Shown in pieces: positions 1 to 64,000 of a stretch of DNA of 64,000 bases. The translations under genes and the position numbers were made by a program. Positions within the stretch are counted from its first letter, which is position 1; the number at the start of each line of letters is the position of its first letter. The stretch lies in NCBI GenBank assembly GCA_014728215.1, contig WJLZ01000086.1, positions 62,001 through 126,000 of the forward strand. Reading direction: 5' to 3'. Under the pieces are notes generated by a model. It saw only the letters and a list, made by a program, of their open reading frames with translations. It was not told the DNA's origin and searched no databases. This DNA is from Chitinivibrionales bacterium. Its GTDB lineage: Bacteria; Fibrobacterota; Chitinivibrionia; Chitinivibrionales; WJKA01.

Positions 1-332
1 TTATGCAATTGCACACGGGAATAAAAGGGCAGCCCGCCTACCGTAAAGCAGGATACCGCTTCCCATGAATCGGCAGCGATTGATATACCGAACCGTTTGT
101 TGGTTTTACTCGAGGGTGTAAAAGAATGAATTGCATTCCGGTCCCATCCGTCGGTAACCGATGTTCCGGGACATATGCCGACCAGGGGACCATAGTTTGA
201 TTCGAGGGAGAGACCGATTACTCTTTGTGCCTGTGCCTCCCGAAGGGGATGTTTTACTTTTTCCGGAAGCCCGGCCCCATCGGTAACAATGGAAACTGCT
301 ATTTTGGCAAGAAGACTTTCGGCTGCAGTCAC
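1..332 (-). CDS. Hypothetical protein, 3' end outside window
   Basis: This is an open frame of 110 codons that runs off the left edge. A GTG start at 332 overlaps the TGA stop of the preceding gene in the GTGA arrangement, which is typical of translational coupling and is the main reason to call it. The visible part begins MTAAESLLAKIAV and contains SLESNYGPLVGICPG and RFGISIAADSWEAV. I see no signal peptide, membrane segment or recognisable motif. The coupling implies a function linked to the DUF4388-like protein upstream, perhaps a small regulatory partner, but the family is not recognised. Another frame here also lacks stops, and I chose this one for its overlap and its open end. Confidence 0.6.
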   Translation of the reverse strand, partial: MTAAESLLAKIAVSIVTDGAGLPEKVKHPLREAQAQRVIGLSLESNYGPLVGICPGTSVTDGWDRNAIHSFTPSSKTNKRFGISIAADSWEAVSCFTVGGLPFYSRVQLH

Positions 333-1840
333 TCTGCACCTTTCCCTGGAAAGTCAGAGGTTAATGCCGTGATGTTCTTAAGCACCGGGGCTATATCATC
401 GATGGAATCGACACGACAGGAAAGGCATTTATAGCGTACATTCACGTTTCCTGAATTTTTTCTAACAGCCTCTTCAACCGCATCCGGCTTCTCACAAAGA
501 AGAACTGCGACAGGAACCTTCTTTTTGTCTAAATCCTGTACAAATGATGAAGCATTTTTGGTTTCAGTATAGAGAACGGTTGGAGACCCGTTGAGGATTT
601 CACATTCTTTTTGCATCCCGATTCCCGCCAGATAGTAGCAGACTCCTCCGGTGCGCCCCAGGCGAATAACCGGAAACGAATTGCCGGATAGTTTGTCCGG
701 TGAAAATTTTTTGGAAAGAACACCAAAGAAGGAAGAAAGCAATGAATCTTCTGCACGAACAGTAAGTATCATATTCCTTGCAGAAAGCATTTTTAAATCT
801 GCGATATCAGCATTGCTCATCCATCGAAGCGGCAGCGTTCCCGGCTCAATACTTGCTACCATCGATTCGAGAGGATTCCGCGCAGAATGACCTTTTCTGC
901 CGGAAACGATTTTTGATTGAGCTGCAGAGTGAGATTTTTTATTCTCTGCCGAAGATGAAACGGGCTCCGTGCGCTCAGCTCCAACATGTTCTTCGATGCA
1001 GTTCAATTTATCCAGATTTATGGTGGTCGACCAGCTTTTTGTCTGTGATTGATCGATAGAAAAAGCATAGGAGAGTAGAATCTGCTCCATGGGCCAGTGA
1101 AGGTTCCGGACATCGGGAATCCATGCATGTTTTATGACCCGCAGAATACCATGATTTAAGGAGAGAAGCTCATAGATCGCTTCGATCCCGATATGATGAC
1201 TCGACCATGCCGTTGTCGGGACACCGCTCTGAAAAGAGATACCGCCACGGATTCTCTCCAGACAATTGGTATCGTCAACGTCCTTTTCTACAATGCAGCC
1301 GTCAATTCTGACAACGGCACTCCATCCCCCTATCGCGATCATCTGGAGAACATCACTTACCGGAACATCTTCTATTCGTGAAGCCATTAGTGGGCGATAC
1401 AGGGATGTTCGTATCTTGGTGATATTTTCCCAATTGGATTCCCATCCTTCTTTAATATTAATAATGCCCGACAGGCGAAGACTCGAGGGAAGCTCAAGCG
1501 CTTCATGAGGCAATCTGGTTCCGTTCTTTAATGCCAGAGTAAAAGCATGATTTGGTGCACACTCAAGTGCCCGGGCACCAGCCTCTAGGAAGGAATAACC
1601 GGAGCGGATATCGCATAGTACAACACCACACTTTTGAAGGTTTGATTCCAGTGACTGGAAATCAGACAAATCACCGGAATATTTGACGGTACATTCCGCA
1701 TTGCTGTTTTCGACAAAGGTTGTAAACTGATTATAGAGTGCCTTCTCGGGAGAAAGAAGCAAGATATCGAACTCATTCGACATCGTAAGGGAATCAAATC
1801 CCGGCATGGGTGGAAAATTATCCGGATAACTCGTTTTCAT
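329..1840 (-). CDS. DUF4388-like (PATAN) protein with receiver-like N-terminus and degenerate GTPase-like C-terminus
   Basis: This is a 503-aa predicted cytoplasmic protein with three parts. Residues 22-135 resemble a receiver fold (FDILLLSPEK, then VVLCDIRSG), but the paired N-terminal acidic residues are missing. Residues 155-250 fit the DUF4388/PATAN pattern (PVSDVLQMIAIGGWSAVV ... GGISFQSGVPTTAW ... ILRVI), a module common in gliding, chemotaxis and polarity systems. After a Ser/Lys-rich linker, residues 340-495 have the strand order of a Ras/MglA-like GTPase but no P-loop, and VPVAVLLCEKPD stands where NKxD would be. No Shine-Dalgarno decides between Met1 and Met20 (1783). It is coupled by a 4-base overlap to the partial gene at 1-332 and divergent from the kinase at 2104. 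A scaffold or sensor-adaptor role is inference. Confidence 0.6.
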   Translation of the reverse strand: MKTSYPDNFPPMPGFDSLTMSNEFDILLLSPEKALYNQFTTFVENSNAECTVKYSGDLSDFQSLESNLQKCGVVLCDIRSGYSFLEAGARALECAPNHAFTLALKNGTRLPHEALELPSSLRLSGIINIKEGWESNWENITKIRTSLYRPLMASRIEDVPVSDVLQMIAIGGWSAVVRIDGCIVEKDVDDTNCLERIRGGISFQSGVPTTAWSSHHIGIEAIYELLSLNHGILRVIKHAWIPDVRNLHWPMEQILLSYAFSIDQSQTKSWSTTINLDKLNCIEEHVGAERTEPVSSSAENKKSHSAAQSKIVSGRKGHSARNPLESMVASIEPGTLPLRWMSNADIADLKMLSARNMILTVRAEDSLLSSFFGVLSKKFSPDKLSGNSFPVIRLGRTGGVCYYLAGIGMQKECEILNGSPTVLYTETKNASSFVQDLDKKKVPVAVLLCEKPDAVEEAVRKNSGNVNVRYKCLSCRVDSIDDIAPVLKNITALTSDFPGKGAE

Positions 1841-2103
1841 CGTAACAAAAATTCGAAGCTCTCGGTTAGTGATCGCCCCGGGCCTGATACTTTTTTCCTG
1901 TCTTCCCGGAGCAGCCGTCTTTGTTGTAATTCAATATACTATACAGCCTTAACTGTTTTGCAATGAAAAACCATCATTTTTTCCTAACAGGACGGCTTTT
2001 TATATTATTTTAATAATTAAATAATAGTCTATTGTTACTTCATCTCAAAATCAAGGAAATTAATATCAAAATCCGGCCGCGTTTTTCTCTGCCATAGTGC
2101 AGG

Positions 2104-4125
2104 ATGATAGTAGAATTACCCGGATCATTGTGTTGTCTCATGCCGCCCAAACCGCTTCAATCAAAAATACAACTTCAGCAGCTCCTTGCACTGATTCATT
2201 TTACCGAGCGCGTCTCAACCAGTATCCATGGGAAACTGACTGAGAAGGCTATCTATAAAACGGTTGTCAGCGAAGGCGCCGTGTTCCGTCATCCGTCATT
2301 CACTATTTATCTTCTCTGTGCAAAGCGGAAACAATTAAAACTCTTTGATACGACACTTTCTCCGGATATAATCAGAAAGGCTGAAAAAACTGCCGGTGTA
2401 TCCCTTTCTCGATTCCGCGTTGAAATCGAAAAATCCGAAATATTCCGAAATGTGGTTACCGGCCAAAAAACAATTGAGATCAGTACCAGGGAAATTGTAA
2501 ACGAGCTCTATCCCAAACCGGTGAGTACGATTATCTCAAGTCTTTTCAGATTAAAGCATAAAGATACGATCCTGACACCGATCTATAAAAAGGGCGCGGT
2601 AACCGGGATCTTTGCCGTGACCTATACCGATTATGCCGAATACCTCATGCCCTCTGTTAAGAATCTTGCTCTCCATATATCCCATGCCGTGGATATTGCC
2701 CATGAAACTGCAGAACGGAAAGCGGTGGAAAGAGAACTTCGACACAGTGAGAGACGGTACCGCGAACTCACCGATTTCCTTCCCCAGCCCATTTTCGAAG
2801 CAGACCTTTCAGGGAAAATGACTTTTGCCAACAAAGCCGCCTTTGAACTATTCGGTTATGATTCCCAGGACCTCAACAGGGGAGTCAACGTAAACAGCAC
2901 GATTATTCTCGAAGATCGTGAGAGAGGAAGAAAAAATCTGGAACGGAGATTCAGAGGTGAGGAATTCGGGAGCAATGAATATACCGCACTGAGAAAGGAC
3001 GGCTCCACTGTTCCGGTGATTATCCGGGCGGCACGCATAACCCGGGGAAAAAAAACCATTGGATTCAGAGGTGCGATTGTCGATATCAGTGAATTGAAAA
3101 CAGCTGAAGCGGCAGTTCGGGAATCGGAAGAAAAATTCCGTACCCTGGCCGAACAGTCACCCAATATGATTTTTATCAATCAGAATGGAAAGATCGTTTA
3201 TGTGAACCAGAAATGTATCGAAACCATGGGCTATTCCCGGAAAGAATTCTATTCCCCGAAATTCAATTTCCTGAAATTAATCGCTCCCGAATCTCTGAAT
3301 GTCGTGAAAATGAATTATGAAAAACACCTCAGAGATAAGGATGTTGAGCCCTATGAGTATTTGCTTGTTACAAAGGATGGTGCTAAAATAATTGGAATTC
3401 ACATGACTAAATTAATCAGTTACGGCGGACAAAGATCGCTGATGGGAATTATTACCGATATTACCGAACAGCGAAAACTCGAGCAGGCCCTGACTGAGAT
3501 GGAAGCCCGGCAGCAATTACAGATCGGTCACGATTTGCATGATGGCATCGGTCAATATCTTACCGGCGTGGCATTCAAATGCAAGGCTTTGGAGCAAAAC
3601 ATCCTGTCCGGCGCATCTGTATCGGCACAGGACATCTCCGAAATAAAAAATCTGGTCAATCAGGCCGCCGAACAGGTCAATAAGCTTTCAAAGGGTCTCT
3701 CGCCTATCGACACTCAGCAAGAAGGAATATTTACCGCCATCGAAGAACTTGCTGTAACGATTGAGAAAACCTTTTCCGTTTCCTGCAGGTTCCGGTATCA
3801 GGAGATGTTCTCAATTGACGATCCGATACGTTCGAATCATCTCTATCGTATTGCACAGGAGGCTGCCACCAATGCAGCGAAACACAGCGGCACCGATGAA
3901 ATATCTATTGTTTTTGAAAACCACGGGAAAAGCATCGCTCTGATCATCAGTGATAAGGGCAAGGGAATCGATAAACATACTCAATCTTCTCAGGGAATGG
4001 GGCTTCAGATCATGAAATATCGAGCGCGGCTTATCGGCGCTTCACTCCATATTCATTCCCGAAAAAACAGAGGCACAACAATCCAATGCATCTTTCGCCG
4101 GGGAGCGAATAAGGTAACAGGATAA
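2104..4125 (+). CDS. GAF-like/PAS/PAS sensor histidine kinase, NarL-type (HisKA_3)
   Basis: This is a 673-aa soluble sensor kinase with no predicted membrane segment. Residues 20-205 are a GAF-like sensory module closely similar to the N-terminus of the hybrid kinase at 18041-21064. Two PAS domains follow (about 225-340 and 345-455, each introduced by a SERRYRELT or SEEKFRTLA type helix). The HisKA_3 motif HDLHDGIGQ places the phosphoacceptor at His479. The HATPase domain (575-670) has the N box ATNAAKHSG and the G boxes DKGKGID and GMGLQIM. The gene ends 7 bases before the NarL-type regulator, so the two probably form an operon and a cognate pair. The start is uncertain: Met13 (ATG 2140) is also possible and neither has a well-spaced ribosome binding site. 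Confidence 0.88.
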   Translation: MIVELPGSLCCLMPPKPLQSKIQLQQLLALIHFTERVSTSIHGKLTEKAIYKTVVSEGAVFRHPSFTIYLLCAKRKQLKLFDTTLSPDIIRKAEKTAGVSLSRFRVEIEKSEIFRNVVTGQKTIEISTREIVNELYPKPVSTIISSLFRLKHKDTILTPIYKKGAVTGIFAVTYTDYAEYLMPSVKNLALHISHAVDIAHETAERKAVERELRHSERRYRELTDFLPQPIFEADLSGKMTFANKAAFELFGYDSQDLNRGVNVNSTIILEDRERGRKNLERRFRGEEFGSNEYTALRKDGSTVPVIIRAARITRGKKTIGFRGAIVDISELKTAEAAVRESEEKFRTLAEQSPNMIFINQNGKIVYVNQKCIETMGYSRKEFYSPKFNFLKLIAPESLNVVKMNYEKHLRDKDVEPYEYLLVTKDGAKIIGIHMTKLISYGGQRSLMGIITDITEQRKLEQALTEMEARQQLQIGHDLHDGIGQYLTGVAFKCKALEQNILSGASVSAQDISEIKNLVNQAAEQVNKLSKGLSPIDTQQEGIFTAIEELAVTIEKTFSVSCRFRYQEMFSIDDPIRSNHLYRIAQEAATNAAKHSGTDEISIVFENHGKSIALIISDKGKGIDKHTQSSQGMGLQIMKYRARLIGASLHIHSRKNRGTTIQCIFRRGANKVTG

Positions 4126-4132
4126 ATAATCT

Positions 4133-4813
4133 ATGAAACAAAATTCAGACAGCATTAAAAAGGGGAATTCAAAAATTCTTATCGTCGACGACCATCCGGT
4201 GGTCCGTCAGGGCCTGGCGCAGCTCATAAATCAGTCTCCCGGCCTGGCGGTATGTGCAGAAGCCGAAAATGCGCTGGATGCCATGGGGCACATTGAAAAA
4301 TACAAGCCGGATCTTGTTGTTCTCGACCTTTCCCTGGGCAAATCATCCGGTCTCACACTGCTTACCAGCCTCAAATCCCGGTTCAGCAGACTCCACGTCC
4401 TTGTGCTGTCGGTTCATGACGAATCGATTTATGCCGAACGGGTACTTCGTCAGGGAGCCAAAGGCTATATCATGAAAAAAGCTGCATCGGAAACAGTTAT
4501 TGAAGCAATTCACAAGGTCTTAAGCGGAGACATCTACCTGAGCAGCGAAATGAAAGACAAGCTGATCCACAAGATGATCGGCGCTGGCACAGTCAACGAC
4601 CGCACCCCCATCGATACCCTCACCAATCGGGAAATCGAAGTGTACCAGTTTGTAGGCCAGGGGATGCCAACAAGAGAAATAGCAGATAAGCTTCACTTGA
4701 GTGTAAAAACAGTAGAAACCTACCTGGCACGAATCAAAGACAAGCTCCACATTGCCAACTCCCGCGAGTTGATTATGCATGCAATGCAGTGGGTTCAGAA
4801 GACAAACCCCTGA
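4133..4813 (+). CDS. NarL/FixJ-family response regulator
   Basis: This is a 226-aa regulator. The receiver domain spans residues 13-130, with the acidic pair at 19-20 (VDD), phosphoacceptor Asp65 (VVLDLSLGK) and the lysine in GYIMKKA. A LuxR-type helix-turn-helix lies at about 155-215 (TNREIEVYQFVGQGMPTREIA, then VKTVETYLARIKDKL). It lies 7 bases downstream of the HisKA_3 kinase, the usual NarX/NarL-like arrangement, so the kinase is the likely phosphodonor. It should act as a DNA-binding transcription factor; its targets are not visible. The length is normal for the family. The 3' flank carries one copy of a dispersed intergenic repeat. Confidence 0.92.
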   Translation: MKQNSDSIKKGNSKILIVDDHPVVRQGLAQLINQSPGLAVCAEAENALDAMGHIEKYKPDLVVLDLSLGKSSGLTLLTSLKSRFSRLHVLVLSVHDESIYAERVLRQGAKGYIMKKAASETVIEAIHKVLSGDIYLSSEMKDKLIHKMIGAGTVNDRTPIDTLTNREIEVYQFVGQGMPTREIADKLHLSVKTVETYLARIKDKLHIANSRELIMHAMQWVQKTNP

Positions 4814-4823
4814 TAAAAACAAG

Positions 4824-4860
4824 GTTGAGGGGTGGAGTCAGGATGCCGGTTGGGATATCA
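4824..4860. repeat. Dispersed intergenic repeat family 1, copy A
   Basis: This G-rich segment just downstream of the NarL-type regulator contains GGAGTCAGGATGCCGGT. It aligns over about 35 bases with the segment at 58030-58063 between acsC and acsB. A shorter diverged match (GACGCCGGTTTGGG) lies at 33425-33450. All three copies are intergenic. Function unknown. Confidence 0.55.
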
Positions 4861-4980
4861 GGCTAAATTCAGCTTTTCCTGACCGTTTCCTGTTCACCAA
4901 ACTTCCATCCTGCCTCCAACTTTTCCCCCTCCCCTCTCAAAGTAAGGTATTCCCCTACACAAAATACGGATCATGCCCTA

Positions 4981-5010
4981 TTGAAGAGCTTTCTTTTTAT
5001 TTGGTATACT
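4981..5010 (+). promoter_or_regulatory. Sigma-70-like promoter for the STAS-like gene
   Basis: TTGAAG at 4981-4986 and TATACT at 5005-5010 are separated by 18 bases, 35 bases before the ATG at 5046. Spacing and boxes fit a vegetative promoter and indicate that the STAS-like gene is transcribed separately from the kinase/regulator pair. Confidence 0.5.
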
Positions 5011-5045
5011 CTTATCATTCTATACTTAATAGGCAGGGACATTGC

Positions 5046-5393
5046 ATGAATGTATCGATTTCATCAATAAAAGGATATCAGCTCGTAAGAATTGAAGAGG
5101 ATTTGAATTCGGAAACGGACATGGAATCATTGGAATCGATAATAATCGATTCCATTAACGAGGGAAGAACAAAAGTAGCTCTCTCCTTTACTCCGAGTTC
5201 GTTTCTTTATGGTAAACCCCTTCGCTATCTGATCCGGTTCAGTAAGGAAATCGAAAAATCAGGTGGGCATCTTGCAATAATCGAACCGAGTAAGAATCTG
5301 AGAGATATGCTTGAAACACTCGATTTCGCTTTGCTGACAAAGGTCTATTCAACAGAGCAGGAGCTGGGTGCGGCAAAAGATGTTGCCCACTAA
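5046..5393 (+). CDS. STAS-like small regulatory protein
   Basis: This is a 115-aa protein starting at ATG 5046, preceded by a purine-rich AGGGA site and a promoter-like sequence. A longer in-frame reading upstream lacks support. The pattern is that of a STAS/anti-sigma antagonist fold: SISSIKGYQLVRIEEDL (strand 1), a central strand VALSFTP, then helices and KSGGHLAIIEPSKNLRDMLETL near the end. The usual phosphorylatable serine motif (DSSG) is absent, since SSFLYGKPL occupies that region, so classical SpoIIAA-type switching is doubtful. It is followed by an unidentified ORF 6 bases downstream. The STAS assignment rests on overall pattern only. Confidence 0.65.
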   Translation: MNVSISSIKGYQLVRIEEDLNSETDMESLESIIIDSINEGRTKVALSFTPSSFLYGKPLRYLIRFSKEIEKSGGHLAIIEPSKNLRDMLETLDFALLTKVYSTEQELGAAKDVAH

Positions 5394-5399
5394 CGGACT

Positions 5400-5876
5400 A
5401 TGACTTTAAAAGCAAACAGCACCCCGGATTACAACCCGGCACATTTTGCGCTTGGAGGTCATATGCATCTCCCTTCCTGTGCCTGCTCCAGGACCAATCG
5501 AGCAAATAAAGAGACGATTGCAGCGTTGCTGAAAAATTATTATCGACTTGCCGACTATATCCGTTCATCCGATAATTCTCCAGTTCTTCATCTGGGTATA
5601 TCGGGTCCTCTGCTTGAGCCTTTTATCCGTGAATTTCGATCCTCTGGCCGGCAACATCGGAGAGTACGTCTCTCCGACTATTTGCATACTCACCACGGCT
5701 TTCCCCGGGCCACAGTAGCGACCGGCGCCTGGGAAAAGACAATTAATATCAGCAAAGATTTCTCATGGTGGAATGCCAGTATCATGCAGAAAAAAGCTAT
5801 TTCTGCAATGAAAGCGACCGGAGATAAATATTTATGCCTCAAAAACGCAAAACTATCAAGGGATAAATTGCAGTAG
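5400..5876 (+). CDS. Hypothetical protein, possibly a truncated GH57-like fragment
   Basis: This is a 158-aa reading frame that begins 6 bases after the STAS-like gene with no convincing ribosome binding site. I do not recognise it firmly. Residues 15-80 (FALGGHMHLPSCA, then NYYRLADYI, then PVLHLGISGPLLEPF) recall the N-terminal strand and second helix of family-57 glycoside hydrolases, which are much longer. The residues after GFPRATVATGAW do not continue that fold. It could therefore be a remnant or a small unrelated protein. There is no signal peptide or membrane segment. Cysteines at CAC near residue 28 and several histidines could be structural. Confidence 0.4.
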   Translation: MTLKANSTPDYNPAHFALGGHMHLPSCACSRTNRANKETIAALLKNYYRLADYIRSSDNSPVLHLGISGPLLEPFIREFRSSGRQHRRVRLSDYLHTHHGFPRATVATGAWEKTINISKDFSWWNASIMQKKAISAMKATGDKYLCLKNAKLSRDKLQ

Positions 5877-6087
5877 ATTACCGATGCCGGGAATATTCTT
5901 ATTGATGTAAAAAGCAGTTGTTATCTTGGCGGGAAGCATCTATCCCTAAAAATATACACTATGAAAAACTTAATGCGGCAGAGGGGCTTATGATGGTAAA
6001 TGATTAAATTTTCTGCCATAATAAAACGTACTAACCAAAGTGTTATTTGAATCACCATTAAACCATTAAGGGTAAGAAGGTTTAACT

Positions 6088-6267
6088 ATGTTGAGAAAAG
6101 ACGATTACGATCCCGATGAAATCCTCAGAGATGACTATGACTCACTTGAAGCTGAACTTGAAGACGATATGGATGAGCTCGATTTTGAAGGTAAAAGCGG
6201 CAGTCATTATTATGATATGGAAGAGGATTTAGATCAGGATCGGCATTTTGATGCCCAGGTTGGATAA
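6088..6267 (+). CDS. Small acidic protein (59 aa)
   Basis: This short gene starts at ATG 6088 and ends with TAA at 6265-6267. A strong ribosome binding site (AGAAGG, 7 bases before the ATG) supports translation. The product starts MLRKDDYDPDEILRDDY and about 25 of its 59 residues are Asp or Glu, with five Tyr and very few basic residues. It has no signal peptide, cysteine or known motif. It stands alone in the gap between the unidentified ORF at 5400 and the convergent kinase at 6399. Such acidic peptides can be DNA mimics, ribosome- or polymerase-associated factors, or metal-binding proteins, and nothing here decides among these. Confidence 0.55.
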   Translation: MLRKDDYDPDEILRDDYDSLEAELEDDMDELDFEGKSGSHYYDMEEDLDQDRHFDAQVG

Positions 6268-6398
6268 ATATGTGTGTTACTGCCTGCCCAATGCAGGTTA
6301 CAGCGCTCTCAGCTCAATGGATTGCCAATCCTGTCCTGACAGGCGATTAAGCCGCCGGAGGCAGATGCGCATAAGCTTCCTTGATGGGGATTTTTATA

Positions 6399-8321
6399 CT
6401 ATACCTCCTCACGTTTCTCTGCTGCGGGGATGGTAAAATAAAAGCAACTCCCCTTTCCTTCGGTGCTTTCAACCCCTATTTTCCCACCATGAGCTTCAAC
6501 GATGCCTTTCACAATGGCGAGTCCAAGGCCGGTGCCTTTAATCTTCCGGACATTTGCCCCACGCTTGAATTTATCAAAAATATTTTTCTGAAATTTTGCC
6601 GGTACTCCCATACCATTATCGGCGACGGTACATCGCCAAAGACCATTCTCCCGTTCCATACCGATTTGAATACGAGAATCCGAATTATTGCCGGTATAAT
6701 TAATTGCATTTGCAATCAGATTCATGAATACTTTCGTGAGTCCTTCCTGGTCCGCGTATACTTTTGCATCAGGAATTGCCACTTCTAAATCGATTTTTTT
6801 CTGCTTAAGCTGATATTTATAATTTTGCGCGATTGTTTCGACCAGCTCTTTTATATTTATTTGGTCATAATTCAATTTTTGTTTACCCGAGTCAATTCGT
6901 GCGCAATCCAGAAGGTCTTCGACAAGCTCCTGCATATAGACAAGCGCATTTTTTCCTATTGACATCAATTCATTGATGTCATTCCGGCCATCCCCGGTTT
7001 CATTCACCCCCCTTTCCATAAGGAAACAAACTGTTTGCAATGCCGAAAGCGGATTTTTGAGATCGTGGCTAATGATATGAGTGATTTCCATGATTTCTCT
7101 GTTTTTCTGTTCGAGTTTTTTCCTGACTTCCATCATATGCGTAACGTCACGCATTGCCCCATAGATTACCTCTTCACCATGCCAGGTCAGAGTTTGCGCC
7201 GATATCAGCACATGGATCCGGGTTCCATCCTTACGAATTCGTAGGCCCTCATGGTTTTCAATTTTCCCACCCTCCATGAGAATAGTGATCGCAGTTTTCT
7301 GTTTTTCCCGATCTTCCAGTGCGCACAAATCTTCGGGCGACATCAAGAGAAGTTCTTCTTCCGTATACCCGAAAATTTTGCACATGGCAGGATTTACCGC
7401 AATAAATCTGCCGGTTACCGGACTCAGCAGTTGAAGGGCTTCACTTGAGAACTCGAATCCCCGCCTGAAATTTTCTTCCGATTCTCTGATTGTCTGTTCA
7501 GCTTTTCGGCGGCGGTCAAGCTCCCTCGTGAGTTTCATACGAAGATCATGCAAATATCCGACCATTACAGCGACAAAAATAAGCGAAAGAGTTCCAGGGA
7601 ATCCGTGAGGGGTGAAAAGAATATTCCACTGCGGTTCATTACTTAAATAGAAAAGAGCGGTATTGCATACAATGCCTCCCAGACCGAAAAGAACTCCGGC
7701 CTTCAAACCCCATAACCAGGCTGCTATTGAAACAGGCACACCGATCAGGGGAGAAAATCCTTTCCCGATTGTTTTTTCGAGAAATAGATACAAGGCAATA
7801 TAGAGGAAAAAACTGAGTACGACAATAACTATTGCCGGTATTTCATTTGTAAGTCGCTTTGAACCGCCGGATTGTTTTTGAATCCAGCCGAGAGCCTCCT
7901 CCTCGGAAGAAAGAAGTTTTACCGGAAAGGCAGGGCGGTTAAACGTGGTAAAGAAATTGCCTATAATTCGGCTGAGCGGACTATCGACAATAAGGGCACA
8001 GGCGGATGTACCACGGGCCGCATCACTTCCCGATAAATATTCCCGCGCCTCCCGGGTTACCCATCCACTCTTTCGTACATCGACAATACATGGACGGGGT
8101 TTGCCTCTGGATGCCAGTAAAATCGCCGCAATCTCCTGTTGGGCCTCCGATAATGTCATCGAAACGTTCGGTTTTGTGACTATCTCACGAATAATACCAT
8201 CATTTCCAAGCCAGATTTTGCTTGTTGACGTTTCGTATATCTTGGTTTTCATAATCTTGCTGTTATCATTAGGTGTACCCTCCGCTGCAAATTGTGCAAG
8301 ATTGGGACTATATTCATACAA
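6399..8321 (-). CDS. Membrane-bound PAS sensor histidine kinase
   Basis: This is a 640-aa kinase. Residues 25-150 form an N-terminal soluble domain with a STAS/DUF7793-like pattern (CIVDVRKSGWVTREAREYL ... ACALIVDSP). Four hydrophobic segments follow (about 160-182, 190-210, 211-228, 242-258). A PAS domain lies at 285-400, HisKA has phosphoacceptor His419 (ISHDLKNPLSAL), and HATPase carries NAINYTG, DNGMGVP and GTGLGLAIVKGI. There is no receiver domain, so the partner regulator is elsewhere. The start is uncertain: Met24 (8252) would begin exactly at the N-terminal domain. It lies 13 bases downstream of the FapA gene in the same direction, so co-transcription is likely. Confidence 0.88.
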   Translation of the reverse strand: MYEYSPNLAQFAAEGTPNDNSKIMKTKIYETSTSKIWLGNDGIIREIVTKPNVSMTLSEAQQEIAAILLASRGKPRPCIVDVRKSGWVTREAREYLSGSDAARGTSACALIVDSPLSRIIGNFFTTFNRPAFPVKLLSSEEEALGWIQKQSGGSKRLTNEIPAIVIVVLSFFLYIALYLFLEKTIGKGFSPLIGVPVSIAAWLWGLKAGVLFGLGGIVCNTALFYLSNEPQWNILFTPHGFPGTLSLIFVAVMVGYLHDLRMKLTRELDRRRKAEQTIRESEENFRRGFEFSSEALQLLSPVTGRFIAVNPAMCKIFGYTEEELLLMSPEDLCALEDREKQKTAITILMEGGKIENHEGLRIRKDGTRIHVLISAQTLTWHGEEVIYGAMRDVTHMMEVRKKLEQKNREIMEITHIISHDLKNPLSALQTVCFLMERGVNETGDGRNDINELMSIGKNALVYMQELVEDLLDCARIDSGKQKLNYDQINIKELVETIAQNYKYQLKQKKIDLEVAIPDAKVYADQEGLTKVFMNLIANAINYTGNNSDSRIQIGMERENGLWRCTVADNGMGVPAKFQKNIFDKFKRGANVRKIKGTGLGLAIVKGIVEAHGGKIGVESTEGKGSCFYFTIPAAEKREEV

Positions 8322-8334
8322 AAAGGCGGTTATG

Positions 8335-9750
8335 TCATTTCCTGTTTATCATAACATCGACAACGTCACCTTTATCCAGATAAAACTCGCGGTTAGTGAC
8401 TGTTTTTTCGATCGACCTGCTGAATCCACTGAACGAAAGAACCACACCGGGGTAACAACTCTCAAAAACTTTAAGTGTTGACGGTTCATTGGTTGTGTAA
8501 TGACTCACAAAAACATTTCTTTTTTTCTCCAGTTCATCGAGCTGCATGTCCAAATTCATTTTGGCTTCCATGACTGTCTCCATTTTACCGATAAACTTCT
8601 GGAAAAGCCCTTTGCTTTTCTTTTTACTCTTTTCGATCTCCTCGAGTTGCCCGGCATAATAATTACTTCTGGTTCGCAATTCGGAGATCTTTGCATTGAA
8701 AAGTTCGATCTTTTTTCTCACTGCCGGATCCAGCCCAACCGATACTTCTGTTGTAATTTCGCTTTCGGCTCCCAGGGAGGCACATTCAATTCCCTGTAAT
8801 GCATAGCAACTGCCCCCGGCAAGAACAACATCTTTCCTCCTGACAATTATTTTATTTCTTGAGTAAAGGCGTGCGCCTATCGATTCTCCGCCTATGAAGA
8901 TCGATCCCATAGCGGTTACCGACTGGTTTCGTACATAACCGACTTCCACCTTACCGCTGCACTCGATTGTTCCTTTTCCTGTTCCGTTGAATCCCCCTTT
9001 TACCGTGACATCTCCCTCGGTTTTCAGATGGGCATCTTCGATATTACCGTGAACGGCAATCCCGGCCTTCGCTTCAACCGTATATCCCGATTTAATATCT
9101 CCCAATACTTTCACAACGCCTTCAAAGGAGATATTTCCCGTTGTATTGTCGACATTTCCCTTAATAACACGGCATGGAAACAGTGCAAACCGGCCACTAT
9201 ACCATACAGCACATCCATCGATCGCGGCGAGAAGTATCTTGGGATCCTCCTTAGACACTTCAGTGTTGTCTATTTTTGGCGAGTGTTTCCATTTACCCCT
9301 GACTGCGGGGATTTTTTCTCCGGTAACAGTCATTCCATCAACAGCCTTTGTGGGTGGAACTATTCGAAATACCGGCGCTCCCTTTGCAACTGCCGGCATC
9401 CTGTCGGTCTCTTTGTATTCTTTCTTTTTATCTTTAAGGAACGTGACTACCGGTTTTGAAAAATCCACCAGACACTCAATTCGCCCATCCTTGCCGTTAA
9501 CGGGTACCGTTCCTTTTGCAACAACGGCGTCACTCTCTCCCTGACCGTATTCATTGTAGAAGTCAACAGCTATTTTAATGATATCTTTGTCAATGCTGTA
9601 TACAATTCCCGTACGCTCAAGTTCATCCAGAATATCCTGCGGAGCTATTTTATCTCTCTCCTCTCCCGGCTCTTCGATACTGAGCCGGGCAAGCATCTTA
9701 TCTTCTGCTATCGAACAGGAAATCTTATCTTTCGTTGATGCATCAGTCAT
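8335..9750 (-). CDS. FapA family protein (DUF342)
   Basis: This is a 471-aa cytoplasmic protein of the FapA/DUF342 family. It has the family N-terminal region (GTVPVNGKDGRIECLVDFSKP, then FRIVPPTKAVDGMTVTGEKIP). A beta-solenoid of short Val/Gly-rich repeats follows at about 190-320 (VLGDIKSGYTVEAKAGIAVHGNI style). A charged coiled coil lies at about 335-415. Family members take part in flagellar assembly (Vibrio FapA) or surface polysaccharide and polar organisation, and the biochemical role is not settled. Its position between a sensor kinase and the chemotaxis cluster fits a motility link. A possible sigma-54 site lies upstream at 9812-9827. Confidence 0.85.
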   Translation of the reverse strand: MTDASTKDKISCSIAEDKMLARLSIEEPGEERDKIAPQDILDELERTGIVYSIDKDIIKIAVDFYNEYGQGESDAVVAKGTVPVNGKDGRIECLVDFSKPVVTFLKDKKKEYKETDRMPAVAKGAPVFRIVPPTKAVDGMTVTGEKIPAVRGKWKHSPKIDNTEVSKEDPKILLAAIDGCAVWYSGRFALFPCRVIKGNVDNTTGNISFEGVVKVLGDIKSGYTVEAKAGIAVHGNIEDAHLKTEGDVTVKGGFNGTGKGTIECSGKVEVGYVRNQSVTAMGSIFIGGESIGARLYSRNKIIVRRKDVVLAGGSCYALQGIECASLGAESEITTEVSVGLDPAVRKKIELFNAKISELRTRSNYYAGQLEEIEKSKKKSKGLFQKFIGKMETVMEAKMNLDMQLDELEKKRNVFVSHYTTNEPSTLKVFESCYPGVVLSFSGFSRSIEKTVTNREFYLDKGDVVDVMINRK

Positions 9751-10233
9751 ACTCTTATCCCCTCATCATATGAGTTACAGGACCAAAATAACGGAGTGAT
9801 ACCGATTATAATACAAATACTGTGCCATTATCCCAATGTATCCTTTTCTGCTCATAAAAGCCCGAAAAATTCATTTGTCAATAAAATGGAATATAGTTAC
9901 TGTCTCAAAAAAGCAACACCTCCGGCTGTCCGTGCCTCCAAGGCGTCTCCAATTGAGACACGTGTACATGTTAAGCAAAAGACTGAGAGAAGTATTCCGT
10001 GTAATCTGCTGAAAAGCAACAAATTACAAGAAGATTTTTTATGCTGTGTTTTTAAGGAGATGTATTGATTTGATACAGTAAGGAAGGAAAACCAGACCTG
10101 AGGCTTAATCCACCATCTTCGTTCAACGCAAGTCAGCGGTCAGAAGCCATATCGATGGTCATACTCTGTTATCCACCTTCGCCATCCTGATCTATTATCG
10201 TCGTCCATTATCCCCTACTCTCTTTCCCTTGCC
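9751..10233. other. 483-bp intergenic region between fapA and cheB
   Basis: The first about 80 bases hold promoter-like elements for the FapA gene. The remainder contains no convincing gene. A 90-codon plus-strand frame (9796-10068) has no ribosome binding site, no recognisable protein character, and overlaps the promoter region. An imperfect inverted repeat (GTCTCCAATTGAGAC near 9948-9962) is visible. There is no tRNA or known riboswitch core that I can recognise, and no clear terminator after cheB. Confidence 0.5.
9805..9827 (-). promoter_or_regulatory. Candidate promoter of fapA (sigma-54-like overlapping a sigma-70 -10 box)
   Basis: On the minus strand TGGCACAGTATTTGTA (9827-9812) matches the sigma-54 -24/-12 layout (TGGCAC, five bases, TTGC) except for T in place of the final C. 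A perfect TATAAT follows at 9810-9805, so a sigma-70 reading is also possible, but its -35 partner is poorly spaced. Both lie about 55-75 bases before the FapA start. A sigma-54 activator gene is present at 26526-27893. Confidence 0.35.
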
Positions 10234-11310
<1,077 letters not shown>

Positions 11311-11769
11311 CTATTCTTCTTTAACAACAAAAAGGACCGGATTACCTTCAGCCTGCAGCCAGACCGTGTCTTTGCTGTTAAGGTCTTCACCCAGCGATTC
11401 ATCCGGCAGCCTTTCGGGAATACCCAGATCAAATATGGGATCTTCACCATACAGCGCAGTTATAAAATTTCCAACAACCATATTGAGAATCTCTTTCATG
11501 GCATCTTTACCCTTATCTTCGGCATCATCATCATTTTCATCAATGCCAAGCATATTGGCGGCGGCATAGCGGGCAAATGAATCATCAGCCCACATACAAA
11601 GCGACCCCGACCTTTCACCCGTAAAGGATAGTGAAAATCCTGTTGCATTCCACCGTTCCAGTTCCGACATCTCATTCCCATCCAAACGATCGGTGAAAAT
11701 AAATGCAGCATCTTCAAGAATACGGGCTATAACCTGCGAGGCTACTTCATTATTATTCAATTCACTCAT
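11311..11769 (-). CDS. CheX-like chemotaxis phosphatase-fold protein
   Basis: This 152-aa acidic protein has the CheC/CheX/FliY fold pattern: a strand pair (GFSLSFTGERSGSLCMW), a helix, then KEILNMVVGNFITALYG. The last contains one ExxN signature (Glu93, Asn96), as in CheX, where Glu and Asn attack the aspartyl-phosphate of CheY. A poly-Asp stretch at 80-84 is unusual. Its start overlaps the end of the upstream receiver gene by 8 bases, so the two are probably translationally coupled and may work as a pair. It is a paralogue in fold of the canonical CheX at 14360-14815. Dephosphorylating activity is inferred from the motif only. Confidence 0.72.
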   Translation of the reverse strand: MSELNNNEVASQVIARILEDAAFIFTDRLDGNEMSELERWNATGFSLSFTGERSGSLCMWADDSFARYAAANMLGIDENDDDAEDKGKDAMKEILNMVVGNFITALYGEDPIFDLGIPERLPDESLGEDLNSKDTVWLQAEGNPVLFVVKEE

Positions 11770-12148
11770 CCCATCCTCCCAGTGTTTTAATAATCACATC
11801 CCGGATTGCTTCAGGAGTAAAGGGTTTCCGCAAATATCCCTTAATACCTTTTTTCTCGAGTTCGGTAATGCGCGTTTTGCTCCCTTCAGTCGAGACAATT
11901 ACAACAGGAATTTCCTTGAGTTCGGCGTGAGCATTCATGGCGTCGATAAGCTCGATACCGCTCATCCGAGGCATATGAATATCGGTAAACACGATATCCA
12001 CCCACCGCTCCTTCATTTGTTCCAGAGCCTGTATACCGTTATCGGCATGGAGTACCGAATCGACCGGCAGTTTGGTCATTGCCAGTGCCCGTTCCAGTAC
12101 TGCCCGGATAGTCTCCGAATCATCAACAATCATAATAGTATAGGCCAT
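11762..12148 (-). CDS. Single-domain response regulator (CheY-like)
   Basis: This is a 128-aa stand-alone receiver. The acidic pair is in IMIVDDSE, the phosphoacceptor is Asp56 (IVFTDIHMPRMSG), a Thr/Ser switch lies in VIVSTEG, and the lysine is in GYLRKPFTPE. It has no output domain, so it signals by protein-protein contact or serves as a phosphate sink. Its stop overlaps the start of the CheX-like gene, which hints that the latter dephosphorylates it. It is separated from the HDOD gene upstream by about 95 bases that contain a repeat element. Confidence 0.88.
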   Translation of the reverse strand: MAYTIMIVDDSETIRAVLERALAMTKLPVDSVLHADNGIQALEQMKERWVDIVFTDIHMPRMSGIELIDAMNAHAELKEIPVVIVSTEGSKTRITELEKKGIKGYLRKPFTPEAIRDVIIKTLGGWDE

Positions 12149-12168
12149 AGGGCCGCTCCCTGGTTAAA

Positions 12169-12200
12169 TTCGAAATTCGAAATTTTATGGTAATCATATT
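12169..12200. repeat. Dispersed repeat family 3 (CGAAAT), copy 1
   Basis: This intergenic segment has tandem CGAAATT units followed by TATGGTAATCATATT. The gap between cheA and cheW (22592-22650) carries the same two-part arrangement. Both copies are inside the chemotaxis cluster and lie before a gene start. Confidence 0.5.
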
Positions 12201-12243
12201 ATAATCTCAAAACTCGAAAAAGTGAATTTGGTTGTTGGATTCC

Positions 12244-13083
12244 TCATCCATACATTTCCATTATATTGTCCAATTTTTCTTTTGTCGATGCACATAATTT
12301 TTCAAAGTTTTCACGTGACAACCCAAGCCGTTCCTGAATGGAACTGTCGACAGCCAGCTGCATACCTTCGTATCCGATACCTTCTCCGATTGACCGGGCA
12401 ACCATATTTGCTATCCGGACACAGTCGGTTTCAAGAGCAACATTTTCATCGAGGCTATGGTGATACTTTACTGCGGTGATGATTATTTCGGGCAATTTCC
12501 ATTGTGCCATAATCTCGGCGCCGATATCTGCATGGGTGAAGCCAAAGACAAAATATTCAGCTTCGGCACAGGTGCATGACTCATTAACAACTCTTTGCCA
12601 TACCCGGTCCATCATCGCTTGCCCGGCGTTTCTCCCCAACACCAGCTTTCCGATATCATGAAGCAGCGCCGCGGTAAATGCAACCCCTTCGATACTTATT
12701 TCAACAAAGCTGTTCATAATTTCGGCGGCGGTTGCTGAAGCGACACTATGTCGCCAGAGTTCATCTTCCGAATATCCATAGGAAGGCACCGGCTTGCTGA
12801 TACTGTTTTTGACATTCCGTGCGACAATCTGTTCGAGAATACGGGCGCCGCCAAGGCGGATTACGGCATTTTTGATTGAAGACACCGGTGTGTTCGACGA
12901 GGAAAATACCGAATTCGCAAATTTAAGCACATCAATGGTAAGCGCCTGGTCGTATTCAATTACCGTAACGATATCATCGACCGAGCTCTTTGCAGACGCA
13001 ACCACTTCCGCCAACTTACATGCCGACCGGGGCAATGGATGCAGTTCTTCAGATTTTTTGATTATTTCCTGAATGCCGATCAT
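12244..13083 (-). CDS. HDOD domain protein
   Basis: This 279-aa soluble protein is an HDOD domain, a metal-dependent phosphohydrolase-related fold often found as a signalling output without proven catalysis. The domain covers residues 15-215 (LPRSACKLAEVVASAKSSVDDIVTVIEYDQALTIDVLKFANS, read in parts). The HD-like segment LLHDIGKLVLG is retained, and HSLDE and a late helical tail follow. The gene starts with ATG overlapping the TGA of cheD (ATGA at 13080-13083), which argues for coupled translation. HDOD proteins in chemotaxis and motility clusters often affect flagellar or c-di-GMP-related outputs. The role here is inferred from context. Confidence 0.85.
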   Translation of the reverse strand: MIGIQEIIKKSEELHPLPRSACKLAEVVASAKSSVDDIVTVIEYDQALTIDVLKFANSVFSSSNTPVSSIKNAVIRLGGARILEQIVARNVKNSISKPVPSYGYSEDELWRHSVASATAAEIMNSFVEISIEGVAFTAALLHDIGKLVLGRNAGQAMMDRVWQRVVNESCTCAEAEYFVFGFTHADIGAEIMAQWKLPEIIITAVKYHHSLDENVALETDCVRIANMVARSIGEGIGYEGMQLAVDSSIQERLGLSRENFEKLCASTKEKLDNIMEMYG

Positions 13084-13556
13084 AGATCACCTCTTTGTCC
13101 ATGACTGGTGAACCAGCTCTCTCCGGTATCCACATCCAGATACAATGTCCGTGGTATATGGCCAGCGACATGTTCTGCAGCGATCATTACGCCGTTTCTC
13201 CAGAACATTTTACGGGCAATAACAATGTTTCGATTACCGATATCAAAGAAATCTTTTTTTTCGAAAACCTGGGCGCCTCCTGCCATTACCACCCGAAGAT
13301 TTTCCTTTTTTGCTCCAAGCTTATAGGCCTCCCTGAACAAAAGAGGAATACCCGTGTCACCGAACATAAATGGATTCTTCTGAGCTTTGGGTGGATCGAC
13401 CTTTGACAGCGGCAGCATGTAATGCAGAATGCCGCCAACTCCGGCAACCGGGTCGTGAATGGCGATGCCGATACAGGAACCGAGGGCATGGGTGACAATC
13501 ATGTCACCATTTCCCCTGCACGCTTTCATGTCTGATACGCCGACAATATATTTCAT
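13080..13556 (-). CDS. cheD: Chemoreceptor glutamine deamidase CheD
   Basis: CheD deamidates receptor glutamines and, in CheC/CheX-containing systems, couples adaptation to CheY-P. The 158-aa protein has the family catalytic set: Thr22 and Cys28 (THALGSCIGIAIHD) and His45 (GILHYMLP), close in number to Thermotoga CheD. Length is normal. It lies 21 bases downstream of cheY and overlaps the HDOD gene by 4 bases. Co-occurrence with CheX (rather than CheZ) matches the Thermotoga/Bacillus/spirochaete type of adaptation circuit. Confidence 0.95.
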   Translation of the reverse strand: MKYIVGVSDMKACRGNGDMIVTHALGSCIGIAIHDPVAGVGGILHYMLPLSKVDPPKAQKNPFMFGDTGIPLLFREAYKLGAKKENLRVVMAGGAQVFEKKDFFDIGNRNIVIARKMFWRNGVMIAAEHVAGHIPRTLYLDVDTGESWFTSHGQRGDL

Positions 13557-13577
13557 TTTTGTGTATCTGCTGTTTTT

Positions 13578-13934
13578 CTATATTCCGAGTTTCTCTTTCA
13601 AAGCTTCAGGCGTAAACGGCTTAACAATGTAATTGTTTGCGCCGGTTTTCAGCGCTTCGACAACCTTTGGTTTTTCAGATTCCGATGTGCACATGATTAT
13701 TTTTACATCCTTGTACGCAGCATTTTCTCTGGCTTTTTTCAAAAATGTGATACCATCCATGACGGGCATATTCCAGTCGAGTAAGATAGTATCAACGGGC
13801 ATACTGCTTTCCAGCTTGTCTAACGCCTGTTGTCCGTCACCAGCTTCAACAACATCTGTTATCCCCATGCCGCTAAGCTGAGTTTTCTGTATCTTCCGCA
13901 TTATTGCCGAATCGTCAACCAATAAAATCTTCAT
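13578..13934 (-). CDS. cheY: Chemotaxis response regulator CheY
   Basis: Of the single receivers in the cluster, this 118-aa protein is the most CheY-like. The acidic pair is in LVDDSA, phosphoacceptor Asp53 sits in the DWNMP motif typical of CheY, the switch region is IIMCTSES and the lysine is in YIVKPF. CheY-P binds the flagellar switch to change rotation. It lies between a stand-alone receiver (19 bases upstream) and cheD (21 bases downstream). The choice of this receiver as the true CheY is inference from the motif and its place next to cheD. Confidence 0.9.
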   Translation of the reverse strand: MKILLVDDSAIMRKIQKTQLSGMGITDVVEAGDGQQALDKLESSMPVDTILLDWNMPVMDGITFLKKARENAAYKDVKIIMCTSESEKPKVVEALKTGANNYIVKPFTPEALKEKLGI

Positions 13935-13953
13935 AAAAAGCCTCCTGATTTTT

Positions 13954-14337
13954 TCAGCTGTTTTTGTTGTATTCTTTCATTTTCCTTGTCTTCCTGGCAT
14001 TATTAACCAGTACAGCAACATCATTGACCATAAAAGGCTTTTGCAGGAAACCAACGACACCAATGGATGCAAAAAATTGTGCAACAACATCTTCCCTTCG
14101 CAGACCGCTTATGGCAATTACCGGAATTTTAGATTGACGAAGTCTAAGAATGAATTCAACTCCCTCGATTTCAGGCATCAAAATATCCGAAATTATAAGG
14201 TCGATTTTGTTGACACCAAGCAAATCAATGGCTTGCTTGCCGTTTTCGGCTACAAAAACATGATAGCCGTTTTCCTGAAGCATTTCTCTAAGCATCTGTC
14301 TTATCTCTTCATGATCATCTACTATCAGTATATTCAT
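13954..14337 (-). CDS. Single-domain response regulator
   Basis: This is a 127-aa stand-alone receiver with the acidic pair in LIVDDHE, phosphoacceptor Asp51 (LIISDILMPEIEG), a Ser switch in VIAISG and the lysine in FLQKPF. After the receiver only a short charged tail (NARKTRKMKEYNKNS) remains, so there is no output domain. It lies 22 bases after cheX and 19 before cheY. It resembles receivers of multi-component phosphorelays (MPEIEG type) more than the flagellar-switch CheY, and could accept phosphate from one of the two hybrid kinases upstream. Confidence 0.88.
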   Translation of the reverse strand: MNILIVDDHEEIRQMLREMLQENGYHVFVAENGKQAIDLLGVNKIDLIISDILMPEIEGVEFILRLRQSKIPVIAISGLRREDVVAQFFASIGVVGFLQKPFMVNDVAVLVNNARKTRKMKEYNKNS

Positions 14338-14359
14338 ACGTTACATCCTTACCTCTGTC

Positions 14360-14815
14360 TCACGTTTTCAAAGAAACTTCCATAACGAATTCACCCGAAG
14401 GCGATTGAAAGGGCACAATAAGGGTGGGAACGCCCTTCTGTGTCGACAGTGTATGACTTTTGCCGATTATTACATTGGGCAATGAAATCATGAGATTGAG
14501 TCCGTCTAAATGCTGTTTTGCATTACCGGCAATTATGTTGGCGATTTCACCGATCCCGTCGGTTAAGTCGGGACCGACGATCTTAATCGTCATCCCGGTC
14601 ATCAGGGAAACGAATTTAAGAGCAAGAACCTTGGGAAAACTTATGGCAATCGACCCCTGGGCATCGCCGGACAATCCAATAATACCGGATATATCATGGG
14701 TGGGAAAGGGTTCGGTTTTGGCCCGCGGAGCCCCTGGTTTGACCTCGGTATTAATCATGGTTTTAAATGTTTCGATTGTTGAGGTAATAAAAGGGTTTAC
14801 ATAAGAAACATCCAT
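14360..14815 (-). CDS. cheX: Chemotaxis phosphatase CheX
   Basis: CheX dephosphorylates CheY-P. This 151-aa protein matches the family along its length: N-terminal helix (VNPFITSTIETFKTM), strand IIGLSGDAQGSIAISFP, and the catalytic helix DGIGEIANIIAGNAK, which supplies the Glu90/Asn93 pair. The C-terminal strands PTLIVPF and EFVMEVSLK complete the fold. CheX dimers in Borrelia and Thermotoga act in place of CheZ, and no CheZ is seen here. It lies 46 bases downstream of one receiver gene and 22 upstream of the next. The ribosome binding site AGGAGG just before the ATG supports the start. Confidence 0.88.
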   Translation of the reverse strand: MDVSYVNPFITSTIETFKTMINTEVKPGAPRAKTEPFPTHDISGIIGLSGDAQGSIAISFPKVLALKFVSLMTGMTIKIVGPDLTDGIGEIANIIAGNAKQHLDGLNLMISLPNVIIGKSHTLSTQKGVPTLIVPFQSPSGEFVMEVSLKT

Positions 14816-14861
14816 CGGACCTCCTTGTTTTTAGAGCTTTATTCTGTTGAATATCATGAGC

Positions 14862-15239
14862 TTATTGTTTACCAAATAAATCTTCAACCGTATGCAGTAA
14901 CTTTTTTCTGTCAAAAGGTTTCTGAATTATTGCATCGGCGCCTAATTTGCCAGCCGATTGCAGATAGATGTCGGATGATGCTGCTCCTGAAACCGCGATT
15001 ATTTTTACCTCAGGGTATTCCGCCCTGAGCGATACAATTGTTTCAATTCCTTCCTTTTCGGGCATAATCAGATCGGTGATCATCATATCGATATGGAAGG
15101 TTTTGAAAAAATTGAGCGCCTGTAGACCGTCTTGCGCTTCGATAACCGTATATCCTTCATTCTCCAATACCAAGCGAATATATTCACGGATCGTCTCTTC
15201 ATCATCGACAACAAGTACCACTTTTTTATCCTGCTGCAT
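14862..15239 (-). CDS. Single-domain response regulator
   Basis: This is a 125-aa receiver with no output domain. The acidic pair is in VVDDEE, the phosphoacceptor is Asp56 (MMITDLIMPEKEG), a Ser switch lies in IIAVSGAA and the lysine is in IIQKPFDRK. The sequence type (MPEKEG, VSGA) is that of receivers coupled to hybrid kinases. It follows the REC-REC-PAS-kinase-REC gene by 15 bases and is thus the best candidate for its downstream partner. Confidence 0.88.
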   Translation of the reverse strand: MQQDKKVVLVVDDEETIREYIRLVLENEGYTVIEAQDGLQALNFFKTFHIDMMITDLIMPEKEGIETIVSLRAEYPEVKIIAVSGAASSDIYLQSAGKLGADAIIQKPFDRKKLLHTVEDLFGKQ

Positions 15240-15254
15240 ATATTCCTTTTGCTC

Positions 15255-17624
15255 CTAACGTTTCAAAGATTCTCTGACCGCTTCAGGATTGAAGTTTTCA
15301 TCGTGCAATGCCGCCCGGACAGCCTCAAGCAGATCATTTTTCGAAAACGGTTTTTTGAGCAGATACAAAATGCCGTCATCGCTCATATCTCCCGCCTCAC
15401 TGCTGGTACTGTATCCGGTTGTCAGAACGGCTTTGATTTTGTTATGAATCGCTTTCAATTCATTAAAACACCGGCTCCCGTTACATTCCGGCATGATCAT
15501 ATCGATTATTGCCAGGTCGACTTCGGCAAAATGCTCTCTGTAGTAATCAATCGCCTTCCTTCCATTAACAAAAGTGACGACCCTATATCCCTGTGCCTCG
15601 AGTATATCCCGTGCCACATCACGTATGGCATCCTCATCATCAACCACCATAATTGTCCCCGAACCATTCCGCTGGAGCGGTTTGTATTCCGGAGCAATGT
15701 GTCTGCCGGCTTCCGCCACTGAAGCCAAGGGGAGATAAATAGTAAACACCGTTCCCTGTCCCGATGCACTATCCACTTCGATATGCCCCCGATGATTTTT
15801 AATCGTGCCGTACACACCCGCCAGTCCAAGACCGGTACCCTTTCCCTGTCCTTTGGTAGTGAAAAAGGGATCGAATATCTTTCCGATAACATGAGCAGGT
15901 ATTCCCTCACCGGTATCGCTTACGTCTATACAGATGCATGGTCCGGGTTCTATTTCCTCCGCTCTGCTCAATTTTGATTGCAGCGAAATATCGAGACATC
16001 GTGTCTTGAAAACGAGCTTGCCACCGCCGGGCATGGCATCACGCGCATTGACTCCCAGGTTTAAAAACACATTGAGTAGTTGATGAGGATCACCGGTAAT
16101 AATTGATCGTTCGGCGTTGGGCATAATCTCTATCGATATCCTTTTGTCGATTGTCCGTTCGAGAAGCGTTACAGCCTCTTTAAGGGTATGATGAATATCG
16201 GTTGGATCATTGAGATATTTCCCCTGACGGGAGAATGCCAGCAATTGCTTTACCAATGCACCAGCCCTATTGGTGGCCTTGATAATGGTATCCATCCGCC
16301 GGCCAAGGGTTTTATCGACCGGCGTACCACTCTCATCGACATTATTTTCTCTGACCATATCCGCATATCCGAGAATGGCCCCGAGAATATTATTAAAATC
16401 GTGTGCCACCCCCCCGGCCAAATGCCCCAGCGCTTCCATCTTCTGTACATGCCGCAGACGGTTTTCCAGTTCCTTTTCCTGACTTATATCGTGAAGAATC
16501 GAGAGCTGCGATGTTTTACCGTCGGGGTGGTTCAGAGGGGCTGCTGTAACCCGAAATTGCTTATGGAGCGCATCGCTTTCAATATCAAATTGAACATTTT
16601 CTCCCTTTTTTATTTCCGCCAACCGGCACCAGGAGCAGGGTGATGTATTGCCGAATATGGAAGCATAGCATTCTTTTCCCAGGGGATTGGAACCGATCAG
16701 CCTGATCATCGCCTTGTTGACATATTCAATTCCATAATCGGGCGAGCATATATATATAGGATCGACCATGGAATCCATCATGGTTTTATATTTCTCTCTA
16801 CTCTCTTCCAATTCCCAGGTCCGCTTTCGTAAAAGCTCTTCAACCTTTACAAAGGCTCGTTCCCTCATTATTTTTTCGCAGAGAATCACCGGATAATTAT
16901 CAATAAAAGGCGGCTGAAGACATGCATCCGCACCAGCCTGTACATAGTGTTTGCATAATTCTTTTTTCGAATCGGGTATACAGCAAATAAGTGTGACAGT
17001 GTAATCCATTTGCCTCATTTCCTGAATTGTTTCCTCTACCCCCCCCGAGAGAGAATGGTCATCAGAAATCACCACGACCGAAGGTTGGGCATTTTTATAT
17101 TGCTGTATCGTGTGGGACATGTCGGAAGCGGTAATTACTTTGTATCCATGAGCGGCAAAAGCATTAACCAGTTTTTTCCGATCGGCCGAAACCGGGCCTC
17201 CTATGAGTACGCTTGTTTTCTTTGATTCCCTTTTTTTTTCACGAAGGTTTTCGATTGTATTCAACAGCGATTCCGGATTTACCGGCACGGGCAAAAATGC
17301 ATCCGCCCCGATTTCGCTGCTTACCCGGTGAACATCTTCATCCTTAAACACCGCAGAAATCATGATCACCGGTACCGAATTAAGCTTCTTATATGTTTTG
17401 GATCTGATAATCTGGCAAAACCGCCATCCATCAATACCGGGCATTTGAATATCGGTTATAATGATATCCGGTGGAGTTCTTTTAGAAAGCTCTTCCAATG
17501 CATATTCGGCGCTCGTACACGGAATAATTGTATAACCATGTTTTTCCAGCAAAGCAGTCATAGTAGTAAGCTGGGTAATATCGTCATTGATAATTGCTGC
17601 AGACCTGGTTGCTTCTTCATTCAT
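15255..17624 (-). CDS. Hybrid histidine kinase, REC-REC-PAS-HisKA-HATPase-REC
   Basis: This is a 789-aa cytoplasmic hybrid kinase with two receivers in front. Receiver 1 (9-128) has phosphoacceptor Asp58 (IIITDIQMPGIDG). Receiver 2 (138-255) is divergent: GGPVS replaces the acidic pair, though VVVISDDHS keeps Asp. A PAS domain (275-385) has a cysteine-rich segment PCSWCRLAE that could bind a cofactor or form a disulfide. HisKA has His408 (VAHDFNNILGAI), and HATPase has GDTGEGIP-like and GTGLGLA boxes. Receiver 3 has Asp708 (LAIIDMIMPECNG). The N-terminal receivers suggest the kinase is itself controlled by other phosphodonors such as CheA or the hybrid at 18041. No membrane segment is present. 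Confidence 0.9.
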   Translation of the reverse strand: MNEEATRSAAIINDDITQLTTMTALLEKHGYTIIPCTSAEYALEELSKRTPPDIIITDIQMPGIDGWRFCQIIRSKTYKKLNSVPVIMISAVFKDEDVHRVSSEIGADAFLPVPVNPESLLNTIENLREKKRESKKTSVLIGGPVSADRKKLVNAFAAHGYKVITASDMSHTIQQYKNAQPSVVVISDDHSLSGGVEETIQEMRQMDYTVTLICCIPDSKKELCKHYVQAGADACLQPPFIDNYPVILCEKIMRERAFVKVEELLRKRTWELEESREKYKTMMDSMVDPIYICSPDYGIEYVNKAMIRLIGSNPLGKECYASIFGNTSPCSWCRLAEIKKGENVQFDIESDALHKQFRVTAAPLNHPDGKTSQLSILHDISQEKELENRLRHVQKMEALGHLAGGVAHDFNNILGAILGYADMVRENNVDESGTPVDKTLGRRMDTIIKATNRAGALVKQLLAFSRQGKYLNDPTDIHHTLKEAVTLLERTIDKRISIEIMPNAERSIITGDPHQLLNVFLNLGVNARDAMPGGGKLVFKTRCLDISLQSKLSRAEEIEPGPCICIDVSDTGEGIPAHVIGKIFDPFFTTKGQGKGTGLGLAGVYGTIKNHRGHIEVDSASGQGTVFTIYLPLASVAEAGRHIAPEYKPLQRNGSGTIMVVDDEDAIRDVARDILEAQGYRVVTFVNGRKAIDYYREHFAEVDLAIIDMIMPECNGSRCFNELKAIHNKIKAVLTTGYSTSSEAGDMSDDGILYLLKKPFSKNDLLEAVRAALHDENFNPEAVRESLKR

Positions 17625-17667
17625 TATTCAATACCTGTCATTTCTTATTGCGACGTTCTGTTTTAGA

Positions 17668-18060
17668 TCAAAGTAAACCGAGTTCCTGTAATTGAGCCTC
17701 GAGCTTGGCACGCGTGATCGGTTTGACCAGATAGCCTTCACATTGATGCCTAAATGCCTGCATGATGTTTTTTTTGTCATCCAGAGCAGTCGTCATGACA
17801 ATTTTAACACCATCCGAACATCGAAACCCTTTTTCTTCCTCCAATTCCCGTATTTTTTTCAATACCTCATGCCCATCCATCTCGGGCAACATGATATCCA
17901 GAAAAATGAGTTTGTAAGGTTTCTGTTCGTTCCAGGATATTTTTACAGCGCGAACAGCCTCTCTTCCATCAACGGCAACATCACATTCACCATAGGAAAG
18001 CAGCATATTCAACAGTAATTTCCGGCTGTTAAAATCATCTTCAACCACAAGCATTTTCAT
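17668..18060 (-). CDS. Single-domain response regulator
   Basis: This is a 130-aa receiver. The acidic pair is in VVEDDF, the phosphoacceptor is Asp55 (LIFLDIMLPEMDG), the switch threonine is in IVMTTALDD and the lysine is in YLVKPITR. Its first 20 bases overlap the end of the hybrid kinase at 18041-21064, so it is tightly coupled to that gene. The upstream kinase ends in an Hpt domain (His934), the usual phosphodonor for a separate receiver. This protein is therefore the likely terminal receiver of that relay. The longer insert between helix 2 and strand 3 (SWNEQKPYK) is typical of Hpt-linked receivers. Confidence 0.88.
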   Translation of the reverse strand: MKMLVVEDDFNSRKLLLNMLLSYGECDVAVDGREAVRAVKISWNEQKPYKLIFLDIMLPEMDGHEVLKKIRELEEEKGFRCSDGVKIVMTTALDDKKNIMQAFRHQCEGYLVKPITRAKLEAQLQELGLL

Positions 18061-21000
18061 CGACTCTCTCCTTTGCGTACAAAAGCATTCTCTTGGGATC
18101 TATTGACGACAATACAATCCTTAATATTCTGAACTCCAGTTCAAGTTTTTCGATAAGCTGTGTAATTTCACCGAGATCGGCGTTATGTCCCGCCTCCTGG
18201 AGTTTTGCCGCAATGTCAGCCATCGACCGGGCTTCAATATTTTTGCATGCCCCTTTGATTTTATGTGCCTGCCTGCTTATCGCTTTGCAATCGACAGCAG
18301 TGAGATGTGTCCATAATGACTGAATCTGAACCGGAACATCACCCAGAAAAACCTTCAACACTCTCCAAACCAGCTCTGCGTCACCTTCCATCCGGCTGGA
18401 AAATTCGCGACGGTTGAACACCTCATTCTCCACGATAAAACTTTTCTTCAAACCCTTTCGTATCGTTAAGCATTTCTCAGAGGTTTTTACCAGCTCAAGC
18501 GCTTTTTTGAGATTCTCTGATGTAATCGGCTTTGCAATATAATCGGTCATACCCGCTTCAATACATCTTTGACGGTCTTCCGACAGTACGTGGGCCGTCA
18601 TGGCAATGATCGGTATCGAGCGGACAGGAGAAGGTAATACGGGTGAATTGCGGATAATCCTTGTTGCTTCAATACCATCCATGAGCGGCATTTGAATATC
18701 CATAAAAACAATATCATAGGACTTCGATTTTAATGCCTCCAGTACTTCCTTTCCGCTCTCGACAATATCAACCGTACATCCTATACGATTGAATATATAC
18801 ACCGCAACTCTCTGGTTGGTTTCATTATCTTCGGCCAGCAAAACTCTTGTTTTCCGCCGTGTAACATCGATTTCCCTGCACTTTTCAACCCTGCAGTTCT
18901 CCATAGGTGGTTCATTATTGCGACATGCCGCTATTATGGCGTCTTTTAATCGCATTCCTTTGACCGGCTTTTGCACAATTGCCGCTGTGCCGATTTTGTA
19001 TTTATCAGTTAGATTTGATGTACCCGGAAACATTTCATTTATCACAATGGCTTTCATTTGAAATTCATTGTTTATCTCCGGTTTTTCGGAATAATATTTT
19101 TCGAGCAGCCTGGATTCAATGATCGCAGCAAGGTATGGATTTTTCTGCTTCAAATCCTTTCCATTTTCCTTGACAAGGGCAGCGATATCATCACAATTTT
19201 CTGCAGTCCCGCCCCAGAAAGTGATATATTCCACCAAAATATTTCGCAGGGATTTACTTTCAACCGCAAGCGCAATCTTTTTGTCCTTAAGCGGTGGTGA
19301 AGGAGACAGAATAGTTTTTTCTTTTCCGGCTTTTTCGAAAGTCATGGTAATTCGAAACAGAGTGCCCTCTTCCTCGGTGCTCTCCACTTCGACTTCACCC
19401 TGCATGCAATCGATAAGTTTTTTTGCAATGGCAAGCCCCAATCCGGCGCCTCCATATTTTCGGGTTGTCGAGGAATCGATTTGACAAAAAGATTGGAACA
19501 TAAGGTGCATGTTCTCTTCTTTGATACCAATACCGGTATCCTGTATCTCAAATTCGACAAGTACATGAGAATGCGTTTCATGTTTTTTTGTAGCCCCGAT
19601 TCGAACTTCACCCCGGTTGGTAAATTTCACGGCATTCCCGGCGATATTCAGGAGTATTTGCTGCAACCTTGATTTATCGCCGAAAAGCAGATCCGGTATT
19701 GCAGGATGCTTGAAACAGATAAATTCAAGTCCCTTATCAAAGGCATGTTTGGCCAGGAGATCTGCAATCTCATCACAAACCTCTTCAAGAGAAAAGGGCC
19801 TGTGCATGAGATTCATTTTGCCGGCTTCGATCTTTGAGAAATCGAGTATCTCGTCGATTAACTCAACCAGAGACCGTGACGAGTTATTTATGATATCGAG
19901 ATACTCGAGCTGTTCTGTTGTCAAATGTGTTTCCCCTATCAGTTCGGCCATACCGATAATACCGTTCAGGGGCGTCCTGATTTCATGACTCATATTCGCC
20001 AAAAACTTACTTTTTGCTTCATTCGCCTCCTTTGCATCCTTGGCAAATAATTCGGCATGGGCAACCGTTCGAGCAAGTTTTTTGTTTATCCTCTGCAGCT
20101 CTTCCTCATTTTCTTTCCGTTCGGTTATATTGCGAAGTATCCCGGAAACACCGACAATCTCACCCTCGCTGTCTTTCCGGGCTTTGCTTCTGTCTTCAAA
20201 CCAGTAGGTTTTTCCATCCTTTGAAACCAGTCGAAATTCATTCGCACCATCTCTGCCATTACTGATTAATTCAAGAAAATTCAGATCTACGTCTTGTTGA
20301 CTTTCAGGATGGATAAACTCCAGAATATTTTTATCCACAAGCTCTTCCTGAGTATATCCATAACTCTGTACCTGCGGACTGATGTATATCAGGTTGCCGT
20401 TCAAATCGGCAAAGTAGGTAATATCCTCGGTATTTTCGATCAATGAACGATAGCGTTCTTCACTTTCACTCAAACGCTTTTCTAAAGCAGTCCGCTGCTT
20501 ATGTTCTCCGGCAAGTTTAAGCGCTGCAGAAATATGATGAGAGAGGTTTCTGACCGTGGGGACAAAATATTCGGCTTCCAATGGGGCCGAAATACAGATA
20601 ATACCATTAATTTCCCGGTCAACATAGATAGGAGACATGGCCATTTTTCGTGACCAGAAGTCGGTTATTTCGCCTATGCTTTCCACCGCAGCGCCAGGCA
20701 CAAGCTCACGCATTATTTCTCTACCGTCAACAAGTACAGTTTCACCCTTACAGACAGTCCGTTGGTAATGTTCCGCTTTGGTTAAATCAATCTCAAGATT
20801 TTGCAGTAAAATACCTGTCGTTTTTTCGGATGCTGCAATGATTGCGGGTGGAAGTGTTGTACCAAATAATCGCAACCGTGAACTGCGGCAGTTTGCGACG
20901 AAGATAGTAACAATAAAGTCTTCCATTCTATTAAATTCTTGTATAACTGTTTCATAAATCCGGTTTTCATCGAGATCGGCATACAATTTTGTACATACCC

Positions 21001-21064
21001 GTTCGGTGAACTGGATAACAGTCAGAAGATCCGTAAATTTCTCGTTGAGTTCTGTCTTTTTCAT
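18041..21064 (-). CDS. Hybrid kinase GAF-like/PAS/HisKA/HATPase/pseudo-REC/REC/Hpt
   Basis: This is a 1007-aa multi-step phosphorelay kinase without membrane segments. The GAF-like N-terminus (10-190) is paralogous to that of the kinase at 2104. PAS lies at 205-320. HisKA has His360 (NMSHEIRTPLNG), and HATPase has DTGIGIK and GAGLGLAIAKKL. The first receiver (about 590-690) is degenerate: VES replaces the acidic pair and Glu650 stands where Asp is expected. The second receiver has Asp789 (IVFMDIQMPLMDG), and the C-terminal Hpt has His934 (QAHKIKGACKNI). It lies 12 bases after cheR and overlaps the receiver gene at 17668. Its place inside the che operon suggests cross-talk with CheA signalling. 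Confidence 0.92.
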   Translation of the reverse strand: MKKTELNEKFTDLLTVIQFTERVCTKLYADLDENRIYETVIQEFNRMEDFIVTIFVANCRSSRLRLFGTTLPPAIIAASEKTTGILLQNLEIDLTKAEHYQRTVCKGETVLVDGREIMRELVPGAAVESIGEITDFWSRKMAMSPIYVDREINGIICISAPLEAEYFVPTVRNLSHHISAALKLAGEHKQRTALEKRLSESEERYRSLIENTEDITYFADLNGNLIYISPQVQSYGYTQEELVDKNILEFIHPESQQDVDLNFLELISNGRDGANEFRLVSKDGKTYWFEDRSKARKDSEGEIVGVSGILRNITERKENEEELQRINKKLARTVAHAELFAKDAKEANEAKSKFLANMSHEIRTPLNGIIGMAELIGETHLTTEQLEYLDIINNSSRSLVELIDEILDFSKIEAGKMNLMHRPFSLEEVCDEIADLLAKHAFDKGLEFICFKHPAIPDLLFGDKSRLQQILLNIAGNAVKFTNRGEVRIGATKKHETHSHVLVEFEIQDTGIGIKEENMHLMFQSFCQIDSSTTRKYGGAGLGLAIAKKLIDCMQGEVEVESTEEEGTLFRITMTFEKAGKEKTILSPSPPLKDKKIALAVESKSLRNILVEYITFWGGTAENCDDIAALVKENGKDLKQKNPYLAAIIESRLLEKYYSEKPEINNEFQMKAIVINEMFPGTSNLTDKYKIGTAAIVQKPVKGMRLKDAIIAACRNNEPPMENCRVEKCREIDVTRRKTRVLLAEDNETNQRVAVYIFNRIGCTVDIVESGKEVLEALKSKSYDIVFMDIQMPLMDGIEATRIIRNSPVLPSPVRSIPIIAMTAHVLSEDRQRCIEAGMTDYIAKPITSENLKKALELVKTSEKCLTIRKGLKKSFIVENEVFNRREFSSRMEGDAELVWRVLKVFLGDVPVQIQSLWTHLTAVDCKAISRQAHKIKGACKNIEARSMADIAAKLQEAGHNADLGEITQLIEKLELEFRILRIVLSSIDPKRMLLYAKERVDENACG

Positions 21065-21076
21065 TATTACGTTCTT

Positions 21077-21880
21077 CTATGCTTTTACATAAACCGATGG
21101 CTTGACACATTTAAATCCACTGAGCATACCCGTCAAGCTCTCGGCATGGCCAACCATGAGATACCCACCGGGTTTCAGAAGGCGATAGAATTCGTTTAAA
21201 AGCCGTTTCCGCACCTCGTTATCGAAATAAATCATGACATTTCTGCAGAATATCGTATCCATAGGTCCTTGCATGGGAAAGGGTACAACCGACAGATTGA
21301 GTCTTTTGAAAAGGATCATTTTCTTTAACTGGTCCTTTACTCTATACACTGCCGTAGTGTTTCTTCCTTGTTTAACAAAATACCGTTCCCGTAAAAAGGG
21401 AGAAACATTTTCAATTTTACGGGCCGAATACTCACCAGCCATACTTGCAGCAAGAATTCGTGTCGAAATATCGGTTGCCAGAATCCGCATGTCGGACGTC
21501 CGGCCATCCAGGGTCTGGAGAAGAGTCATTGCGATCGAATAGGGTTCCTCTCCCGAAGAACAGCCTGCAGACCAGTACCTGAATCGCCGCTGCCCCTGTT
21601 CGAGCCATTGAGACATCGCTTCGCTTAAAAAATCAAAATGTTCGTTTTCTCTGAAAAAGTGCGTGACATTGGTTGAAACAGCATCCAGCAGTTGAACAAT
21701 TTCTTCACCGTTTTTATCATTCTGGACATACTGCAGATACTCTTCATGTTCTTCCATACCAAGTGCCCGCATACGTTTGGCAATCCGGGCACTCACCAGG
21801 GCTTCTTTTTTTTCATTAAGAGAGATACCGGCGGCGGCATAGATGATATCCCGGAATTGAATGAATATCTTTTTATCCAT
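21077..21880 (-). CDS. cheR: Chemotaxis protein methyltransferase CheR
   Basis: CheR transfers methyl groups from S-adenosylmethionine to receptor glutamates. The 267-aa protein has the helical CheR N-terminal domain (1-75) and the SAM-binding domain with FRYWSAGCSSGEEPYSIAM (motif I), the aspartate-ending strand DMRILATDIS, and IFCRNVMIYFD (motif IV). Length is normal. I prefer ATG 21880; a GTG two codons upstream is in the same frame. The gene follows cheW after a 168-base gap with an 11-bp hairpin, and precedes the hybrid kinase by 12 bases. Confidence 0.95.
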   Translation of the reverse strand: MDKKIFIQFRDIIYAAAGISLNEKKEALVSARIAKRMRALGMEEHEEYLQYVQNDKNGEEIVQLLDAVSTNVTHFFRENEHFDFLSEAMSQWLEQGQRRFRYWSAGCSSGEEPYSIAMTLLQTLDGRTSDMRILATDISTRILAASMAGEYSARKIENVSPFLRERYFVKQGRNTTAVYRVKDQLKKMILFKRLNLSVVPFPMQGPMDTIFCRNVMIYFDNEVRKRLLNEFYRLLKPGGYLMVGHAESLTGMLSGFKCVKPSVYVKA

Positions 21881-21917
21881 CAGCACAACTCATTGTAAAT
21901 GGTATTAAAACGACAAC

Positions 21918-21946
21918 CCCTCTCCTTCCTTTCGTGAAGGAGAGGG
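21918..21946 (-). terminator. Perfect 11-bp hairpin between cheW and cheR
   Basis: CCCTCTCCTTC (21918-21928) pairs perfectly with GAAGGAGAGGG (21936-21946) around a 7-base loop. On the minus strand it is followed by a mixed tract with TTTT. It could act as an attenuator or partial terminator lowering expression downstream of cheW, or as an RNA-stability element. The T tract is weak for a full intrinsic terminator. Confidence 0.45.
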
Positions 21947-22048
21947 ATTGTCCATATGATGCTTAACCAATAGATGCAAATTCTTTACCGTCATTTTATT
22001 GTCACTTTTACACTTCGTATAGATGACCATTTTGGAAAAAAGCCGGTT

Positions 22049-22564
22049 TTACATATTCGACAACATATCAACTTCATTTCCCGAAAGTACCCGCTGTATA
22101 TCGAGTAACATCTTTACATTTTCACCGAGCTTTCCTATGCCCATGATAAAATCGGTATCGATACTTGATCCGAAAGTGGGCGCTTCCTCAATTTCATCGG
22201 GCTTAATATCCAGAACTTCCTTAACTTCATCGATAATAATACCCATAGTCACCGGATTCCCCTTGGACTCGATCTGTACGACAATTATACAGGTCTTATC
22301 GGTATCTTCCTGAGACGCCATGCAGAATTTGGCCCGCAACTCGATCACGGGAATGACTTTTCCCCGCAAATTGATCACGCCACGCACGAATTCCGGTGCC
22401 TTCGGCACTTTGGTTATCTTCTGCATCTGGATGATCTCCTGTACCTTGAGAATCTCAAGACCGTACTCTTCGTCACCCAGTATAAAGGTCAGATATTTGC
22501 CGGACAGTTTCTTTCCGATATCCGATACTTCGGCCGCTGTATCAGTATGAGTGTTTTGTGACAT
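22049..22564 (-). CDS. cheW: Chemotaxis coupling protein CheW
   Basis: CheW links CheA to chemoreceptors in the signalling array. The 171-aa protein is a single CheW domain: KYLTFILGDEEYGLEILKVQEI, then TKVPKAPEFVRGVINLRGKVIPVIELR (the conserved core), ending in a family-typical helix (KLGENVKMLLDIQRVL). The start at 22564 is set by AAGGAGG eight bases before the ATG. An upstream in-frame GTG would sit directly on the Shine-Dalgarno. It lies downstream of cheA, separated by a gap holding CGAAAT-type repeats. Confidence 0.95.
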   Translation of the reverse strand: MSQNTHTDTAAEVSDIGKKLSGKYLTFILGDEEYGLEILKVQEIIQMQKITKVPKAPEFVRGVINLRGKVIPVIELRAKFCMASQEDTDKTCIIVVQIESKGNPVTMGIIIDEVKEVLDIKPDEIEEAPTFGSSIDTDFIMGIGKLGENVKMLLDIQRVLSGNEVDMLSNM

Positions 22565-22591
22565 GAAACACACCTCCTTGGGGGATTAAAA

Positions 22592-22650
22592 TCGAAATTC
22601 GAAATCCGATACTCGAAATCCGAAATCCGAAACAGTATGGTAATTATATT
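22592..22650. repeat. Dispersed repeat family 3 (CGAAAT), copy 2
   Basis: Five CGAAAT-type units (CGAAATTCGAAATCC and variants) are followed by TATGGTAATTATATT. The same unit plus tail occurs at 12169-12200. The element fills the gap between cheA and cheW. Confidence 0.5.
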
Positions 22651-22688
22651 GAAAATTCGATATCCTGGTAGCCCTCTTCATTTTTTCT

Positions 22689-25457
22689 TTATTCCCCTGC
22701 CAGTTTTACTATTTCTCCGATATCGAGGATGAGCGAAACATTGCCGTCACTCATGATAGCGCCGCCGGCAACACCCGGATGATCGCCCAGACCGTGGCCC
22801 AGGCTTTTAATTACTACCTGTTGCTGTCCAAGAATCTCATCGACCAGAAGAGCGATCCGTTTACCGATCATATCTTCCACAATAATGGCAATACCTTCTC
22901 TGGGGTCGGTTTTTGTCCCATTGGTTCCGAAAATCCCGGACAATCGTACAAAGTTGAGCAACTCACCCCGCACCTTCATCATTTCACCTCTGCCCATGAT
23001 CGATTCAATCTGTTTCTCCTGAGGCTTGAGTGATTCAATAATCGATAAGGTCGGTACGATATAGGATTCCTCCTTAAGCCGCACAATCATACCATCGATA
23101 ATCGCCAGAGTCAGCGGCAACCTGATCGAAAAGGTCGTTCCTTTTCCCGGTTCTGATTGTATTTCGACGGACCCCCGTAGGGACTGTATATTTCTCTTGA
23201 CAACATCCATGCCGACCCCTCTTCCGGAGACATCGGTAATTTTCTTCGCCGTCGAAAAACCGGGGGCAAAAATGAACTGGTAGATCTCCTGGTCGGATAA
23301 CTTGTCATCCTCTCTGGCCAGCCCCTGTTTTACCGCTTTTTTTAATATCGAATCCCTGTCCAGCCCACGGCCGTCATCGGAAATCTCGATATAAATGCTT
23401 CCCGCCTTATGGAAAGCACTGAGTTTGACAATACCGACAGGATCTTTTCCGGCGGCAATACGGCCTTCCTTCGAATCTTCAATACCATGGTCCACCGAGT
23501 TGCGAATCATATGAATAAGGGGGTCACCGATATTCTCGACAACAGACTTGTCAAGCTCAGTCTCTTCGCCGTCAGTAACAAAATTAACTTCCTTCCCGGA
23601 TTTTTTCGAAAGATCCCGTACCAGCCTGGCCATCTTCTGGAATGTGGATTTAATCGATACCATTCGAAGGGCCATTGAAAGTTCCTGTACCTGGCGCATG
23701 ATCAAGCTTGTTTGAGCGATCTTTTTCTCCAGTTTCTGATTTCGTGCTTCCATAACAGCCGGATCTGCAGCAATCATCGATTGAGCAATAACCGCTTCAC
23801 CGATAGCATCGACAAGCTGGTCCAGTCTGTCAACAGGGACCCGTATAGTTTCTTCCACAACCGGTTTCCGGGCCGCATTCTGGCTCGCAAGTGCGCCCGC
23901 AACTTGCCGGCTTGACGTTTTTTTGTTTTCAATAAGTATTTCACCGATTTTTCTGCCATCACCTTTTTTCTGAGCCTCCAACGCTCCTTCAATTTCTTCT
24001 GCCGAAATAGTTCCTTTCTCTACAAGAATTTCTCCCACCTTTTTATCGGGTGATGACGCCGGTGCTATATTCGGTTTTTCACCGAGCGAACGGGGTGAGG
24101 CCAACCTTTCCATTATGCTCCGGTAGGATTCAGGTAACGAATAGGCTTCACCACTCAGGGTATTTTCAACAATAGCGATAAACTCTTTTAAACAATCCAT
24201 CGATTCGAGCAGGAGATCTATATGAACCGGCTCAAGTATGAGATTTCCCTTGCGAGCCATATCCATTACATTTTCCATGCTGTGAGCAAGTTCACTCACC
24301 TCTTTGAGCGCTAAAAAGCCCGCAACCCCTTTAACCGTATGGCAGGAACGGAAAATACTGTTTAGATGTTCGGGATTCGCCGGATCATTCTCAAGCTCTA
24401 AAAGCAGCGATTCCCCACTATTGATATGATCCCGTGATTCGGTGACAAAGTCTTTAATAAGCGAGGGATCAACAGCTACACATGCTTGTTCAGGCTGTGC
24501 ATTCGATTGAGAAGAAGGTAAGGTTGTTGATGGCTGTTCTTCACATGAGGCGGTAGCTTGTTGATCCCCCGTGGCGTCAGTGGGGACACTTTCCGTGTTA
24601 TCACGGCCGCAGTTGTTTCCAAATACAGCAGTGGTATCTTTTTCGCTTATATCGGCAACCGATCCTGATGTCAAATCACTTATTCGTGAAGCAAGCAGAT
24701 CCTTGAGTTTGAAAAGGTTATCCCCTGTAAATGATCCGTTTTCAAAAGCCTCTTCAACATCATGAATAAGTTTCGAATAATTTCTCAGATCCAAAACACC
24801 AAATTCACCTTTCCAGGTATGGAGGACTCTTTTGATGGCGCCTTTGGCCTGAGGAGCTCCTTTCTCATACTCCAGAATATAGGCTTCAAAATCTTCCACA
24901 ACCGGCATCTGTTGTGCCGCAAACCTGGTGGCAAGCTCCTTGAGATCCTCGGGGAAATTAATTGTCCCACCCTGTCCATCACCGGATTTCATACTTACGG
25001 CCCTGTCGCTTTCAACATCCTCATCAAAGGAATCGATAAGCTTTTTAGCTGCGTCATTATCCTGTTTCTTTTGCTGTTTGCCGGTTTTCTTTTTCCCTTT
25101 GTCGCTATTGTCTTCCCCGCTGTTATCATCCGGATCAGCTACTGTTTTGTTCCCCTCTTTTTTAACTTCACCGTTGTTATCCATGGCAAAGAGGGCTTTG
25201 GACATCTTATCGACACATTCCCCCAACTTTGAACATCCGGTATCAAAAGCTGTCTCATCCATGATAATATTTTCGGCCAGCTTTGCAGCGCGGTCGGCCA
25301 TACTGCAAAATGCCTTCGGCAAATTGTCCGTCCCCGCTAACTGTTCCATCGCTCCCATGATCTCCGTAAGGGAGGTAAGATCGGATTTATCTAAAAGGGG
25401 CAGTTGTGATGCAACCCGGTTCAAGGTTTTTTCAATAGAATCATTTTTTTGAGTCAT
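22689..25457 (-). CDS. cheA: Chemotaxis histidine kinase CheA, unusual N-terminal architecture
   Basis: CheA autophosphorylates on an Hpt histidine and passes phosphate to CheY and CheB. This 922-aa form is longer than usual. It has a helical N-terminus and a Lys/Asp-rich linker (100-150). A first Hpt-like domain carries His213 (VLHTWKGEFG). A second, canonical Hpt carries His373 (FRSCHTVKGVAGF). Two MshEN/GspE-N-like repeats follow at 473-528 (KVGEILVEKGTIS ... KIGEILIENKKTS). Next come the dimerisation domain, the HATPase (MIRNSVDHGIED, GRGVGMDVVK) and the CheW-like domain. I see no obvious P2 CheY-binding domain. The start at 25457 is supported by GGGGGAG upstream; Met at 25487 overlapping the previous stop is the alternative. 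Confidence 0.93.
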   Translation of the reverse strand: MTQKNDSIEKTLNRVASQLPLLDKSDLTSLTEIMGAMEQLAGTDNLPKAFCSMADRAAKLAENIIMDETAFDTGCSKLGECVDKMSKALFAMDNNGEVKKEGNKTVADPDDNSGEDNSDKGKKKTGKQQKKQDNDAAKKLIDSFDEDVESDRAVSMKSGDGQGGTINFPEDLKELATRFAAQQMPVVEDFEAYILEYEKGAPQAKGAIKRVLHTWKGEFGVLDLRNYSKLIHDVEEAFENGSFTGDNLFKLKDLLASRISDLTSGSVADISEKDTTAVFGNNCGRDNTESVPTDATGDQQATASCEEQPSTTLPSSQSNAQPEQACVAVDPSLIKDFVTESRDHINSGESLLLELENDPANPEHLNSIFRSCHTVKGVAGFLALKEVSELAHSMENVMDMARKGNLILEPVHIDLLLESMDCLKEFIAIVENTLSGEAYSLPESYRSIMERLASPRSLGEKPNIAPASSPDKKVGEILVEKGTISAEEIEGALEAQKKGDGRKIGEILIENKKTSSRQVAGALASQNAARKPVVEETIRVPVDRLDQLVDAIGEAVIAQSMIAADPAVMEARNQKLEKKIAQTSLIMRQVQELSMALRMVSIKSTFQKMARLVRDLSKKSGKEVNFVTDGEETELDKSVVENIGDPLIHMIRNSVDHGIEDSKEGRIAAGKDPVGIVKLSAFHKAGSIYIEISDDGRGLDRDSILKKAVKQGLAREDDKLSDQEIYQFIFAPGFSTAKKITDVSGRGVGMDVVKRNIQSLRGSVEIQSEPGKGTTFSIRLPLTLAIIDGMIVRLKEESYIVPTLSIIESLKPQEKQIESIMGRGEMMKVRGELLNFVRLSGIFGTNGTKTDPREGIAIIVEDMIGKRIALLVDEILGQQQVVIKSLGHGLGDHPGVAGGAIMSDGNVSLILDIGEIVKLAGE

Positions 25458-25483
25458 GTATTTCTTACTCCCCCGAGTATCTT

Positions 25484-25888
25484 TCATTTCGTTCCCGATA
25501 CATTTTCATTGGAAACGGCAGTAGTTTTATCTTTTTCCAAAACTTTATACACAACAGCTTTCAGGTCGGGAAGGTTTATTGGTTTCACAAAAAAGAAGAC
25601 CGGCGACAATTGGCGTGCGTTGCGTTCAGTCTCTTCGGTTATGTCGCCGGTCATCAGAATAGAGGGGGTATCCCATCCTCGAGCACGCAATTCGGGAATT
25701 AACCGTTCACATGATTTTCCCGGAAGATGATAATTTCCGATAAAAAGATCAAAATTTTCCCTTTGCATCACTTCAAAAGCATCATTACCGTTATCCACGA
25801 TAGAAACATTACAACCGATATCCCCTAGATATTTTTTCAGCGCCCTGAGGCAAAAATGATCATCATCCGCCAGCAATACCCTATACAT
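25484..25888 (-). CDS. Pseudo-receiver domain protein (Asn at phosphoacceptor position)
   Basis: This 134-aa single receiver lies directly before cheA. The N-terminal acidic cluster is intact (LLADDDH), as are the switch threonine (ILMTGD) and the lysine (FFVKPINLP). The phosphoacceptor position, however, is Asn52 (LFIGNYHLPG), read as AAT in the sequence. It should not be phosphorylated in the normal way and may work as a constitutive or binding-only partner of CheA or other array proteins. It lies between a 67-aa gene (32 bases upstream) and cheA (27 bases downstream of its stop to the preferred cheA start). Confidence 0.85.
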   Translation of the reverse strand: MYRVLLADDDHFCLRALKKYLGDIGCNVSIVDNGNDAFEVMQRENFDLFIGNYHLPGKSCERLIPELRARGWDTPSILMTGDITEETERNARQLSPVFFFVKPINLPDLKAVVYKVLEKDKTTAVSNENVSGTK

Positions 25889-25920
25889 AGCTATTCTCCT
25901 TGACTCGAGATTATTCCCTG

Positions 25921-26124
25921 CTATTTCACAATGTGCTGCTCAAGAATCGATATATAAAGATCAAGAAAAGACCGTGAATTGAAATGGCGCTTAAAATACG
26001 GTCCGCTTTTTTCAAAGGTGTCGTCATAAAGAGCATGGATATATCTGGTAAGCAATTCATCACTCCTAAAACCATTCATTGTTTTCCCTTTCTCTGTGCA
26101 AACATCCTGTTCGTACGATACCAT
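25921..26124 (-). CDS. Small hypothetical protein (67 aa) at the head of the che operon
   Basis: A strong AAGGAG six bases before ATG 26124 sets the start; a longer frame upstream lacks such support. The product (MVSYEQDVCTEKGKTMNGF ...) is mildly charged and predicted helical, with an aromatic-rich C-terminus (YIHALYDDTF, FLDLYISILEQ). I recognise no family, signal peptide or membrane segment. Its place as first gene of the chemotaxis transcript, 32 bases before the pseudo-receiver, suggests a role in that system, but nothing more can be said. Confidence 0.65.
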   Translation of the reverse strand: MVSYEQDVCTEKGKTMNGFRSDELLTRYIHALYDDTFEKSGPYFKRHFNSRSFLDLYISILEQHIVK

Positions 26125-26176
26125 GACATACTCCTTTAAAATGGTTGTCTTTTCGGAGATCATAATCTAATCAATT

Positions 26177-26205
26177 ATCATACCAACCGCACTGATTGCC
26201 CTTAA
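26177..26205 (-). promoter_or_regulatory. Candidate sigma-70 promoter of the che operon
   Basis: On the minus strand TTAAGG (26205-26200) and TATGAT (26182-26177) are separated by 17 bases, with a TTGG just before the -10 box. They lie about 50 bases before the start of the 67-aa gene that opens the cluster. Confidence 0.4.
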
Positions 26206-26300
26206 AAGACAAAAAAACAGCCAATTGTACCTGTTTAAACTCATAGCCTGCTCTATTGGTGTATCATTCCGACAACACTTTTTTCCGCAAGCGATATATG

Positions 26301-26323
26301 ACCTGTCTCATGATGATACAGGT
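26301..26323. promoter_or_regulatory. Imperfect 23-bp palindrome
   Basis: ACCTGT at 26301-26306 and ACAGGT at 26318-26323 are inverted, and the inner TCAT/ATGA also pair, leaving one mismatch pair and a short centre. It lies about 95 bases upstream of the che promoter candidate. It could be an operator or the stem of an RNA hairpin (followed on the plus strand by TTAAAAAA). Confidence 0.35.
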
Positions 26324-26525
26324 TAAAAAATACTGATCTTCAGATATGTAATAAACTACTGCAAGTGTTTAATTTACAGGCAGTTACAATCTACATACCC
26401 CGACGATATCAGGGTGTATGATTTTGATACGGAAGGATGAATGGTGAGTGGTGAAATACAGCGATGAATAAATGAAAGGATACAATAATGAATGGAAATC
26501 AATAATACACATTCGAGAGATTCAG

Positions 26526-27893
26526 TTAACTTGCAGCCTGGGCTGCACGAAACGTATCGGGAGAAATCTCGAGTTCTTTCAGTTTACGGAGTAAATTTGG
26601 CCGATGCATTCCGACCTCACGGGCAACATGACTTACATTCCCCTCATGTTTTTGGAGCATCTGGGTGAAGTACTTTTTTTCGAACTCGCTTTTTGCCTGG
26701 GTGTAGGGAAGGCTCTGCTCTTTGGTTTCTTCGATATGAAGGACCGATTTGACGACACTGCTGTTTATTCGTTTCTGGTCTCTTCCCCGTGCGCAGAGAA
26801 GATTGACCGTATGTTTCAGTTCCCGGATATTCCCCGGCCATTTATTCTCGTACAGCAAAGCCATGGCATCGGGGGTAATTTCTTTTCCACTATGATATTT
26901 TTTCAGAAAGTAGCGGACTAAATAGGGAATATCTTCCTTATGATGAGGCAGTGACAGGGTTCCTATTCCCGCGCCTTTAAGTCGATAATAGAGATCTCTC
27001 CGAAAAGTACCTTCTTCAACCATATCTTCAAGATTGCGGTTCGTCGCACTGACTATCCGGATATCAACTTTTCTCGGACTTACATCCCCTACCCGTACAT
27101 ACTCTCCTATATCAAGTACCCGTAAAAATTTTGCCTGGACAGAAAGTGACAGTTCACCGATTTCATCCAGAAAAACAGTCGACTTGTTTGCACTCTCTAA
27201 AATCCCCTGCTTGGAAGAGTGTGCACCGGTAAAGGCACCTTTGGCATAGCCGAAAAATTCAGATTCTTCCAGGTGATGCGGAATGGCGCCGCAGTTGATG
27301 GTGATAATCCGTTCATTGCCCCTGCTGCTGTTGTTGTGAATCGCATGGGCAATGATCTCCTTACCGGTCCCGGATTCTCCCTGAACCAACACCGGGAAAT
27401 CACCTGCAGCCATGAGGAGAATTTCGGTGCGTAACTTTTTAATATACGGTGAAACCCCGATAAGCCCCAGGTCATTGTTTGAATCGACAGTCAAACCGAT
27501 CTCCTGATTTGTTTCAACCGTCCGCCGCTTCTCAAGAGCGCCATAAACCGAATACCGTAATTGTCTGAGCGAAAAGGGTTTGATTATAAAGGAATCGACC
27601 TCGAGTTCCTGCATCTCTTTGACCTTTTCATTATCAGGGAACGCGGTAATGACAATAACACTGGTGGAGGGGGATTTTTCTTTGATAAATCTCACCAGTT
27701 CGATCCCGTTTACCCCCGGCATATTCAAATCGGTGAGAAGCAGATCAAAGTCGCTTTTTTCGATATATAACTGTGCTTCAGGAACATTGTCGGTTATTTC
27801 GAGGGCAAACCCTTCTTTATTAAGAGTATTCTGTATTATCTCCCTCATTGCAAGTTCATCATCAACAACAAGGATTTTTGCCGAATTTTGCAT
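26526..27893 (-). CDS. Sigma-54-dependent response regulator (NtrC family)
   Basis: This is a 455-aa transcription activator. The receiver (5-120) has phosphoacceptor Asp55 (LLLTDLNMPGVNG). The AAA+ domain (about 145-370) has Walker A GESGTGKE, the sigma-54 contact loop GAFTGA, Walker B TVFLDEIGE and the arginine-finger region RRDLYYRL. The C-terminal Fis-type helix-turn-helix is GNVSHVAREVGMHRPNLLRKL. It should remodel sigma-54 RNA polymerase at distant enhancer sites once phosphorylated. No kinase is adjacent, but the hybrid kinases and CheA of the nearby cluster are possible donors. It is probably transcribed separately, with about 400 bases before the next gene. Confidence 0.94.
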   Translation of the reverse strand: MQNSAKILVVDDELAMREIIQNTLNKEGFALEITDNVPEAQLYIEKSDFDLLLTDLNMPGVNGIELVRFIKEKSPSTSVIVITAFPDNEKVKEMQELEVDSFIIKPFSLRQLRYSVYGALEKRRTVETNQEIGLTVDSNNDLGLIGVSPYIKKLRTEILLMAAGDFPVLVQGESGTGKEIIAHAIHNNSSRGNERIITINCGAIPHHLEESEFFGYAKGAFTGAHSSKQGILESANKSTVFLDEIGELSLSVQAKFLRVLDIGEYVRVGDVSPRKVDIRIVSATNRNLEDMVEEGTFRRDLYYRLKGAGIGTLSLPHHKEDIPYLVRYFLKKYHSGKEITPDAMALLYENKWPGNIRELKHTVNLLCARGRDQKRINSSVVKSVLHIEETKEQSLPYTQAKSEFEKKYFTQMLQKHEGNVSHVAREVGMHRPNLLRKLKELEISPDTFRAAQAAS

Positions 27894-28143
27894 AATGAGA
27901 CAGGAATTAAAGATTACAGGAAAACAGCATGAAGTGTGTTCATGGTGAAAAGTGTATCATGTTTAAGTGAGGATGTCAAATAAAAGAGGAGGGTTCGGGA
28001 GTCCGGCCATACCAGGGGAACGATGGCGTCAAGGAAATTATAGCCCATATTCCGAGCGACATAACTGTCTGGTGCATCGGCGTGGTCATCCAACCGGATT
28101 CGCTGATTCAGGCACAATCAAGCATACTTTTCTATGCACGAAT

Positions 28144-28791
28144 TCAACATCCAAAAAATTCTTCTTCGAGCATAGCACACAAAGCATGGTACACCGGCAT
28201 ATGCAGTTCCTGTACCTTGAATGTTATCCGGACAGGCACCCGGATAGCAACATCGCAGATATCATTCATCACCCCACCATCTTCACCGGTCATGCCGATT
28301 GTGTATACGCCGAACGCCCGGGCGATTTTTATGGCATTGACTACATTGGTAGAATTTCCCGAGGTACTGATTCCTATAAAGACATCACCGGCAACACCGT
28401 AGCCGTACACCTGTTGTGCGTATACCATGTCATTGCCGATATCATTGGAGAACGCCGTGGTGAGTGCGGTCTGGCTGCTCAGGCAGATTGCCGGGAGCGC
28501 TCGCTGGAGATTATTTGAAAGAAATTGCCAGTCGGCTGCGCCGGATTTTTTCAACCGTTCCATATCCTGTTCAGGAATCTCCCTTTTAATAATAAAACCT
28601 TTCATCAGTTCACCGACAATATGCTCCGAATCTGCAGCACTTCCGCCGTTGCCGCAAACAAGAAGCTTTTTGCCGTTTTGATAGCAGGTGGCAATATAGG
28701 AAAAAGCTTTTTCGATATCATTCTTGCAGCCCTCCAAAGAGGGATAGCTTGTAATCAGATTGTCGAGTGTTTTGGCTGGTTGTTTTTTCAT
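28144..28791 (-). CDS. gmhA: SIS-domain sugar-phosphate isomerase, GmhA-like
   Basis: This is a 215-aa SIS-domain protein of the phosphoheptose isomerase (GmhA/DiaA) type, which converts sedoheptulose 7-phosphate to a heptose 7-phosphate for ADP-heptose and LPS core synthesis. Seen motifs are the phosphate loop LLVCGNGGSAADSEH and the second SIS loop GISTSGNSTNV, with the long first helix (NDIEKAFSYIATCYQNG). The start at 28791 follows AGGAAGGA. An insertion with basic residues near 75-100 (KGFIIKREIPEQDMERLKK) makes it slightly longer than typical GmhA. No other heptose gene is adjacent, so an unrelated SIS isomerase or DiaA-like protein remains possible. It lies downstream of ilvD. Confidence 0.78.
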   Translation of the reverse strand: MKKQPAKTLDNLITSYPSLEGCKNDIEKAFSYIATCYQNGKKLLVCGNGGSAADSEHIVGELMKGFIIKREIPEQDMERLKKSGAADWQFLSNNLQRALPAICLSSQTALTTAFSNDIGNDMVYAQQVYGYGVAGDVFIGISTSGNSTNVVNAIKIARAFGVYTIGMTGEDGGVMNDICDVAIRVPVRITFKVQELHMPVYHALCAMLEEEFFGC

Positions 28792-28816
28792 GCTAATCCT
28801 TCCTGATCTAATTATC

Positions 28817-28850
28817 ATCGTCCTCTTCTTTTCTTCGAGGACGATTTTTT
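28817..28850. terminator. Perfect 9-bp hairpin between ilvD and gmhA-like gene
   Basis: ATCGTCCTC (28817-28825) pairs with GAGGACGAT (28837-28845) around an 11-base loop. On the plus strand it is followed by TTTTT, and on the minus strand it follows the ilvD stop at once but lacks a U tract. It may end ilvD messages or protect their 3' ends. Confidence 0.45.
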
Positions 28851-30684
28851 AGTGTGTTTCCGGCAAGACTTTCACCGCCCCAAGGTCCGCACTTGCGGCA
28901 AACAAACCATAGGCCTGCAGGGCTTTTGAAACGGTCCGGTCACGAACAGGTTTGAATGCTTTCTTTCCCTTTGCCTCCTCTTCTTTCCGGCGTTGGGCGA
29001 GTTCACCATCCGAAACTTTAACATTCAGAGAACGGTTCGGAATGTCGATCTCGACTGTATCGCCTTCACGGAGCAAACCGATTTCTCCTCCTGAAGCGGC
29101 TTCGGGGGAGACATGTCCGATTGACAACCCTGCGGTACCGCCGGAAAACCGACCGTCGGTGATAAGGGCGCATTCTTTGTCGAGATGAATTGATTTTATA
29201 TACGATGTCGGGTAGAGCATCTCCTGCATTCCGGGACCGCCTTTAGGACCTTCATAAATAATAACCACAACATTGCCGGGCTTGATTTCACCATTCAGGA
29301 TACCATCACATGCGGCATCCTGGGAATGATAGACCTTAGCCGTTCCGGAGAATTTATATATCGAAGGATCGACGCCAGCGGTTTTGACAATGGAGCCCTT
29401 TGATGCGATATTTCCGAACAGCACACACAAGCCGCCATCCTTGAAATAACAGTGCTCCATATCCCGGATACACCCCTTTTCCCGGTCGGTATCCAGCGAA
29501 TCGTACATGGCATCCTGTGAACCCAACACCAGATTTCTGCCTTTCCCGCCGGGAGCGCTTTTCCATTTTTCAAGCGCTTCAGGCACAACTGTATCACGGG
29601 CAATATCATTTGCATCGAGTGCATCACCAAGGGAAGGATAATCGACTCGGTTTACCGAAGTAGTAAGTAATCCGGCCCTGTCCAGTTCGCCCATGATCGA
29701 AAGAATACCCCCCGCACGATTAACATCTTCAACATGGTAGGATGAACTCGGGGCGACCTTGCAGAGAACCGGGATTTTACGCGAAAGGCGGTCGATATCA
29801 TTCACAGTAAAATCGACACCGGCCTCCTGGGCAACCGCAAGCAGATGGAGCACGGTATTGGTTGATCCGCCCATGGCTATATCCAGTGACATGGCATTCA
29901 GAAAAGCATCCTTGATCGCAATCGACCGGGGTAACACACTGCTGTCGTTGTCGAAATAATAGCTGTTGGCCATTTCCACAATCTGTTGAGCCGCCTTCTC
30001 GAAAAGCCTGATCCGGTTTTTATGGGTAGCGACGATTGTTCCGTTTCCAGGCAAAGCCAAACCAAGCGCCTCGGTAAGGCAATTCATCGAGTTTGCCGTA
30101 AACATGCCGGAACAGGAGCCGCAGGTGGGACAGGCAACCTGTTCGATCTCAGCGACCTCTTTATCGGGAATGCTCTTATCGGCAGCCTTCACCATGGCAT
30201 CGATAAGGTCATACCGTTTCTTGCCCCGGACACCGGCTTCCATAGGGCCTCCGGAAACAAAAATGGAGGGAATATTCAACCGCATGGCCGCCATAAGCAT
30301 ACCGGGAGTGATTTTGTCGCAATTGGAGATACAAATCATGGCATCGACACAATGAGCATTGCACATATACTCGACACTGTCGGCAATCAGCTCCCGTGAA
30401 GGAAGCGAATAGAGCATGCCGTTATGCCCCATGGCAATACCGTCGTCAATCGCAATGGTGTTGAACTCCGCAGCAAAACAGCCCTGTTCTTCAATAAGAG
30501 CTTTCACCTTCTGGCCGATCTCGTGCAGGTGAACATGACCGGGAACAAACTGGGTAAATGAATTGACAATAGCTATCACCGGTTTCCCCATCTGCTCATC
30601 TTTCATTCCATTGGCCCGCCACAAGCTCCGCGCGCCGGCCATCCTGCGGGTTTCAGTTGTGGTTGCGCTTCGTAATTTCGGCAT
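28849..30684 (-). CDS. ilvD: Dihydroxy-acid dehydratase IlvD
   Basis: IlvD dehydrates 2,3-dihydroxy-isovalerate and 2,3-dihydroxy-3-methylvalerate to the 2-keto acids of valine and isoleucine synthesis. The 611-aa protein is full length and of the Escherichia-like form: [12 protein letters not shown] and [21 protein letters not shown] (split here by position, Cys near 122 and 195-200) give the iron-sulfur ligands, with [12 protein letters not shown] and [20 protein letters not shown] further on. It stands alone, without ilvB, ilvN, ilvC or leu genes. A hairpin follows the stop codon. GAAAGGA before the ATG supports the start. Confidence 0.97.
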
Positions 30685-30860
30685 ACTATGGGTCCTTTCA
30701 GTATATATTCACCTTGTGTGCAATTTGTTTCTCAACCGTTCACTGTATAACAAACTAAAATAATATAAATTAATCTACGAGTGGCCGGCGGTTAAGTGCG
30801 TGAACCTCGGGATGAGTATTCAACCTTCAACTACAAACTTTTCCCCATTCGGCTTCACAC

Positions 30861-30890
30861 TTGAAATATCCCCTCAATCATCGGTATAAT
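30861..30890 (+). promoter_or_regulatory. Sigma-70 promoter for the FecR/CsgG-like genes
   Basis: TTGAAA at 30861-30866 and TATAAT at 30885-30890 are 18 bases apart, about 30 bases upstream of the ATG at 30921. This is the best sigma-70 match noticed in the window and implies strong constitutive expression of the exported FecR-like proteins. Confidence 0.6.
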
Positions 30891-30920
30891 ATAGAAATAT
30901 ATACCTGTAAAGGAGGGATA

Positions 30921-32144
30921 ATGCAAAAAACCGATTTTTCGGGCATTTCAGTCTGTCTTTTCCTGCTCTTTGCATCATTTGCATCACCGGCATCTTCAGT
31001 AATGCTCGATTCGCTTACCGGCAAAGCGCAGGTACAGCGGGCGGGAAAAGGCAAATGGTTTCCCGTTAAAGAAGGCACCGAGCTGCATAACAACGATATC
31101 ATACGAACAGCCGCACACTCAACTGCAAAGCTGAAGTGGGGAAATGAGGATCATGTCTATTTAAAGGAACAAACCCAACTCCTCGTAAACCTTCATGAAA
31201 ATAAAAAACCATCATTGATATCACAGCATATAACGGTCTTTTACGGCGCTGCGTTTTTTATCATTAGAGAAGTCCTGCCTGCACTCGGAAACAAACGCTA
31301 TGATACTAAAGTCTACTCACCTACTTCGGTAGTTGCTATTCGGGGCACCTCCTTCTGTGTAGCCGCCGATAAAGAGAGTGGGAAAACGGCGCTTATAGTA
31401 ATCAACGGAACGGTCCTTACCCGCAATATTCTTCGAAATGTTTCGGTGTTTGTCCGTTCAGGATACCAAACCTCAATTGCAATCAATACCGACCCCATAA
31501 AACCATCCCCGGTACTCAAAAAGGACATCAAAGAATTAAAAACGTGGGTTCCCCTTGCCGTTCTCACCGAAGAAATGAAAAAGCAGAAAGAAAAATCACA
31601 GCGAACAAAAGCAATTATCTCAGGAAAACTCGAGCAGAAAACCGCAGTAGTACCCTTTGCCAATATTTCCACTTACCGGGGCTCCTGGGATATCGGCTCC
31701 CTTTTTGCCCAATTTATGGCATCAAGGATCGATAAAGAAACCCCGGGGATGAAAGCTGTCGTAACCACTCTTTCTGCAGAGAACCCCGTGGAGATCGGCA
31801 TGAAAGAAAAGGCTCACTATGTTGTTACCGGCGAAATCACCGTATTTGATATCGTTCAGCATGCCAAAGTTACTCCAAAGGCCGATGATTATAATGAGTA
31901 TTCCGATGCAATTATCGAAATCCGGTGCAGTCTCATCGATGTTGCGGGTGAAAAGGTCAAGTATGACAATACAATTAGCGTAAAAAGCCGGGGTGACAAT
32001 GTTCCCCACAACACCTGGAAAGAAATCGGTAAACTGAAATGTGACATGAATGATTCAACTTTTACATCATCATTGATAGGAACATCGATCAAACGAGCCA
32101 TTGATCAGGTTTCGGGCGAAATTGCACGGTATTTACGCGACTGA
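30921..32144 (+). CDS. Exported FecR-domain / CsgG-like fusion protein (copy 1)
   Basis: This is a 407-aa secreted protein. The start at 30921 follows AGGAGG six to seven bases upstream, and a signal peptide (ISVCLFLLFASFASPAS) occupies the first 26 residues. Residues 30-180 form a FecR/DUF4880-like beta domain: SLTGKAQVQRAGKGKW, LHNNDIIRTAAHSTAKL, then SPTSVVAIRGTSFCV. After a basic helical linker, residues 245-405 resemble CsgG/LpoB-type lipoprotein domains (TAVVPFANIS, HYVVTGEITVFDIVQ, IEIRCSLIDVAGEKV, IGTSIKRAIDQVSGEI). A paralogue follows 54 bases downstream. No lipobox cysteine is apparent, so it is probably periplasmic. A role in envelope scaffolding or export is inference. Confidence 0.75.
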   Translation: MQKTDFSGISVCLFLLFASFASPASSVMLDSLTGKAQVQRAGKGKWFPVKEGTELHNNDIIRTAAHSTAKLKWGNEDHVYLKEQTQLLVNLHENKKPSLISQHITVFYGAAFFIIREVLPALGNKRYDTKVYSPTSVVAIRGTSFCVAADKESGKTALIVINGTVLTRNILRNVSVFVRSGYQTSIAINTDPIKPSPVLKKDIKELKTWVPLAVLTEEMKKQKEKSQRTKAIISGKLEQKTAVVPFANISTYRGSWDIGSLFAQFMASRIDKETPGMKAVVTTLSAENPVEIGMKEKAHYVVTGEITVFDIVQHAKVTPKADDYNEYSDAIIEIRCSLIDVAGEKVKYDNTISVKSRGDNVPHNTWKEIGKLKCDMNDSTFTSSLIGTSIKRAIDQVSGEIARYLRD

Positions 32145-32198
32145 ACACCATGGTATTAAGTAACCTGTTCAAGAAGGCTCAGAATAGAGGAGACGAAT

Positions 32199-33425
32199 AT
32201 GACTATCGGTTCGGGAAGTTATGTTAAATCACTTTTGGGTTTGCTGCTTTGCATTCATATATGTTTCGCAGAGGAATATGTGACACTTAAAAGTCTGACC
32301 GGACAGGCTGAAGTCAGGAAGGCGGGACAGGAAAACTGGAGACTGGTCGGCCAGGGCGCAAATCTTCATAACAACGATATATTCAGAGTTGCAAAGAATT
32401 CAAAGGCATGTCTTACCTGGAGTGATGAAAGTGAAATATATCTTAAAGAAAATTCCCAGATACTCATAAATCTCCATTCCAACCCCGGTGATAATTCGGT
32501 TGTTCAACATTTTACGGTATTTTTTGGAGCAGCATTCTTTCTTTTTAAATGTGCCCTTCCAAAATTAGTCCCCGACAACCACTCAAAGGTATACACACCA
32601 ACTGCAGTAATTGCAACCAGGGGTACTTCTTATGAAGTTAATGTTTCAAAGAATAACGGCACATCATCAATTAAAGTGCTTAACGGCACTGTTCTGGTGA
32701 AAAATATACTGAAAAATTCGTCCCTGTTTTTGAAGGCGGCATATAAGACTGTCGTTGAAATAAACACCGATCCGATTGTGCCCAGTGCCATTCTTGAAGA
32801 TGATATTGCTCTTTTAAAAAAATGGGTCCCCTCTGAGGTAATCCGCAGGGAAATGAAATTCCAGCTCTCACGGGCCAAACGGGACCATGAAATTATTACC
32901 GGCAAACTGATCAATAAGATGGTTATCGTACCCCTCCGGAACAATTCCGACTATGAAGGTGAGTGGCAACTACCAAAGGAACTGGCAAAATGTATTTCGG
33001 CAAAGCTATCCGAATCGATCAAGGGGCTGAGTGCGAATGTCACCGGTAATTATAAAGCCGACCCGCTAAGCCTGGGGACCGATCATGAAGCCCGTTTTAT
33101 CCTGCGGGGTTCGATTGAAAAATTTGATATTTCACAACATGCAAAAGTCTCCCCTTCAGCCGATGAATACCGTGAATACAATCTTGCGGAAATACGGCTT
33201 TATCTGCAGCTTATCGATGCTGAAACTGAAAAAATGGTGATTGACAACTACTATTCGGGTGAAGTTTCGGGCAAACACGACAGCCATAATTCATGGGAAA
33301 CGATACGAAAATACCCCTGCAACCTCAAAGACCCTCATTTCAGCAAGTCTATTTTAGGAAGGGCCCTGTTTCAGGCCATCGAAGGGGCATCTCAGGAGAT
33401 AACGCGTTACGTGAAGGGAGAGTAA
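32199..33425 (+). CDS. Exported FecR-domain / CsgG-like fusion protein (copy 2)
   Basis: This is a 408-aa paralogue of the preceding gene, aligning along its whole length. It has a signal peptide (LLGLLLCIHICFA, cleavage before EEY). The FecR-like domain has SLTGQAEVRKAGQENW, LHNNDIFRVAKNSKAC and TPTAVIATRGTSYEV. The C-terminal CsgG-like domain has MVIVPLRNNSD, ARFILRGSIEKFDISQHAK, LAEIRLYLQLIDAETEKMV and ILGRALFQAIEGASQEI. GAGGAGAC upstream of ATG 32199 is a good ribosome binding site. It ends about 130 bases before convergent efp. The pair arose by tandem duplication and was kept despite divergence, suggesting separate or heteromeric roles. Confidence 0.75.
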   Translation: MTIGSGSYVKSLLGLLLCIHICFAEEYVTLKSLTGQAEVRKAGQENWRLVGQGANLHNNDIFRVAKNSKACLTWSDESEIYLKENSQILINLHSNPGDNSVVQHFTVFFGAAFFLFKCALPKLVPDNHSKVYTPTAVIATRGTSYEVNVSKNNGTSSIKVLNGTVLVKNILKNSSLFLKAAYKTVVEINTDPIVPSAILEDDIALLKKWVPSEVIRREMKFQLSRAKRDHEIITGKLINKMVIVPLRNNSDYEGEWQLPKELAKCISAKLSESIKGLSANVTGNYKADPLSLGTDHEARFILRGSIEKFDISQHAKVSPSADEYREYNLAEIRLYLQLIDAETEKMVIDNYYSGEVSGKHDSHNSWETIRKYPCNLKDPHFSKSILGRALFQAIEGASQEITRYVKGE

Positions 33426-33450
33426 GGTTAGGACGCCGGTTTGGGGGTAC
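33425..33450. repeat. Dispersed intergenic repeat family 1, diverged copy C
   Basis: AGGTTAGGACGCCGGTTTGG just after the second FecR-like stop matches the core of the repeats at 4824-4860 and 58030-58063, with a few differences. It lies in the convergent gap before efp. Confidence 0.35.
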
Positions 33451-33554
33451 GGCCAAGGCTTTTCAAACTCTCATTGCTCAACGTACAACGCTCAATTTTA
33501 AAATAGTGTGGCATGATCTTTCAGACCATGGGCTGTTAATTTCGAATGTCGAGT

Positions 33555-34121
33555 TTAATCCCTGGGCCTTCCCGAATATTCCCCGGTCTGGGTATTGACA
33601 ATGACCGTATTGCCGGTTTCGACAAACATGGGCACCTGAATAACAAGTCCGGTTTCAAGAGTAGCCGGTTTGGTGACATTGCCTGCTGCGGTTGCGCCTT
33701 TGATTGAGGGTTCCGTTTCGGTTACTTTCATTTGAACTGTCGATGGAAGCGAAATGCCGATGGGATTTCCTTCATATACTTGAACTTTGAGAGTTGTATT
33801 GGGAAGGAGATAGCCCACAACATCTTCGATTTCGCTTTTGTTGATATGAATCTGTTCGAAATTTTCAGTATTCATAAAAACAAAATCTTCGCCATCCTGA
33901 TAGAGAAATTCAAATTCTTCTTCGGAAACAAAGGCTTTTTCGACTTTGTCGTCGGAGCGAAACCTCACTTCAGTCTGGTTTTCCGAAAGGATATTGCGGA
34001 GTTTGGCGGAAATAGTATTTGATCCCCTCCCCTGCATGGTAAAGCGGAAATCCATTACCTTGTGCGGCTCTCCATTATGGATTATCACCATACCTTTACG
34101 GATTTGAGTAGCATTTATCAT
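33555..34121 (-). CDS. efp: Elongation factor P
   Basis: EF-P relieves ribosome stalling at polyproline stretches. The 188-aa protein has the three EF-P domains and the family C-terminus (NVTKPATLETGLVIQVPMFVETGNTV). The loop that carries the modified residue reads FTMQGRGSNTIS, with Arg32 aligned to Escherichia Lys34. It therefore cannot be lysylated by the EpmA route. Arg at this position is found in EF-P modified by EarP rhamnosylation, although the flanking residues here are not the typical ones. GGAGGAATA before the ATG fixes the start. It is convergent with the FecR-like pair and downstream of the pyrophosphatase gene. Confidence 0.95.
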   Translation of the reverse strand: MINATQIRKGMVIIHNGEPHKVMDFRFTMQGRGSNTISAKLRNILSENQTEVRFRSDDKVEKAFVSEEEFEFLYQDGEDFVFMNTENFEQIHINKSEIEDVVGYLLPNTTLKVQVYEGNPIGISLPSTVQMKVTETEPSIKGATAAGNVTKPATLETGLVIQVPMFVETGNTVIVNTQTGEYSGRPRD

Positions 34122-34283
34122 TATTCCTCCGTATATGATATCAATGAAAATTCAAAATTGAACAGGGCTTTGAATATCTGTATTAACAGTCCTCATCTCC
34201 CCTGCTTGATCATTAACAAGGTGGAAGACGAGGACATTATTACAATACGAATTACCCAGCCTCTTCTTGTGAGGCCTATCTGT

Positions 34284-36329
34284 TTACCGGATCAGCGGTG
34301 CGATAACGAGTGATACAACACTCATCAGCTTGATCAGGATATTCAGTGACGGTCCTGCTGTATCCTTGAAGGGATCGCCTACCGTATCACCGGTAACGGC
34401 TGCTTTATGGGCATCCGAACCCTTACCGCCATGAGCGCCGCCTTCGATATGCTTTTTTGCATTGTCCCAGGCGCCGCCGGCATTCGACATAAAAAGAGCC
34501 ATCATAACACCGGCTACGGTAACACCGGCCAGAACACCACCAAGCATTTCCGGACCACCGGCATAGCCGACAATGACAGGAGTCAATATCGCTATCAAAC
34601 CGGGAGTAACCATTTCTCTAATGGCGGCGGCGGTCGAAATATCGACACATTTTGCATAATCGGCCTTTGCCTTGCCTTCCAGAAGGCCGGGGATCTGTTT
34701 GAATTGACGGCGTACTTCTTCGATCATGGCAAAAGCTGCCCGTCCTACAGCACCCATTGCAAAGGATGAGAAAAGGAAAGGGAGCATTGCGCCGAGAAAC
34801 AGACCTGCAGTCACTGTCGGCTTTGTAACATCAATAACATCGATACCAACCGTGGTACGGAATGAAGCAAAAAGTGCCAGGGCGGTAAGTGCTGCAGAAC
34901 CGATAGCAAAACCTTTTCCGATTGCCGCCGTCGTATTACCAACAGCATCAAGTTTATCGGTGCGTTTCCGTACTTCGGGATCCAATTCAGCCATTTCAGC
35001 CAATCCTCCGGCGTTATCTGCGATCGGACCGTAAGCATCGACCGCAAGCTGAATTCCGGTGGTTGCAAGCATGCCGAGAGCCGCTATCGCGATTCCATAA
35101 AGGCCGGCAAAAAAGTATGCCACGAGAATCGCTGCCCCAAGACAGATAGTTGGAAATGCTGTAGAAAGCATTCCGGTCTCTAAACCGGCAATGATATTGG
35201 TTGCAGCGCCGGTTTCGGAAGCATCAGCAATTTTCTGAGCCGGTTTTTTGTTTTCGGCTGTGTAATATTCGGTGAGCATACCGATTGCGATTCCTGCCGC
35301 AAGTCCCGCGATTGTTGCCCAGAAAATCCCCGTAGCCTGATATTCCACACCACCGAGCGAGAAGGTCGCCGGAGCAAGGTTCACAACAATGGGATAGGTC
35401 AAAATGGCCATAATCGCGCCTGCGCCAAAAGTTCCGATATTCAGCGCTGCCTGCGGATTGCCGCCTTCTTTAACCCGGACGAAAAAGGTTCCGATAATCG
35501 AAATAATAATTCCAACACCTGCAAGTACCAAAGGAAGAATCACCAGTTGAGTAGTGCCTGCAGCAGCACCGAGTACCATGGAGGCGATAATCGAGCCAAC
35601 ATAGGATTCAAACAGGTCGGCACCCATTCCGGCTACGTCACCCACATTATCACCCACATTATCGGCAATCGTGGCCGGGTTCCGGGGATCGTCCTCAGGA
35701 ATGCCGGCTTCAACTTTTCCAACAAGATCGGCGCCAACATCGGCAGCCTTTGTATAAATACCGCCACCAACACGAGCGAAAAGCGCAATCGATGATGCAC
35801 CCATTGCAAAACCATTCAGGACCGGAAGGACCGTATCGGTAAGATTGGCAACTTCGGTACCAAACATCCTTGTATAAAGTATGAACAAGCCCGATAATCC
35901 GACAATACCCAGACCAACAACGCACATTCCCATAACCGCTCCGCCGGAGAAAGCAACCTGCAAGGCTGATTGCAGTCCCGTGCGTGCACCATGAGTGGTC
36001 CGCATGTTGGCAGCAGTGGCAATTCTCATACCAAAAAATCCGGCGATACCGGAACAAACAGCTCCAACAACAAAAGATACGGCAACCCATTTGACATTGC
36101 TTTCATTAGCAATGACAAGGAGGACCGCAACGGCGACAACAAACATGCTCAAGACCTTATATTCCCGTGACAGGAACGCCATCGCACCCTCTCGTACAGC
36201 TGCGCCGATTTCTTTCATCTTATCGGTACCAGCGTTCTGCTTATTGATCCATTGGGACTTCCATACAGCGAAAAGAAGTGCCAGAATACCTGCTCCAAGA
36301 GGTAAGTAAATTAGAGAATTGGAATCCAT
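34284..36329 (-). CDS. hppA: Membrane-bound ion-translocating pyrophosphatase
   Basis: This 681-aa, about 16-helix membrane protein couples pyrophosphate hydrolysis to H+ and/or Na+ pumping. The catalytic loops are intact: [21 protein letters not shown], then [20 protein letters not shown], and the C-terminal [11 protein letters not shown] and [15 protein letters not shown]. The segment [15 protein letters not shown] has Ala where K+-independent enzymes have Lys, so this is the K+-dependent type. Ion specificity (H+ or Na+) cannot be decided by eye. Such pumps save energy in anaerobes with small ATP yields, which fits the acetogenic-type pathway in the same window. GAGAGG precedes the ATG. 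Confidence 0.96.
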
Positions 36330-36578
36330 AGAGCCTCTCTTTTTAGGTGAAGGTTACAACAAGTACTGAATTTATTGCCAAATCTGATGTTGCTGTAGCA
36401 AATTGTGTCATCATACTATTATAAAAAGATGCATTTGCGGAGAGACTAAAATATATTTGCCCTAGGGGGTGAATCAATGAAGAATGACAGGATAATAATA
36501 TTCTAATGGAGAATGAAACACCGGATACCGCAAAAACCGTCTTTGGATGATCTTGAAGGTGGGTAAATCCCGAAAAGG

Positions 36579-38405
36579 CTACCAGTTTCCCGGATCTTCC
36601 TTTTCGGATTCCTTGTTTCTGCCGAAGAGTTTCTTGAGCCCTCGCCGTTTCTTCTTATTGGAATCCTTTTTTTCATCAGATTCACCGGTATCTTTCGGTT
36701 CTGGTGTATCGTCGATATCTTCTGAAGCTTCCTGAGGCTCATTGCCAGCAGCATTCTGCACATTTGCCGAATCGCTGTTTTCGTATGACTCGACAGCACC
36801 GCTTTTTTGGTCAGTCGTTTCCAGCGCGGAACCGAATCCAACTGTATCCAGTTCCGGCGGAGTAGCATTCTCCACCGACAGAGTATCCTCCCCAACATCC
36901 CCACCATCCTGATATACCTGAGGAGCTTCAATATCGGCCTCTTCATCACCGAAGCTGTTCTGTTCCATGACCGAATGCGCGGCAGGGCTCGTGACATCAC
37001 GTATTTCCAGATCCGATGAAAATTTCACTCCGGTCTCTTTGGAAAGCTTCTGAAGAACTTCCTGGGCGGCAAGGGCAACACCATCATCAGGATCGTTTGC
37101 AAGTTGCTCCATCAAATAGATTGCCTGTGTTTCTTTCATTTTTCCCAGCGCAATCAAAACCTCAATCCGTATCCCCGGATCCTCTTCTTCGGAAAGTATC
37201 GTCAAAAGCACATCAGATGCGCCTTTGCTTCCAATCTCCCCAAGAAGCGCAGCACTGAGCATCCTGATATACCGGTCCTCTGTTTTATCCAGAATAATCT
37301 CTTTGAGAGGCGGAAGCGCTTTTTCGCGGAAATTGGCTATCTCCGTTATAGCCTGTTTCACCTTTTCAGGCTCAAAAGGCACTGCTTCATACAAACTCTT
37401 CAGGGTAATAATCTTATCAAGGAGCAACAGTTTAATGCGCTCTCCATCCTCGGGAATACTATCCACCAGGGAAGTAAGAGACTGATCCATGGAGCTGATT
37501 TTTGTCTGACTTCGATTAAGCTTTCGTTTCAAACTGTCCACTTCGTCTCTCAGCGCAAACACCATCTGTTCCTGGCGGGCAAGGCGGTCATCAATAGAGG
37601 TAAATCCGGCTTTTTTGCCAAAACCGAGACTTCCATTATACGCTATGCCGAACCAAATACCCGGACGAACCAGGGATGTATCTTCTGTTGGATCGGAAAG
37701 GGCAAGGCGGAATTCTCCATTATCGAAAAGAAATCCCGGGATATCGAAAATCCCCGCCGCAACCTGAAGGCGTTTACTCAGAAGTCGCCATGAGACAAAA
37801 AGGGAAGGTATAATTTTCTCATCCCGCCGATGCACTTCAACAGAGGTATATACTCCCGCTCCAAAATACTTTTCAATTCCAAAAAAAGGATTAACAAGTT
37901 CGCTTTCGCTGGTCGGAATGGTCTGAATGCCGAGATGAAACCGCGTTTTGAGCTGTTCGAGGCTTTTTGCCATGGTGCAGTAAAATTCATTTGCCATATT
38001 ATCGGCAACAGTCGAATCGGCACCGAAATAATGGGCTTCCTTATGGGAAAAAACATTATGGGCACCTACTGCCAGGGAAGGCATCCATTGTTTTGTTTCT
38101 CCAAGGACACGGGCTTTAAACCCCAGGGTCGGTCCCCCCGCATACCCGAGATGAATATTAACCCATTCGATTATACCAAGCTTAAAAAGAAATGTACCAC
38201 CGAATTCCGGTGATGGACCACCCGAGCCGGAATCGGCAAAGTAATACCCCTGTCCGTCAACAACAAAATAGCCACCCCTCAAAAGATCGGCATCAGGTAT
38301 GACATGGAGTGAACTCCACCGTGTTTTGCCCATCGCAGAAGAAAAACACAAAACCACGATGTAAAGCAAGCCGACAATACACGCGCGATTAGAGGGCAAA
38401 GACAT
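36579..38405 (-). CDS. Exported protein with barrel-like domain and HEAT repeats
   Basis: This is a 608-aa protein with a signal peptide (CIVGLLYIVVLCFSSAMG). Residues 30-290 are Gly/aromatic-rich alternating strands (GGTFLFKLGIIEWVNIHLGYAGG and so on), like an outer-membrane or periplasmic beta barrel. A short coiled coil lies at about 292-325. HEAT/PBS-lyase-like repeats follow at 335-455 (IRMLSAALLGEIGSKGASDVL, IRIEVLIALGKMKETQ, VALAAQEVLQKL). The last 150 residues are acidic and disordered, ending in a basic KKKRRGLKKLFGRNK segment. AGGAGAGCG precedes the ATG. I do not recognise the full architecture. The HEAT repeats suggest periplasmic protein contacts; the function is unknown. Confidence 0.7.
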   Translation of the reverse strand: MSLPSNRACIVGLLYIVVLCFSSAMGKTRWSSLHVIPDADLLRGGYFVVDGQGYYFADSGSGGPSPEFGGTFLFKLGIIEWVNIHLGYAGGPTLGFKARVLGETKQWMPSLAVGAHNVFSHKEAHYFGADSTVADNMANEFYCTMAKSLEQLKTRFHLGIQTIPTSESELVNPFFGIEKYFGAGVYTSVEVHRRDEKIIPSLFVSWRLLSKRLQVAAGIFDIPGFLFDNGEFRLALSDPTEDTSLVRPGIWFGIAYNGSLGFGKKAGFTSIDDRLARQEQMVFALRDEVDSLKRKLNRSQTKISSMDQSLTSLVDSIPEDGERIKLLLLDKIITLKSLYEAVPFEPEKVKQAITEIANFREKALPPLKEIILDKTEDRYIRMLSAALLGEIGSKGASDVLLTILSEEEDPGIRIEVLIALGKMKETQAIYLMEQLANDPDDGVALAAQEVLQKLSKETGVKFSSDLEIRDVTSPAAHSVMEQNSFGDEEADIEAPQVYQDGGDVGEDTLSVENATPPELDTVGFGSALETTDQKSGAVESYENSDSANVQNAAGNEPQEASEDIDDTPEPKDTGESDEKKDSNKKKRRGLKKLFGRNKESEKEDPGNW

Positions 38406-38515
38406 TGGCGCTCTCCTGCTCTGTTCGAATTCAAATCATCTGCATGGGCAGAATCCCGGAAAAACTATCCAGAAACAATTTTCCGCCATCTTACTATTAT
38501 TTATCGGAGCATGAC

Positions 38516-38536
38516 AAAAAAACCTTCGGTTTTTTT
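38516..38536 (-). terminator. Intrinsic terminator after the His/Asn-rich protein gene
   Basis: A run of seven A, CC, a short TTC loop, GG and seven T forms a symmetric hairpin. It can work in both directions. On the minus strand it sits about 30 bases after the stop of the gene at 38565. Confidence 0.6.
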
Positions 38537-38564
38537 CATTTCTGATGGATTTTTGAAATATTAA

Positions 38565-39128
38565 TTAAGCGATTATTTCATTTGTATCTTCATTTTCGTT
38601 TTTGTCGGAAGATTCCTCTTGTTCATTATGAATTTCTTGATCTTCATTATTCCGGACTGCCTCGGCATCGTTATTTTTCGAAATATCGGCAGCGGTTTCA
38701 GAGGGTATAGTGGAGGATTTTTCTGTAGACTTTGATTCCTGTAACTGGCGCCGTTTTTTTCCTGCTCCCTTACTCTGATTATTATCGCCACCACTGGTGT
38801 TTTCAGGCTCAGGAAGGCGATCACGGATTTCGTTCAACAGCTTAATGACAGCATTATTCTGCTTGACCATCTTTTCGGCCAGTTGCATTATTTCGCGTTT
38901 AAACCTGTCTCCTCTTCGTTTAGGATGCTGCTGTGAATGGGGATTGTTGTAGTTATGGTTATTATGGTTGTGGTTATGGTTATGGTTATTATCCCGGTGA
39001 CTGGAGCTTGGATTGTAATTGTAGCTGGTACTGGGACTGTAATTCTGCTTCTTGTCGCCAAATGCATTTGACATCTGTTTCCTCATTTTCTGATTAAAAT
39101 TTGCACGATTGGAATCGGCACCTTGCAT
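38565..39128 (-). CDS. Low-complexity His/Asn-rich hydrophilic protein
   Basis: This is a 187-aa hydrophilic protein with no signal peptide. Residues 25-43 are Tyr/Ser/Asn rich. Residues 44-69 are a His/Asn repeat encoded by a hexanucleotide microsatellite. Residues 70-110 form a basic helix (RRGDRFKREIMQLAEKMVKQNNAVIKL), and the C-terminal 80 residues are acidic and Ser/Asn rich. The start is supported by AAGGAG upstream and the gene is followed by an intrinsic terminator. The His-rich part could bind metal. The basic helix resembles short oligomerisation or nucleic-acid-binding segments, and the family is not recognised. Confidence 0.6.
   Translation of the reverse strand: MQGADSNRANFNQKMRKQMSNAFGDKKQNYSPSTSYNYNPSSSHRDNNHNHNHNHNNHNYNNPHSQQHPKRRGDRFKREIMQLAEKMVKQNNAVIKLLNEIRDRLPEPENTSGGDNNQSKGAGKKRRQLQESKSTEKSSTIPSETAADISKNNDAEAVRNNEDQEIHNEQEESSDKNENEDTNEIIA
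38951..38993. repeat. Hexanucleotide microsatellite (GTTATG-type) inside a coding region
   Basis: The plus strand shows repeated GGTTAT/GGTTGT hexamers, which read as CAT-AAC (His-Asn) units on the minus strand. The unit is a multiple of three, so slippage would change the length of the His/Asn tract without a frameshift. Confidence 0.6.
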
Positions 39129-39230
39129 GCTCCCGAACTCCTTTCAAAAAGGTAACTGGTTTTTTATTGTAGTATGATTTGCATTAATAGACAACTTTTA
39201 TCTTTAATCTTATCCGCCAAATAACAAGTA

Positions 39231-40151
39231 TCACATCGACAGAAAGTGAGTGATCTCTTTTTCAATTTGAAGGCAGGCCTGTTTGTTTTGATTAATAATT
39301 ATACCATTATAATGATTTTTAAGCCAGGTATTTTGTCGTTTTGCATACCGACGGGTATTTTGTTTTATCACCTCGACTGCTTCAGGGAATTTTTTCCGTC
39401 CCTCTTCAACTTCGAATAACTCTTTATATCCGACACACTCCATTCCCGGATCACCAGGACCATAGCCTCTTTTTCTCAGATCTACAAACTCATCCCACAG
39501 ACCATGTTCGACCATTTGATGGACTCGTGCATTAATCCGATTGTAGAGTATGTCTCGCGGCAATGCAAGAATGAATATTTTAAATTCCAGGTCGCCGGGC
39601 GGATTATTTTGCTTTTGCAGTTCAGATTTTTTTTGTCCGGTCTTATAGAAGATTTCAAGAGCGCGGATATTTCGGCATACATCATGGGGATGAATTCTGC
39701 CGGCGCTTTCCGGATCCACACGTTTCAATTCATTAAAAATACTTTCAGGCCCCTGTTCCCGCACTTTTTTTTCAAATTTTTTCCTGAGCTGCGGGTCATT
39801 TTCTATTTGCGGCCCCATTCCATTTTTTAAACAGTGAAAATAAAAACCGGTACCACCACAAATAATTACCGTTCTACCCTCTCTCGCCTGCTTCCGAATA
39901 ATCTCCAGAGCGCTGCAGGAAAAAAGATGTGCAGAAAAATACTCATCAGGATCAACAATGTCAATCATCCAGTGCCTGATTCGTGACAATTCTTCAGAAG
40001 AAGGCTTTGCCGTGCCGATATCCATATATCGGTATATCTGACGGGAATCGCATGATAAAATATCTCCCTTAATTGCAGAAGCAATCTCCAGTGCCAGAGC
40101 TGTTTTTCCTGCTGCGGTGGGGCCCAGAATCACAGGTACCTTGATCTTCAC
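39231..40151 (-). CDS. miaA: tRNA dimethylallyltransferase MiaA
   Basis: MiaA transfers a dimethylallyl group to A37 of tRNAs that read UNN codons. The 306-aa protein has the P-loop GPTAAGKTALAL, the substrate motif DSRQIYRYMDIGTAKPS, the VDP motif (IVDPDEYFSAHLF), GGTGFYFHCL and the C-terminal tRNA-binding region (KQNTRRYAKRQNTWLKN). Length is normal. The start codon is GTG at 40151, with GAAGGGG nine bases upstream. It is divergent from the deacetylase gene at 40369. Confidence 0.96.
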   Translation of the reverse strand: MKIKVPVILGPTAAGKTALALEIASAIKGDILSCDSRQIYRYMDIGTAKPSSEELSRIRHWMIDIVDPDEYFSAHLFSCSALEIIRKQAREGRTVIICGGTGFYFHCLKNGMGPQIENDPQLRKKFEKKVREQGPESIFNELKRVDPESAGRIHPHDVCRNIRALEIFYKTGQKKSELQKQNNPPGDLEFKIFILALPRDILYNRINARVHQMVEHGLWDEFVDLRKRGYGPGDPGMECVGYKELFEVEEGRKKFPEAVEVIKQNTRRYAKRQNTWLKNHYNGIIINQNKQACLQIEKEITHFLSM

Positions 40152-40368
40152 AATCAGCGCCCCTTCTTTTTATTGACTCATTAAAACAAAATGGGTATTT
40201 TTGAACATATAATCATTCTTCTTTTCACGTAACTTATTTTAGAGTAGCAACTTATTTTTATGCAGTAACAATTCAGACAACCCGAAATATGTCATGCGCT
40301 TCATGCAACAGCCATTCCGAATAACCGAGGATATGGCGGATGCATACCAGGTATACCAGTAAAATACT

Positions 40369-41505
40369 ATGCTTCGAAAGACAATAACGTTCCTTTTTAT
40401 TGCAGCTCTTTTATTTGCGGGAATATTTTTTGCCCACAAATCATTCAGAAACCACGGCATCGTTTCACATCTGAAAAATAAAATCCCGGCATTCTCTTCC
40501 GACAATAAGAATAATGCATACAAAAAAATACACTCATTTCCGGCATGCCTGCTCGATACGCTGCATTCCCTTGAAGCCGATACATCGGGTTTAGTCAGCC
40601 ATATCGCCCGGCGCGACTCGACAGTTAATCTTCAGATCGAAGTGCCCAAGGGCCTTCCTCTTCCATGGATCGTATGGAGTCTTGGACAATGCGCCGACAA
40701 TACATCATATGAGGTCGCCGACTGTATCCATTACCCTGAAAAAGGAACCTGCCGTCTCTCTTTCTCCTCATCTAAAAAGAACAACCCTAATATTACGCTT
40801 ACCATCGGCCGTTCTTCTCTCTTTTACAGCGCCACAGGCAAAATGGCAATACTCCTAGAGGATTTTGGATTTGAAGCCAACCAGACAACCATCGACTTCC
40901 TCTCATTTTCAAAACCCCTTACGGTTTCACTGGTTCCCATTCAGAAAAAGTCATCATGGACAGCCCAGATAGCCGACGAGTATAAAAAGGAGATAATCAT
41001 TGCGCTCCCCATGGAATCACAATACCATTCCATGCCCAACTATAGAGATGCTGCGATTATGATCCATTATTCGGAAAACAAAATCATCCAGATAATCAAT
41101 GATGCGATGCGATTGATTCCGAATTTCTCCGGATTCAGCAATCTTTATGGTTCGCGGCTCCTTCTGGATACCCGTGTTACTTCAATTATTCTGCAAAAAA
41201 TACATAAGCATCACGGTTATTTTATCGATATGAAAACCACGGAGCACTCTGTAGTTCCCCAAATCGCACACTCAATCGGGCTGCCTCATCAAAAAATCGA
41301 CGGGTCAATCGATACAGACAAGTCGGTCGATTCAATAATCGAGCAGCTTCGCCATTATATTCTGGTTGCACGTAAAAACGGTTCATGCCTGGTTACGGGC
41401 AAAGCCACCCAGGATTTTATAACAGCACTTACCAAAACAATGCCGGTTTTCGAATACAACGGCATAAAATTAGTTTATGTATCGGAGTTGGTAAAACATC
41501 CATAA
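40369..41505 (+). CDS. Divergent polysaccharide deacetylase family protein
   Basis: This is a 378-aa protein with an N-terminal membrane anchor or signal ([17 protein letters not shown]). A variable region spans 40-150, and a C-terminal domain (157-375) is of the divergent polysaccharide deacetylase (YibQ/DUF610) family. It shows [30 protein letters not shown], and [15 protein letters not shown] ... [12 protein letters not shown]. In the family the first motif is usually IDD; here it is Glu164-Asp165, a conservative change at a metal-site residue. The family is periplasmic with uncertain substrate, often near murein hydrolase activators. It ends 13 bases before pdxJ and probably shares its transcript. 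Confidence 0.75.
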
Positions 41506-41518
41506 AAAAGGAGCTTTC

Positions 41519-42226
41519 ATGGCAACGCTTGGTGTAAATATCGATCATATTGCAACAATCCGTCAGGCACGGGGAGGAAAAGACCCCGATCCGGTCCAGG
41601 CCGCGGTTTTAGCAGAGCTTGCCGGCGCCCATGGCATTACAGCCCATCTCAGGGAAGACCGCCGTCATATGCAGGACAGAGATATCTATCTGCTTAAACA
41701 AGTTGTTACCACCCATCTGAATCTTGAAATGGCTGCCACAAATGAAATGGTTCATATTGCCATCGATGTGGTTCCTTTTATGGCGACGCTGGTTCCTGAA
41801 AAGCGGGAAGAACGCACAACTGAGGGCGGTCTGAGTGTGGCCGGTAAAGAGCGGGACCTGGAAAAAATCTGTGACCAGCTGCAAGAAAATGATATTGTCG
41901 TCTCCGTTTTTATCGATCCTGATATTCAGCAAATAAAAGCGGCAAAGCGAATCGGCATTTCCCATGTGGAACTCCATACCGGCTATTATGCTAATCTTAC
42001 CGGTCCGGCTCAGGATGAAGAACTTCAAAAATTAGGCGAGCTTGCCTATGCTGCAAATAAAATCGGCCTTCACGTTAACGCTGGCCATGGCTTGAATTAT
42101 CAAAATGTTTCTGCAGTGGCTGATATCGAATATATCGAAGAACTTAATATCGGCCATTCAATCGTCTCCCGCGCCTCGCTGGTAGGCCTGGAGACCGCAG
42201 TGAGAGATATGATGGCGTTGATGTAA
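41519..42226 (+). CDS. pdxJ: Pyridoxine 5'-phosphate synthase PdxJ
   Basis: PdxJ condenses 1-deoxyxylulose 5-phosphate with 3-amino-2-oxopropyl phosphate to form pyridoxine 5'-phosphate, the last ring-forming step of the DXP-dependent vitamin B6 route. The 235-aa TIM barrel is full length with [44 protein letters not shown] and [20 protein letters not shown] five bases before the ATG sets the start. It follows the deacetylase gene by 13 bases. PdxJ points to the route used by Proteobacteria, Bacteroidota and related diderms. Its 3' flank holds one copy of dispersed repeat family 2. Confidence 0.97.
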
Positions 42227-42241
42227 AAAAGAATGCGACCA

Positions 42242-42275
42242 TGGAGTAATCTCGATTGCACCTCAGAACAGGTGG
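42242..42275. repeat. Dispersed intergenic repeat family 2, copy 1
   Basis: TGGAGTAATCTCGATT and the following bases to ACAGGTGG align with 60520-60553 (29 of 34 identical by eye). It lies in the convergent gap between pdxJ and the beta-helix gene. Confidence 0.5.
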
Positions 42276-42335
42276 GGTGGTGGAGAGAGCGTAAAACACT
42301 TATTTAATGTCCGACACGTCGCCCCTCTCACCGTT

Positions 42336-43169
42336 TTACCGGATCAGCACCCCCAGGTCCTTGCCGTCATCGCCCTTTTTACGACAGGGCGAATTTTCGA
42401 GAAGACTGAAATCCATATCCCTGCTTTTCGGTGCAGTAAAGAAAGGATCGAGGGCGAAGTTGCCGGAAGGCAGCACGTGTAGTCTTCCATGATTCCCGTA
42501 AAAATTATTATTAATCAGCATTATATTTCTTGAATCGGGGCCAGTTTTTACCGCCAGCCGCTCATTATAGGCGATAATATTATTTTTGACCATAATCTGC
42601 TCCGCGCCGTCAAGCGCAATACCGTGGCTGGCATTATAAGCGATCGTGTTATGGTTGATAGCACTGCTGCCGTCGGAACGAACATCCTGCCCCTGTATTC
42701 CTGCACCACGGTTGTAGACTATATAGGTATTTTTAATTTCACAGAGATTGCCGATCGAAATAACCCCCGAGCCAAGATTGTTGACAATAAGGCATTTTTC
42801 AATTTTTGAGTTCGAGCCTTTGGATAACACACCATGGGTCCCATTTCTTATTTCGAAACCAATAATGGCAGCATCCGAACCAAGGGTGACAACTGTCCCC
42901 CTTCCCTTTCCATTAATTACCGCCTTGAAGCGTTCCTTTGCAATTAATGTCACACCGGGCTCAACAATAACATGTTCCCGATACTTGCCGGGCTTCACCA
43001 GAATAGTATCACCCGGTTTGGCCTTGATCATGGCCCGGGAGATGCTTCTCATTCCCTTTGAAGGTACTGTTAAAGTATTCTGGGCTGCAACAAAGCAGTT
43101 AAAGATACTCACCAGCGTTATTATTCTGATTACAGCACGGGTAGTAACGTTGCTCCTTTTCGCATTCAT
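42336..43169 (-). CDS. Exported parallel beta-helix protein (paralogue A)
   Basis: This is a 277-aa secreted protein. The start at 43169 follows AAGGAG; an N-terminally longer frame lacks this. A signal peptide (IITLVSIFNCFVAAQ) precedes the family opening LTVPSKGMRSISRAMIKAKPGD. Right-handed parallel beta-helix coils of about 22 residues follow (VTLIAKERFKAVINGKG, AAIIGFEIRNGTHGVL, IEKCLIVNNLGSGV, IKNTYIVYNRGAGI and so on). The C-terminus holds a short tail with FALDPFF. No catalytic residues of pectate lyases are evident. Two close paralogues lie at 45679 and 46577. A surface or periplasmic carbohydrate-binding role is possible. Confidence 0.78.
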   Translation of the reverse strand: MNAKRSNVTTRAVIRIITLVSIFNCFVAAQNTLTVPSKGMRSISRAMIKAKPGDTILVKPGKYREHVIVEPGVTLIAKERFKAVINGKGRGTVVTLGSDAAIIGFEIRNGTHGVLSKGSNSKIEKCLIVNNLGSGVISIGNLCEIKNTYIVYNRGAGIQGQDVRSDGSSAINHNTIAYNASHGIALDGAEQIMVKNNIIAYNERLAVKTGPDSRNIMLINNNFYGNHGRLHVLPSGNFALDPFFTAPKSRDMDFSLLENSPCRKKGDDGKDLGVLIR

Positions 43170-43185
43170 AAAAAACTCCTTCAAA

Positions 43186-43223
43186 AACAAAAAAAGCCTT
43201 GCCTCCACAGAAGGAGACAAGGC
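43186..43223 (-). terminator. Intrinsic terminator after the barrel-TPR gene
   Basis: On the minus strand GCCTTGTCTCC and GGAGGCAAGGC form a stem of about 10 pairs with one mismatch around TTCTGT, followed by TTTTTTTG. It lies about 40 bases after the stop at 43264 and just upstream of the beta-helix gene, so it separates the two transcripts. Confidence 0.7.
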
Positions 43224-43263
43224 ATAAAATACATCATTTGAAAGGAATAGTGGAAACCGGTGC

Positions 43264-45624
43264 TTACTGACCATCCTCTTCAAGCTTCTTCATTTCTTCT
43301 TTAAGCTTTTCGATTTCCATATCAAGTTCTTTCTGTTTTTCGATTTCCTGTTTAGGTGCAACCGATGTACCCTCACTCAGTTTTTCGGCAGTTGCAAGGG
43401 CGTATTCAATATCGCTCTTCACCTTGTCGATACCCTGTGAGAAGAAACTCCGTCGTTCGAATTCATCGGTATACGTAAGAAAATCTTCGATAGCCTGCTT
43501 TTCTTCTTTTTGATGAATATGCAGACTGTCGATCATTCGTAATACCAGTGATGTTTGACGAACCAGAGCAAGTTCCTCGGCCGACTGTGCAACGGTCTCA
43601 TATTGCTCCCGGTTTCTCTGATATTTTTCTTTTCGAAGGGTAAGTGAATCTTCGGGAGGTCCGTCATAATCTTCGATTTTATTAAGGGCCTGCCGTAGAA
43701 TATTGGCTGCTTCATCATAGCTTTTCTTCATCATGGCTGAATATGCTTCCAGAAGCGCGCCTTCAGCCTGCACGGCAATTTTATTCGATGTTCGCTGAAG
43801 GGCTTGACCTGCCTGAGCACAATCGGCCCATTGGCGGGCTTTCACCCCAGTCCATCCAAGACCAAGAAGCGCATCTTCATAAAAATAGCTCGAATTCGGT
43901 ATTTTTCTGAGCGCCGTAACCGCTTTGGACAGCGAAAGCTCTTCGTAAAAAACATAACCGATAAGGAGCAGCGAACGATTAACGCATTCGCGCTGATCTT
44001 CTCTTTTTGCCTCAGTCTGAATTGCATTTTCCAATGCTTCAGTGGCCTCAGTTGATTTGTCCTGTCTCATATAGGTAACGGCCAGTGAATGCTGTGCAAA
44101 GACATAGTCGGGATGATACTCAGGAACATTTTCAAATAGCTGGATCGCTTTGGCATGCTCTTTCTTTTTCGCATGCACCTGCCCCATAATATAGAATGCA
44201 TGATATTTCAGTGAGTCGGGAACCGCGGGAGCATTGAGGCGGTTGAATTGCGTAGTAACCGCAACATCATCACCCTCCCTGTAGGCAACCCGCATAATGC
44301 CGAGGTCTGCATAAGGCACAATTTCACTCTGGGGATATTTTGAGATAGCATCATTATATCCCTCCCATGAAGTCTGCCGCATATCGAGTTCTTCCTGACA
44401 ACTGTGGAGATAATAATTTACCCAGTCGTTTTTGAAAAAATCGGGAAATTGAGAAAGTATCTGTCCAAAAACAAAGAAAGCATCCCAGTACTTTTCCTGA
44501 TGATAAAGGGTAAGGGCCTTGTTGTAAAGGTCATTCGGTGAGGCATCGAGCATACGGGCCATACGACGGGCATAAATTTCTTCCCGGTGAAGACCGAATT
44601 CGGCACGGCCGTAAATTGTATGCGTCGAAATGTTGTCACCCTCGAACATGGAATTATACTGGTACAAAAATTCAACATCCCGTCCATTATTAACACTGGG
44701 CATATTGAAACCACCGGCAAATCCCCAGTAGCCCGGGAGCTCATTACCTTCAACCGGTTTGTCACTCAACCCGAACTGGCCGTAGAGCTTGAATATCCGA
44801 AGAAGCCAGAATCCCAGCCGATAGGAAAGTTCCCATTCGACTTTACTCGCAGCATCAACAAGCCCCTCATTGGAAACTTCTTTAAACTCATCTGCCTGTG
44901 TAAGCCAGTCTTTGATATCGAAATCCATACCGCTGGAGATCCGTTTTTCCCAGAAGGTTGCAAGCCAGGAGAGCTTCAAATTGCGGGAATAAACATCCCC
45001 CTCAAGTTCTTCAACATCGCTTTTCAGGGTAGGAGCGAGAATATTTTGAAAGGTAAGACCGAATAGGTGATTTCCGATAACCGGGTGTCTAAACGCGCGA
45101 TAGCTAATACCAAAGTCAATACCCGGCATTGGGCTGAATCGTTGTTCTTCTCCAAAGAGGCTTTCGTGGGCAAAGTTAACATTAACACCCGTACTCAGCC
45201 TGTTCCATGGATTGATTGCATAGGAAAGCATAAAGAAATTGTGCTGACTGCTTATCTCTCCATCGGTCTTTTTCATGGTTTGTTCATCATTGTCCCATGT
45301 GTATCCTGAAAATTGTCCTGATCCCAATCCGATCCATGATACACTGACCGATTGATACAGCCCGATAGGAACGGTTACACCTATTTCCCCGAGCTTGAAT
45401 GAATTTCCAAGCGTGGGAGCAAAGGCGCCCCGGGCAGTGATATAATTGGCTTCCGTCAACAGCGCGGGATTGGTCAGCGGAGAATAGGGTGACAGTAAAT
45501 CACGCCACCGCTGAGTGATAAGATATTCGCCCGGAAGACCGGCTGCCGAAATCGAGGATATCATTCCGGCAACAAGCAGAAGAACAACACCAATCTTTCG
45601 TGTATAGCAATTTGTATTCATCAT
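43264..45624 (-). CDS. Outer-membrane barrel (PorV-like) fused to TPR repeats
   Basis: This is a 786-aa protein with a signal peptide (IGVVLLLVAGMISSISAAG). Residues 35-345 are alternating aromatic strands typical of PorV/UPF0164-type barrels (NPALLTEANYITARGAFAPTLG ... LSYAINPWNRLSTGVNVNF). Residues 350-690 contain TPR units (ALTLYHQEKYWDAFFVFGQILSQF, HAKAIQLFENVPEYHPDYVFA, TEATEALENAIQ). The last about 50 residues are a charged coiled coil (KQKELDMEIEKLKEEMKKL). The order of barrel followed by periplasmic TPR suggests an outer-membrane anchor that gathers partner proteins. It lies between beta-helix genes and ends in an intrinsic terminator. Family membership below the domain level is not recognised. 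Confidence 0.72.
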   Translation of the reverse strand: MMNTNCYTRKIGVVLLLVAGMISSISAAGLPGEYLITQRWRDLLSPYSPLTNPALLTEANYITARGAFAPTLGNSFKLGEIGVTVPIGLYQSVSVSWIGLGSGQFSGYTWDNDEQTMKKTDGEISSQHNFFMLSYAINPWNRLSTGVNVNFAHESLFGEEQRFSPMPGIDFGISYRAFRHPVIGNHLFGLTFQNILAPTLKSDVEELEGDVYSRNLKLSWLATFWEKRISSGMDFDIKDWLTQADEFKEVSNEGLVDAASKVEWELSYRLGFWLLRIFKLYGQFGLSDKPVEGNELPGYWGFAGGFNMPSVNNGRDVEFLYQYNSMFEGDNISTHTIYGRAEFGLHREEIYARRMARMLDASPNDLYNKALTLYHQEKYWDAFFVFGQILSQFPDFFKNDWVNYYLHSCQEELDMRQTSWEGYNDAISKYPQSEIVPYADLGIMRVAYREGDDVAVTTQFNRLNAPAVPDSLKYHAFYIMGQVHAKKKEHAKAIQLFENVPEYHPDYVFAQHSLAVTYMRQDKSTEATEALENAIQTEAKREDQRECVNRSLLLIGYVFYEELSLSKAVTALRKIPNSSYFYEDALLGLGWTGVKARQWADCAQAGQALQRTSNKIAVQAEGALLEAYSAMMKKSYDEAANILRQALNKIEDYDGPPEDSLTLRKEKYQRNREQYETVAQSAEELALVRQTSLVLRMIDSLHIHQKEEKQAIEDFLTYTDEFERRSFFSQGIDKVKSDIEYALATAEKLSEGTSVAPKQEIEKQKELDMEIEKLKEEMKKLEEDGQ

Positions 45625-45678
45625 AAAAACGTCTTTCTATTAAATAAAAGTGTCCTTTTCCACAGTTACTTTTTATGA

Positions 45679-46521
45679 CTAAAAAAGATCGCTGTTGGTG
45701 CTTGTCGACTGAGAATCCATCCGCACCCCCGGAATTTCATCCTTTGGGCATTCGGGACAGACAACTTTTCCGCTTACTTTGAAATCCATCCTTGATCGCG
45801 GTGCACTGAACTGAGGATTATAGGAGAAATTTCCCTCGGGCTGGGGCTTGGGTGACCAGAGATTGCCGTAGATATTGTTATTGGCAATTTTCACTTTCTC
45901 GGCTTCCGGCCTGATTTTGGTCCCAAGTCTTTCATTAAATGAAATAATATTATGTTGAATAAGGATATTAGACTTCCCCCCCATCGCAATTCCGTTATTC
46001 TCGTTGAACGCTATGGTATTATGGTTGACTGTCGGTCCGGCAGAGCGAACATCCCACCCCTGTATTCCGGAGCCGCGGTTAAAAGCAATAACATTGTCTT
46101 CTATCATCGGAAGATGACGTACACAAATAATGCCGGTCTGAAAATTGTTTTCGATACGACAGTTTTTGATGGTATTTCCCGGATGTTTGGAAAAAATACC
46201 GATAGTACCGTTTTTGATCACGAATCCGGAAATGCTTGCGTTTCTTCCCAGCGTAACGACCGTCCCTTTGCCTTTGCCGTCAATAACCGCTTTTAACGGG
46301 TGACGGGCCATGAGAGTTATTCCTGATTCAACAAAAACGCGTTCACGGTAAATACCATTGTTCACCCATACCGTATCTCCGGGCTTGGCCCTGATAAATG
46401 CATGAGCAATAGTCTGGATTTGACCAGACGGCACTGTAATGGAATTACCGGCAACAGCAATGCCGAACACCAGGAAACACGCCCCAAAGGCAATACAACA
46501 TTTAAATGTGTCTCTTATCAT
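45679..46521 (-). CDS. Exported parallel beta-helix protein (paralogue B)
   Basis: This is a 280-aa secreted beta-helix protein. The signal peptide is CIAFGACFLVFGIAVAG, followed by SITVPSGQIQTIAHAFIRAKPGD, then repeated coils (ITLMARHPLKAVIDGKG, ASISGFVIKNGTIGIF, IEDNVIAFNRGSGIQGWDVRS, VNHNTIAFNENNGIAMGG). AAGGAG before the ATG supports the start. It differs from paralogue A mainly in the C-terminal tail (VVCPECPKDEIPGVRMDS), which has a Cys pair. It lies about 55 bases upstream of the barrel-TPR gene and 55 downstream of paralogue C. Confidence 0.78.
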   Translation of the reverse strand: MIRDTFKCCIAFGACFLVFGIAVAGNSITVPSGQIQTIAHAFIRAKPGDTVWVNNGIYRERVFVESGITLMARHPLKAVIDGKGKGTVVTLGRNASISGFVIKNGTIGIFSKHPGNTIKNCRIENNFQTGIICVRHLPMIEDNVIAFNRGSGIQGWDVRSAGPTVNHNTIAFNENNGIAMGGKSNILIQHNIISFNERLGTKIRPEAEKVKIANNNIYGNLWSPKPQPEGNFSYNPQFSAPRSRMDFKVSGKVVCPECPKDEIPGVRMDSQSTSTNSDLF

Positions 46522-46576
46522 ACCGCTCTCCTTCGTCTCAGTCTATATGACAGTTTTTATTATGATCGTGGATATG

Positions 46577-47449
46577 CTAATTTTCAAAACGCACCCCCAG
46601 GTCATGTCCCTCTGGACTCATAGCTTTACAACGTGAATCAGTTCCAAGTTTAAAATTATATTTCTGAGGATCGGCAAAAATGGGATTACAGCGATAATTT
46701 CCCTCCGGCAGAACAGCCCAGGCCGAACTGTTACCGTAAAAAGAATTGTCTTTCATACGAATTCTGGGGTCATCCTGAGAAACTTTTAAGCCAAACTTTT
46801 CATTAAAGGCAATAATGTTATTGGTAATGTCAAACTCTGATGATCCTCCGATTGCAATGCCATGATTGGAATTATAAGCTATGGTATTATGGTTTATGGC
46901 AGGAAAAACGGTGACCCGCAGTTTCCATCCCTGAACGCCCGATCCGGCGTTATAGGCAATGACATTGTCTTCGATTTTCGGCAAATGCCCTACACAAACG
47001 ATTCCGGCGCCCCAGTTTTCTATTATCCGGTTCCGGCTGATAATGTTTCCTTCTCCTTTGGAAAATACGCCGATTGTTCCGTTGGTTATCTCAAAACCAT
47101 GAACAGCACCTTTTCCATTTAAAGTAATGACAGTTTCTCTTCCATTACCGTCGAGAACAGCGCCAAAGAGAGGCCTGGATATGAGTGTTACGCCATTCCC
47201 CATACCGACCTGGCCGTTATATGTTCCCTTTTCCACCCATATTGTATCACCGGGTGCAGCCTTTATCATTGCAAGTGAAATAGTTTTATATTTTGAGGAA
47301 GGGACGGTAAGCGATTTGCCCGTAACAACAAAAGGTGTTAAATAGATGAAAAGGCATAGTAATGCAGGAATTAACAACAGATGTTTAAACGCAAAGAATC
47401 TAACTGGTTGCACTGTCTGTTCTATCCTTTGGTATTTTTTTCGCCACAA
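46577..47449 (-). CDS. Exported parallel beta-helix protein (paralogue C)
   Basis: This is a 290-aa member of the same family. An N-terminal hydrophobic signal lies at about 22-44 (FKHLLLIPALLCLFIYLTPFVV), then SLTVPSSKYKTISLAMIKAAPGD and the helix coils (VTLISRPLFGAVLDGNG, AVHGFEITNGTIGVF, ISRNRIIENWGAGIVCVGHLP, INHNTIAYNSNHGIAIGG). The tail ends LGVRFEN, matching the others (LGVLIR in A). Coil order is conserved among the three, so they arose by duplication. It is the first of the group in transcription order. A start downstream of Met1 is possible. No catalytic motif is seen. Confidence 0.78.
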   Translation of the reverse strand: MWRKKYQRIEQTVQPVRFFAFKHLLLIPALLCLFIYLTPFVVTGKSLTVPSSKYKTISLAMIKAAPGDTIWVEKGTYNGQVGMGNGVTLISRPLFGAVLDGNGRETVITLNGKGAVHGFEITNGTIGVFSKGEGNIISRNRIIENWGAGIVCVGHLPKIEDNVIAYNAGSGVQGWKLRVTVFPAINHNTIAYNSNHGIAIGGSSEFDITNNIIAFNEKFGLKVSQDDPRIRMKDNSFYGNSSAWAVLPEGNYRCNPIFADPQKYNFKLGTDSRCKAMSPEGHDLGVRFEN

Positions 47450-47646
47450 CTTTTTCGCTTAAACACTTATCCGGTTAAACACCACTGCCTGAATAAAATA
47501 GTCATGCAGAAAAAGTATAATCAGTTATAATGACCCACCCATTAATGCCTTCATACAATATAATAAACTGTATCGAGTTAACCAAACAAAAAATCTAAAA
47601 AAATTATGGGCATATCAACGAATAGTGCACAATAAGAAGGCAAATA

Positions 47647-49764
47647 CTATGGCACTATGAATTTTTTGCAGAGTCCCCCAAAAGACTCCCTGCCGCCCCA
47701 CCAGTGTCCGACAGTAAAAGTATATTCTCCTGATGCACAAAATGGGGTGCCATTTTGATCAAAGGAACAGAGATGTTCAAAATTCAGAATAAATTCGACC
47801 CGTTGCGATTCACCGGGGAATAGTTTTACCCGCCTGAATCCTTCACAATGCCTTATCGGTGCACCGGAAACAGTTTCCGGGGGCGAAATATACAACTGAA
47901 CCACCTCTTCGGCATCAAATTCACCCTCATTTTCAACAGTAACAAAAACAGTAATCGGACATGAACCATCACTCGCTTCCGGGTTGATCTTTAGTTTGGA
48001 ATAGGAAAAAGAAGAGTAGCTGAGTCCGAAGCCAAAAGGATAAAGTGGCTTATCGGTCATATATCGGTAGGTTCTGTTTGCCATATCATAGGAGTCAAAG
48101 GGCGGCAACTGCTCGATAGAACGGGGGATTGTTATCGGAAGGCGACCTGATGGAGAGGTATCACCGAAGAGAATTTCCGCAACCGCACTTCCCCCTTCTT
48201 CTCCGGGATACCAGCAATAAAGTATCGCATCAGCTATCTCCGATTCTTCCCTGATCTCTACTGCACTGCCACCGGTAATGAGCAGCACAATCGGCTTGTT
48301 ATGCTTCCGAAGCTCCTGTATGAGATTTTTCTGGTTTTCGGGAAGACCGATTGAGATTCTATCGCCATTATCTTCAGAAAGAATCGCGTCTCCCTCCTCT
48401 CCTTCCATAAGCGGACTGAGGCCTGCAACAACGATTATGACATCGGCATGCGTTGCTTCACCCAGAGCCCAAGGAGATTTGTTTGTATCCTCCCGACTAA
48501 AGGTACATCCCTGCCGGTAATTGACCAATGTCTCTTTTCCCGCACGGGCAACGATTCCATCAAGAATCGTCACCATCGGATAACTTATTCCATGGTAATT
48601 TCCCATTATCACATTGACATCAGCCGCACCGGGACCGGTCACAAATATCCTTTTCACATCACTTTTAAGGGGCAGAATACTATTGTTGTTTTTCAACAAC
48701 ACAATCGATTTAACAGCAGCTTCCCGGGCAAGTGAACGATGGACCGTGGAATCTACACAATCAAGAGAAAGCGAAGAATAAGGACTTTCATCCTCAGCAT
48801 CGAACATACCGAGTTTCATCCGGGCGGCAAAAAGACGTTTCAACGAGCGGTCGATATCCTCTTCGAAAATCATTCCCTGTTCGACAGCTTCTTCCAGAAA
48901 GGGATACATGCAACCGCAGTTGAGGTCACATCCCTTTTTTAAGGCCAATGCCGCAGACTCGGCCGGCGTTTGGGTAACTTTATGATACGCATGGATATCA
49001 CCGATAGCGCCGCAGTCGGAAACCATATGGCCTTTGAATCCCCATGTTCGGCGTAAAATATCGCACAAAAGCGCCCCACTTGCACAACAGGGTTCGCCGT
49101 TGGTGCGGTTGTAGGCGCCCATTATTGCTTCAACACCGGCATCGACCAGCATCTTGAACGCACGGAGATAGGTTTCGTGAAGGTCTTTTTGTGTAACCAC
49201 GGCATTGAACCGGTGGCGGTCTTTTTCGGGCCCGCTATGAACCGCAAAATGCTTCGCACAGGCAGCAACTTTCAGATACCGGGGGTCACTCCCCTGCAAC
49301 CCCTTTACAAAAGAAGATCCCAGCGCGCCGGTGAGATAAGGATCTTCCCCATACGTTTCCTGCCCCCTACCCCACCGGGGGTCTCGGAAAATGTTGATAT
49401 TCGGCGTCCAGAAAGTGAGCCCTTGATATTGCCCCTGCTCCCTCTTTTTCTGCGCCTGATGATATTTCGCCCGGGCCTCGTCGGAAACGGCAGCCGCGAC
49501 CCGATAGACCAGATCTTCATCAAAGGTTGCCGCAAGACCGATAGCCTGTGGAAACACCGTGGCCCATCCGGCGCGCGCTACCCCGTGCAGACACTCGTTC
49601 CACCAGTTGTACGCTGGAATGCCCAGCCGCTCGACAGCAGGAGCATCATATACCATTTGTGAAATCTTCTCTTTAAGCGTCAACCTGCCGACAAGATCGT
49701 CAACACGTTTTTCTATCGACAAACCACTATTGCGGAAAGGAAATGTGCTCATCGAAACACTCAT
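47647..49764 (-). CDS. Glycoside hydrolase family 3 (beta-xylosidase/beta-glucosidase type)
   Basis: This 705-aa GH3 enzyme removes terminal beta-linked sugar from oligosaccharides. The N-terminal barrel has NWWNECLHGVARAG and the nucleophile Asp250 in GHMVSDCGAI. The combination is typical of the xylosidase-like subgroup. The second alpha/beta domain starts near 350 (KSIVLLKNNNSILPL), and a fibronectin-III-like C-terminal domain ends in FTVGHWWGGRESFGG. No signal peptide is present, so it probably acts in the cytoplasm on imported oligosaccharides. Start choice between 49764 and Met5 (49752) is open. It lies 10 bases downstream of the polyol dehydrogenase gene, consistent with a pentose or xylose pathway. 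Confidence 0.9.
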   Translation of the reverse strand: MSVSMSTFPFRNSGLSIEKRVDDLVGRLTLKEKISQMVYDAPAVERLGIPAYNWWNECLHGVARAGWATVFPQAIGLAATFDEDLVYRVAAAVSDEARAKYHQAQKKREQGQYQGLTFWTPNINIFRDPRWGRGQETYGEDPYLTGALGSSFVKGLQGSDPRYLKVAACAKHFAVHSGPEKDRHRFNAVVTQKDLHETYLRAFKMLVDAGVEAIMGAYNRTNGEPCCASGALLCDILRRTWGFKGHMVSDCGAIGDIHAYHKVTQTPAESAALALKKGCDLNCGCMYPFLEEAVEQGMIFEEDIDRSLKRLFAARMKLGMFDAEDESPYSSLSLDCVDSTVHRSLAREAAVKSIVLLKNNNSILPLKSDVKRIFVTGPGAADVNVIMGNYHGISYPMVTILDGIVARAGKETLVNYRQGCTFSREDTNKSPWALGEATHADVIIVVAGLSPLMEGEEGDAILSEDNGDRISIGLPENQKNLIQELRKHNKPIVLLITGGSAVEIREESEIADAILYCWYPGEEGGSAVAEILFGDTSPSGRLPITIPRSIEQLPPFDSYDMANRTYRYMTDKPLYPFGFGLSYSSFSYSKLKINPEASDGSCPITVFVTVENEGEFDAEEVVQLYISPPETVSGAPIRHCEGFRRVKLFPGESQRVEFILNFEHLCSFDQNGTPFCASGEYTFTVGHWWGGRESFGGLCKKFIVP

Positions 49765-49774
49765 CCCTGGCCTA

Positions 49775-50815
49775 TCATTTCGTTTGAAACTCGATCATCG
49801 CTTTTATAACCCCGTCTTTGTATCCTTTAACAAATTCAAAGGCATCGATCGTTTCTTCGAAAGGAAACCGATGGGTTATCAACGGCATAACATCGACTTT
49901 TTTCTCTGCGATCATTGCACATGCAGGTTCCACGCAATCGACCTGACGTCTGATATTCTGCACCAGGATCTCTTTTCGCCTCAGTTTGTCGATACAGAAT
50001 GACACCCGTTCCTCACGGGGGATTCCGACAACAACCAGTTTACCACCCGGCTTGAGTATATCGATTGCCTGATCGAGCGCATCCTGGTCTCCGCAGCATT
50101 CGAAAACAACATCGAGCCCCAGGGGTTCCTGCTCCCCGATTGCCTTTGCAATATCACATTGGTCGGGATTTCCCACCCAGTGAGCGCCTGCGCTGCGGGC
50201 ACGGTCACATCGTTCATCAATTTTATCGGTCATGTATATCCTTTCGGCCCCTGCTGCAAGCGCTGGAAGCAAAACACAGAGTCCGATGGGGCCACTTCCC
50301 AGTATCGCCCCCCGTGCATTGACCATGGGAATCGATTTTTTAACAGCATACACACCGATCGATAAGGGTTCGGCAAAAGCCGCCTCATCGAATGAGAGTG
50401 TATCGGCCTTGAAACAGGACCACTCCGGCATAACAATACGCTCACATAAACATCCCTCAGCCTGCCCCGGCGTTCCCAGAAACCCGAGATTACGGCAAGT
50501 GTGATAACGGCCAGCCAGACACTGATCACACTCATAACAGGGCATGGCCGGGTCGATCGCCACCCGGTCACCCACGGCAACATGGGAAACCGCACTCCCA
50601 ACCTCTTCGATAACCCCCGAGCATTCATGTCCGACCCGGAAAGGATACTCCACAACCTGCGAACCAATTCTTCCCGTTTCATAATAATGTATATCCGAAC
50701 CACAGACACCAACCGATGACAGTGCAATCAGAACCTCCGTGTCGTTTGTAATTTCCGGCGAAGGCTGCTCCCGAAGTTCCATCGTATTAATACCGGTAAG
50801 AACCATCGATTTCAT
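49775..50815 (-). CDS. Zinc-dependent polyol (sorbitol/xylitol-type) dehydrogenase
   Basis: This is a 346-aa medium-chain dehydrogenase/reductase. The catalytic zinc ligands lie in GVCGSDIHYYETG and GHECSGVIEEVG, and the four structural-zinc cysteines in CYECDQCLAGRYHTC. The NAD-binding fold opens with AILGSGPIGLCVLLPALAAGAE, with an Asp-type strand end (YMTDK) favouring NAD+ over NADP+. The pattern HYYETGRIG is typical of sorbitol and xylitol dehydrogenases. The start at 50815 is supported by GGAGGG eight bases upstream. It lies between the FAD-linked dehydrogenase and the GH3 gene and probably feeds released pentose or polyol into metabolism. Confidence 0.87.
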   Translation of the reverse strand: MKSMVLTGINTMELREQPSPEITNDTEVLIALSSVGVCGSDIHYYETGRIGSQVVEYPFRVGHECSGVIEEVGSAVSHVAVGDRVAIDPAMPCYECDQCLAGRYHTCRNLGFLGTPGQAEGCLCERIVMPEWSCFKADTLSFDEAAFAEPLSIGVYAVKKSIPMVNARGAILGSGPIGLCVLLPALAAGAERIYMTDKIDERCDRARSAGAHWVGNPDQCDIAKAIGEQEPLGLDVVFECCGDQDALDQAIDILKPGGKLVVVGIPREERVSFCIDKLRRKEILVQNIRRQVDCVEPACAMIAEKKVDVMPLITHRFPFEETIDAFEFVKGYKDGVIKAMIEFQTK

Positions 50816-50860
50816 ACTGTTTCCCTCCATGAAAAGAATGGAGCGATGGCGGAAAAACCA

Positions 50861-52474
50861 TTACTCCATTACTTCTATTTCTTCCTCAAACCAGTTTCCC
50901 CGACTCAGCAACAAGGACGGATCAAAAATTTTTTTCAGTTCGATCATCTGTCTAATTTCCGAATCGCTGTATTTCATCTTTAAAAATGCTTTTTTCAATT
51001 TTCCGATACCGTGTTCGGCTGCCGGAGTTCCTCCCCAATCGATTATTGTCTGTGCCCATTTCATATAGAGATCTTTCCCCATCCCATATTCCTCCATGTT
51101 CCGGGGGAGAATATTAACGTGAAGATGATTGTCGCCGATATGGCCGAAAATAACCGATTCCAATCCGTTTTCATCGAGATCGCGGTCGTACATGTCAAAA
51201 ACAGAAGCAAGTTTAAGGTCCGGCACCGCCATATCAGTACCCAATTTTGTCAGCTCCGGAAAATTTTTCCTTCGCATATCAATTGTCAGATTAACCGCTT
51301 CCGGCACAGCATGACGGAACTTCTTGAGCCGCTCCAACTCACGCTCATCACCGGCAGCCCAGCACGCATCTTCATCACCCCCCAGAGACGATACCAGTTC
51401 GGCGGTCTGTTCCACAGCATCAATAACTTCATCTTCACCCTTTCCCATGAACTCGATATAAAGGGCCACTGCATATTCCGAAGGCATATCAGGCACATGC
51501 GAGAAGGCCTGGCTTTCTTTTTTCCATTTCCGCAACAAATCGAGTGAACTGCTGTTGAAATATTCAAGTGCCGAGGGCCCGATCGAACCTTCAAAAGATA
51601 TATCGGGGTGTTTTTTTCCACGCAATACACCAACAGCCCTGAGTGCTGTCTGCTGATCGGGAAGAAATGCAACAATCCCCCACACACATTCCGGCCGGGA
51701 AGTAAGTGCCAGCTCGATTTCGCTGATGATTCCGAGTGTTCCATCGGAACCGACAAAAAGATCGATCGGCTCCATGGGTTTTTTTACATAGTATCCAAGC
51801 ACATTTTTCACCTCCGGTGAAACATAATCGGGCAATGTTCCCGCAATGACGGAGCCGTCGTCACATTGTACCCGGAAAGAACCATCATCACTCGCCAGCT
51901 CTCCCCGCCTGAGCGTTGCAGTCCTGCCGTCGGCGAACACAATTCCAAGGGTATGAACATGATTTCGTGTGGGACCGTACATAAAGGATCGTGCCCCTGA
52001 TGCATTACAGGAAACCATTCCCCCGATCGACGCACCGGTTTCGGTGGGATCGGGTGTAAAAAACCAGGAACCGGCTTTTTTAAACTCATCGAGAGCATCG
52101 AGAGACTCCCGGGACCAGCCATCGGTATCAAATTCTTTGTTCTGGAGCGCCTCATTGCATTCACTCAACAGTACTCCCGGCCCACAGGACAGAAAAAACC
52201 GGCCTGAGGATGAATTGTACCGCAAACCGGTAATTTTTTTCATTTTTCCGAGGTTGATTACATGTCCCCCCGAAGGTACTGCACCACCGGTGACACCGGT
52301 CCGTGCTCCCTGAATGGTAACAGGTATTTTTTCAGACGATAATCTGGATACTGCCGCCACAAGCTCGCATTTACACAAGGGAAACGATATCGTGTCTGCA
52401 TATCCCGACATCCGGGATTCGTCTCTGAGATAGTCGTAATATTTTTCCGACAGGGGCTCTATGGAAGAACTCAT
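50861..52474 (-). CDS. FAD-linked 2-hydroxyacid dehydrogenase (GlcD/D-lactate type)
   Basis: This 537-aa flavoprotein oxidises a D-2-hydroxyacid such as lactate or glycolate. The N-terminal PP-loop FAD domain has PVTIQGARTGVTGGAVPSGG and TETGASIGGMVSCNASGARSFMYG. The C-terminal FAD-oxidase domain has FGHIGDNHLHVNILP and AAEHGIGKLKKAFLKMKYS, which carry the substrate and metal ligands. No Fe-S cysteine motif is present. It lies 45 bases upstream of the polyol dehydrogenase in the same direction. AAGGATAGGCG precedes the ATG. The substrate is not decided. In an anaerobe the electrons would go to a quinone or an Etf-type acceptor, but no etf genes are adjacent. Confidence 0.87.
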   Translation of the reverse strand: MSSSIEPLSEKYYDYLRDESRMSGYADTISFPLCKCELVAAVSRLSSEKIPVTIQGARTGVTGGAVPSGGHVINLGKMKKITGLRYNSSSGRFFLSCGPGVLLSECNEALQNKEFDTDGWSRESLDALDEFKKAGSWFFTPDPTETGASIGGMVSCNASGARSFMYGPTRNHVHTLGIVFADGRTATLRRGELASDDGSFRVQCDDGSVIAGTLPDYVSPEVKNVLGYYVKKPMEPIDLFVGSDGTLGIISEIELALTSRPECVWGIVAFLPDQQTALRAVGVLRGKKHPDISFEGSIGPSALEYFNSSSLDLLRKWKKESQAFSHVPDMPSEYAVALYIEFMGKGEDEVIDAVEQTAELVSSLGGDEDACWAAGDERELERLKKFRHAVPEAVNLTIDMRRKNFPELTKLGTDMAVPDLKLASVFDMYDRDLDENGLESVIFGHIGDNHLHVNILPRNMEEYGMGKDLYMKWAQTIIDWGGTPAAEHGIGKLKKAFLKMKYSDSEIRQMIELKKIFDPSLLLSRGNWFEEEIEVME

Positions 52475-52537
52475 CGCCTATCCTTTCCGGAATTGTGCAC
52501 TGATATTATTGCTTACAAGGAAAAATAAACATTGCCG

Positions 52538-53029
52538 TCATGGCGCGCTCTGAGGAGGATATTGAGGAAGGATTTTCCGTACCTCTCTGAATATTTCCAG
52601 AGCCTCTTCCGATGTTGAAAACACTCCCTCAATAGAATCATCATCAAGAACAAGGCGGAGCATGTAATAGCTGTGGCCCAGAACAGTAACCGTCCTGATA
52701 TTCTTGACCGCTTTGATCCGGTCCCAGGTTAATTTCTGTACCGAATAAAGCCTGGTCCACCGTATCCCCTTAGCGTCTATTGTCAACCGCCCGAAAGTAA
52801 TGGGAATCATTGGAACACAGCAAACCAGAAAAACAGCGATGGCAATCACGGAAAAGAACAGCTTACCGGGCAATTGCCAGGTCATAAAATGGGTAACGAT
52901 ATAATAGCAGCACCCGCCGCCCACAATACCGAAAACACACCACAAAAGCCGTATTTTAAACGGCCATTGCCAGTCGCTATACCGAGGAAGCGCCTGGATT
53001 ACTTTTTCCTGAATCCCCGGTTCACTCAC
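52538..53029 (-). CDS. Small membrane protein with PH-like C-terminal domain
   Basis: This is a 163-aa protein with two hydrophobic segments (about 28-50 and 56-78). A C-terminal cytosolic domain of strand-rich pattern follows (RLTIDAKGIRWTRLYSVQKLTWDRIKAV ... YYMLRLVLDDDS), similar to bacterial PH (DUF304/YcxB-like) domains, and ends in a helix (TSEEALEIFREVRKIL). The start codon is GTG at 53029. It lies 42 bases downstream of acsD and could be the last gene of the acs transcript, but nothing connects it with carbon fixation. Function unknown. Confidence 0.62.
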   Translation of the reverse strand: MSEPGIQEKVIQALPRYSDWQWPFKIRLLWCVFGIVGGGCCYYIVTHFMTWQLPGKLFFSVIAIAVFLVCCVPMIPITFGRLTIDAKGIRWTRLYSVQKLTWDRIKAVKNIRTVTVLGHSYYMLRLVLDDDSIEGVFSTSEEALEIFREVRKILPQYPPQSAP

Positions 53030-53071
53030 AATTCAACTTTCTTATCTTGCAAATGTGTTTTTTCTATTCAC

Positions 53072-54031
53072 TCAGGAATAGAACTTTTCGATAGTCCCTT
53101 GGATTGTGCGCACAGCTTCAGGATGGGCCATGACCAGGATATCGGCGCCTGCCTGAAGGTACGCAGAAGCACAGGCGGTCTCCCAGAGCGGTCCACGTTT
53201 ACTCACAGCACCCCATCCCGGAAGAATATCTTCATCGGCAAGGGCTTCTTTGACACGGTAGGTCTCCCCACCCACATCACAAATCTGCGGTGCGGCCATG
53301 AGTTTATCGCCTTTCAGACCCGTTATGCGGGCCCGTTCCAAAATGGTATAAACATAATCGAGGCCATATCCCAGAGCAGCGGTTGTCTGGTTCATGACAA
53401 TATCGGAAAGCTCAAAACCGGCGTCCTGAAGTAAAATATTCACCTGTTTACCGATATTGATATCCACCGGAGCTTCGGCAATGATTTTGTGTTTGTCCGC
53501 CTTACAGATCGCAACAACCGTGCGGTAATTTGTTTCTTTGGCCGAACCGATCAGACAATTTTCTCCCTTTGCAGCTTGAGAACATTCCGGAAGTACCAGG
53601 TTATCCTTTTCATCATCACCACACCCCCAGATAATCAAGGGTACATCCACCGCCTTTAAAACATCGGCGACGGTCTGTGCACATTCTGCAGGAGACCGGT
53701 CGGCGTCATTGGGTTCAGCTCCAACCAGCCGAAGGCACAGGCAATCGAGTTTCAGTTCTTCAACACTTTTTTGCGCCCACTCAACCGGATTGTTTATTTC
53801 GGCGCCCACGGCGTCTTTCAAATAGTCCGACCAATCGGGAACAACATCGGCAATATATCCGGCGATAACCGGCTTGTGCGGATTTTCACCTTCAAAGGTC
53901 ATGAATGGAAGGGTTGTCTGTCCGCCAACGGTTATTGTCGACTTCCGGGTACCTCCCTGATCTGCGGTTGCACCAATAGTGACTTCATTAATCCTGCTGC
54001 TCCATTTTTCTTTAACATCAACTATTTCCAT
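53072..54031 (-). CDS. acsD: Corrinoid iron-sulfur protein small subunit AcsD
   Basis: AcsD pairs with AcsC to form the corrinoid iron-sulfur protein that carries the methyl group from methyl-tetrahydrofolate to acetyl-CoA synthase. The 319-aa TIM barrel has the family segments TVGGQTTLPFMTFEGENP, CLCLRLVGAEPND, VPLIIWGCGDDEKD, IAEAPVDINIGKQVN, MNQTTAALGYGLDY and ADILVMAHPEAV. The start at 54031 (AGGAGTCACA upstream) gives normal length, and 14 bases overlap the end of the CooC-type gene. The methyltransferase acsE, which often follows, is not present in the window. Confidence 0.95.
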   Translation of the reverse strand: MEIVDVKEKWSSRINEVTIGATADQGGTRKSTITVGGQTTLPFMTFEGENPHKPVIAGYIADVVPDWSDYLKDAVGAEINNPVEWAQKSVEELKLDCLCLRLVGAEPNDADRSPAECAQTVADVLKAVDVPLIIWGCGDDEKDNLVLPECSQAAKGENCLIGSAKETNYRTVVAICKADKHKIIAEAPVDINIGKQVNILLQDAGFELSDIVMNQTTAALGYGLDYVYTILERARITGLKGDKLMAAPQICDVGGETYRVKEALADEDILPGWGAVSKRGPLWETACASAYLQAGADILVMAHPEAVRTIQGTIEKFYS

Positions 54032-54785
54032 TGTGACTCCTGACTTTATCCATGAGTGAAAAAATCGACTTCTTGGCTGTGGCATTCTGCAGTTCAAGCA
54101 ATGATTTGCCGTTAAAAATAGCCTCTTCAACCACAGAATCGTAAGGGATATGCAAATCGGGTTTTAAATTCATATCCGAAAGCTTTGCTTCCATATCCGG
54201 CAAACGATCCTCTTTTACCATATTTGTAACAACATATTTGCTGCGAATCTGGTTCTGCAGGGTTTCGCTCAATATATTGATCCGGGACGCCGTCTCCAGG
54301 GAAATGGGATTATAATTAACCACCAGTATGAGGGCGTCGATATTGGACGTTGTCCTTCTGCTGATATGCTCCAGACCGGCCTCATTGTCAAAAACAACCC
54401 AGTTGTATGACGGCGCCAGGTCATGAGAAAACTTACGAATAAGATTGTTGAGCGAGCAGTAACATCCGGGCCCCTCGCCGCGCCCCATGGACAAGAGATC
54501 GAACCCGCGGGATTCTTCAATTATTTCGTGAAGCCCTGCCTGCATATACTCGGACTTGGACACTCCCGCAGGAATATTTTTCATCTCCCGGCGAACTTCT
54601 TCCCGAAGGTCACCGACAGTTCCCGCCGAATGCATCCCGAGTAATGTGCCAAGATTGGCGTCAGGATCGGCGTCAATCGCCAGTATGGGGGTCAACTCCT
54701 TTTCCAGTAAATACTGGATAACCAGGGCTGCAATAGTACTTTTTCCTGTGCCGCCTTTTCCGGCGACTGCAATTGTTTTCGGCAT
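54018..54785 (-). CDS. cooC: CooC-type nickel-insertion ATPase (second copy)
   Basis: This is a 255-aa P-loop ATPase of the MinD/CooC group with the deviant Walker A GKGGTGKST, the Asp-rich AIDADPDANLGTLLG and the metal-binding-type cysteine pair in GEGPGCYCSLNNLI. CooC/AcsF proteins deliver nickel to CO dehydrogenase or acetyl-CoA synthase. The start is ATG 54785, because AAGGA lies directly against the upstream ATG at 54794. It lies 15 bases after acsV and overlaps acsD. A second member opens the operon at 62528; this one may serve AcsB or the corrinoid protein, which is inference. Confidence 0.88.
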   Translation of the reverse strand: MPKTIAVAGKGGTGKSTIAALVIQYLLEKELTPILAIDADPDANLGTLLGMHSAGTVGDLREEVRREMKNIPAGVSKSEYMQAGLHEIIEESRGFDLLSMGRGEGPGCYCSLNNLIRKFSHDLAPSYNWVVFDNEAGLEHISRRTTSNIDALILVVNYNPISLETASRINILSETLQNQIRSKYVVTNMVKEDRLPDMEAKLSDMNLKPDLHIPYDSVVEEAIFNGKSLLELQNATAKKSIFSLMDKVRSHNGNS

Positions 54786-54800
54786 TATATCCATTCCTTT

Positions 54801-56648
54801 TTATTTATCATATGCAAATACTTCAATATCGGTGTGGGGAAGAAACATGGCTTTCTGAAATTCTTCCACGTAGTCATCCGCACCCATAAGGTCATAATAG
54901 GTTGTCTTTTCGGCAATAGCCCTTATTGCTTCCCAGGCTTCAATCGACAGGGCCGCCATGGATGCGCCTTTCAGCGAGGTATTGCCTGCAAAACGAACTT
55001 TTTCCAGGGCAACCGGTGGTAACAATCCGATTGCAACCGCATTGCCGATATCGAGATACCGCCCGAAAGAGCCGGCGATATAAAACCGGTCGATATCACT
55101 GCACGACAGATCCAGCCGCGAGGTTATAATATGTATAGCAGCGTAGATCGCCGCTTTTGCGGTAATGATATTCTCAATATCAACTTCGGTGATAAAGACG
55201 CCTTCCTCGCGCGATGATTCCCCGGGAGGAACAAGCACATACCGTTGTATGCCCTCTTTACTGCGAATTCGTTCGGTATCTTCACCAACGATTTTTCCCG
55301 AACGGTTGATCACCCCTTCTTTTAAAAGCACGGCAATTAAATCGATGATTCCCGAACCGCATATACCGGCAGGTTTGCAGTCACCAATACAGCTATAGGT
55401 GATCGAATCGTTTTCCGCAAAAACCCGCTCGACTGCTCCTGCCGTAGCGCGCATACCGCATTCGACACTGGCTCCTTCAAGCGCAGGTCCAGCCGACGCC
55501 GAACAGGCGATTAACCAGTCTTTGCTTCCAATAATCACTTCGCCATTGGTTCCGATATCGACCAGCAGTGATATTTCATCACTGGTATGCATTCCGGTAG
55601 CAAATATCCCGGCGGTAAGATCGCTTCCGACCCAGGAACTGATTCCGGGAAGACAATAGAGATATCCATGGTGATTTATCCCGACGCCCACCGAATGGGC
55701 GGCAACGGCTGGCGGCTTCAAACATGCGGCAATATAAGGTTCCCGTCGGATATTCTCCACCGGAAGGGCCAGCAGGAAATGCTCCATTGCAGTATTGCCG
55801 GCAATCACAACAGCATAGATATTATCGACGGCCACGGCATTGGCATCGGCCAGGCCCCCGATCAATTTGTTGATATCCCCGGCAATGTTATCCTGAAGGG
55901 TACCGATTCCCTTTCTCTCTGCGGAGATCAAACGAGCGGTTACTTCCTGACCATGAATATCCTGAGAATTAAATACCGCAGCGCCATCAATGACTTCCCC
56001 GGTGATCAGATCAATCAGGTTGGCGACCACGGTAGTGGTTCCGATATCAACTGCCACAGCATAACAGCTTTTCAGCGTTTTCTCTGCATCAACCGAAAGA
56101 ATATCCCAATGGTCCAGGTTATATGCGGCAACAGCCGAAATCCTGTTTTCACCGCCCCTGATAAGCGGTGGAAGTACCTGGATTATCTCCAGCCCGGCCT
56201 GGAACTTTCCTGGGGCGACAACCGACTGCAGCGCTTGAGCAAATCGTGACCAGTCATCGTCGTTATTATCCAGCGAGGGTTCTTCCAGAGCAAGATTGTG
56301 CACAGTCACCAGGGGATTGCATTCCCGGGGGGTAAAATGTTCGAATCCATCTTCTCTACCGGGCCGTGCCTGTTCACTTCCCGCATGGCCGTCATCATCG
56401 ATAACCGACTTGCCGACATCAACGATACAGTCTCCGAACACCTTCGTTATACAGGCAAGGACCACCCTTCCCGCAGTTGCATCTTTGTGGGGAAGAATGG
56501 TTACTTTACACTTACCACATGTCCCGTTTCCGCCGCAGACGGCATTCAACATTATTCCGGCTTCAACGGCGGCCTCGAGAAGTGTCGCGCCTTCGTCAAC
56601 CCGTACAGTTGTTTTTGATGGAATAAATGTTACGGCATAGCTTGTCAT
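54801..56648 (-). CDS. acsV: Corrinoid reductive activator AcsV (RACo-type, 2Fe-2S ferredoxin and ASKHA ATPase)
   Basis: This protein restores the inactive Co(II) corrinoid of AcsC/D to Co(I) at the expense of ATP. In 615 aa it has an N-terminal plant-type ferredoxin domain with Cys38, Cys44, Cys47 and Cys66 (VCGGNGTCGKC), a linker, and a DUF4445 ASKHA ATPase domain. The ATPase domain shows AVDIGTTTVVANLIDL (phosphate 1), VVIAGNTAMEHFLL, LLVDIGTNGEVIIG (phosphate 2) and FYIAGSFGRYLDIGNAVAIGLLP. Length is normal. It lies 21 bases downstream of acsC and 15 upstream of the cooC-type gene. Confidence 0.93.
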   Translation of the reverse strand: MTSYAVTFIPSKTTVRVDEGATLLEAAVEAGIMLNAVCGGNGTCGKCKVTILPHKDATAGRVVLACITKVFGDCIVDVGKSVIDDDGHAGSEQARPGREDGFEHFTPRECNPLVTVHNLALEEPSLDNNDDDWSRFAQALQSVVAPGKFQAGLEIIQVLPPLIRGGENRISAVAAYNLDHWDILSVDAEKTLKSCYAVAVDIGTTTVVANLIDLITGEVIDGAAVFNSQDIHGQEVTARLISAERKGIGTLQDNIAGDINKLIGGLADANAVAVDNIYAVVIAGNTAMEHFLLALPVENIRREPYIAACLKPPAVAAHSVGVGINHHGYLYCLPGISSWVGSDLTAGIFATGMHTSDEISLLVDIGTNGEVIIGSKDWLIACSASAGPALEGASVECGMRATAGAVERVFAENDSITYSCIGDCKPAGICGSGIIDLIAVLLKEGVINRSGKIVGEDTERIRSKEGIQRYVLVPPGESSREEGVFITEVDIENIITAKAAIYAAIHIITSRLDLSCSDIDRFYIAGSFGRYLDIGNAVAIGLLPPVALEKVRFAGNTSLKGASMAALSIEAWEAIRAIAEKTTYYDLMGADDYVEEFQKAMFLPHTDIEVFAYDK

Positions 56649-56669
56649 AAGGATACTGATTATACTTCT

Positions 56670-58004
56670 CTATTTCCAGGCTTCATTGAGAAACGACGGA
56701 ATCTTGCTCGCATTTTCAGGGCCGATCAGAACCTCTTTCCACTCCGAGGTCTCTTCGATCTCGGCCTTGTAGATAGGGAGTAGACCGGGAATAATGAGCT
56801 TGCGGTGTTTTACTTTATCTGCAAGTTTCTGCTCGTTAAATGCCTTGATAATTTTTTCTACCGAGATTTTGTCCCCTGCATAGGCATTGAGTACACCAAG
56901 GCCCTCAGTATCGACAACACTGATATAGGCAGGGATCTTGCTCCGCTCGACTTCGCCGGCGACACTGAAATAGGTAAGGGAAAAATTAGTTGTGAACAGC
57001 ACCGGTGAATTCTCATCCGGCGAACCGATTTCATACACCCCGGCTTCGACCATGTTCGGTTTCTGGGGATCGGTATAGATATCCTGCACTACGGTCATAA
57101 TCGAAATGAGTTCCGATGGTTCTACATTATCGATAATCACAATCCCTGCGTATTTTGCTGCAAAGGCTGATGTTGCTGAGCATTCCATACCGGTATTCTC
57201 TTCGTGCACATCCACACACGTCGGATATCCAAGGGCCTTGAAATTTTTCTTCAGTGCAGCGCGCCGGGCGATCGTCAAATTCTGCAATGCCTTTTGCCCC
57301 TCCCTGCCGTCAAAGGCAAGTACAATATCCTGCACTCCTTTGTTTTTCGCCTTTTCGGCGGCATCGGCAACTGTCTCGATGGAGTCGCCGCTCACGGTCA
57401 TGGGACATTTAAGTTGTGCCGCTATTTCTGCAAAGGATTCGGCAGTCGAATTATCTGCACCGAACAGGAGCGGTTTGTTATCCTTAATACTCTCCGCAGC
57501 AGCTTTCATCGTTGCAGCATCTTTGGAAACAAGGATCAGAGGAACCGAGCATTTATCGGCGATACTCTTTGCCCGCCCCGAAGAATCATCGCACCCGTCA
57601 AGTTCTACCGCACAGAGTTCGACGTTCAGTTTCTGCCCCACCCGTTCGAATACGGAGGCGTTGATTTTTTCAACTTTCAAAAGAGCATCGTCAAGAGATA
57701 ACGATGACCCGATTCTTACGGCAATAGCTGTTGGATGATGAAATTTCTCTTCATGACGAAACATCACGGTTTCCTGTCCGGTTGTAAATTGTTTTCCTGC
57801 GGGACCGATTTTCACCAGCCGCATGGGTGGTGTTGATGCATCCGCTAATGACGAACGGGCGTCATCGGATGCATGCGGACAGTCGGCCAGCGCCTTCTTC
57901 TTTGCAGCCACCTGCATCGCAAAGGCCATACAGGTAGGAAAACCGCACTCTTTACAATTTGTTTTCGGAAGACTTTTATAAATTTGCATTGCTGTTAAAG
58001 CCAT
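56670..58004 (-). CDS. acsC: Corrinoid iron-sulfur protein large subunit AcsC
   Basis: AcsC is the corrinoid-binding and [4Fe-4S] subunit of the methyl carrier. The 444-aa protein has the N-terminal iron-sulfur motif with Cys17, Cys20, Cys25 and Cys42 (NCKECGFPTC), a central TIM barrel (TAIAVRIGSSLSLDDALLKVEKIN onward) and a C-terminal Rossmann-like corrinoid domain (NFSLTYFSVAGEVERS ... VLNAYAGDKISVEKI). The 4Fe-4S cluster passes electrons from AcsV to cobalt. AGGAGGAACA before the ATG fixes the start. It is separated from acsB by 261 bases that hold a dispersed repeat, so an internal promoter is possible. Confidence 0.96.
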   Translation of the reverse strand: MALTAMQIYKSLPKTNCKECGFPTCMAFAMQVAAKKKALADCPHASDDARSSLADASTPPMRLVKIGPAGKQFTTGQETVMFRHEEKFHHPTAIAVRIGSSLSLDDALLKVEKINASVFERVGQKLNVELCAVELDGCDDSSGRAKSIADKCSVPLILVSKDAATMKAAAESIKDNKPLLFGADNSTAESFAEIAAQLKCPMTVSGDSIETVADAAEKAKNKGVQDIVLAFDGREGQKALQNLTIARRAALKKNFKALGYPTCVDVHEENTGMECSATSAFAAKYAGIVIIDNVEPSELISIMTVVQDIYTDPQKPNMVEAGVYEIGSPDENSPVLFTTNFSLTYFSVAGEVERSKIPAYISVVDTEGLGVLNAYAGDKISVEKIIKAFNEQKLADKVKHRKLIIPGLLPIYKAEIEETSEWKEVLIGPENASKIPSFLNEAWK

Positions 58005-58029
58005 TGTTCCTCCTGATATTGGGTATGGG

Positions 58030-58063
58030 TTGGGGGTAGAGTCAGGATGCCGGTTTGGGTTAT
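58030..58063. repeat. Dispersed intergenic repeat family 1, copy B
   Basis: GGGTAGAGTCAGGATGCCGG and flanking bases match the copy at 4824-4860 and partly that at 33425-33450. It interrupts the acs operon between acsB and acsC. Confidence 0.55.
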
Positions 58064-58265
58064 CGTTAGGGGTAAAGTACTATTCCCTTCCTTAACGGCT
58101 TATTACTCTAACCCATCCTGATAAATGTACTGTATTTATTAAATTAATTTCTACTGCTCTCGTCGTTCGTCTTTGAATATGAACCATGGCACTCAGTTTG
58201 TAGCGTTGTCTTCCTGAGATGTCATAGTTCGTCATACGTTCTTCACAACTGGTCCCTGACCCTTG

Positions 58266-60482
58266 CTAAAACAACGGTTCCATTTCAAAAACCGGATGCT
58301 GTACTTCCTGTAGATATTCCATCAGTTTTTCGGGGTCTTCGGCATCTTTTTCGGTTGCTATTTTATCGAAAAGGTCGGTGATATTCTGTTGTTCGAGCAT
58401 AGGACGAAGCCGGTCTTCAATTTCTTCTTTCAGATGCTGGGGCATCCATACAATCCGCTTGTGACCGCCATCGGCGGAGATGAATTTCGGACTGCTGATA
58501 TAGAGTTTACCGATACCGATAAAACCGGGTGTCTGATGGCCGCCGCCGATCTGACCGGCGAGGGTTGAAAACCCCATACCCACCGGGGTCATTCCCTGAA
58601 AATCTCTGTCCACGATCATTATGCCGCTCACTTCAGGGACAATTGCCGCGATACATTCAAAACAGCCACAGGCCGTCATCGGATCTTCCATGATCGAATA
58701 GGCGTTGAAAACAGAGAGATTTCCATTGGATTTGAGTTCCACATAATCGTTGATATTTTCCCATTGCCCCTTAACAGAATCGACACACACCCCTTTAATC
58801 ACCGGCTGGTTGGGACCGTGGGGATCGATCTGATGAGATGCTTTACAGTCGAGCCAGGTATAGGCGCCGCAGAGCCCCAACCGCTGAGGAGTGACAATAC
58901 ATACATGATTGGGTGCATAAGACTGACACAACATGCAGGAGTAAAAAGTATCCACATCCTCATCGGTCATGGTACCGATCTTGTCGTCACGTTCGTTGTA
59001 GATATCTCTGGCTGTACTCAGCAGTTTCGATGCTTTTTCGGCATCGGTTATCAGGGTGACCTGTACCCGGTCGAGAATTGCCGAGAATTCGGCCTGCATC
59101 TTGGCGGCCAGTATTTCTCCGAAATCCCGTACTTTAAAACCCTTTGCATGAGCATCTTTACTGATACGAACCCAGATGAAATGGCGTTGCCCCATATGGA
59201 AAATGCCGTTGGCGCAGGAGATAAACTCATGAATACGCCGTTCGAGAACCGATTCGAAATCCGGCTGAAATTCTCTCCCGGCGACTTCAACCAGGATACC
59301 GAGCGGATAAGCTTCACCTTCCTTCATCGAATCGACATCAGGGCCCACAACTTCAATTTTCCCGTTTTCGACTTCGTCCATACCCCGCATCCTGACAAGT
59401 TCGAATGCATCTGCATATTTTCCGCCGAACTGGACAAACATATCCTCTTTTCGAACCCGTTCACCTTCAAATCCCGCACCGTAGGGAACGGGAATCGGCA
59501 CCTTGTCGATTTTAATCGTCATACCCCGGAGTTCGATTGCCCGGCTGATAATCTCATCGAGTTTGACATCGGCGATAACATGTTCGTAGGTGCAGATACC
59601 GGTAGGACGAATCTCTGGTATCGACATGTCGGATATGACCGGGAAGCCGAAATTTATCGCACCTGCAGCGGTGGCATATTTTTCATCGGTAATTACCTGT
59701 TCTTCATCGACTTCCTTATCTTTACCAAGAGCCATAACAAAGGCATGGACCCTGTTTTTATTATACATGAGAATTTCCCGTGCCGCGTTGAGATCGCCGG
59801 GCTCGATACCGCCGAATGTCATGGCCGAACGCGCGGCAAAATTGAGCGCATGGACCGCCGAGGTAACATCTTTACCGAAAGGGACTAAAAAGGTGTCCCA
59901 GTTCATTTCGATTTTTTCTTCGGCCAGCTGCTCGGCGATCGATTTTCCACTGCTGTTACCGGCCATAAAAACAAGAATGTTCCGTTCCTGGAGTCCCCGT
60001 ACCAGATCGACCGCTTCCTGATTGGTGGGTGTATGCCCGACCAGCGCGGCAAATCCCGGCATGCGGCCGTCAACAAGCTTGATCCCCTGCAGCCGGAGAA
60101 TACTGTCGTCGGTATACCCGAGCCAGATATCATCGACCGGCTGAGGACGGATAACATATTTGAGCACCTCGATAGTCTCTTCGGCCAGAAGGGTTGCAAC
60201 CCCCGAATTGAGTGTTTCACCGAGATACGGAAGCCAGACTTCATCATCGGGTATATTCCCCAGTAATTTACGCGCTTCCTGCAGTGACAATTCCAGATCA
60301 CCGAGTTTCTCTACCTGCTGTCCCAGAAAGAGCAGCATGATCGGAAGGTAATAGGCTGTATTGGGATAGGCGACCGGACAATCTTTTCCCTTGAGTTCAA
60401 TCGCCCGTGCCAGTGATTCTTCCGCCTGTTCTACAAGCTTGTGTGCTCCTCGTATAGCTGCTGTTGCAATGATTTTAGACAT
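58266..60482 (-). CDS. acsB: CO-methylating acetyl-CoA synthase AcsB
   Basis: AcsB condenses CO, a methyl group from the corrinoid protein and CoA to acetyl-CoA. The 738-aa bacterial-type enzyme has the N-terminal CODH-contact domain. The A-cluster ligands are Cys516, Cys519, Cys528 and Cys538 for the cubane (CMLCQSYAPNHVC ... GLC) and the Cys605-Gly606-Cys607 motif that holds the distal nickel. Spacing matches the Moorella enzyme (506/509/518/528 and 595/597) with an offset of ten. Further support is GMTPVGMGFSTLAGQIGGG. GAGGGAACCAC precedes the ATG. It lies 142 bases downstream of the CO dehydrogenase gene, with a repeat in the gap. Confidence 0.97.
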   Translation of the reverse strand: MSKIIATAAIRGAHKLVEQAEESLARAIELKGKDCPVAYPNTAYYLPIMLLFLGQQVEKLGDLELSLQEARKLLGNIPDDEVWLPYLGETLNSGVATLLAEETIEVLKYVIRPQPVDDIWLGYTDDSILRLQGIKLVDGRMPGFAALVGHTPTNQEAVDLVRGLQERNILVFMAGNSSGKSIAEQLAEEKIEMNWDTFLVPFGKDVTSAVHALNFAARSAMTFGGIEPGDLNAAREILMYNKNRVHAFVMALGKDKEVDEEQVITDEKYATAAGAINFGFPVISDMSIPEIRPTGICTYEHVIADVKLDEIISRAIELRGMTIKIDKVPIPVPYGAGFEGERVRKEDMFVQFGGKYADAFELVRMRGMDEVENGKIEVVGPDVDSMKEGEAYPLGILVEVAGREFQPDFESVLERRIHEFISCANGIFHMGQRHFIWVRISKDAHAKGFKVRDFGEILAAKMQAEFSAILDRVQVTLITDAEKASKLLSTARDIYNERDDKIGTMTDEDVDTFYSCMLCQSYAPNHVCIVTPQRLGLCGAYTWLDCKASHQIDPHGPNQPVIKGVCVDSVKGQWENINDYVELKSNGNLSVFNAYSIMEDPMTACGCFECIAAIVPEVSGIMIVDRDFQGMTPVGMGFSTLAGQIGGGHQTPGFIGIGKLYISSPKFISADGGHKRIVWMPQHLKEEIEDRLRPMLEQQNITDLFDKIATEKDAEDPEKLMEYLQEVQHPVFEMEPLF

Positions 60483-60519
60483 GTGGTTCCCTCTATAGAT
60501 TCAATATGATGATGGAAGC

Positions 60520-60553
60520 TGGAGTAATCCCGATTACACATCGGGACAGGTGG
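60520..60553. repeat. Dispersed intergenic repeat family 2, copy 2
   Basis: TGGAGTAATCCCGATT to ACAGGTGG aligns with 42242-42275. This copy contains the inverted repeat CCCGAT/ATCGGG around TACAC. It lies between acsA and acsB. Confidence 0.5.
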
Positions 60554-60585
60554 AAGAGCGGAGTGTCACTCCACTATCTTCTCTC

Positions 60586-60633
60586 TTAACTTTCAACTTT
60601 CAACCTTCATTCGATTTTCAACCTTCAACTCTC
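60586..60633. repeat. TTCAACY heptamer tandem repeat
   Basis: Imperfect units of TTTCAAC/CTTCAAC repeat about five times and run into the stop codon region of acsA/cooS. A similar shorter run (TTCAACCTTCAAC) lies at 30819-30831 upstream of the FecR-like genes. Confidence 0.4.
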
Positions 60634-62538
60634 CCCAAACGCCTGTTCATAAATCATAGGCTTCAATTTCAGGGCTTTTCGTTTTGTATCGATATGTGCC
60701 AGCATGGCATGAGCGGCTTTTACCGGATCGAGTTCAAAGTGCCATTTTCCGCCCACATCCATTTCAATGCCATTTGTCAGGTATTCGGCAAGATTTTCGC
60801 TCCCCATGACCGGCAGGGGATGGCCGATTACCGTGAACACACCCGATGCTACAAAATAAGATCCGATCGCAACGGCTTTTTCCGACATCCATTCGGGTGC
60901 GGCTCCTGCGACGGGAAGATCACTCAAGTCTTCTCCCAACCCGCCTTCAGCCAAAATATTGGTGATCACCCGGAGGATTCTGCTGTTATCGACACAGGAA
61001 CCCACATGGAGCACAGGCGGAATGCCGACAGCCCGGCATACTTCCTGAAGCCCCTTGCCGGCCATGGAAAAAGCGGTTTCCGGACGGAGCAGGCCGTGTT
61101 TGGCACAGCTGATTGCATTACAGCCGGTCGTGACTACCAGGGTATCATTCTTTATGAGTTCCTTTACCATGGCGATATGGGCTTCTTCAAAATCGACATT
61201 GGGATTGGAGCAGCCGATAACGCCGGCAGCGCCCCGAAGCCTGCCGCTGATAATGGCATCGTTGAGCGGCCGATAGGTCGAACGGTAGGTGCCACCCAGA
61301 AATCGATAGACCGATTCAGCAGTAAATCCCGCAACAATTTTCTCATTTTCATCAGGAACAGCAATTTTCTCCGACTTCCGATTCGGGTAATTCTCAATAG
61401 CCGCATCCAAAATCTTCATTGCCGTTTCAACAGCCTTGTCTTCATGAAACTCGAGATGCTCAACACCAGGCATTTTTGCTTTTGGCGAGGTTGTGATAAG
61501 CTTGGTGTGGTAACAACCGGTCACCTCCGACAATCCGGGCATCAGGCATTGAACATCAACAACCATAAGGTCAACCGCGCCGGTGACAACAGCGAGTTCC
61601 TGCTGAAGAAAACTTCCGGCAACAGGAATACCATGCCGCATAAGTATTTCATTTGCCGTACAGCATATACCTGCAACCGTAATGCCTTCGGCACCTTTTG
61701 CCTTTGCTTTTTCGACAAGCTCTTTTTTCTGTGAGACGATTGCGATGATATCGGAGAGGGTGGGTTCATGGCCGTGGACCAGCAGATTGACATGGGAGGG
61801 CTTGAGCACTCCCAGATTGGCCGCGGAACGGAGAGGGTTGGGCGATCCGAAAAGGGCATCTGAAATTTCAGATGCGATCATGGAACCTCCCCAGCCGTCG
61901 GCAAGAGCCGTTCTCATTCCGTGCTTGATCACATTTTTATACTCGGCATCCACTCCCATGGTTGTCCGGTGCATCACCTCGACAATTTCCCGGTCGATTG
62001 ACCGCGGGGTGATATTCTGTTCTTTCCAGACCTTTTTCCGTGCCTCGGGAGCAATCGAAGCAATTGTTACTTCACCTACCTGTTTCCCGAAATCGTTAAG
62101 CGCTTGTAGAGCTACTTCTTTTGCGATAGCTTTGATATCCTTTGAATCGGTCTCGATTCCGTATATCCCGGCCAGCGCCTTGAGCTTGTTTTCATCCTTG
62201 ATCGTGTAATCTTTCCCCTGATCTTCAGCAACCATGAGCAGTGTATGCGCAGTATTTCTTCCATGATCAGAATGGGCGGCCGCACCGCCGGCAATCATGC
62301 GGATAAGATTTCGCGCCGCTATGGTATCGACATTCGCGCCGCAGACGCCAACCGGATTCTTCTTGCTGATCCGACAGGGCCCCATACTGCAGATCCGGCA
62401 ACAAACGCCCTCCTTACCAAATTTACATTGCGGCTGCATGGATTCATACCGGTCCCAGACTGTTGTCACCTTGTCGTTCTCAGCCTTAATTATCAGTTTC
62501 TGCGATGCTTTATCGGCGTGTTTTAACTCAGTTGCCAT
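60625..62538 (-). CDS. acsA: Ni-CO dehydrogenase catalytic subunit (AcsA/CooS)
   Basis: This subunit reversibly reduces CO2 to CO for acetyl-CoA synthesis. The 637-aa protein has the D- and B-cluster cysteines at 38, 46, 47, 50, 55 and 66 (CKFGKEGVCCRICSMGPC). C-cluster elements follow (LLVHGHEPTLSD, GICCTANEILMRHG, VDVQCLMPG, GCSNPN, TTGCNAISCAKHG and HVGSCVDNSR). It lies directly upstream of acsB as in acetogens, so it is the AcsA of the bifunctional complex rather than a free CooS. Its start overlaps the end of the cooC gene by 11 bases. AGAGGGAG before the ATG supports the start. Confidence 0.97.
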   Translation of the reverse strand: MATELKHADKASQKLIIKAENDKVTTVWDRYESMQPQCKFGKEGVCCRICSMGPCRISKKNPVGVCGANVDTIAARNLIRMIAGGAAAHSDHGRNTAHTLLMVAEDQGKDYTIKDENKLKALAGIYGIETDSKDIKAIAKEVALQALNDFGKQVGEVTIASIAPEARKKVWKEQNITPRSIDREIVEVMHRTTMGVDAEYKNVIKHGMRTALADGWGGSMIASEISDALFGSPNPLRSAANLGVLKPSHVNLLVHGHEPTLSDIIAIVSQKKELVEKAKAKGAEGITVAGICCTANEILMRHGIPVAGSFLQQELAVVTGAVDLMVVDVQCLMPGLSEVTGCYHTKLITTSPKAKMPGVEHLEFHEDKAVETAMKILDAAIENYPNRKSEKIAVPDENEKIVAGFTAESVYRFLGGTYRSTYRPLNDAIISGRLRGAAGVIGCSNPNVDFEEAHIAMVKELIKNDTLVVTTGCNAISCAKHGLLRPETAFSMAGKGLQEVCRAVGIPPVLHVGSCVDNSRILRVITNILAEGGLGEDLSDLPVAGAAPEWMSEKAVAIGSYFVASGVFTVIGHPLPVMGSENLAEYLTNGIEMDVGGKWHFELDPVKAAHAMLAHIDTKRKALKLKPMIYEQAFGES

Positions 62539-63289
62539 GCATAAGCTCCCTCTGTATTTTCTTCTTTAAAGTAGATATTTGCTCACGAATTTCAGGAGGA
62601 ATCTCCTCTTTATTGTAATCGCTCAACGAATCTGAAAAAGGGATCTCACACCATGGAGTCTCCCCTGTAACGCTTTGTATCCGCTGTCGGTCCTGCTCAT
62701 TGCTGACCTTGTTTGCAATTATCGCTGTTTTTTTGATATTTAAATCCTCAGCAAGTTTCCGTATGCGGATCCAGGTTTTCAGACTTGCAGATGTCGGCTC
62801 CACAACTGCACACAAAAGATCCACAAACTGAGAAGTGCCCCGTCCTAAATGCTCAATACCCGCTTCCATATCCATAATAACGATTTCATCCCGCTGAAAA
62901 AGTACATGGCCTAAAAGCTGTTTAACCATGACATTCTGCGGACACGCGCATCCGCTGCCGCCCCTGCGGACTGTCCCCATCACCAGAAGCTTGATATTAT
63001 CTATGGAAATCGAAAATTTATCGGGGATATCATCAACACGGGGATTCATGGTAAAATAGACCGTAGCCTGATCGGGTTCCGCACCAACCCGCTCTTTTAT
63101 CAGATCTCTCATCTCTACAAGGGGCGTTATTTCAAGCTCCGGAGGAAAACCCAATGCTTCAGCCAGATTGGCATCAGGATCGGCATCGATAGCGATAACT
63201 TTCAGATTATCATCGGCAAAAGATTTAGCAAGCAAAGCGGACAGTGTAGTCTTCCCTACTCCCCCTTTGCCTGACACTGCTATTTTCAA
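62528..63289 (-). CDS. cooC: CO dehydrogenase nickel-insertion ATPase CooC
   Basis: This 253-aa MinD-like ATPase helps load nickel into the C-cluster. It has Walker A SGKGGVGKTTLS, AIDADPDANLAEALG, the Cys-X-Cys motif GGSGCACPQN used by CooC dimers to bind nickel, and the switch MDMEAGIEHLGRG. The start codon is TTG at 63289, with GAGG about ten bases upstream; no better start is in frame. It overlaps the CO dehydrogenase gene by 11 bases and is the first gene of the acs operon behind a good promoter. It is clearly distinct from the cooC-type gene at 54018. Confidence 0.93.
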   Translation of the reverse strand: MKIAVSGKGGVGKTTLSALLAKSFADDNLKVIAIDADPDANLAEALGFPPELEITPLVEMRDLIKERVGAEPDQATVYFTMNPRVDDIPDKFSISIDNIKLLVMGTVRRGGSGCACPQNVMVKQLLGHVLFQRDEIVIMDMEAGIEHLGRGTSQFVDLLCAVVEPTSASLKTWIRIRKLAEDLNIKKTAIIANKVSNEQDRQRIQSVTGETPWCEIPFSDSLSDYNKEEIPPEIREQISTLKKKIQRELMHGN

Positions 63290-63384
63290 AAAAGAATTAC
63301 CTCACATATTAAGCTGTTAGTAGTATAGTATTATAATTTATATATCGAATAAAAATTGGGTATAGTGAAATATGAGTGAAATTA

Positions 63385-63413
63385 ATAATACATGATGTCG
63401 AACTATTTCTCAA
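63385..63413 (-). promoter_or_regulatory. Sigma-70 promoter of the acs operon
   Basis: On the minus strand TTGAGA (63413-63408) and TATTAT (63390-63385) are spaced by 17 bases, about 95 bases before the TTG start of cooC. A second A+T-rich -10-like stretch (TATAAT) lies nearer the gene. Confidence 0.5.
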
Positions 63414-63473
63414 CTAACCAGCCCCGAACTTACCCAAAAAGACCAGACTGGAAATATCCCGGCGCTTGTTTGA

Positions 63474-63860
63474 TCAGCCTTCAGATTCGAGAAATGAATC
63501 ATAGGCAGATGAATCCATCAAGTCATCGAGCCCGGCGGTATCGACATTTTTCAATTTCACTATCCAGCCCTGGTCGTAGGGGCTGGTGTTGACCAATTCG
63601 GGTTGATTGCCTAAAGCATCATTGACCTCGGCAACTTCACCGGACACCGGGGCATAAAGGTCACTTGCGGCTTTTACCGACTCAATGACACCGAATTCTT
63701 TGCCCTTCGACAGCTGTGTACCGGATTGGGGCATTTCAACAAAGGTAATATCTCCCAAAGAATCCTGAGCATGATCGGTGATCCCAATAACAGCAGTATC
63801 TCCATCGATTTTCACCCATTCGTGGGATTTTGCATATTTTCGATCGTCTGGTGATGACAT
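63474..63860 (-). CDS. gcvH: Glycine cleavage system H protein
   Basis: GcvH carries the aminomethyl group on a lipoyl arm between the P, T and L proteins of glycine cleavage. The 128-aa protein is full length with YAKSHEWVKIDGDTAVIGITDHAQDSLGDI and the lipoylated Lys63 in GVIESVKAASDLYAPVSGEV. The start at 63860 has AAGGAA seven bases upstream. It lies about 185 bases upstream of the acs operon with a promoter between, so the two need not share a transcript. No gcvP, gcvT or lipoyl ligase is in the window. Glycine cleavage or its reverse would connect one-carbon units to this pathway. Confidence 0.95.
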   Translation of the reverse strand: MSSPDDRKYAKSHEWVKIDGDTAVIGITDHAQDSLGDITFVEMPQSGTQLSKGKEFGVIESVKAASDLYAPVSGEVAEVNDALGNQPELVNTSPYDQGWIVKLKNVDTAGLDDLMDSSAYDSFLESEG

Positions 63861-64000
63861 AAATGAGTTCCTTTCTTTCGGTCCCGTAGAGATTAATGTC
63901 TTCTCTTTTTCCGCCACAAACAATCCCTGTGAGACTTAAAGTAACATTAAAAAGTAATAACTTTTCTTTTCCCAACGTATTCTTTCGGCAGCCGCAAAAA

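Follow-up and report, generated by a model that had tools for sequence, protein, structure and literature searches.

A Chitinivibrionales CheA with an MshEN_N-type, putatively c-di-GMP-binding domain between P1 and P3

To our knowledge, the links between c-di-GMP and chemotaxis known so far run via receptors, methylation, or the motor. A cheA gene in the window (the whole stretch of DNA analysed, 64,000 nucleotides from a Chitinivibrionales bacterium) raises the question of whether the activity of the kinase itself could be tied to this second messenger. Our preferred reading, to which we give a probability of about 0.65, is that this flagellar-cluster CheA binds one c-di-GMP in a 54-residue MshEN_N domain on the tether between its Hpt1/Hpt2 domains and the kinase core, and that binding alters the flow of phosphate.

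Gene neighbourhood and domain layout

The chemotaxis genes of the window that bear on this CheA are as follows.

10234..15239, minus strand: CheB, CheX, receiver, HDOD, CheD, receiver, CheX, and receiver (Pfam)
21077..21886, minus strand: CheR (Pfam)
22049..22573, minus strand: CheW, the downstream neighbour of CheA (Pfam)
22689..25457, minus strand: CheA (P0001), 922 residues, with ATG at 25457 and the stop codon at 22689-22691
25484..25888, minus strand: stand-alone receiver directly upstream of CheA (Pfam PF00072)

Also included in the cluster are large histidine kinases, FapA, and an NtrC-type regulator, and FliG is encoded some 19 kb ahead of the window on this contig. An in-frame ATG at 25487, ten codons upstream, offers an alternative start that would give a CheA of 932 residues; since the receiver gene upstream ends in a stop codon that overlaps this ATG (25484-25487), the true start may be 25487. 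Elsewhere in the window, the histidine kinase at 6399-8321, which has an N-terminal DUF7793 (88.7 bits) and a PAS domain, sits beside FapA and the chemotaxis cluster, and two similar adjoining ORFs at 30861-33425 (427 and 408 residues) are apparent tandem paralogues with what, by our impression of the sequence, is a FecR-like N-terminal region. The genome encodes enzymes for both the synthesis and the breakdown of c-di-GMP, with 15 GGDEF matches (13 over the cut-off) and 15 matches of the HD-GYP type; EAL domains were absent from the genome at E 0.001. It further holds four receptor signalling domains, none of them on the CheA contig, and a second CheA-like gene on a contig without a match to NF053729, the c-di-GMP-binding domain profile considered below.

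Within CheA, the following features were delineated.

25167..25451, minus strand: N-terminal four-helix bundle, residues 3-97 (AlphaFold2), without an H-box or a Pfam match
24672..24950, minus strand: Hpt1 (P1-like), residues 170-262, with phospho-acceptor His213 at 24819-24821
24156..24467, minus strand: Hpt2 (P1), residues 331-434, with phospho-acceptor His373 at 24339-24341 (Pfam PF01627)
23880..24041, minus strand: MshEN_N-type domain, residues 473-526 (NF053729, model, sequence and structure searches)
23970-24041, minus strand: MshEN motif I, residues 473-496
23880-23951, minus strand: MshEN motif II, residues 503-526, the spacer being residues 497-502
23664..23834, minus strand: P3 dimerisation hairpin, residues 542-598 (Pfam PF02895, AlphaFold2)
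23109..23657, minus strand: P4 ATPase domain, residues 601-783 (Pfam PF02518, structure comparison)
22704..23093, minus strand: P5 CheW-like domain, residues 789-918 (Pfam PF01584)

The kinase core is readily recognised, with P3 scoring 40.1 bits against a cut-off of 23, P4 65.1 bits against 26.4 (and Z 26 to CheA P4 structures), and P5 77.6 bits against 23.5. The Pfam extents are 333-421 for Hpt, 536-596 for H-kinase_dim, 645-783 for HATPase_c, and 789-918 for CheW, and a second, weaker Hpt stretch is matched at a lax threshold only. A full-length AlphaFold2 model built from a 49-row alignment has an overall pLDDT of 82.6, with folded units at residues 3-97, about 170-262, 331-434, and 474-529, and at P3, P4, and P5; residues 96-161 and 281-325 (pLDDT below 50) are predicted to be disordered linkers.

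The original prediction, which was made from the sequence, placed two Hpt-like domains at His213 and His373, and both were recovered here. His213 lies in an HTWKG box and His373 in an HTVKG box, a profile comparison of Hpt1 with Hpt2 gave E 7.7e-20 (probability 99), and both are predicted helical bundles. H373, K376, and G377 are invariant across the 49 aligned rows, the H-box of Hpt1 is mostly H-T-x-K-G among those homologues having Hpt1, and Hpt2 superposes on P1 structures with a Z of about 20. The predicted lack of P2 is borne out as well, and a P2 hidden in this region was rejected, as no Pfam P2 match appeared even at E 10 and the stretch between the last Hpt2 helix (ending at residue 434) and the first MshEN motif (starting at residue 473) is only some 38 residues long. 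Among the 49 homologues, the P2 model was matched by two, and by none of the 20 that were scanned singly. A feature beyond the earlier prediction is the N-terminal bundle (residues 3-97), modelled with pLDDT block means of 92-97 over residues 11-90 and 74 over residues 1-10, and present, as judged by length, in 47 of the 49 homologues. Its similarity to Hpt is weak by hhalign (with Hpt2, the probability is 37, and with Hpt1, it is 5), and the full-length structure comparison, being dominated by P4, hardly probes an Hpt origin.

The MshEN_N domain between P1 and P3

Residues 473-526 of CheA are a four-helix MshEN_N domain lying between P1 and P3. The sequence-based prediction had pointed to two KxGEIL...Q units here, like those at the N-termini of type II/IV secretion ATPases, and these are found as K473-Q496 and K503-Q526. 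The profile search that had been proposed bore this out. The NCBIfam model NF053729 (c-di-GMP-binding domain, MshE-related; c-di-GMP_motif) matched residues 474-526 with positions 2-53 of its 53, scoring 48.3 bits where the curated cut-off is 38. Pfam T2SSE_N gave no match in CheA up to E 10 (weak matches are dropped by the HMMER filters), and residues 421-536 are without any Pfam match up to E 10. T2SSE_N was likewise absent among the families listed for the 49 homologue rows. DUF4388 was matched in nine of these; in the two cases located, the match overlaps the MshEN region and falls below the cut-off, and we took these to be cross-hits. A phmmer search with residues 461-536 retrieved PilF (E 4e-16) and Vibrio cholerae MshE (PDB ID: 5htl, E 9e-6), the latter being found at 1e-10 by the CheA-domain profile.

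The structure models agree with this assignment. In the full-length model, helices span residues 474-480, 486-497, 504-510, and 516-529, the block means of pLDDT range from 77 to 91 across residues 471-530, and the domain is flanked by loops of pLDDT below 50 at 462-468 and 533-536. Modelled alone (residues 462-545, 80-row alignment), it again forms four helices, with a mean pLDDT of 74 and block means of 76-85 over residues 11-70 of that model. Foremost among the Foldseek hits, the top nine rows are all c-di-GMP complexes of MshE (5htl) and PilF GSPII-B, with rmsd values of 1.0-1.5 over 57-58 columns and probabilities of 1.00, at E-values of only 0.008-0.1; for 5htl itself, the probability was 1.00 and the rmsd 1.0 over 57 columns. 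Lower ranks were taken by the non-binders PilF GSPII-A (9g1w, 13th) and XpsE (2d28, 18th of 19). VIA-align gave Z scores of 9.2-9.9 for the binders (9.6-9.8 for PilF GSPII-B, with rmsd 1.4-1.8 over 57-58 residues), a Z score alone not being decisive for helical bundles.

That a disordered linker of low complexity should resemble MshEN_N by chance is very improbable. Such an explanation would fit with the two long linkers of the same CheA (96-161 and 281-325), which are predicted to be disordered, but not with a profile match above its cut-off, nor with a confidently predicted fold. Moreover, dN to the nearest relative is 0.25 in the MshEN domain vs 0.59-0.63 in these two linkers (only dN was compared per domain, most segments having a saturated or undefined dS), and the region is duplicated in tandem as a unit in other CheAs. 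A disordered linker at this place, which the prediction had named as its refuting outcome, was not seen in the structure prediction, and this reading is refuted by NF053729, the Foldseek matches, and the full-length model.

Distribution, tandem copies, and ligand-contact residues

At E 1e-30, 69 of 200 related genomes were matched, and a first sample of the 30 best CheAs (our own and 29 loci) was inspected. Here, the MshEN domain was judged by eye to be kept in 24, absent from five (L017, L025, L026, L028, and L029), and decayed in one (L016). In a Chitinivibrionales CheA (L016 and L057), the decay has left unit 2 partly readable and unit 1 without most key residues. The co-occurrence of MshEN-CheA with GGDEF domains was set aside as support, since GGDEF is present in all 29 relatives tested, both the 23 with MshEN in the CheA examined and the six without, and is thus uninformative.

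For a wider view, a P3-pattern scan of a species-genome collection returned 470 stretches, 249 of which were confirmed, and the best 80 of these 249 were kept; the window and 79 of the 80 loci (L057 was left out) make up an 80-row alignment, all rows of which are matched by NF053729 (E <= 0.001). As labelled, these best 80 of 249 loci belong to Fibrobacterota, Hydrogenedentota, Zixibacteria, Planctomycetota, Desulfobacterota/Deltaproteobacteria, Gemmatimonadota, SAR324, Myxococcota, Omnitrophota, Muiribacteriota, Ignavibacteria, and Riflebacteria. One locus, L047, is labelled uncultured Acidobacteria, and its CheA groups inside Fibrobacterota, which points to transfer or mis-binning. Two tandem MshEN copies lie between Hpt and P3 in 20 of the 79 loci with an H-box, mostly Hydrogenedentota. 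In these, the domain follows the H-box histidine at a distance of 160-171 residues (416 for L104) vs 89-119 otherwise, and the gap contains two further motifs, which make up a second MshEN; no upstream motif was found in the other 59. The CheAs with tandem copies are the following.

L060, L062, L064, L070, L080, L085, L087, L088, L095, and L099
L100, L101, L104, L105, L106, L107, L111, L114, L119, and L120

On an unrooted tree of P3-P5 with 86 rows, the five that have no intact domain fall inside a clade dominated by Fibrobacterota and need at least three changes, two of them forced by well-supported branches; the tandem copies need at least seven. We read the absences as losses rather than gains, as far as an unrooted tree allows. 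Taken with tandem duplication, the absence from some relatives implies mobility, which argues for an independent module rather than a fixed linker. MshEN-CheA is widespread and has been little noticed.

With regard to the ligand site, Wang et al. (2016, PMC5013675) give as key c-di-GMP positions Arg9, Leu10, Gly11, Leu25, Leu29, and Gln32, and, in the second half-site, Arg38, Leu39, Gly40, Leu54, Leu58, and Gln61. At these positions, the window protein has K473, V474, G475, I489, L493, and Q496 in motif I and K503, I504, G505, V519, L523, and Q526 in motif II. Both glycines, both glutamines, and both last leucines are kept, with lysine replacing arginine twice and valine or isoleucine replacing leucine at four contact positions (10, 25, 39, and 54). 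Moreover, Lys512 stands at the usual turn glycine of motif II (glycine in 47 of the 80 rows), and the spacer has six residues vs five in VcMshE, its length being six or seven in 63 of the 80 CheAs. Elsewhere, such a lysine has been reported to favour binding, and isoleucine for leucine to cost little: PilF GSPII-B has a first-position lysine and a KD of about 6 nM, and changing this lysine to arginine weakens binding (PMC11731258), and two Leu to Ile changes in an engineered GSPII-A cost about 2.4-fold (PMC12002112). The latter work also reports a role in binding for the glutamines and for the glycine at the third position, and that a full consensus may still fail to bind where other features interfere (PMC12002112). 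Given these reports and the retention of the contact glycines and glutamines, a c-di-GMP site in the window CheA is plausible by sequence, though Lys512 and the six-residue spacer count against it.

Across the 80 CheAs, the mean entropy is 0.89 bits at the 12 contact positions vs 2.14 at the other 36 motif positions, a value reached as low by one in 20,000 random draws. Because similarity to this region played a part in the retrieval of the loci, conservation is inflated generally, though not selectively at the contacts. Some non-contact core positions (L478, L508, and G482) are equally conserved, so that both fold and ligand appear to constrain the domain. Both contact glycines are present in all 80 rows, Gln61 in 79, Gln32 in 66, and both glutamines in 65. 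Accordingly, part of the MshEN-CheA family may not bind, given the 14 rows without Gln32 and the one without Gln61. Six deltaproteobacterial CheAs (L069, L082, L083, L090, L091, and L093) lack Gln32 in motif I, leaving that half-site degenerate, and are candidate non-binding or altered relatives.

These same residues bear on a rather unlikely alternative, namely that the MshEN fold in CheA no longer binds a nucleotide and is a docking or spacer module that, for example, recruits receivers in place of P2. As a parallel, the N-terminal domain of XpsE, itself non-binding, mediates contacts between proteins in type II secretion. The location of MshEN in the place that P2 occupies in classical CheAs fits this alternative, as do the missing turn glycine in motif II and the rows without Gln32, and Wang et al. 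report that several MshEN domains have probably lost the ability to bind (PMC5013675). Opposing it are the retention of both ligand-touching glycines, accompanied in most rows by that of both glutamines, the poorer structural matches to the non-binders GSPII-A and XpsE than to binders, and, for the P2 part, a report that over half of CheAs have no P2 (PMC10782961), so that no substitute is needed. Improbable in our estimation is binding of a different cyclic dinucleotide, for instance 3',3'-cGAMP, which some bacteria make with GGDEF enzymes. VcMshEN does bind cGAMP, albeit far more weakly than c-di-GMP (PMC5013675), and the glycine that reads guanine through its backbone is retained here in each half-site. 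Binding of c-di-GMP remains our preferred reading.

Putative function and comparison with known systems

The conserved ligand-contact residues make it likelier that CheA activity may be tied to a second messenger, as originally predicted. Here, c-di-GMP would bind the MshEN bundle, which lies on the tether joining the phosphotransfer domains to the kinase dimer, probably with sub-micromolar to micromolar affinity, and binding would alter phosphate flow from P4 via Hpt2/Hpt1 to the receivers. High c-di-GMP would most likely lower this flow, presumably because the P1 tether is docked or restrained. Transmission of a twist to P3 by a rigid helix is unlikely, because both linkers of the domain are predicted to be loose and that on the P3 side varies from 8 to 29 residues among the CheA rows. 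For the whole multi-phylum class (Fibrobacterota, Hydrogenedentota, Zixibacteria, Desulfobacterota, and others), we consider the balance even on whether these CheAs are c-di-GMP receptors in which phosphotransfer is gated by MshEN on the tether from P1 to P3; the tandem modules of some lineages could then grade the response or cooperate. If this is true, a single polypeptide would join chemotaxis to the choice between motile and sessile life, with no need for PilZ adaptors or for changes in receptor methylation, and a c-di-GMP-sensing kinase would be a shorter link than the receptor, methylation, or motor routes. Swimming control may, in that event, be wired directly to c-di-GMP.

As a whole, the prediction of an MshEN-CheA is supported, with two corrections: Pfam-A has no hit in this region, and the fusion had already been named, in one phrase, by Wang et al. 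(2016, PMC5013675), with the same domain pairing as in the window. In the sections of that paper covered here, the CheA fusion is given neither a mechanism nor a phylum range, and tandem copies and losses are absent. A survey of CheA domain architectures from 2023 lists P2, CheY-like, and CheC/CheX among the auxiliary domains and describes the P1-P3 region of P2-less CheAs as unstructured in AlphaFold models, its main text containing none of the terms T2SSE, c-di-GMP, MshE, GspE, GSPII, "cyclic", or "second messenger" (PMC10782961). This omission is perhaps because Pfam models miss the domain, which NCBIfam NF053729 detects. We found no experimental study of an MshEN-CheA in the open-licence literature; the pairing is apparently unstudied, and the wide phylum range and the tandem form are apparently without an earlier description in the literature covered.

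Compared with VcMshE (PDB ID: 5htl), the window domain shares the two 24-residue motifs, the four-helix bundle, Gly11/Gly40 and Gln32/Gln61, and 40% identity over 57 columns. It differs in having lysine for Arg9 and Arg38, valine or isoleucine for Leu10, 25, 39, and 54, and the longer spacer, and, whereas MshE is an assembly ATPase, it lacks the MshEN_C subdomain and is fused to CheA. With Thermus thermophilus PilF GSPII-B (PDB ID: 8pdk), a nanomolar c-di-GMP binder by report (PMC11731258), it shares the fold and the lysine that opens motif I; motif II opens with leucine in PilF and with lysine in CheA, and PilF is a type IV pilus ATPase. Classical five-domain CheAs (Escherichia coli and Thermotoga maritima) have P1, P3, P4, and P5 in common with the window CheA, which in contrast has two Hpt domains, an extra N-terminal bundle, and MshEN instead of P2. 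Finally, MapZ and the PilZ-bearing chemoreceptor Cbp1 also bring c-di-GMP input to chemotaxis, but are reported to do so at the receptors or their methylation, whereas here the c-di-GMP domain would sit in the kinase.

Follow-up and report, generated by a model that had tools for sequence, protein, structure and literature searches.

Introduction

FecR is usually treated as a sensor domain. Two consecutive genes in the 64-kb stretch of DNA analyzed here (the window) raise the question of what this domain does when it is exported and joined to a C-terminal domain (CTD) of a different kind.

Results

Two paralogous genes encode exported two-domain proteins

Both open reading frames are intact and lie on the + strand, copy 1 (P0001, 407 aa) at 30921..32144 and copy 2 (P0002, 408 aa) at 32199..33425. 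Each encodes a signal peptide, a FecR domain, a linker and the CTD, in agreement with a preliminary description of the locus as a tandem pair of exported fusion proteins; Pfam supports both assignments, together with an AlphaFold model for copy 1 and pairwise alignment for copy 2. The genes are separated by 54 nt and are probably cotranscribed. For copy 1, the ATG at 30921, with the ribosome-binding site AAGGAGGG upstream (30910..30917, +), is preferable to a mechanically assigned TTG start at 30861, and copy 2 is preceded by GAGGAG (32187..32192, +). Ahead of the pair is a sigma-70-like promoter, TTGAAA-18-TATAAT (30861..30890, +), which had been singled out as the strongest in view. Its score of 11/12 is high enough for the top rank, but that rank is tied, as the three 11/12 sites in the window include those at 2345 (+) and 12288 (−). 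The five promoter sites found in the region, compared with 6.0 expected from shuffles, do not exceed the shuffled number.

Pairwise alignment of the two proteins gives 42% identity over 399 aa (E=4e-118), with ~48% in the FecR part and 35% in the CTD. Two copies are present only in the window genome, and every other carrier shows one. In the family tree, copy 1 groups with a gene fragment from the same genus (G036, support 98/100), where the contig ends inside the gene so that a pair would not be visible, and copy 2 groups with the single copy of a genome of the same family (G037, support 95/97). Because of these separate pairings the duplication seems to predate the genus, with one copy subsequently lost in G037, a tentative conclusion given that most deeper branches are poorly supported. 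The second copy looks like an old, diverged duplicate.

Signal-peptide-like N-termini are present on both copies, and no lipobox cysteine is conserved in the N-termini of the family alignment, as judged by eye. The FecR-like beta domain attributed to each copy is confirmed by Pfam FecR (PF04773), at 37.3 bits (E=3.9e-9) and 38.2 bits (E=2e-9) against a cut-off of 24. It occupies 30999..31484 (+) in copy 1 (residues ~27-188, Pfam match 60-165) and 32277..32762 (+) in copy 2 (Pfam match 62-165, aligned with copy 1), and in Foldseek comparisons this part matches the anti-sigma factors 4m0h/4m0n and PupR (6ovk). A helical linker follows at 31518..31619 (+) in copy 1 (residues 200-233, from DSSP of the model).

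Since FecR is best known from sigma regulators, and Burkholderia genes for LysM-FecR proteins accompany those for CHASE2 histidine kinases (PMC5192318), the fusions could be periplasmic sensors that, like either of those systems, use FecR to relay signals to a partner spanning the membrane. Signaling is nonetheless unlikely because the proteins have no cytoplasmic anti-sigma or sigma-binding domain and no transmembrane helix besides the signal peptide. The relay model itself is highly improbable: no ECF sigma-factor gene adjoins the fusion, a conserved kinase partner was not found, and the response regulator at 26526 in the window is not kept beside the gene in most relatives.

The CTD resembles envelope proteins in its predicted fold

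The CTD spans residues ~238-407 and corresponds to 31632..32141 (+) in copy 1, assigned from Pfam matches of orthologues, AlphaFold and Foldseek, and to 32910..33422 (+) in copy 2, assigned from a Pfam FlgT_M match (E=0.0015) and the family alignment. Its sequence signal in the window copies is weak, as this match and one to CsgG (E=0.14) both fall below cut-off. One orthologue (L030) matches CsgG (PF03783) with E=1.7e-7, scoring 31.2 bits against a cut-off of 20.8 over profile positions 77-194, and another (L044) matches FlgT_M with E=6.6e-6, just under the Pfam cut-off. Sequence searches of the PDB returned no relative of the CTD.

AlphaFold, run with 18 orthologues, gave a confident two-domain model of the full protein (mean pLDDT 86), and the CTD alone reached a pLDDT of 89 and a pTM of 0.82. 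The modeled CTD consists of a strand, a helix, a strand, a short helix, three long strands and a long C-terminal helix, the last of which had been anticipated from the sequence; the conserved signature PFxNxSxYxGxWD sits after the first strand. In Foldseek searches of the PDB, FlgT ranked first (8z5n, LPHT ring, E=5e-10; 3w1e, 2e-9), followed by CT253, HpaA, PelC, GNA1162, CsgG and LptE, with E values of 1e-10 to 1e-6 for FlgT, PelC, HpaA and CsgG. Most of the matches belong to the envelope, and many form rings or are bound to the outer membrane. The fold prediction, named beforehand as the result on which the earlier interpretation would turn, thus matches FlgT-, PelC- and CsgG-related folds, and that interpretation stands. 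Of the two relatives originally suggested, CsgG is supported by the above-cut-off orthologue and by the fold, but LpoB gave no Pfam match in the window copies and is absent from the 50 Foldseek matches listed, and kinship with it was not found. According to the model, the nearest solved fold is that of FlgT, not CsgG. Together, the signal peptide and the predicted fold family make the broader designation of envelope module likely.

By eye, the modeled strands are long, carry charged residues and look soluble, and a separate hairpin insert is not seen. A pore or channel is unlikely because there is no lipidation and there are no obvious membrane hairpins. An adhesin-like protein, surface-exposed or secreted, in which FecR and the CTD bind extracellular ligands such as polysaccharide, would be in keeping with the presence of H. 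pylori HpaA among the fold matches, with other proteins of these genomes in which FecR is joined to Ig/PKD domains, and with the best NCBIfam matches, which are weak and fall to the leptospiral FecR-type adhesins Lsa33 and Lsa19 and the lipoprotein LipL45. These last matches, however, are restricted to the FecR part and lie far below cut-off, and neither a lipobox nor any surface-sorting domain in Pfam was detected, leaving an adhesin role doubtful.

The fusion is conserved within Fibrobacterota

The two-domain architecture is conserved in one order and in three genomes of other families. Of 168 Fibrobacterota genomes, 20 carry it, 17 from the window's order (families f1, f3, f5, f6 and f7) and three from elsewhere (G153, G166 and G167). 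The gene is intact in 17; of the remaining copies, two are cut short by the end of a contig (G035, G036) and one, an orthologue in the flagellated G018 (L046:4050-4841), is interrupted by an in-frame stop and is apparently decaying. In the alignment, FecR and the CTD are kept together in all 18 full-length sequences, a conservation that excludes a chance origin of the architecture. A collection scan with two rows gave no relatives, and one of a second genome collection with eleven rows gave 10 with the fusion (one a fragment), all of them Fibrobacterota and named as Chitinivibrionales, Chitinispirillaceae or Fibrobacteres MAGs, which puts the window within Fibrobacterota and near Chitinivibrionales; relatives in Acidobacteria and in one Chloroflexota-labelled MAG share the FecR part only.

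Outside the fusion, the CTD profile identifies little besides one weak match and an exported protein of G167 (L088:10049-10981) that carries the same motif but lacks FecR; the latter indicates that the CTD exists as a module. FecR, in turn, is joined in this phylum to Ig and PKD repeats, to an FGE-sulfatase and to a ~500 aa stretch without a Pfam match, and FecR-CTD is therefore one of several FecR fusions there. No FecR fusion with a CsgG-like domain was found in the literature searched or in curated families; the individual domains are known, and their combination is real and apparently undescribed.

A second FecR family of 714-783 aa, in which the domain is followed by ~500 aa without a Pfam match (barrel-like by eye), was observed at L082, L084, L085, L090 and L091 and in the window genome at L087:1-1257. 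In several genomes it lies beside a nadC-like gene, often with coaX/birA-like genes.

The patchy presence of FecR-CTD, the broken copy in G018 and the absence of the fusion from its sister species G017 would fit an accessory lineage gene that has no dedicated partner, resides mainly in larger-genome members and has been lost repeatedly. Across several families of the order, however, the residues of the two domains and the locus are conserved; this speaks against such an explanation, which we consider unlikely.

Genomic surroundings point to no constant partner

Within the order, the usual neighbors are ilvD (divergent) and/or efp with an H+-pyrophosphatase gene (convergent). The locus is conserved order-wide, but these are housekeeping genes that carry no functional hint, and a dedicated partner gene within the order was ruled out. 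Of partner outer-membrane genes, which the preliminary description had suggested looking for, no constant one was found near the fusion among the carriers. A type IV pilus/type II secretion cluster stands next to the fusion, in divergent orientation, in G034 alone and was rejected as a general neighbor.

In G166 and G167 the gene order is ribosomal S20 (recognized by inspecting its translation), lysA (by Pfam, in G167), DUF2914 and the fusion gene, and the DUF2914 proteins of these two genomes are 21% identical. A DUF2914 gene is directly upstream of the fusion only in this pair, is 10 kb distant in G031, and is widespread elsewhere without the fusion, which eliminates it as a universal partner. 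Small exported or anchored DUF2914 proteins also occur near FecR-containing genes in four genomes (L045:9240-9767, L048:1414-1920, L082:6824-7369 and L083:3088-3585) and are possible partners of FecR proteins.

Elsewhere in the window are a large chemotaxis cluster at 10234-27893 (CheB, CheX twice, CheD, CheR, CheA and hybrid kinases), accompanied by a sigma-54 response regulator and, at 8335-9750, a FapA-like protein; a 608 aa exported HEAT-repeat protein at 36579-38405 (−), conserved order-wide at this locus; a TPR protein with three right-handed beta-helix (NosD-like) proteins around it at 42336-47449; and, at 54801-60482 (−), Wood-Ljungdahl genes (RACo-type activator, CdhD and CODH/ACS beta subunit), here in a member of the Fibrobacterota.

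Co-occurrence with flagella largely reflects ancestry

FliF and/or FlgH is present in every one of the 20 carriers, and the fusion is found in none of the 105 genomes that lack both (Fisher p=3e-10). Within the order the same comparison gives p=0.5, and outside it p=0.007 with three carriers; the association is mostly explained by relatedness. One possibility suggested by this distribution is a lineage-specific component of the flagellar outer-membrane ring that fills the role of FlgT, with FecR replacing the FlgT N-domain. FlgT heads the fold matches of the CTD, no protein in the phylum matches FlgT_M above cut-off, one genus contains a genome with both flagella and the fusion (G031) and another with neither (G032), and the window has chemotaxis genes at 10-25 kb, with FliF on the same contig 18 kb to the left of the window. 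The fusion is missing, however, from 43 flagellated genomes, several of them nearly complete (e.g. G025, G155-G159), which rules out a core flagellar component; in addition, flagellated G018 carries only its broken copy, the gene lies outside flagellar clusters, and the correlation is confounded by ancestry, the Fibrobacteraceae lineage having lost its flagella (PMC4704652). We regard such a ring component as quite unlikely, and a Fibrobacterota-specific, FecR-bearing ring protein that belongs to the flagellum's outer-membrane collar and functionally replaces FlgT, with the two window copies forming a hetero-oligomeric ring, as very unlikely.

Discussion

Our best reading, to which we assign a probability of roughly 0.45, is that these proteins are soluble periplasmic scaffolds or adaptors of the envelope, with the CTD assembling near the outer membrane and FecR binding a partner. 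The signal-peptide-like N-termini, the high-confidence model and the fold matches of the CTD to ring-forming or outer-membrane-bound proteins are the basis for this proposal, along with the joint retention of the two domains and the FecR-less protein of G167. An ordinary signal peptide would send a soluble, non-lipidated protein to the periplasm, where the CTD, by analogy with FlgT and PelC in their rings, might self-assemble or dock at the outer membrane from the periplasmic side. FlgT is found in the periplasm as part of the H-ring (PMC7990780), and twelve PelC subunits build a periplasmic ring on PelB (PMC12141448). The FecR domain could then serve as an arm for a partner, which might be the cell wall, a protein of the outer membrane or the DUF2914 protein whose gene precedes the fusion in distant relatives. 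Against the scaffold proposal, the neighbors in the order are housekeeping genes rather than envelope machinery, the fold family extends to adhesins and to lipoproteins that form no rings (HpaA, LptE), and many of its known members are lipoproteins whereas the FecR-CTD proteins are not.

In Fibrobacterota the cell surface, although poorly understood, plays a central part in breaking down chitin and cellulose. FecR appears here as an exported module joined to varied envelope domains within one phylum, including one that is FlgT/PelC/CsgG-like, and if the CTD forms rings, the fusion would constitute an unrecognized envelope scaffold in Fibrobacterota.

The fusion shares the FecR fold with FecR/PupR sigma regulators (4m0n, 6ovk) and differs from them in having neither a cytoplasmic anti-sigma domain nor a neighboring ECF sigma gene. 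LysM-FecR proteins (COG4254) and leptospiral LipL45/Lsa33 likewise combine exported FecR with another module, but the fusion has no LysM, matches curated models only in its FecR part and has different operon partners. With CsgG/HfaB (PF03783) it shares the core fold, the orthologue L030 scoring above the Pfam cut-off and the window copies below; CsgG, however, is a lipidated pore protein whose hairpins span the membrane, and neither feature is apparent in the N-terminus or, by eye, in the model. PelC, a periplasmic ring protein at the outer membrane, has the same fold as the CTD (TM up to 0.67 normalised to PelC) but is a single-domain lipoprotein, and no pel genes were identified beside the fusion. 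FlgT of the Vibrio H-ring (Pfam FlgT_M PF16539; 3w1e, 8z5n) has its own N and C domains and not FecR. Its N-M-C architecture is not reproduced in the fusion, where a FlgT_M-like region below cut-off is paired with FecR in place of the N domain; identity is only 14%, and the function of FlgT is flagellar. FlgT nevertheless resembles the fusion in being periplasmic and not a lipoprotein, and it provides the best fold match to the CTD, with an E value of 5e-10 and a TM score, taken over the query, of 0.66, alongside sequence matches to FlgT_M that stay below threshold.
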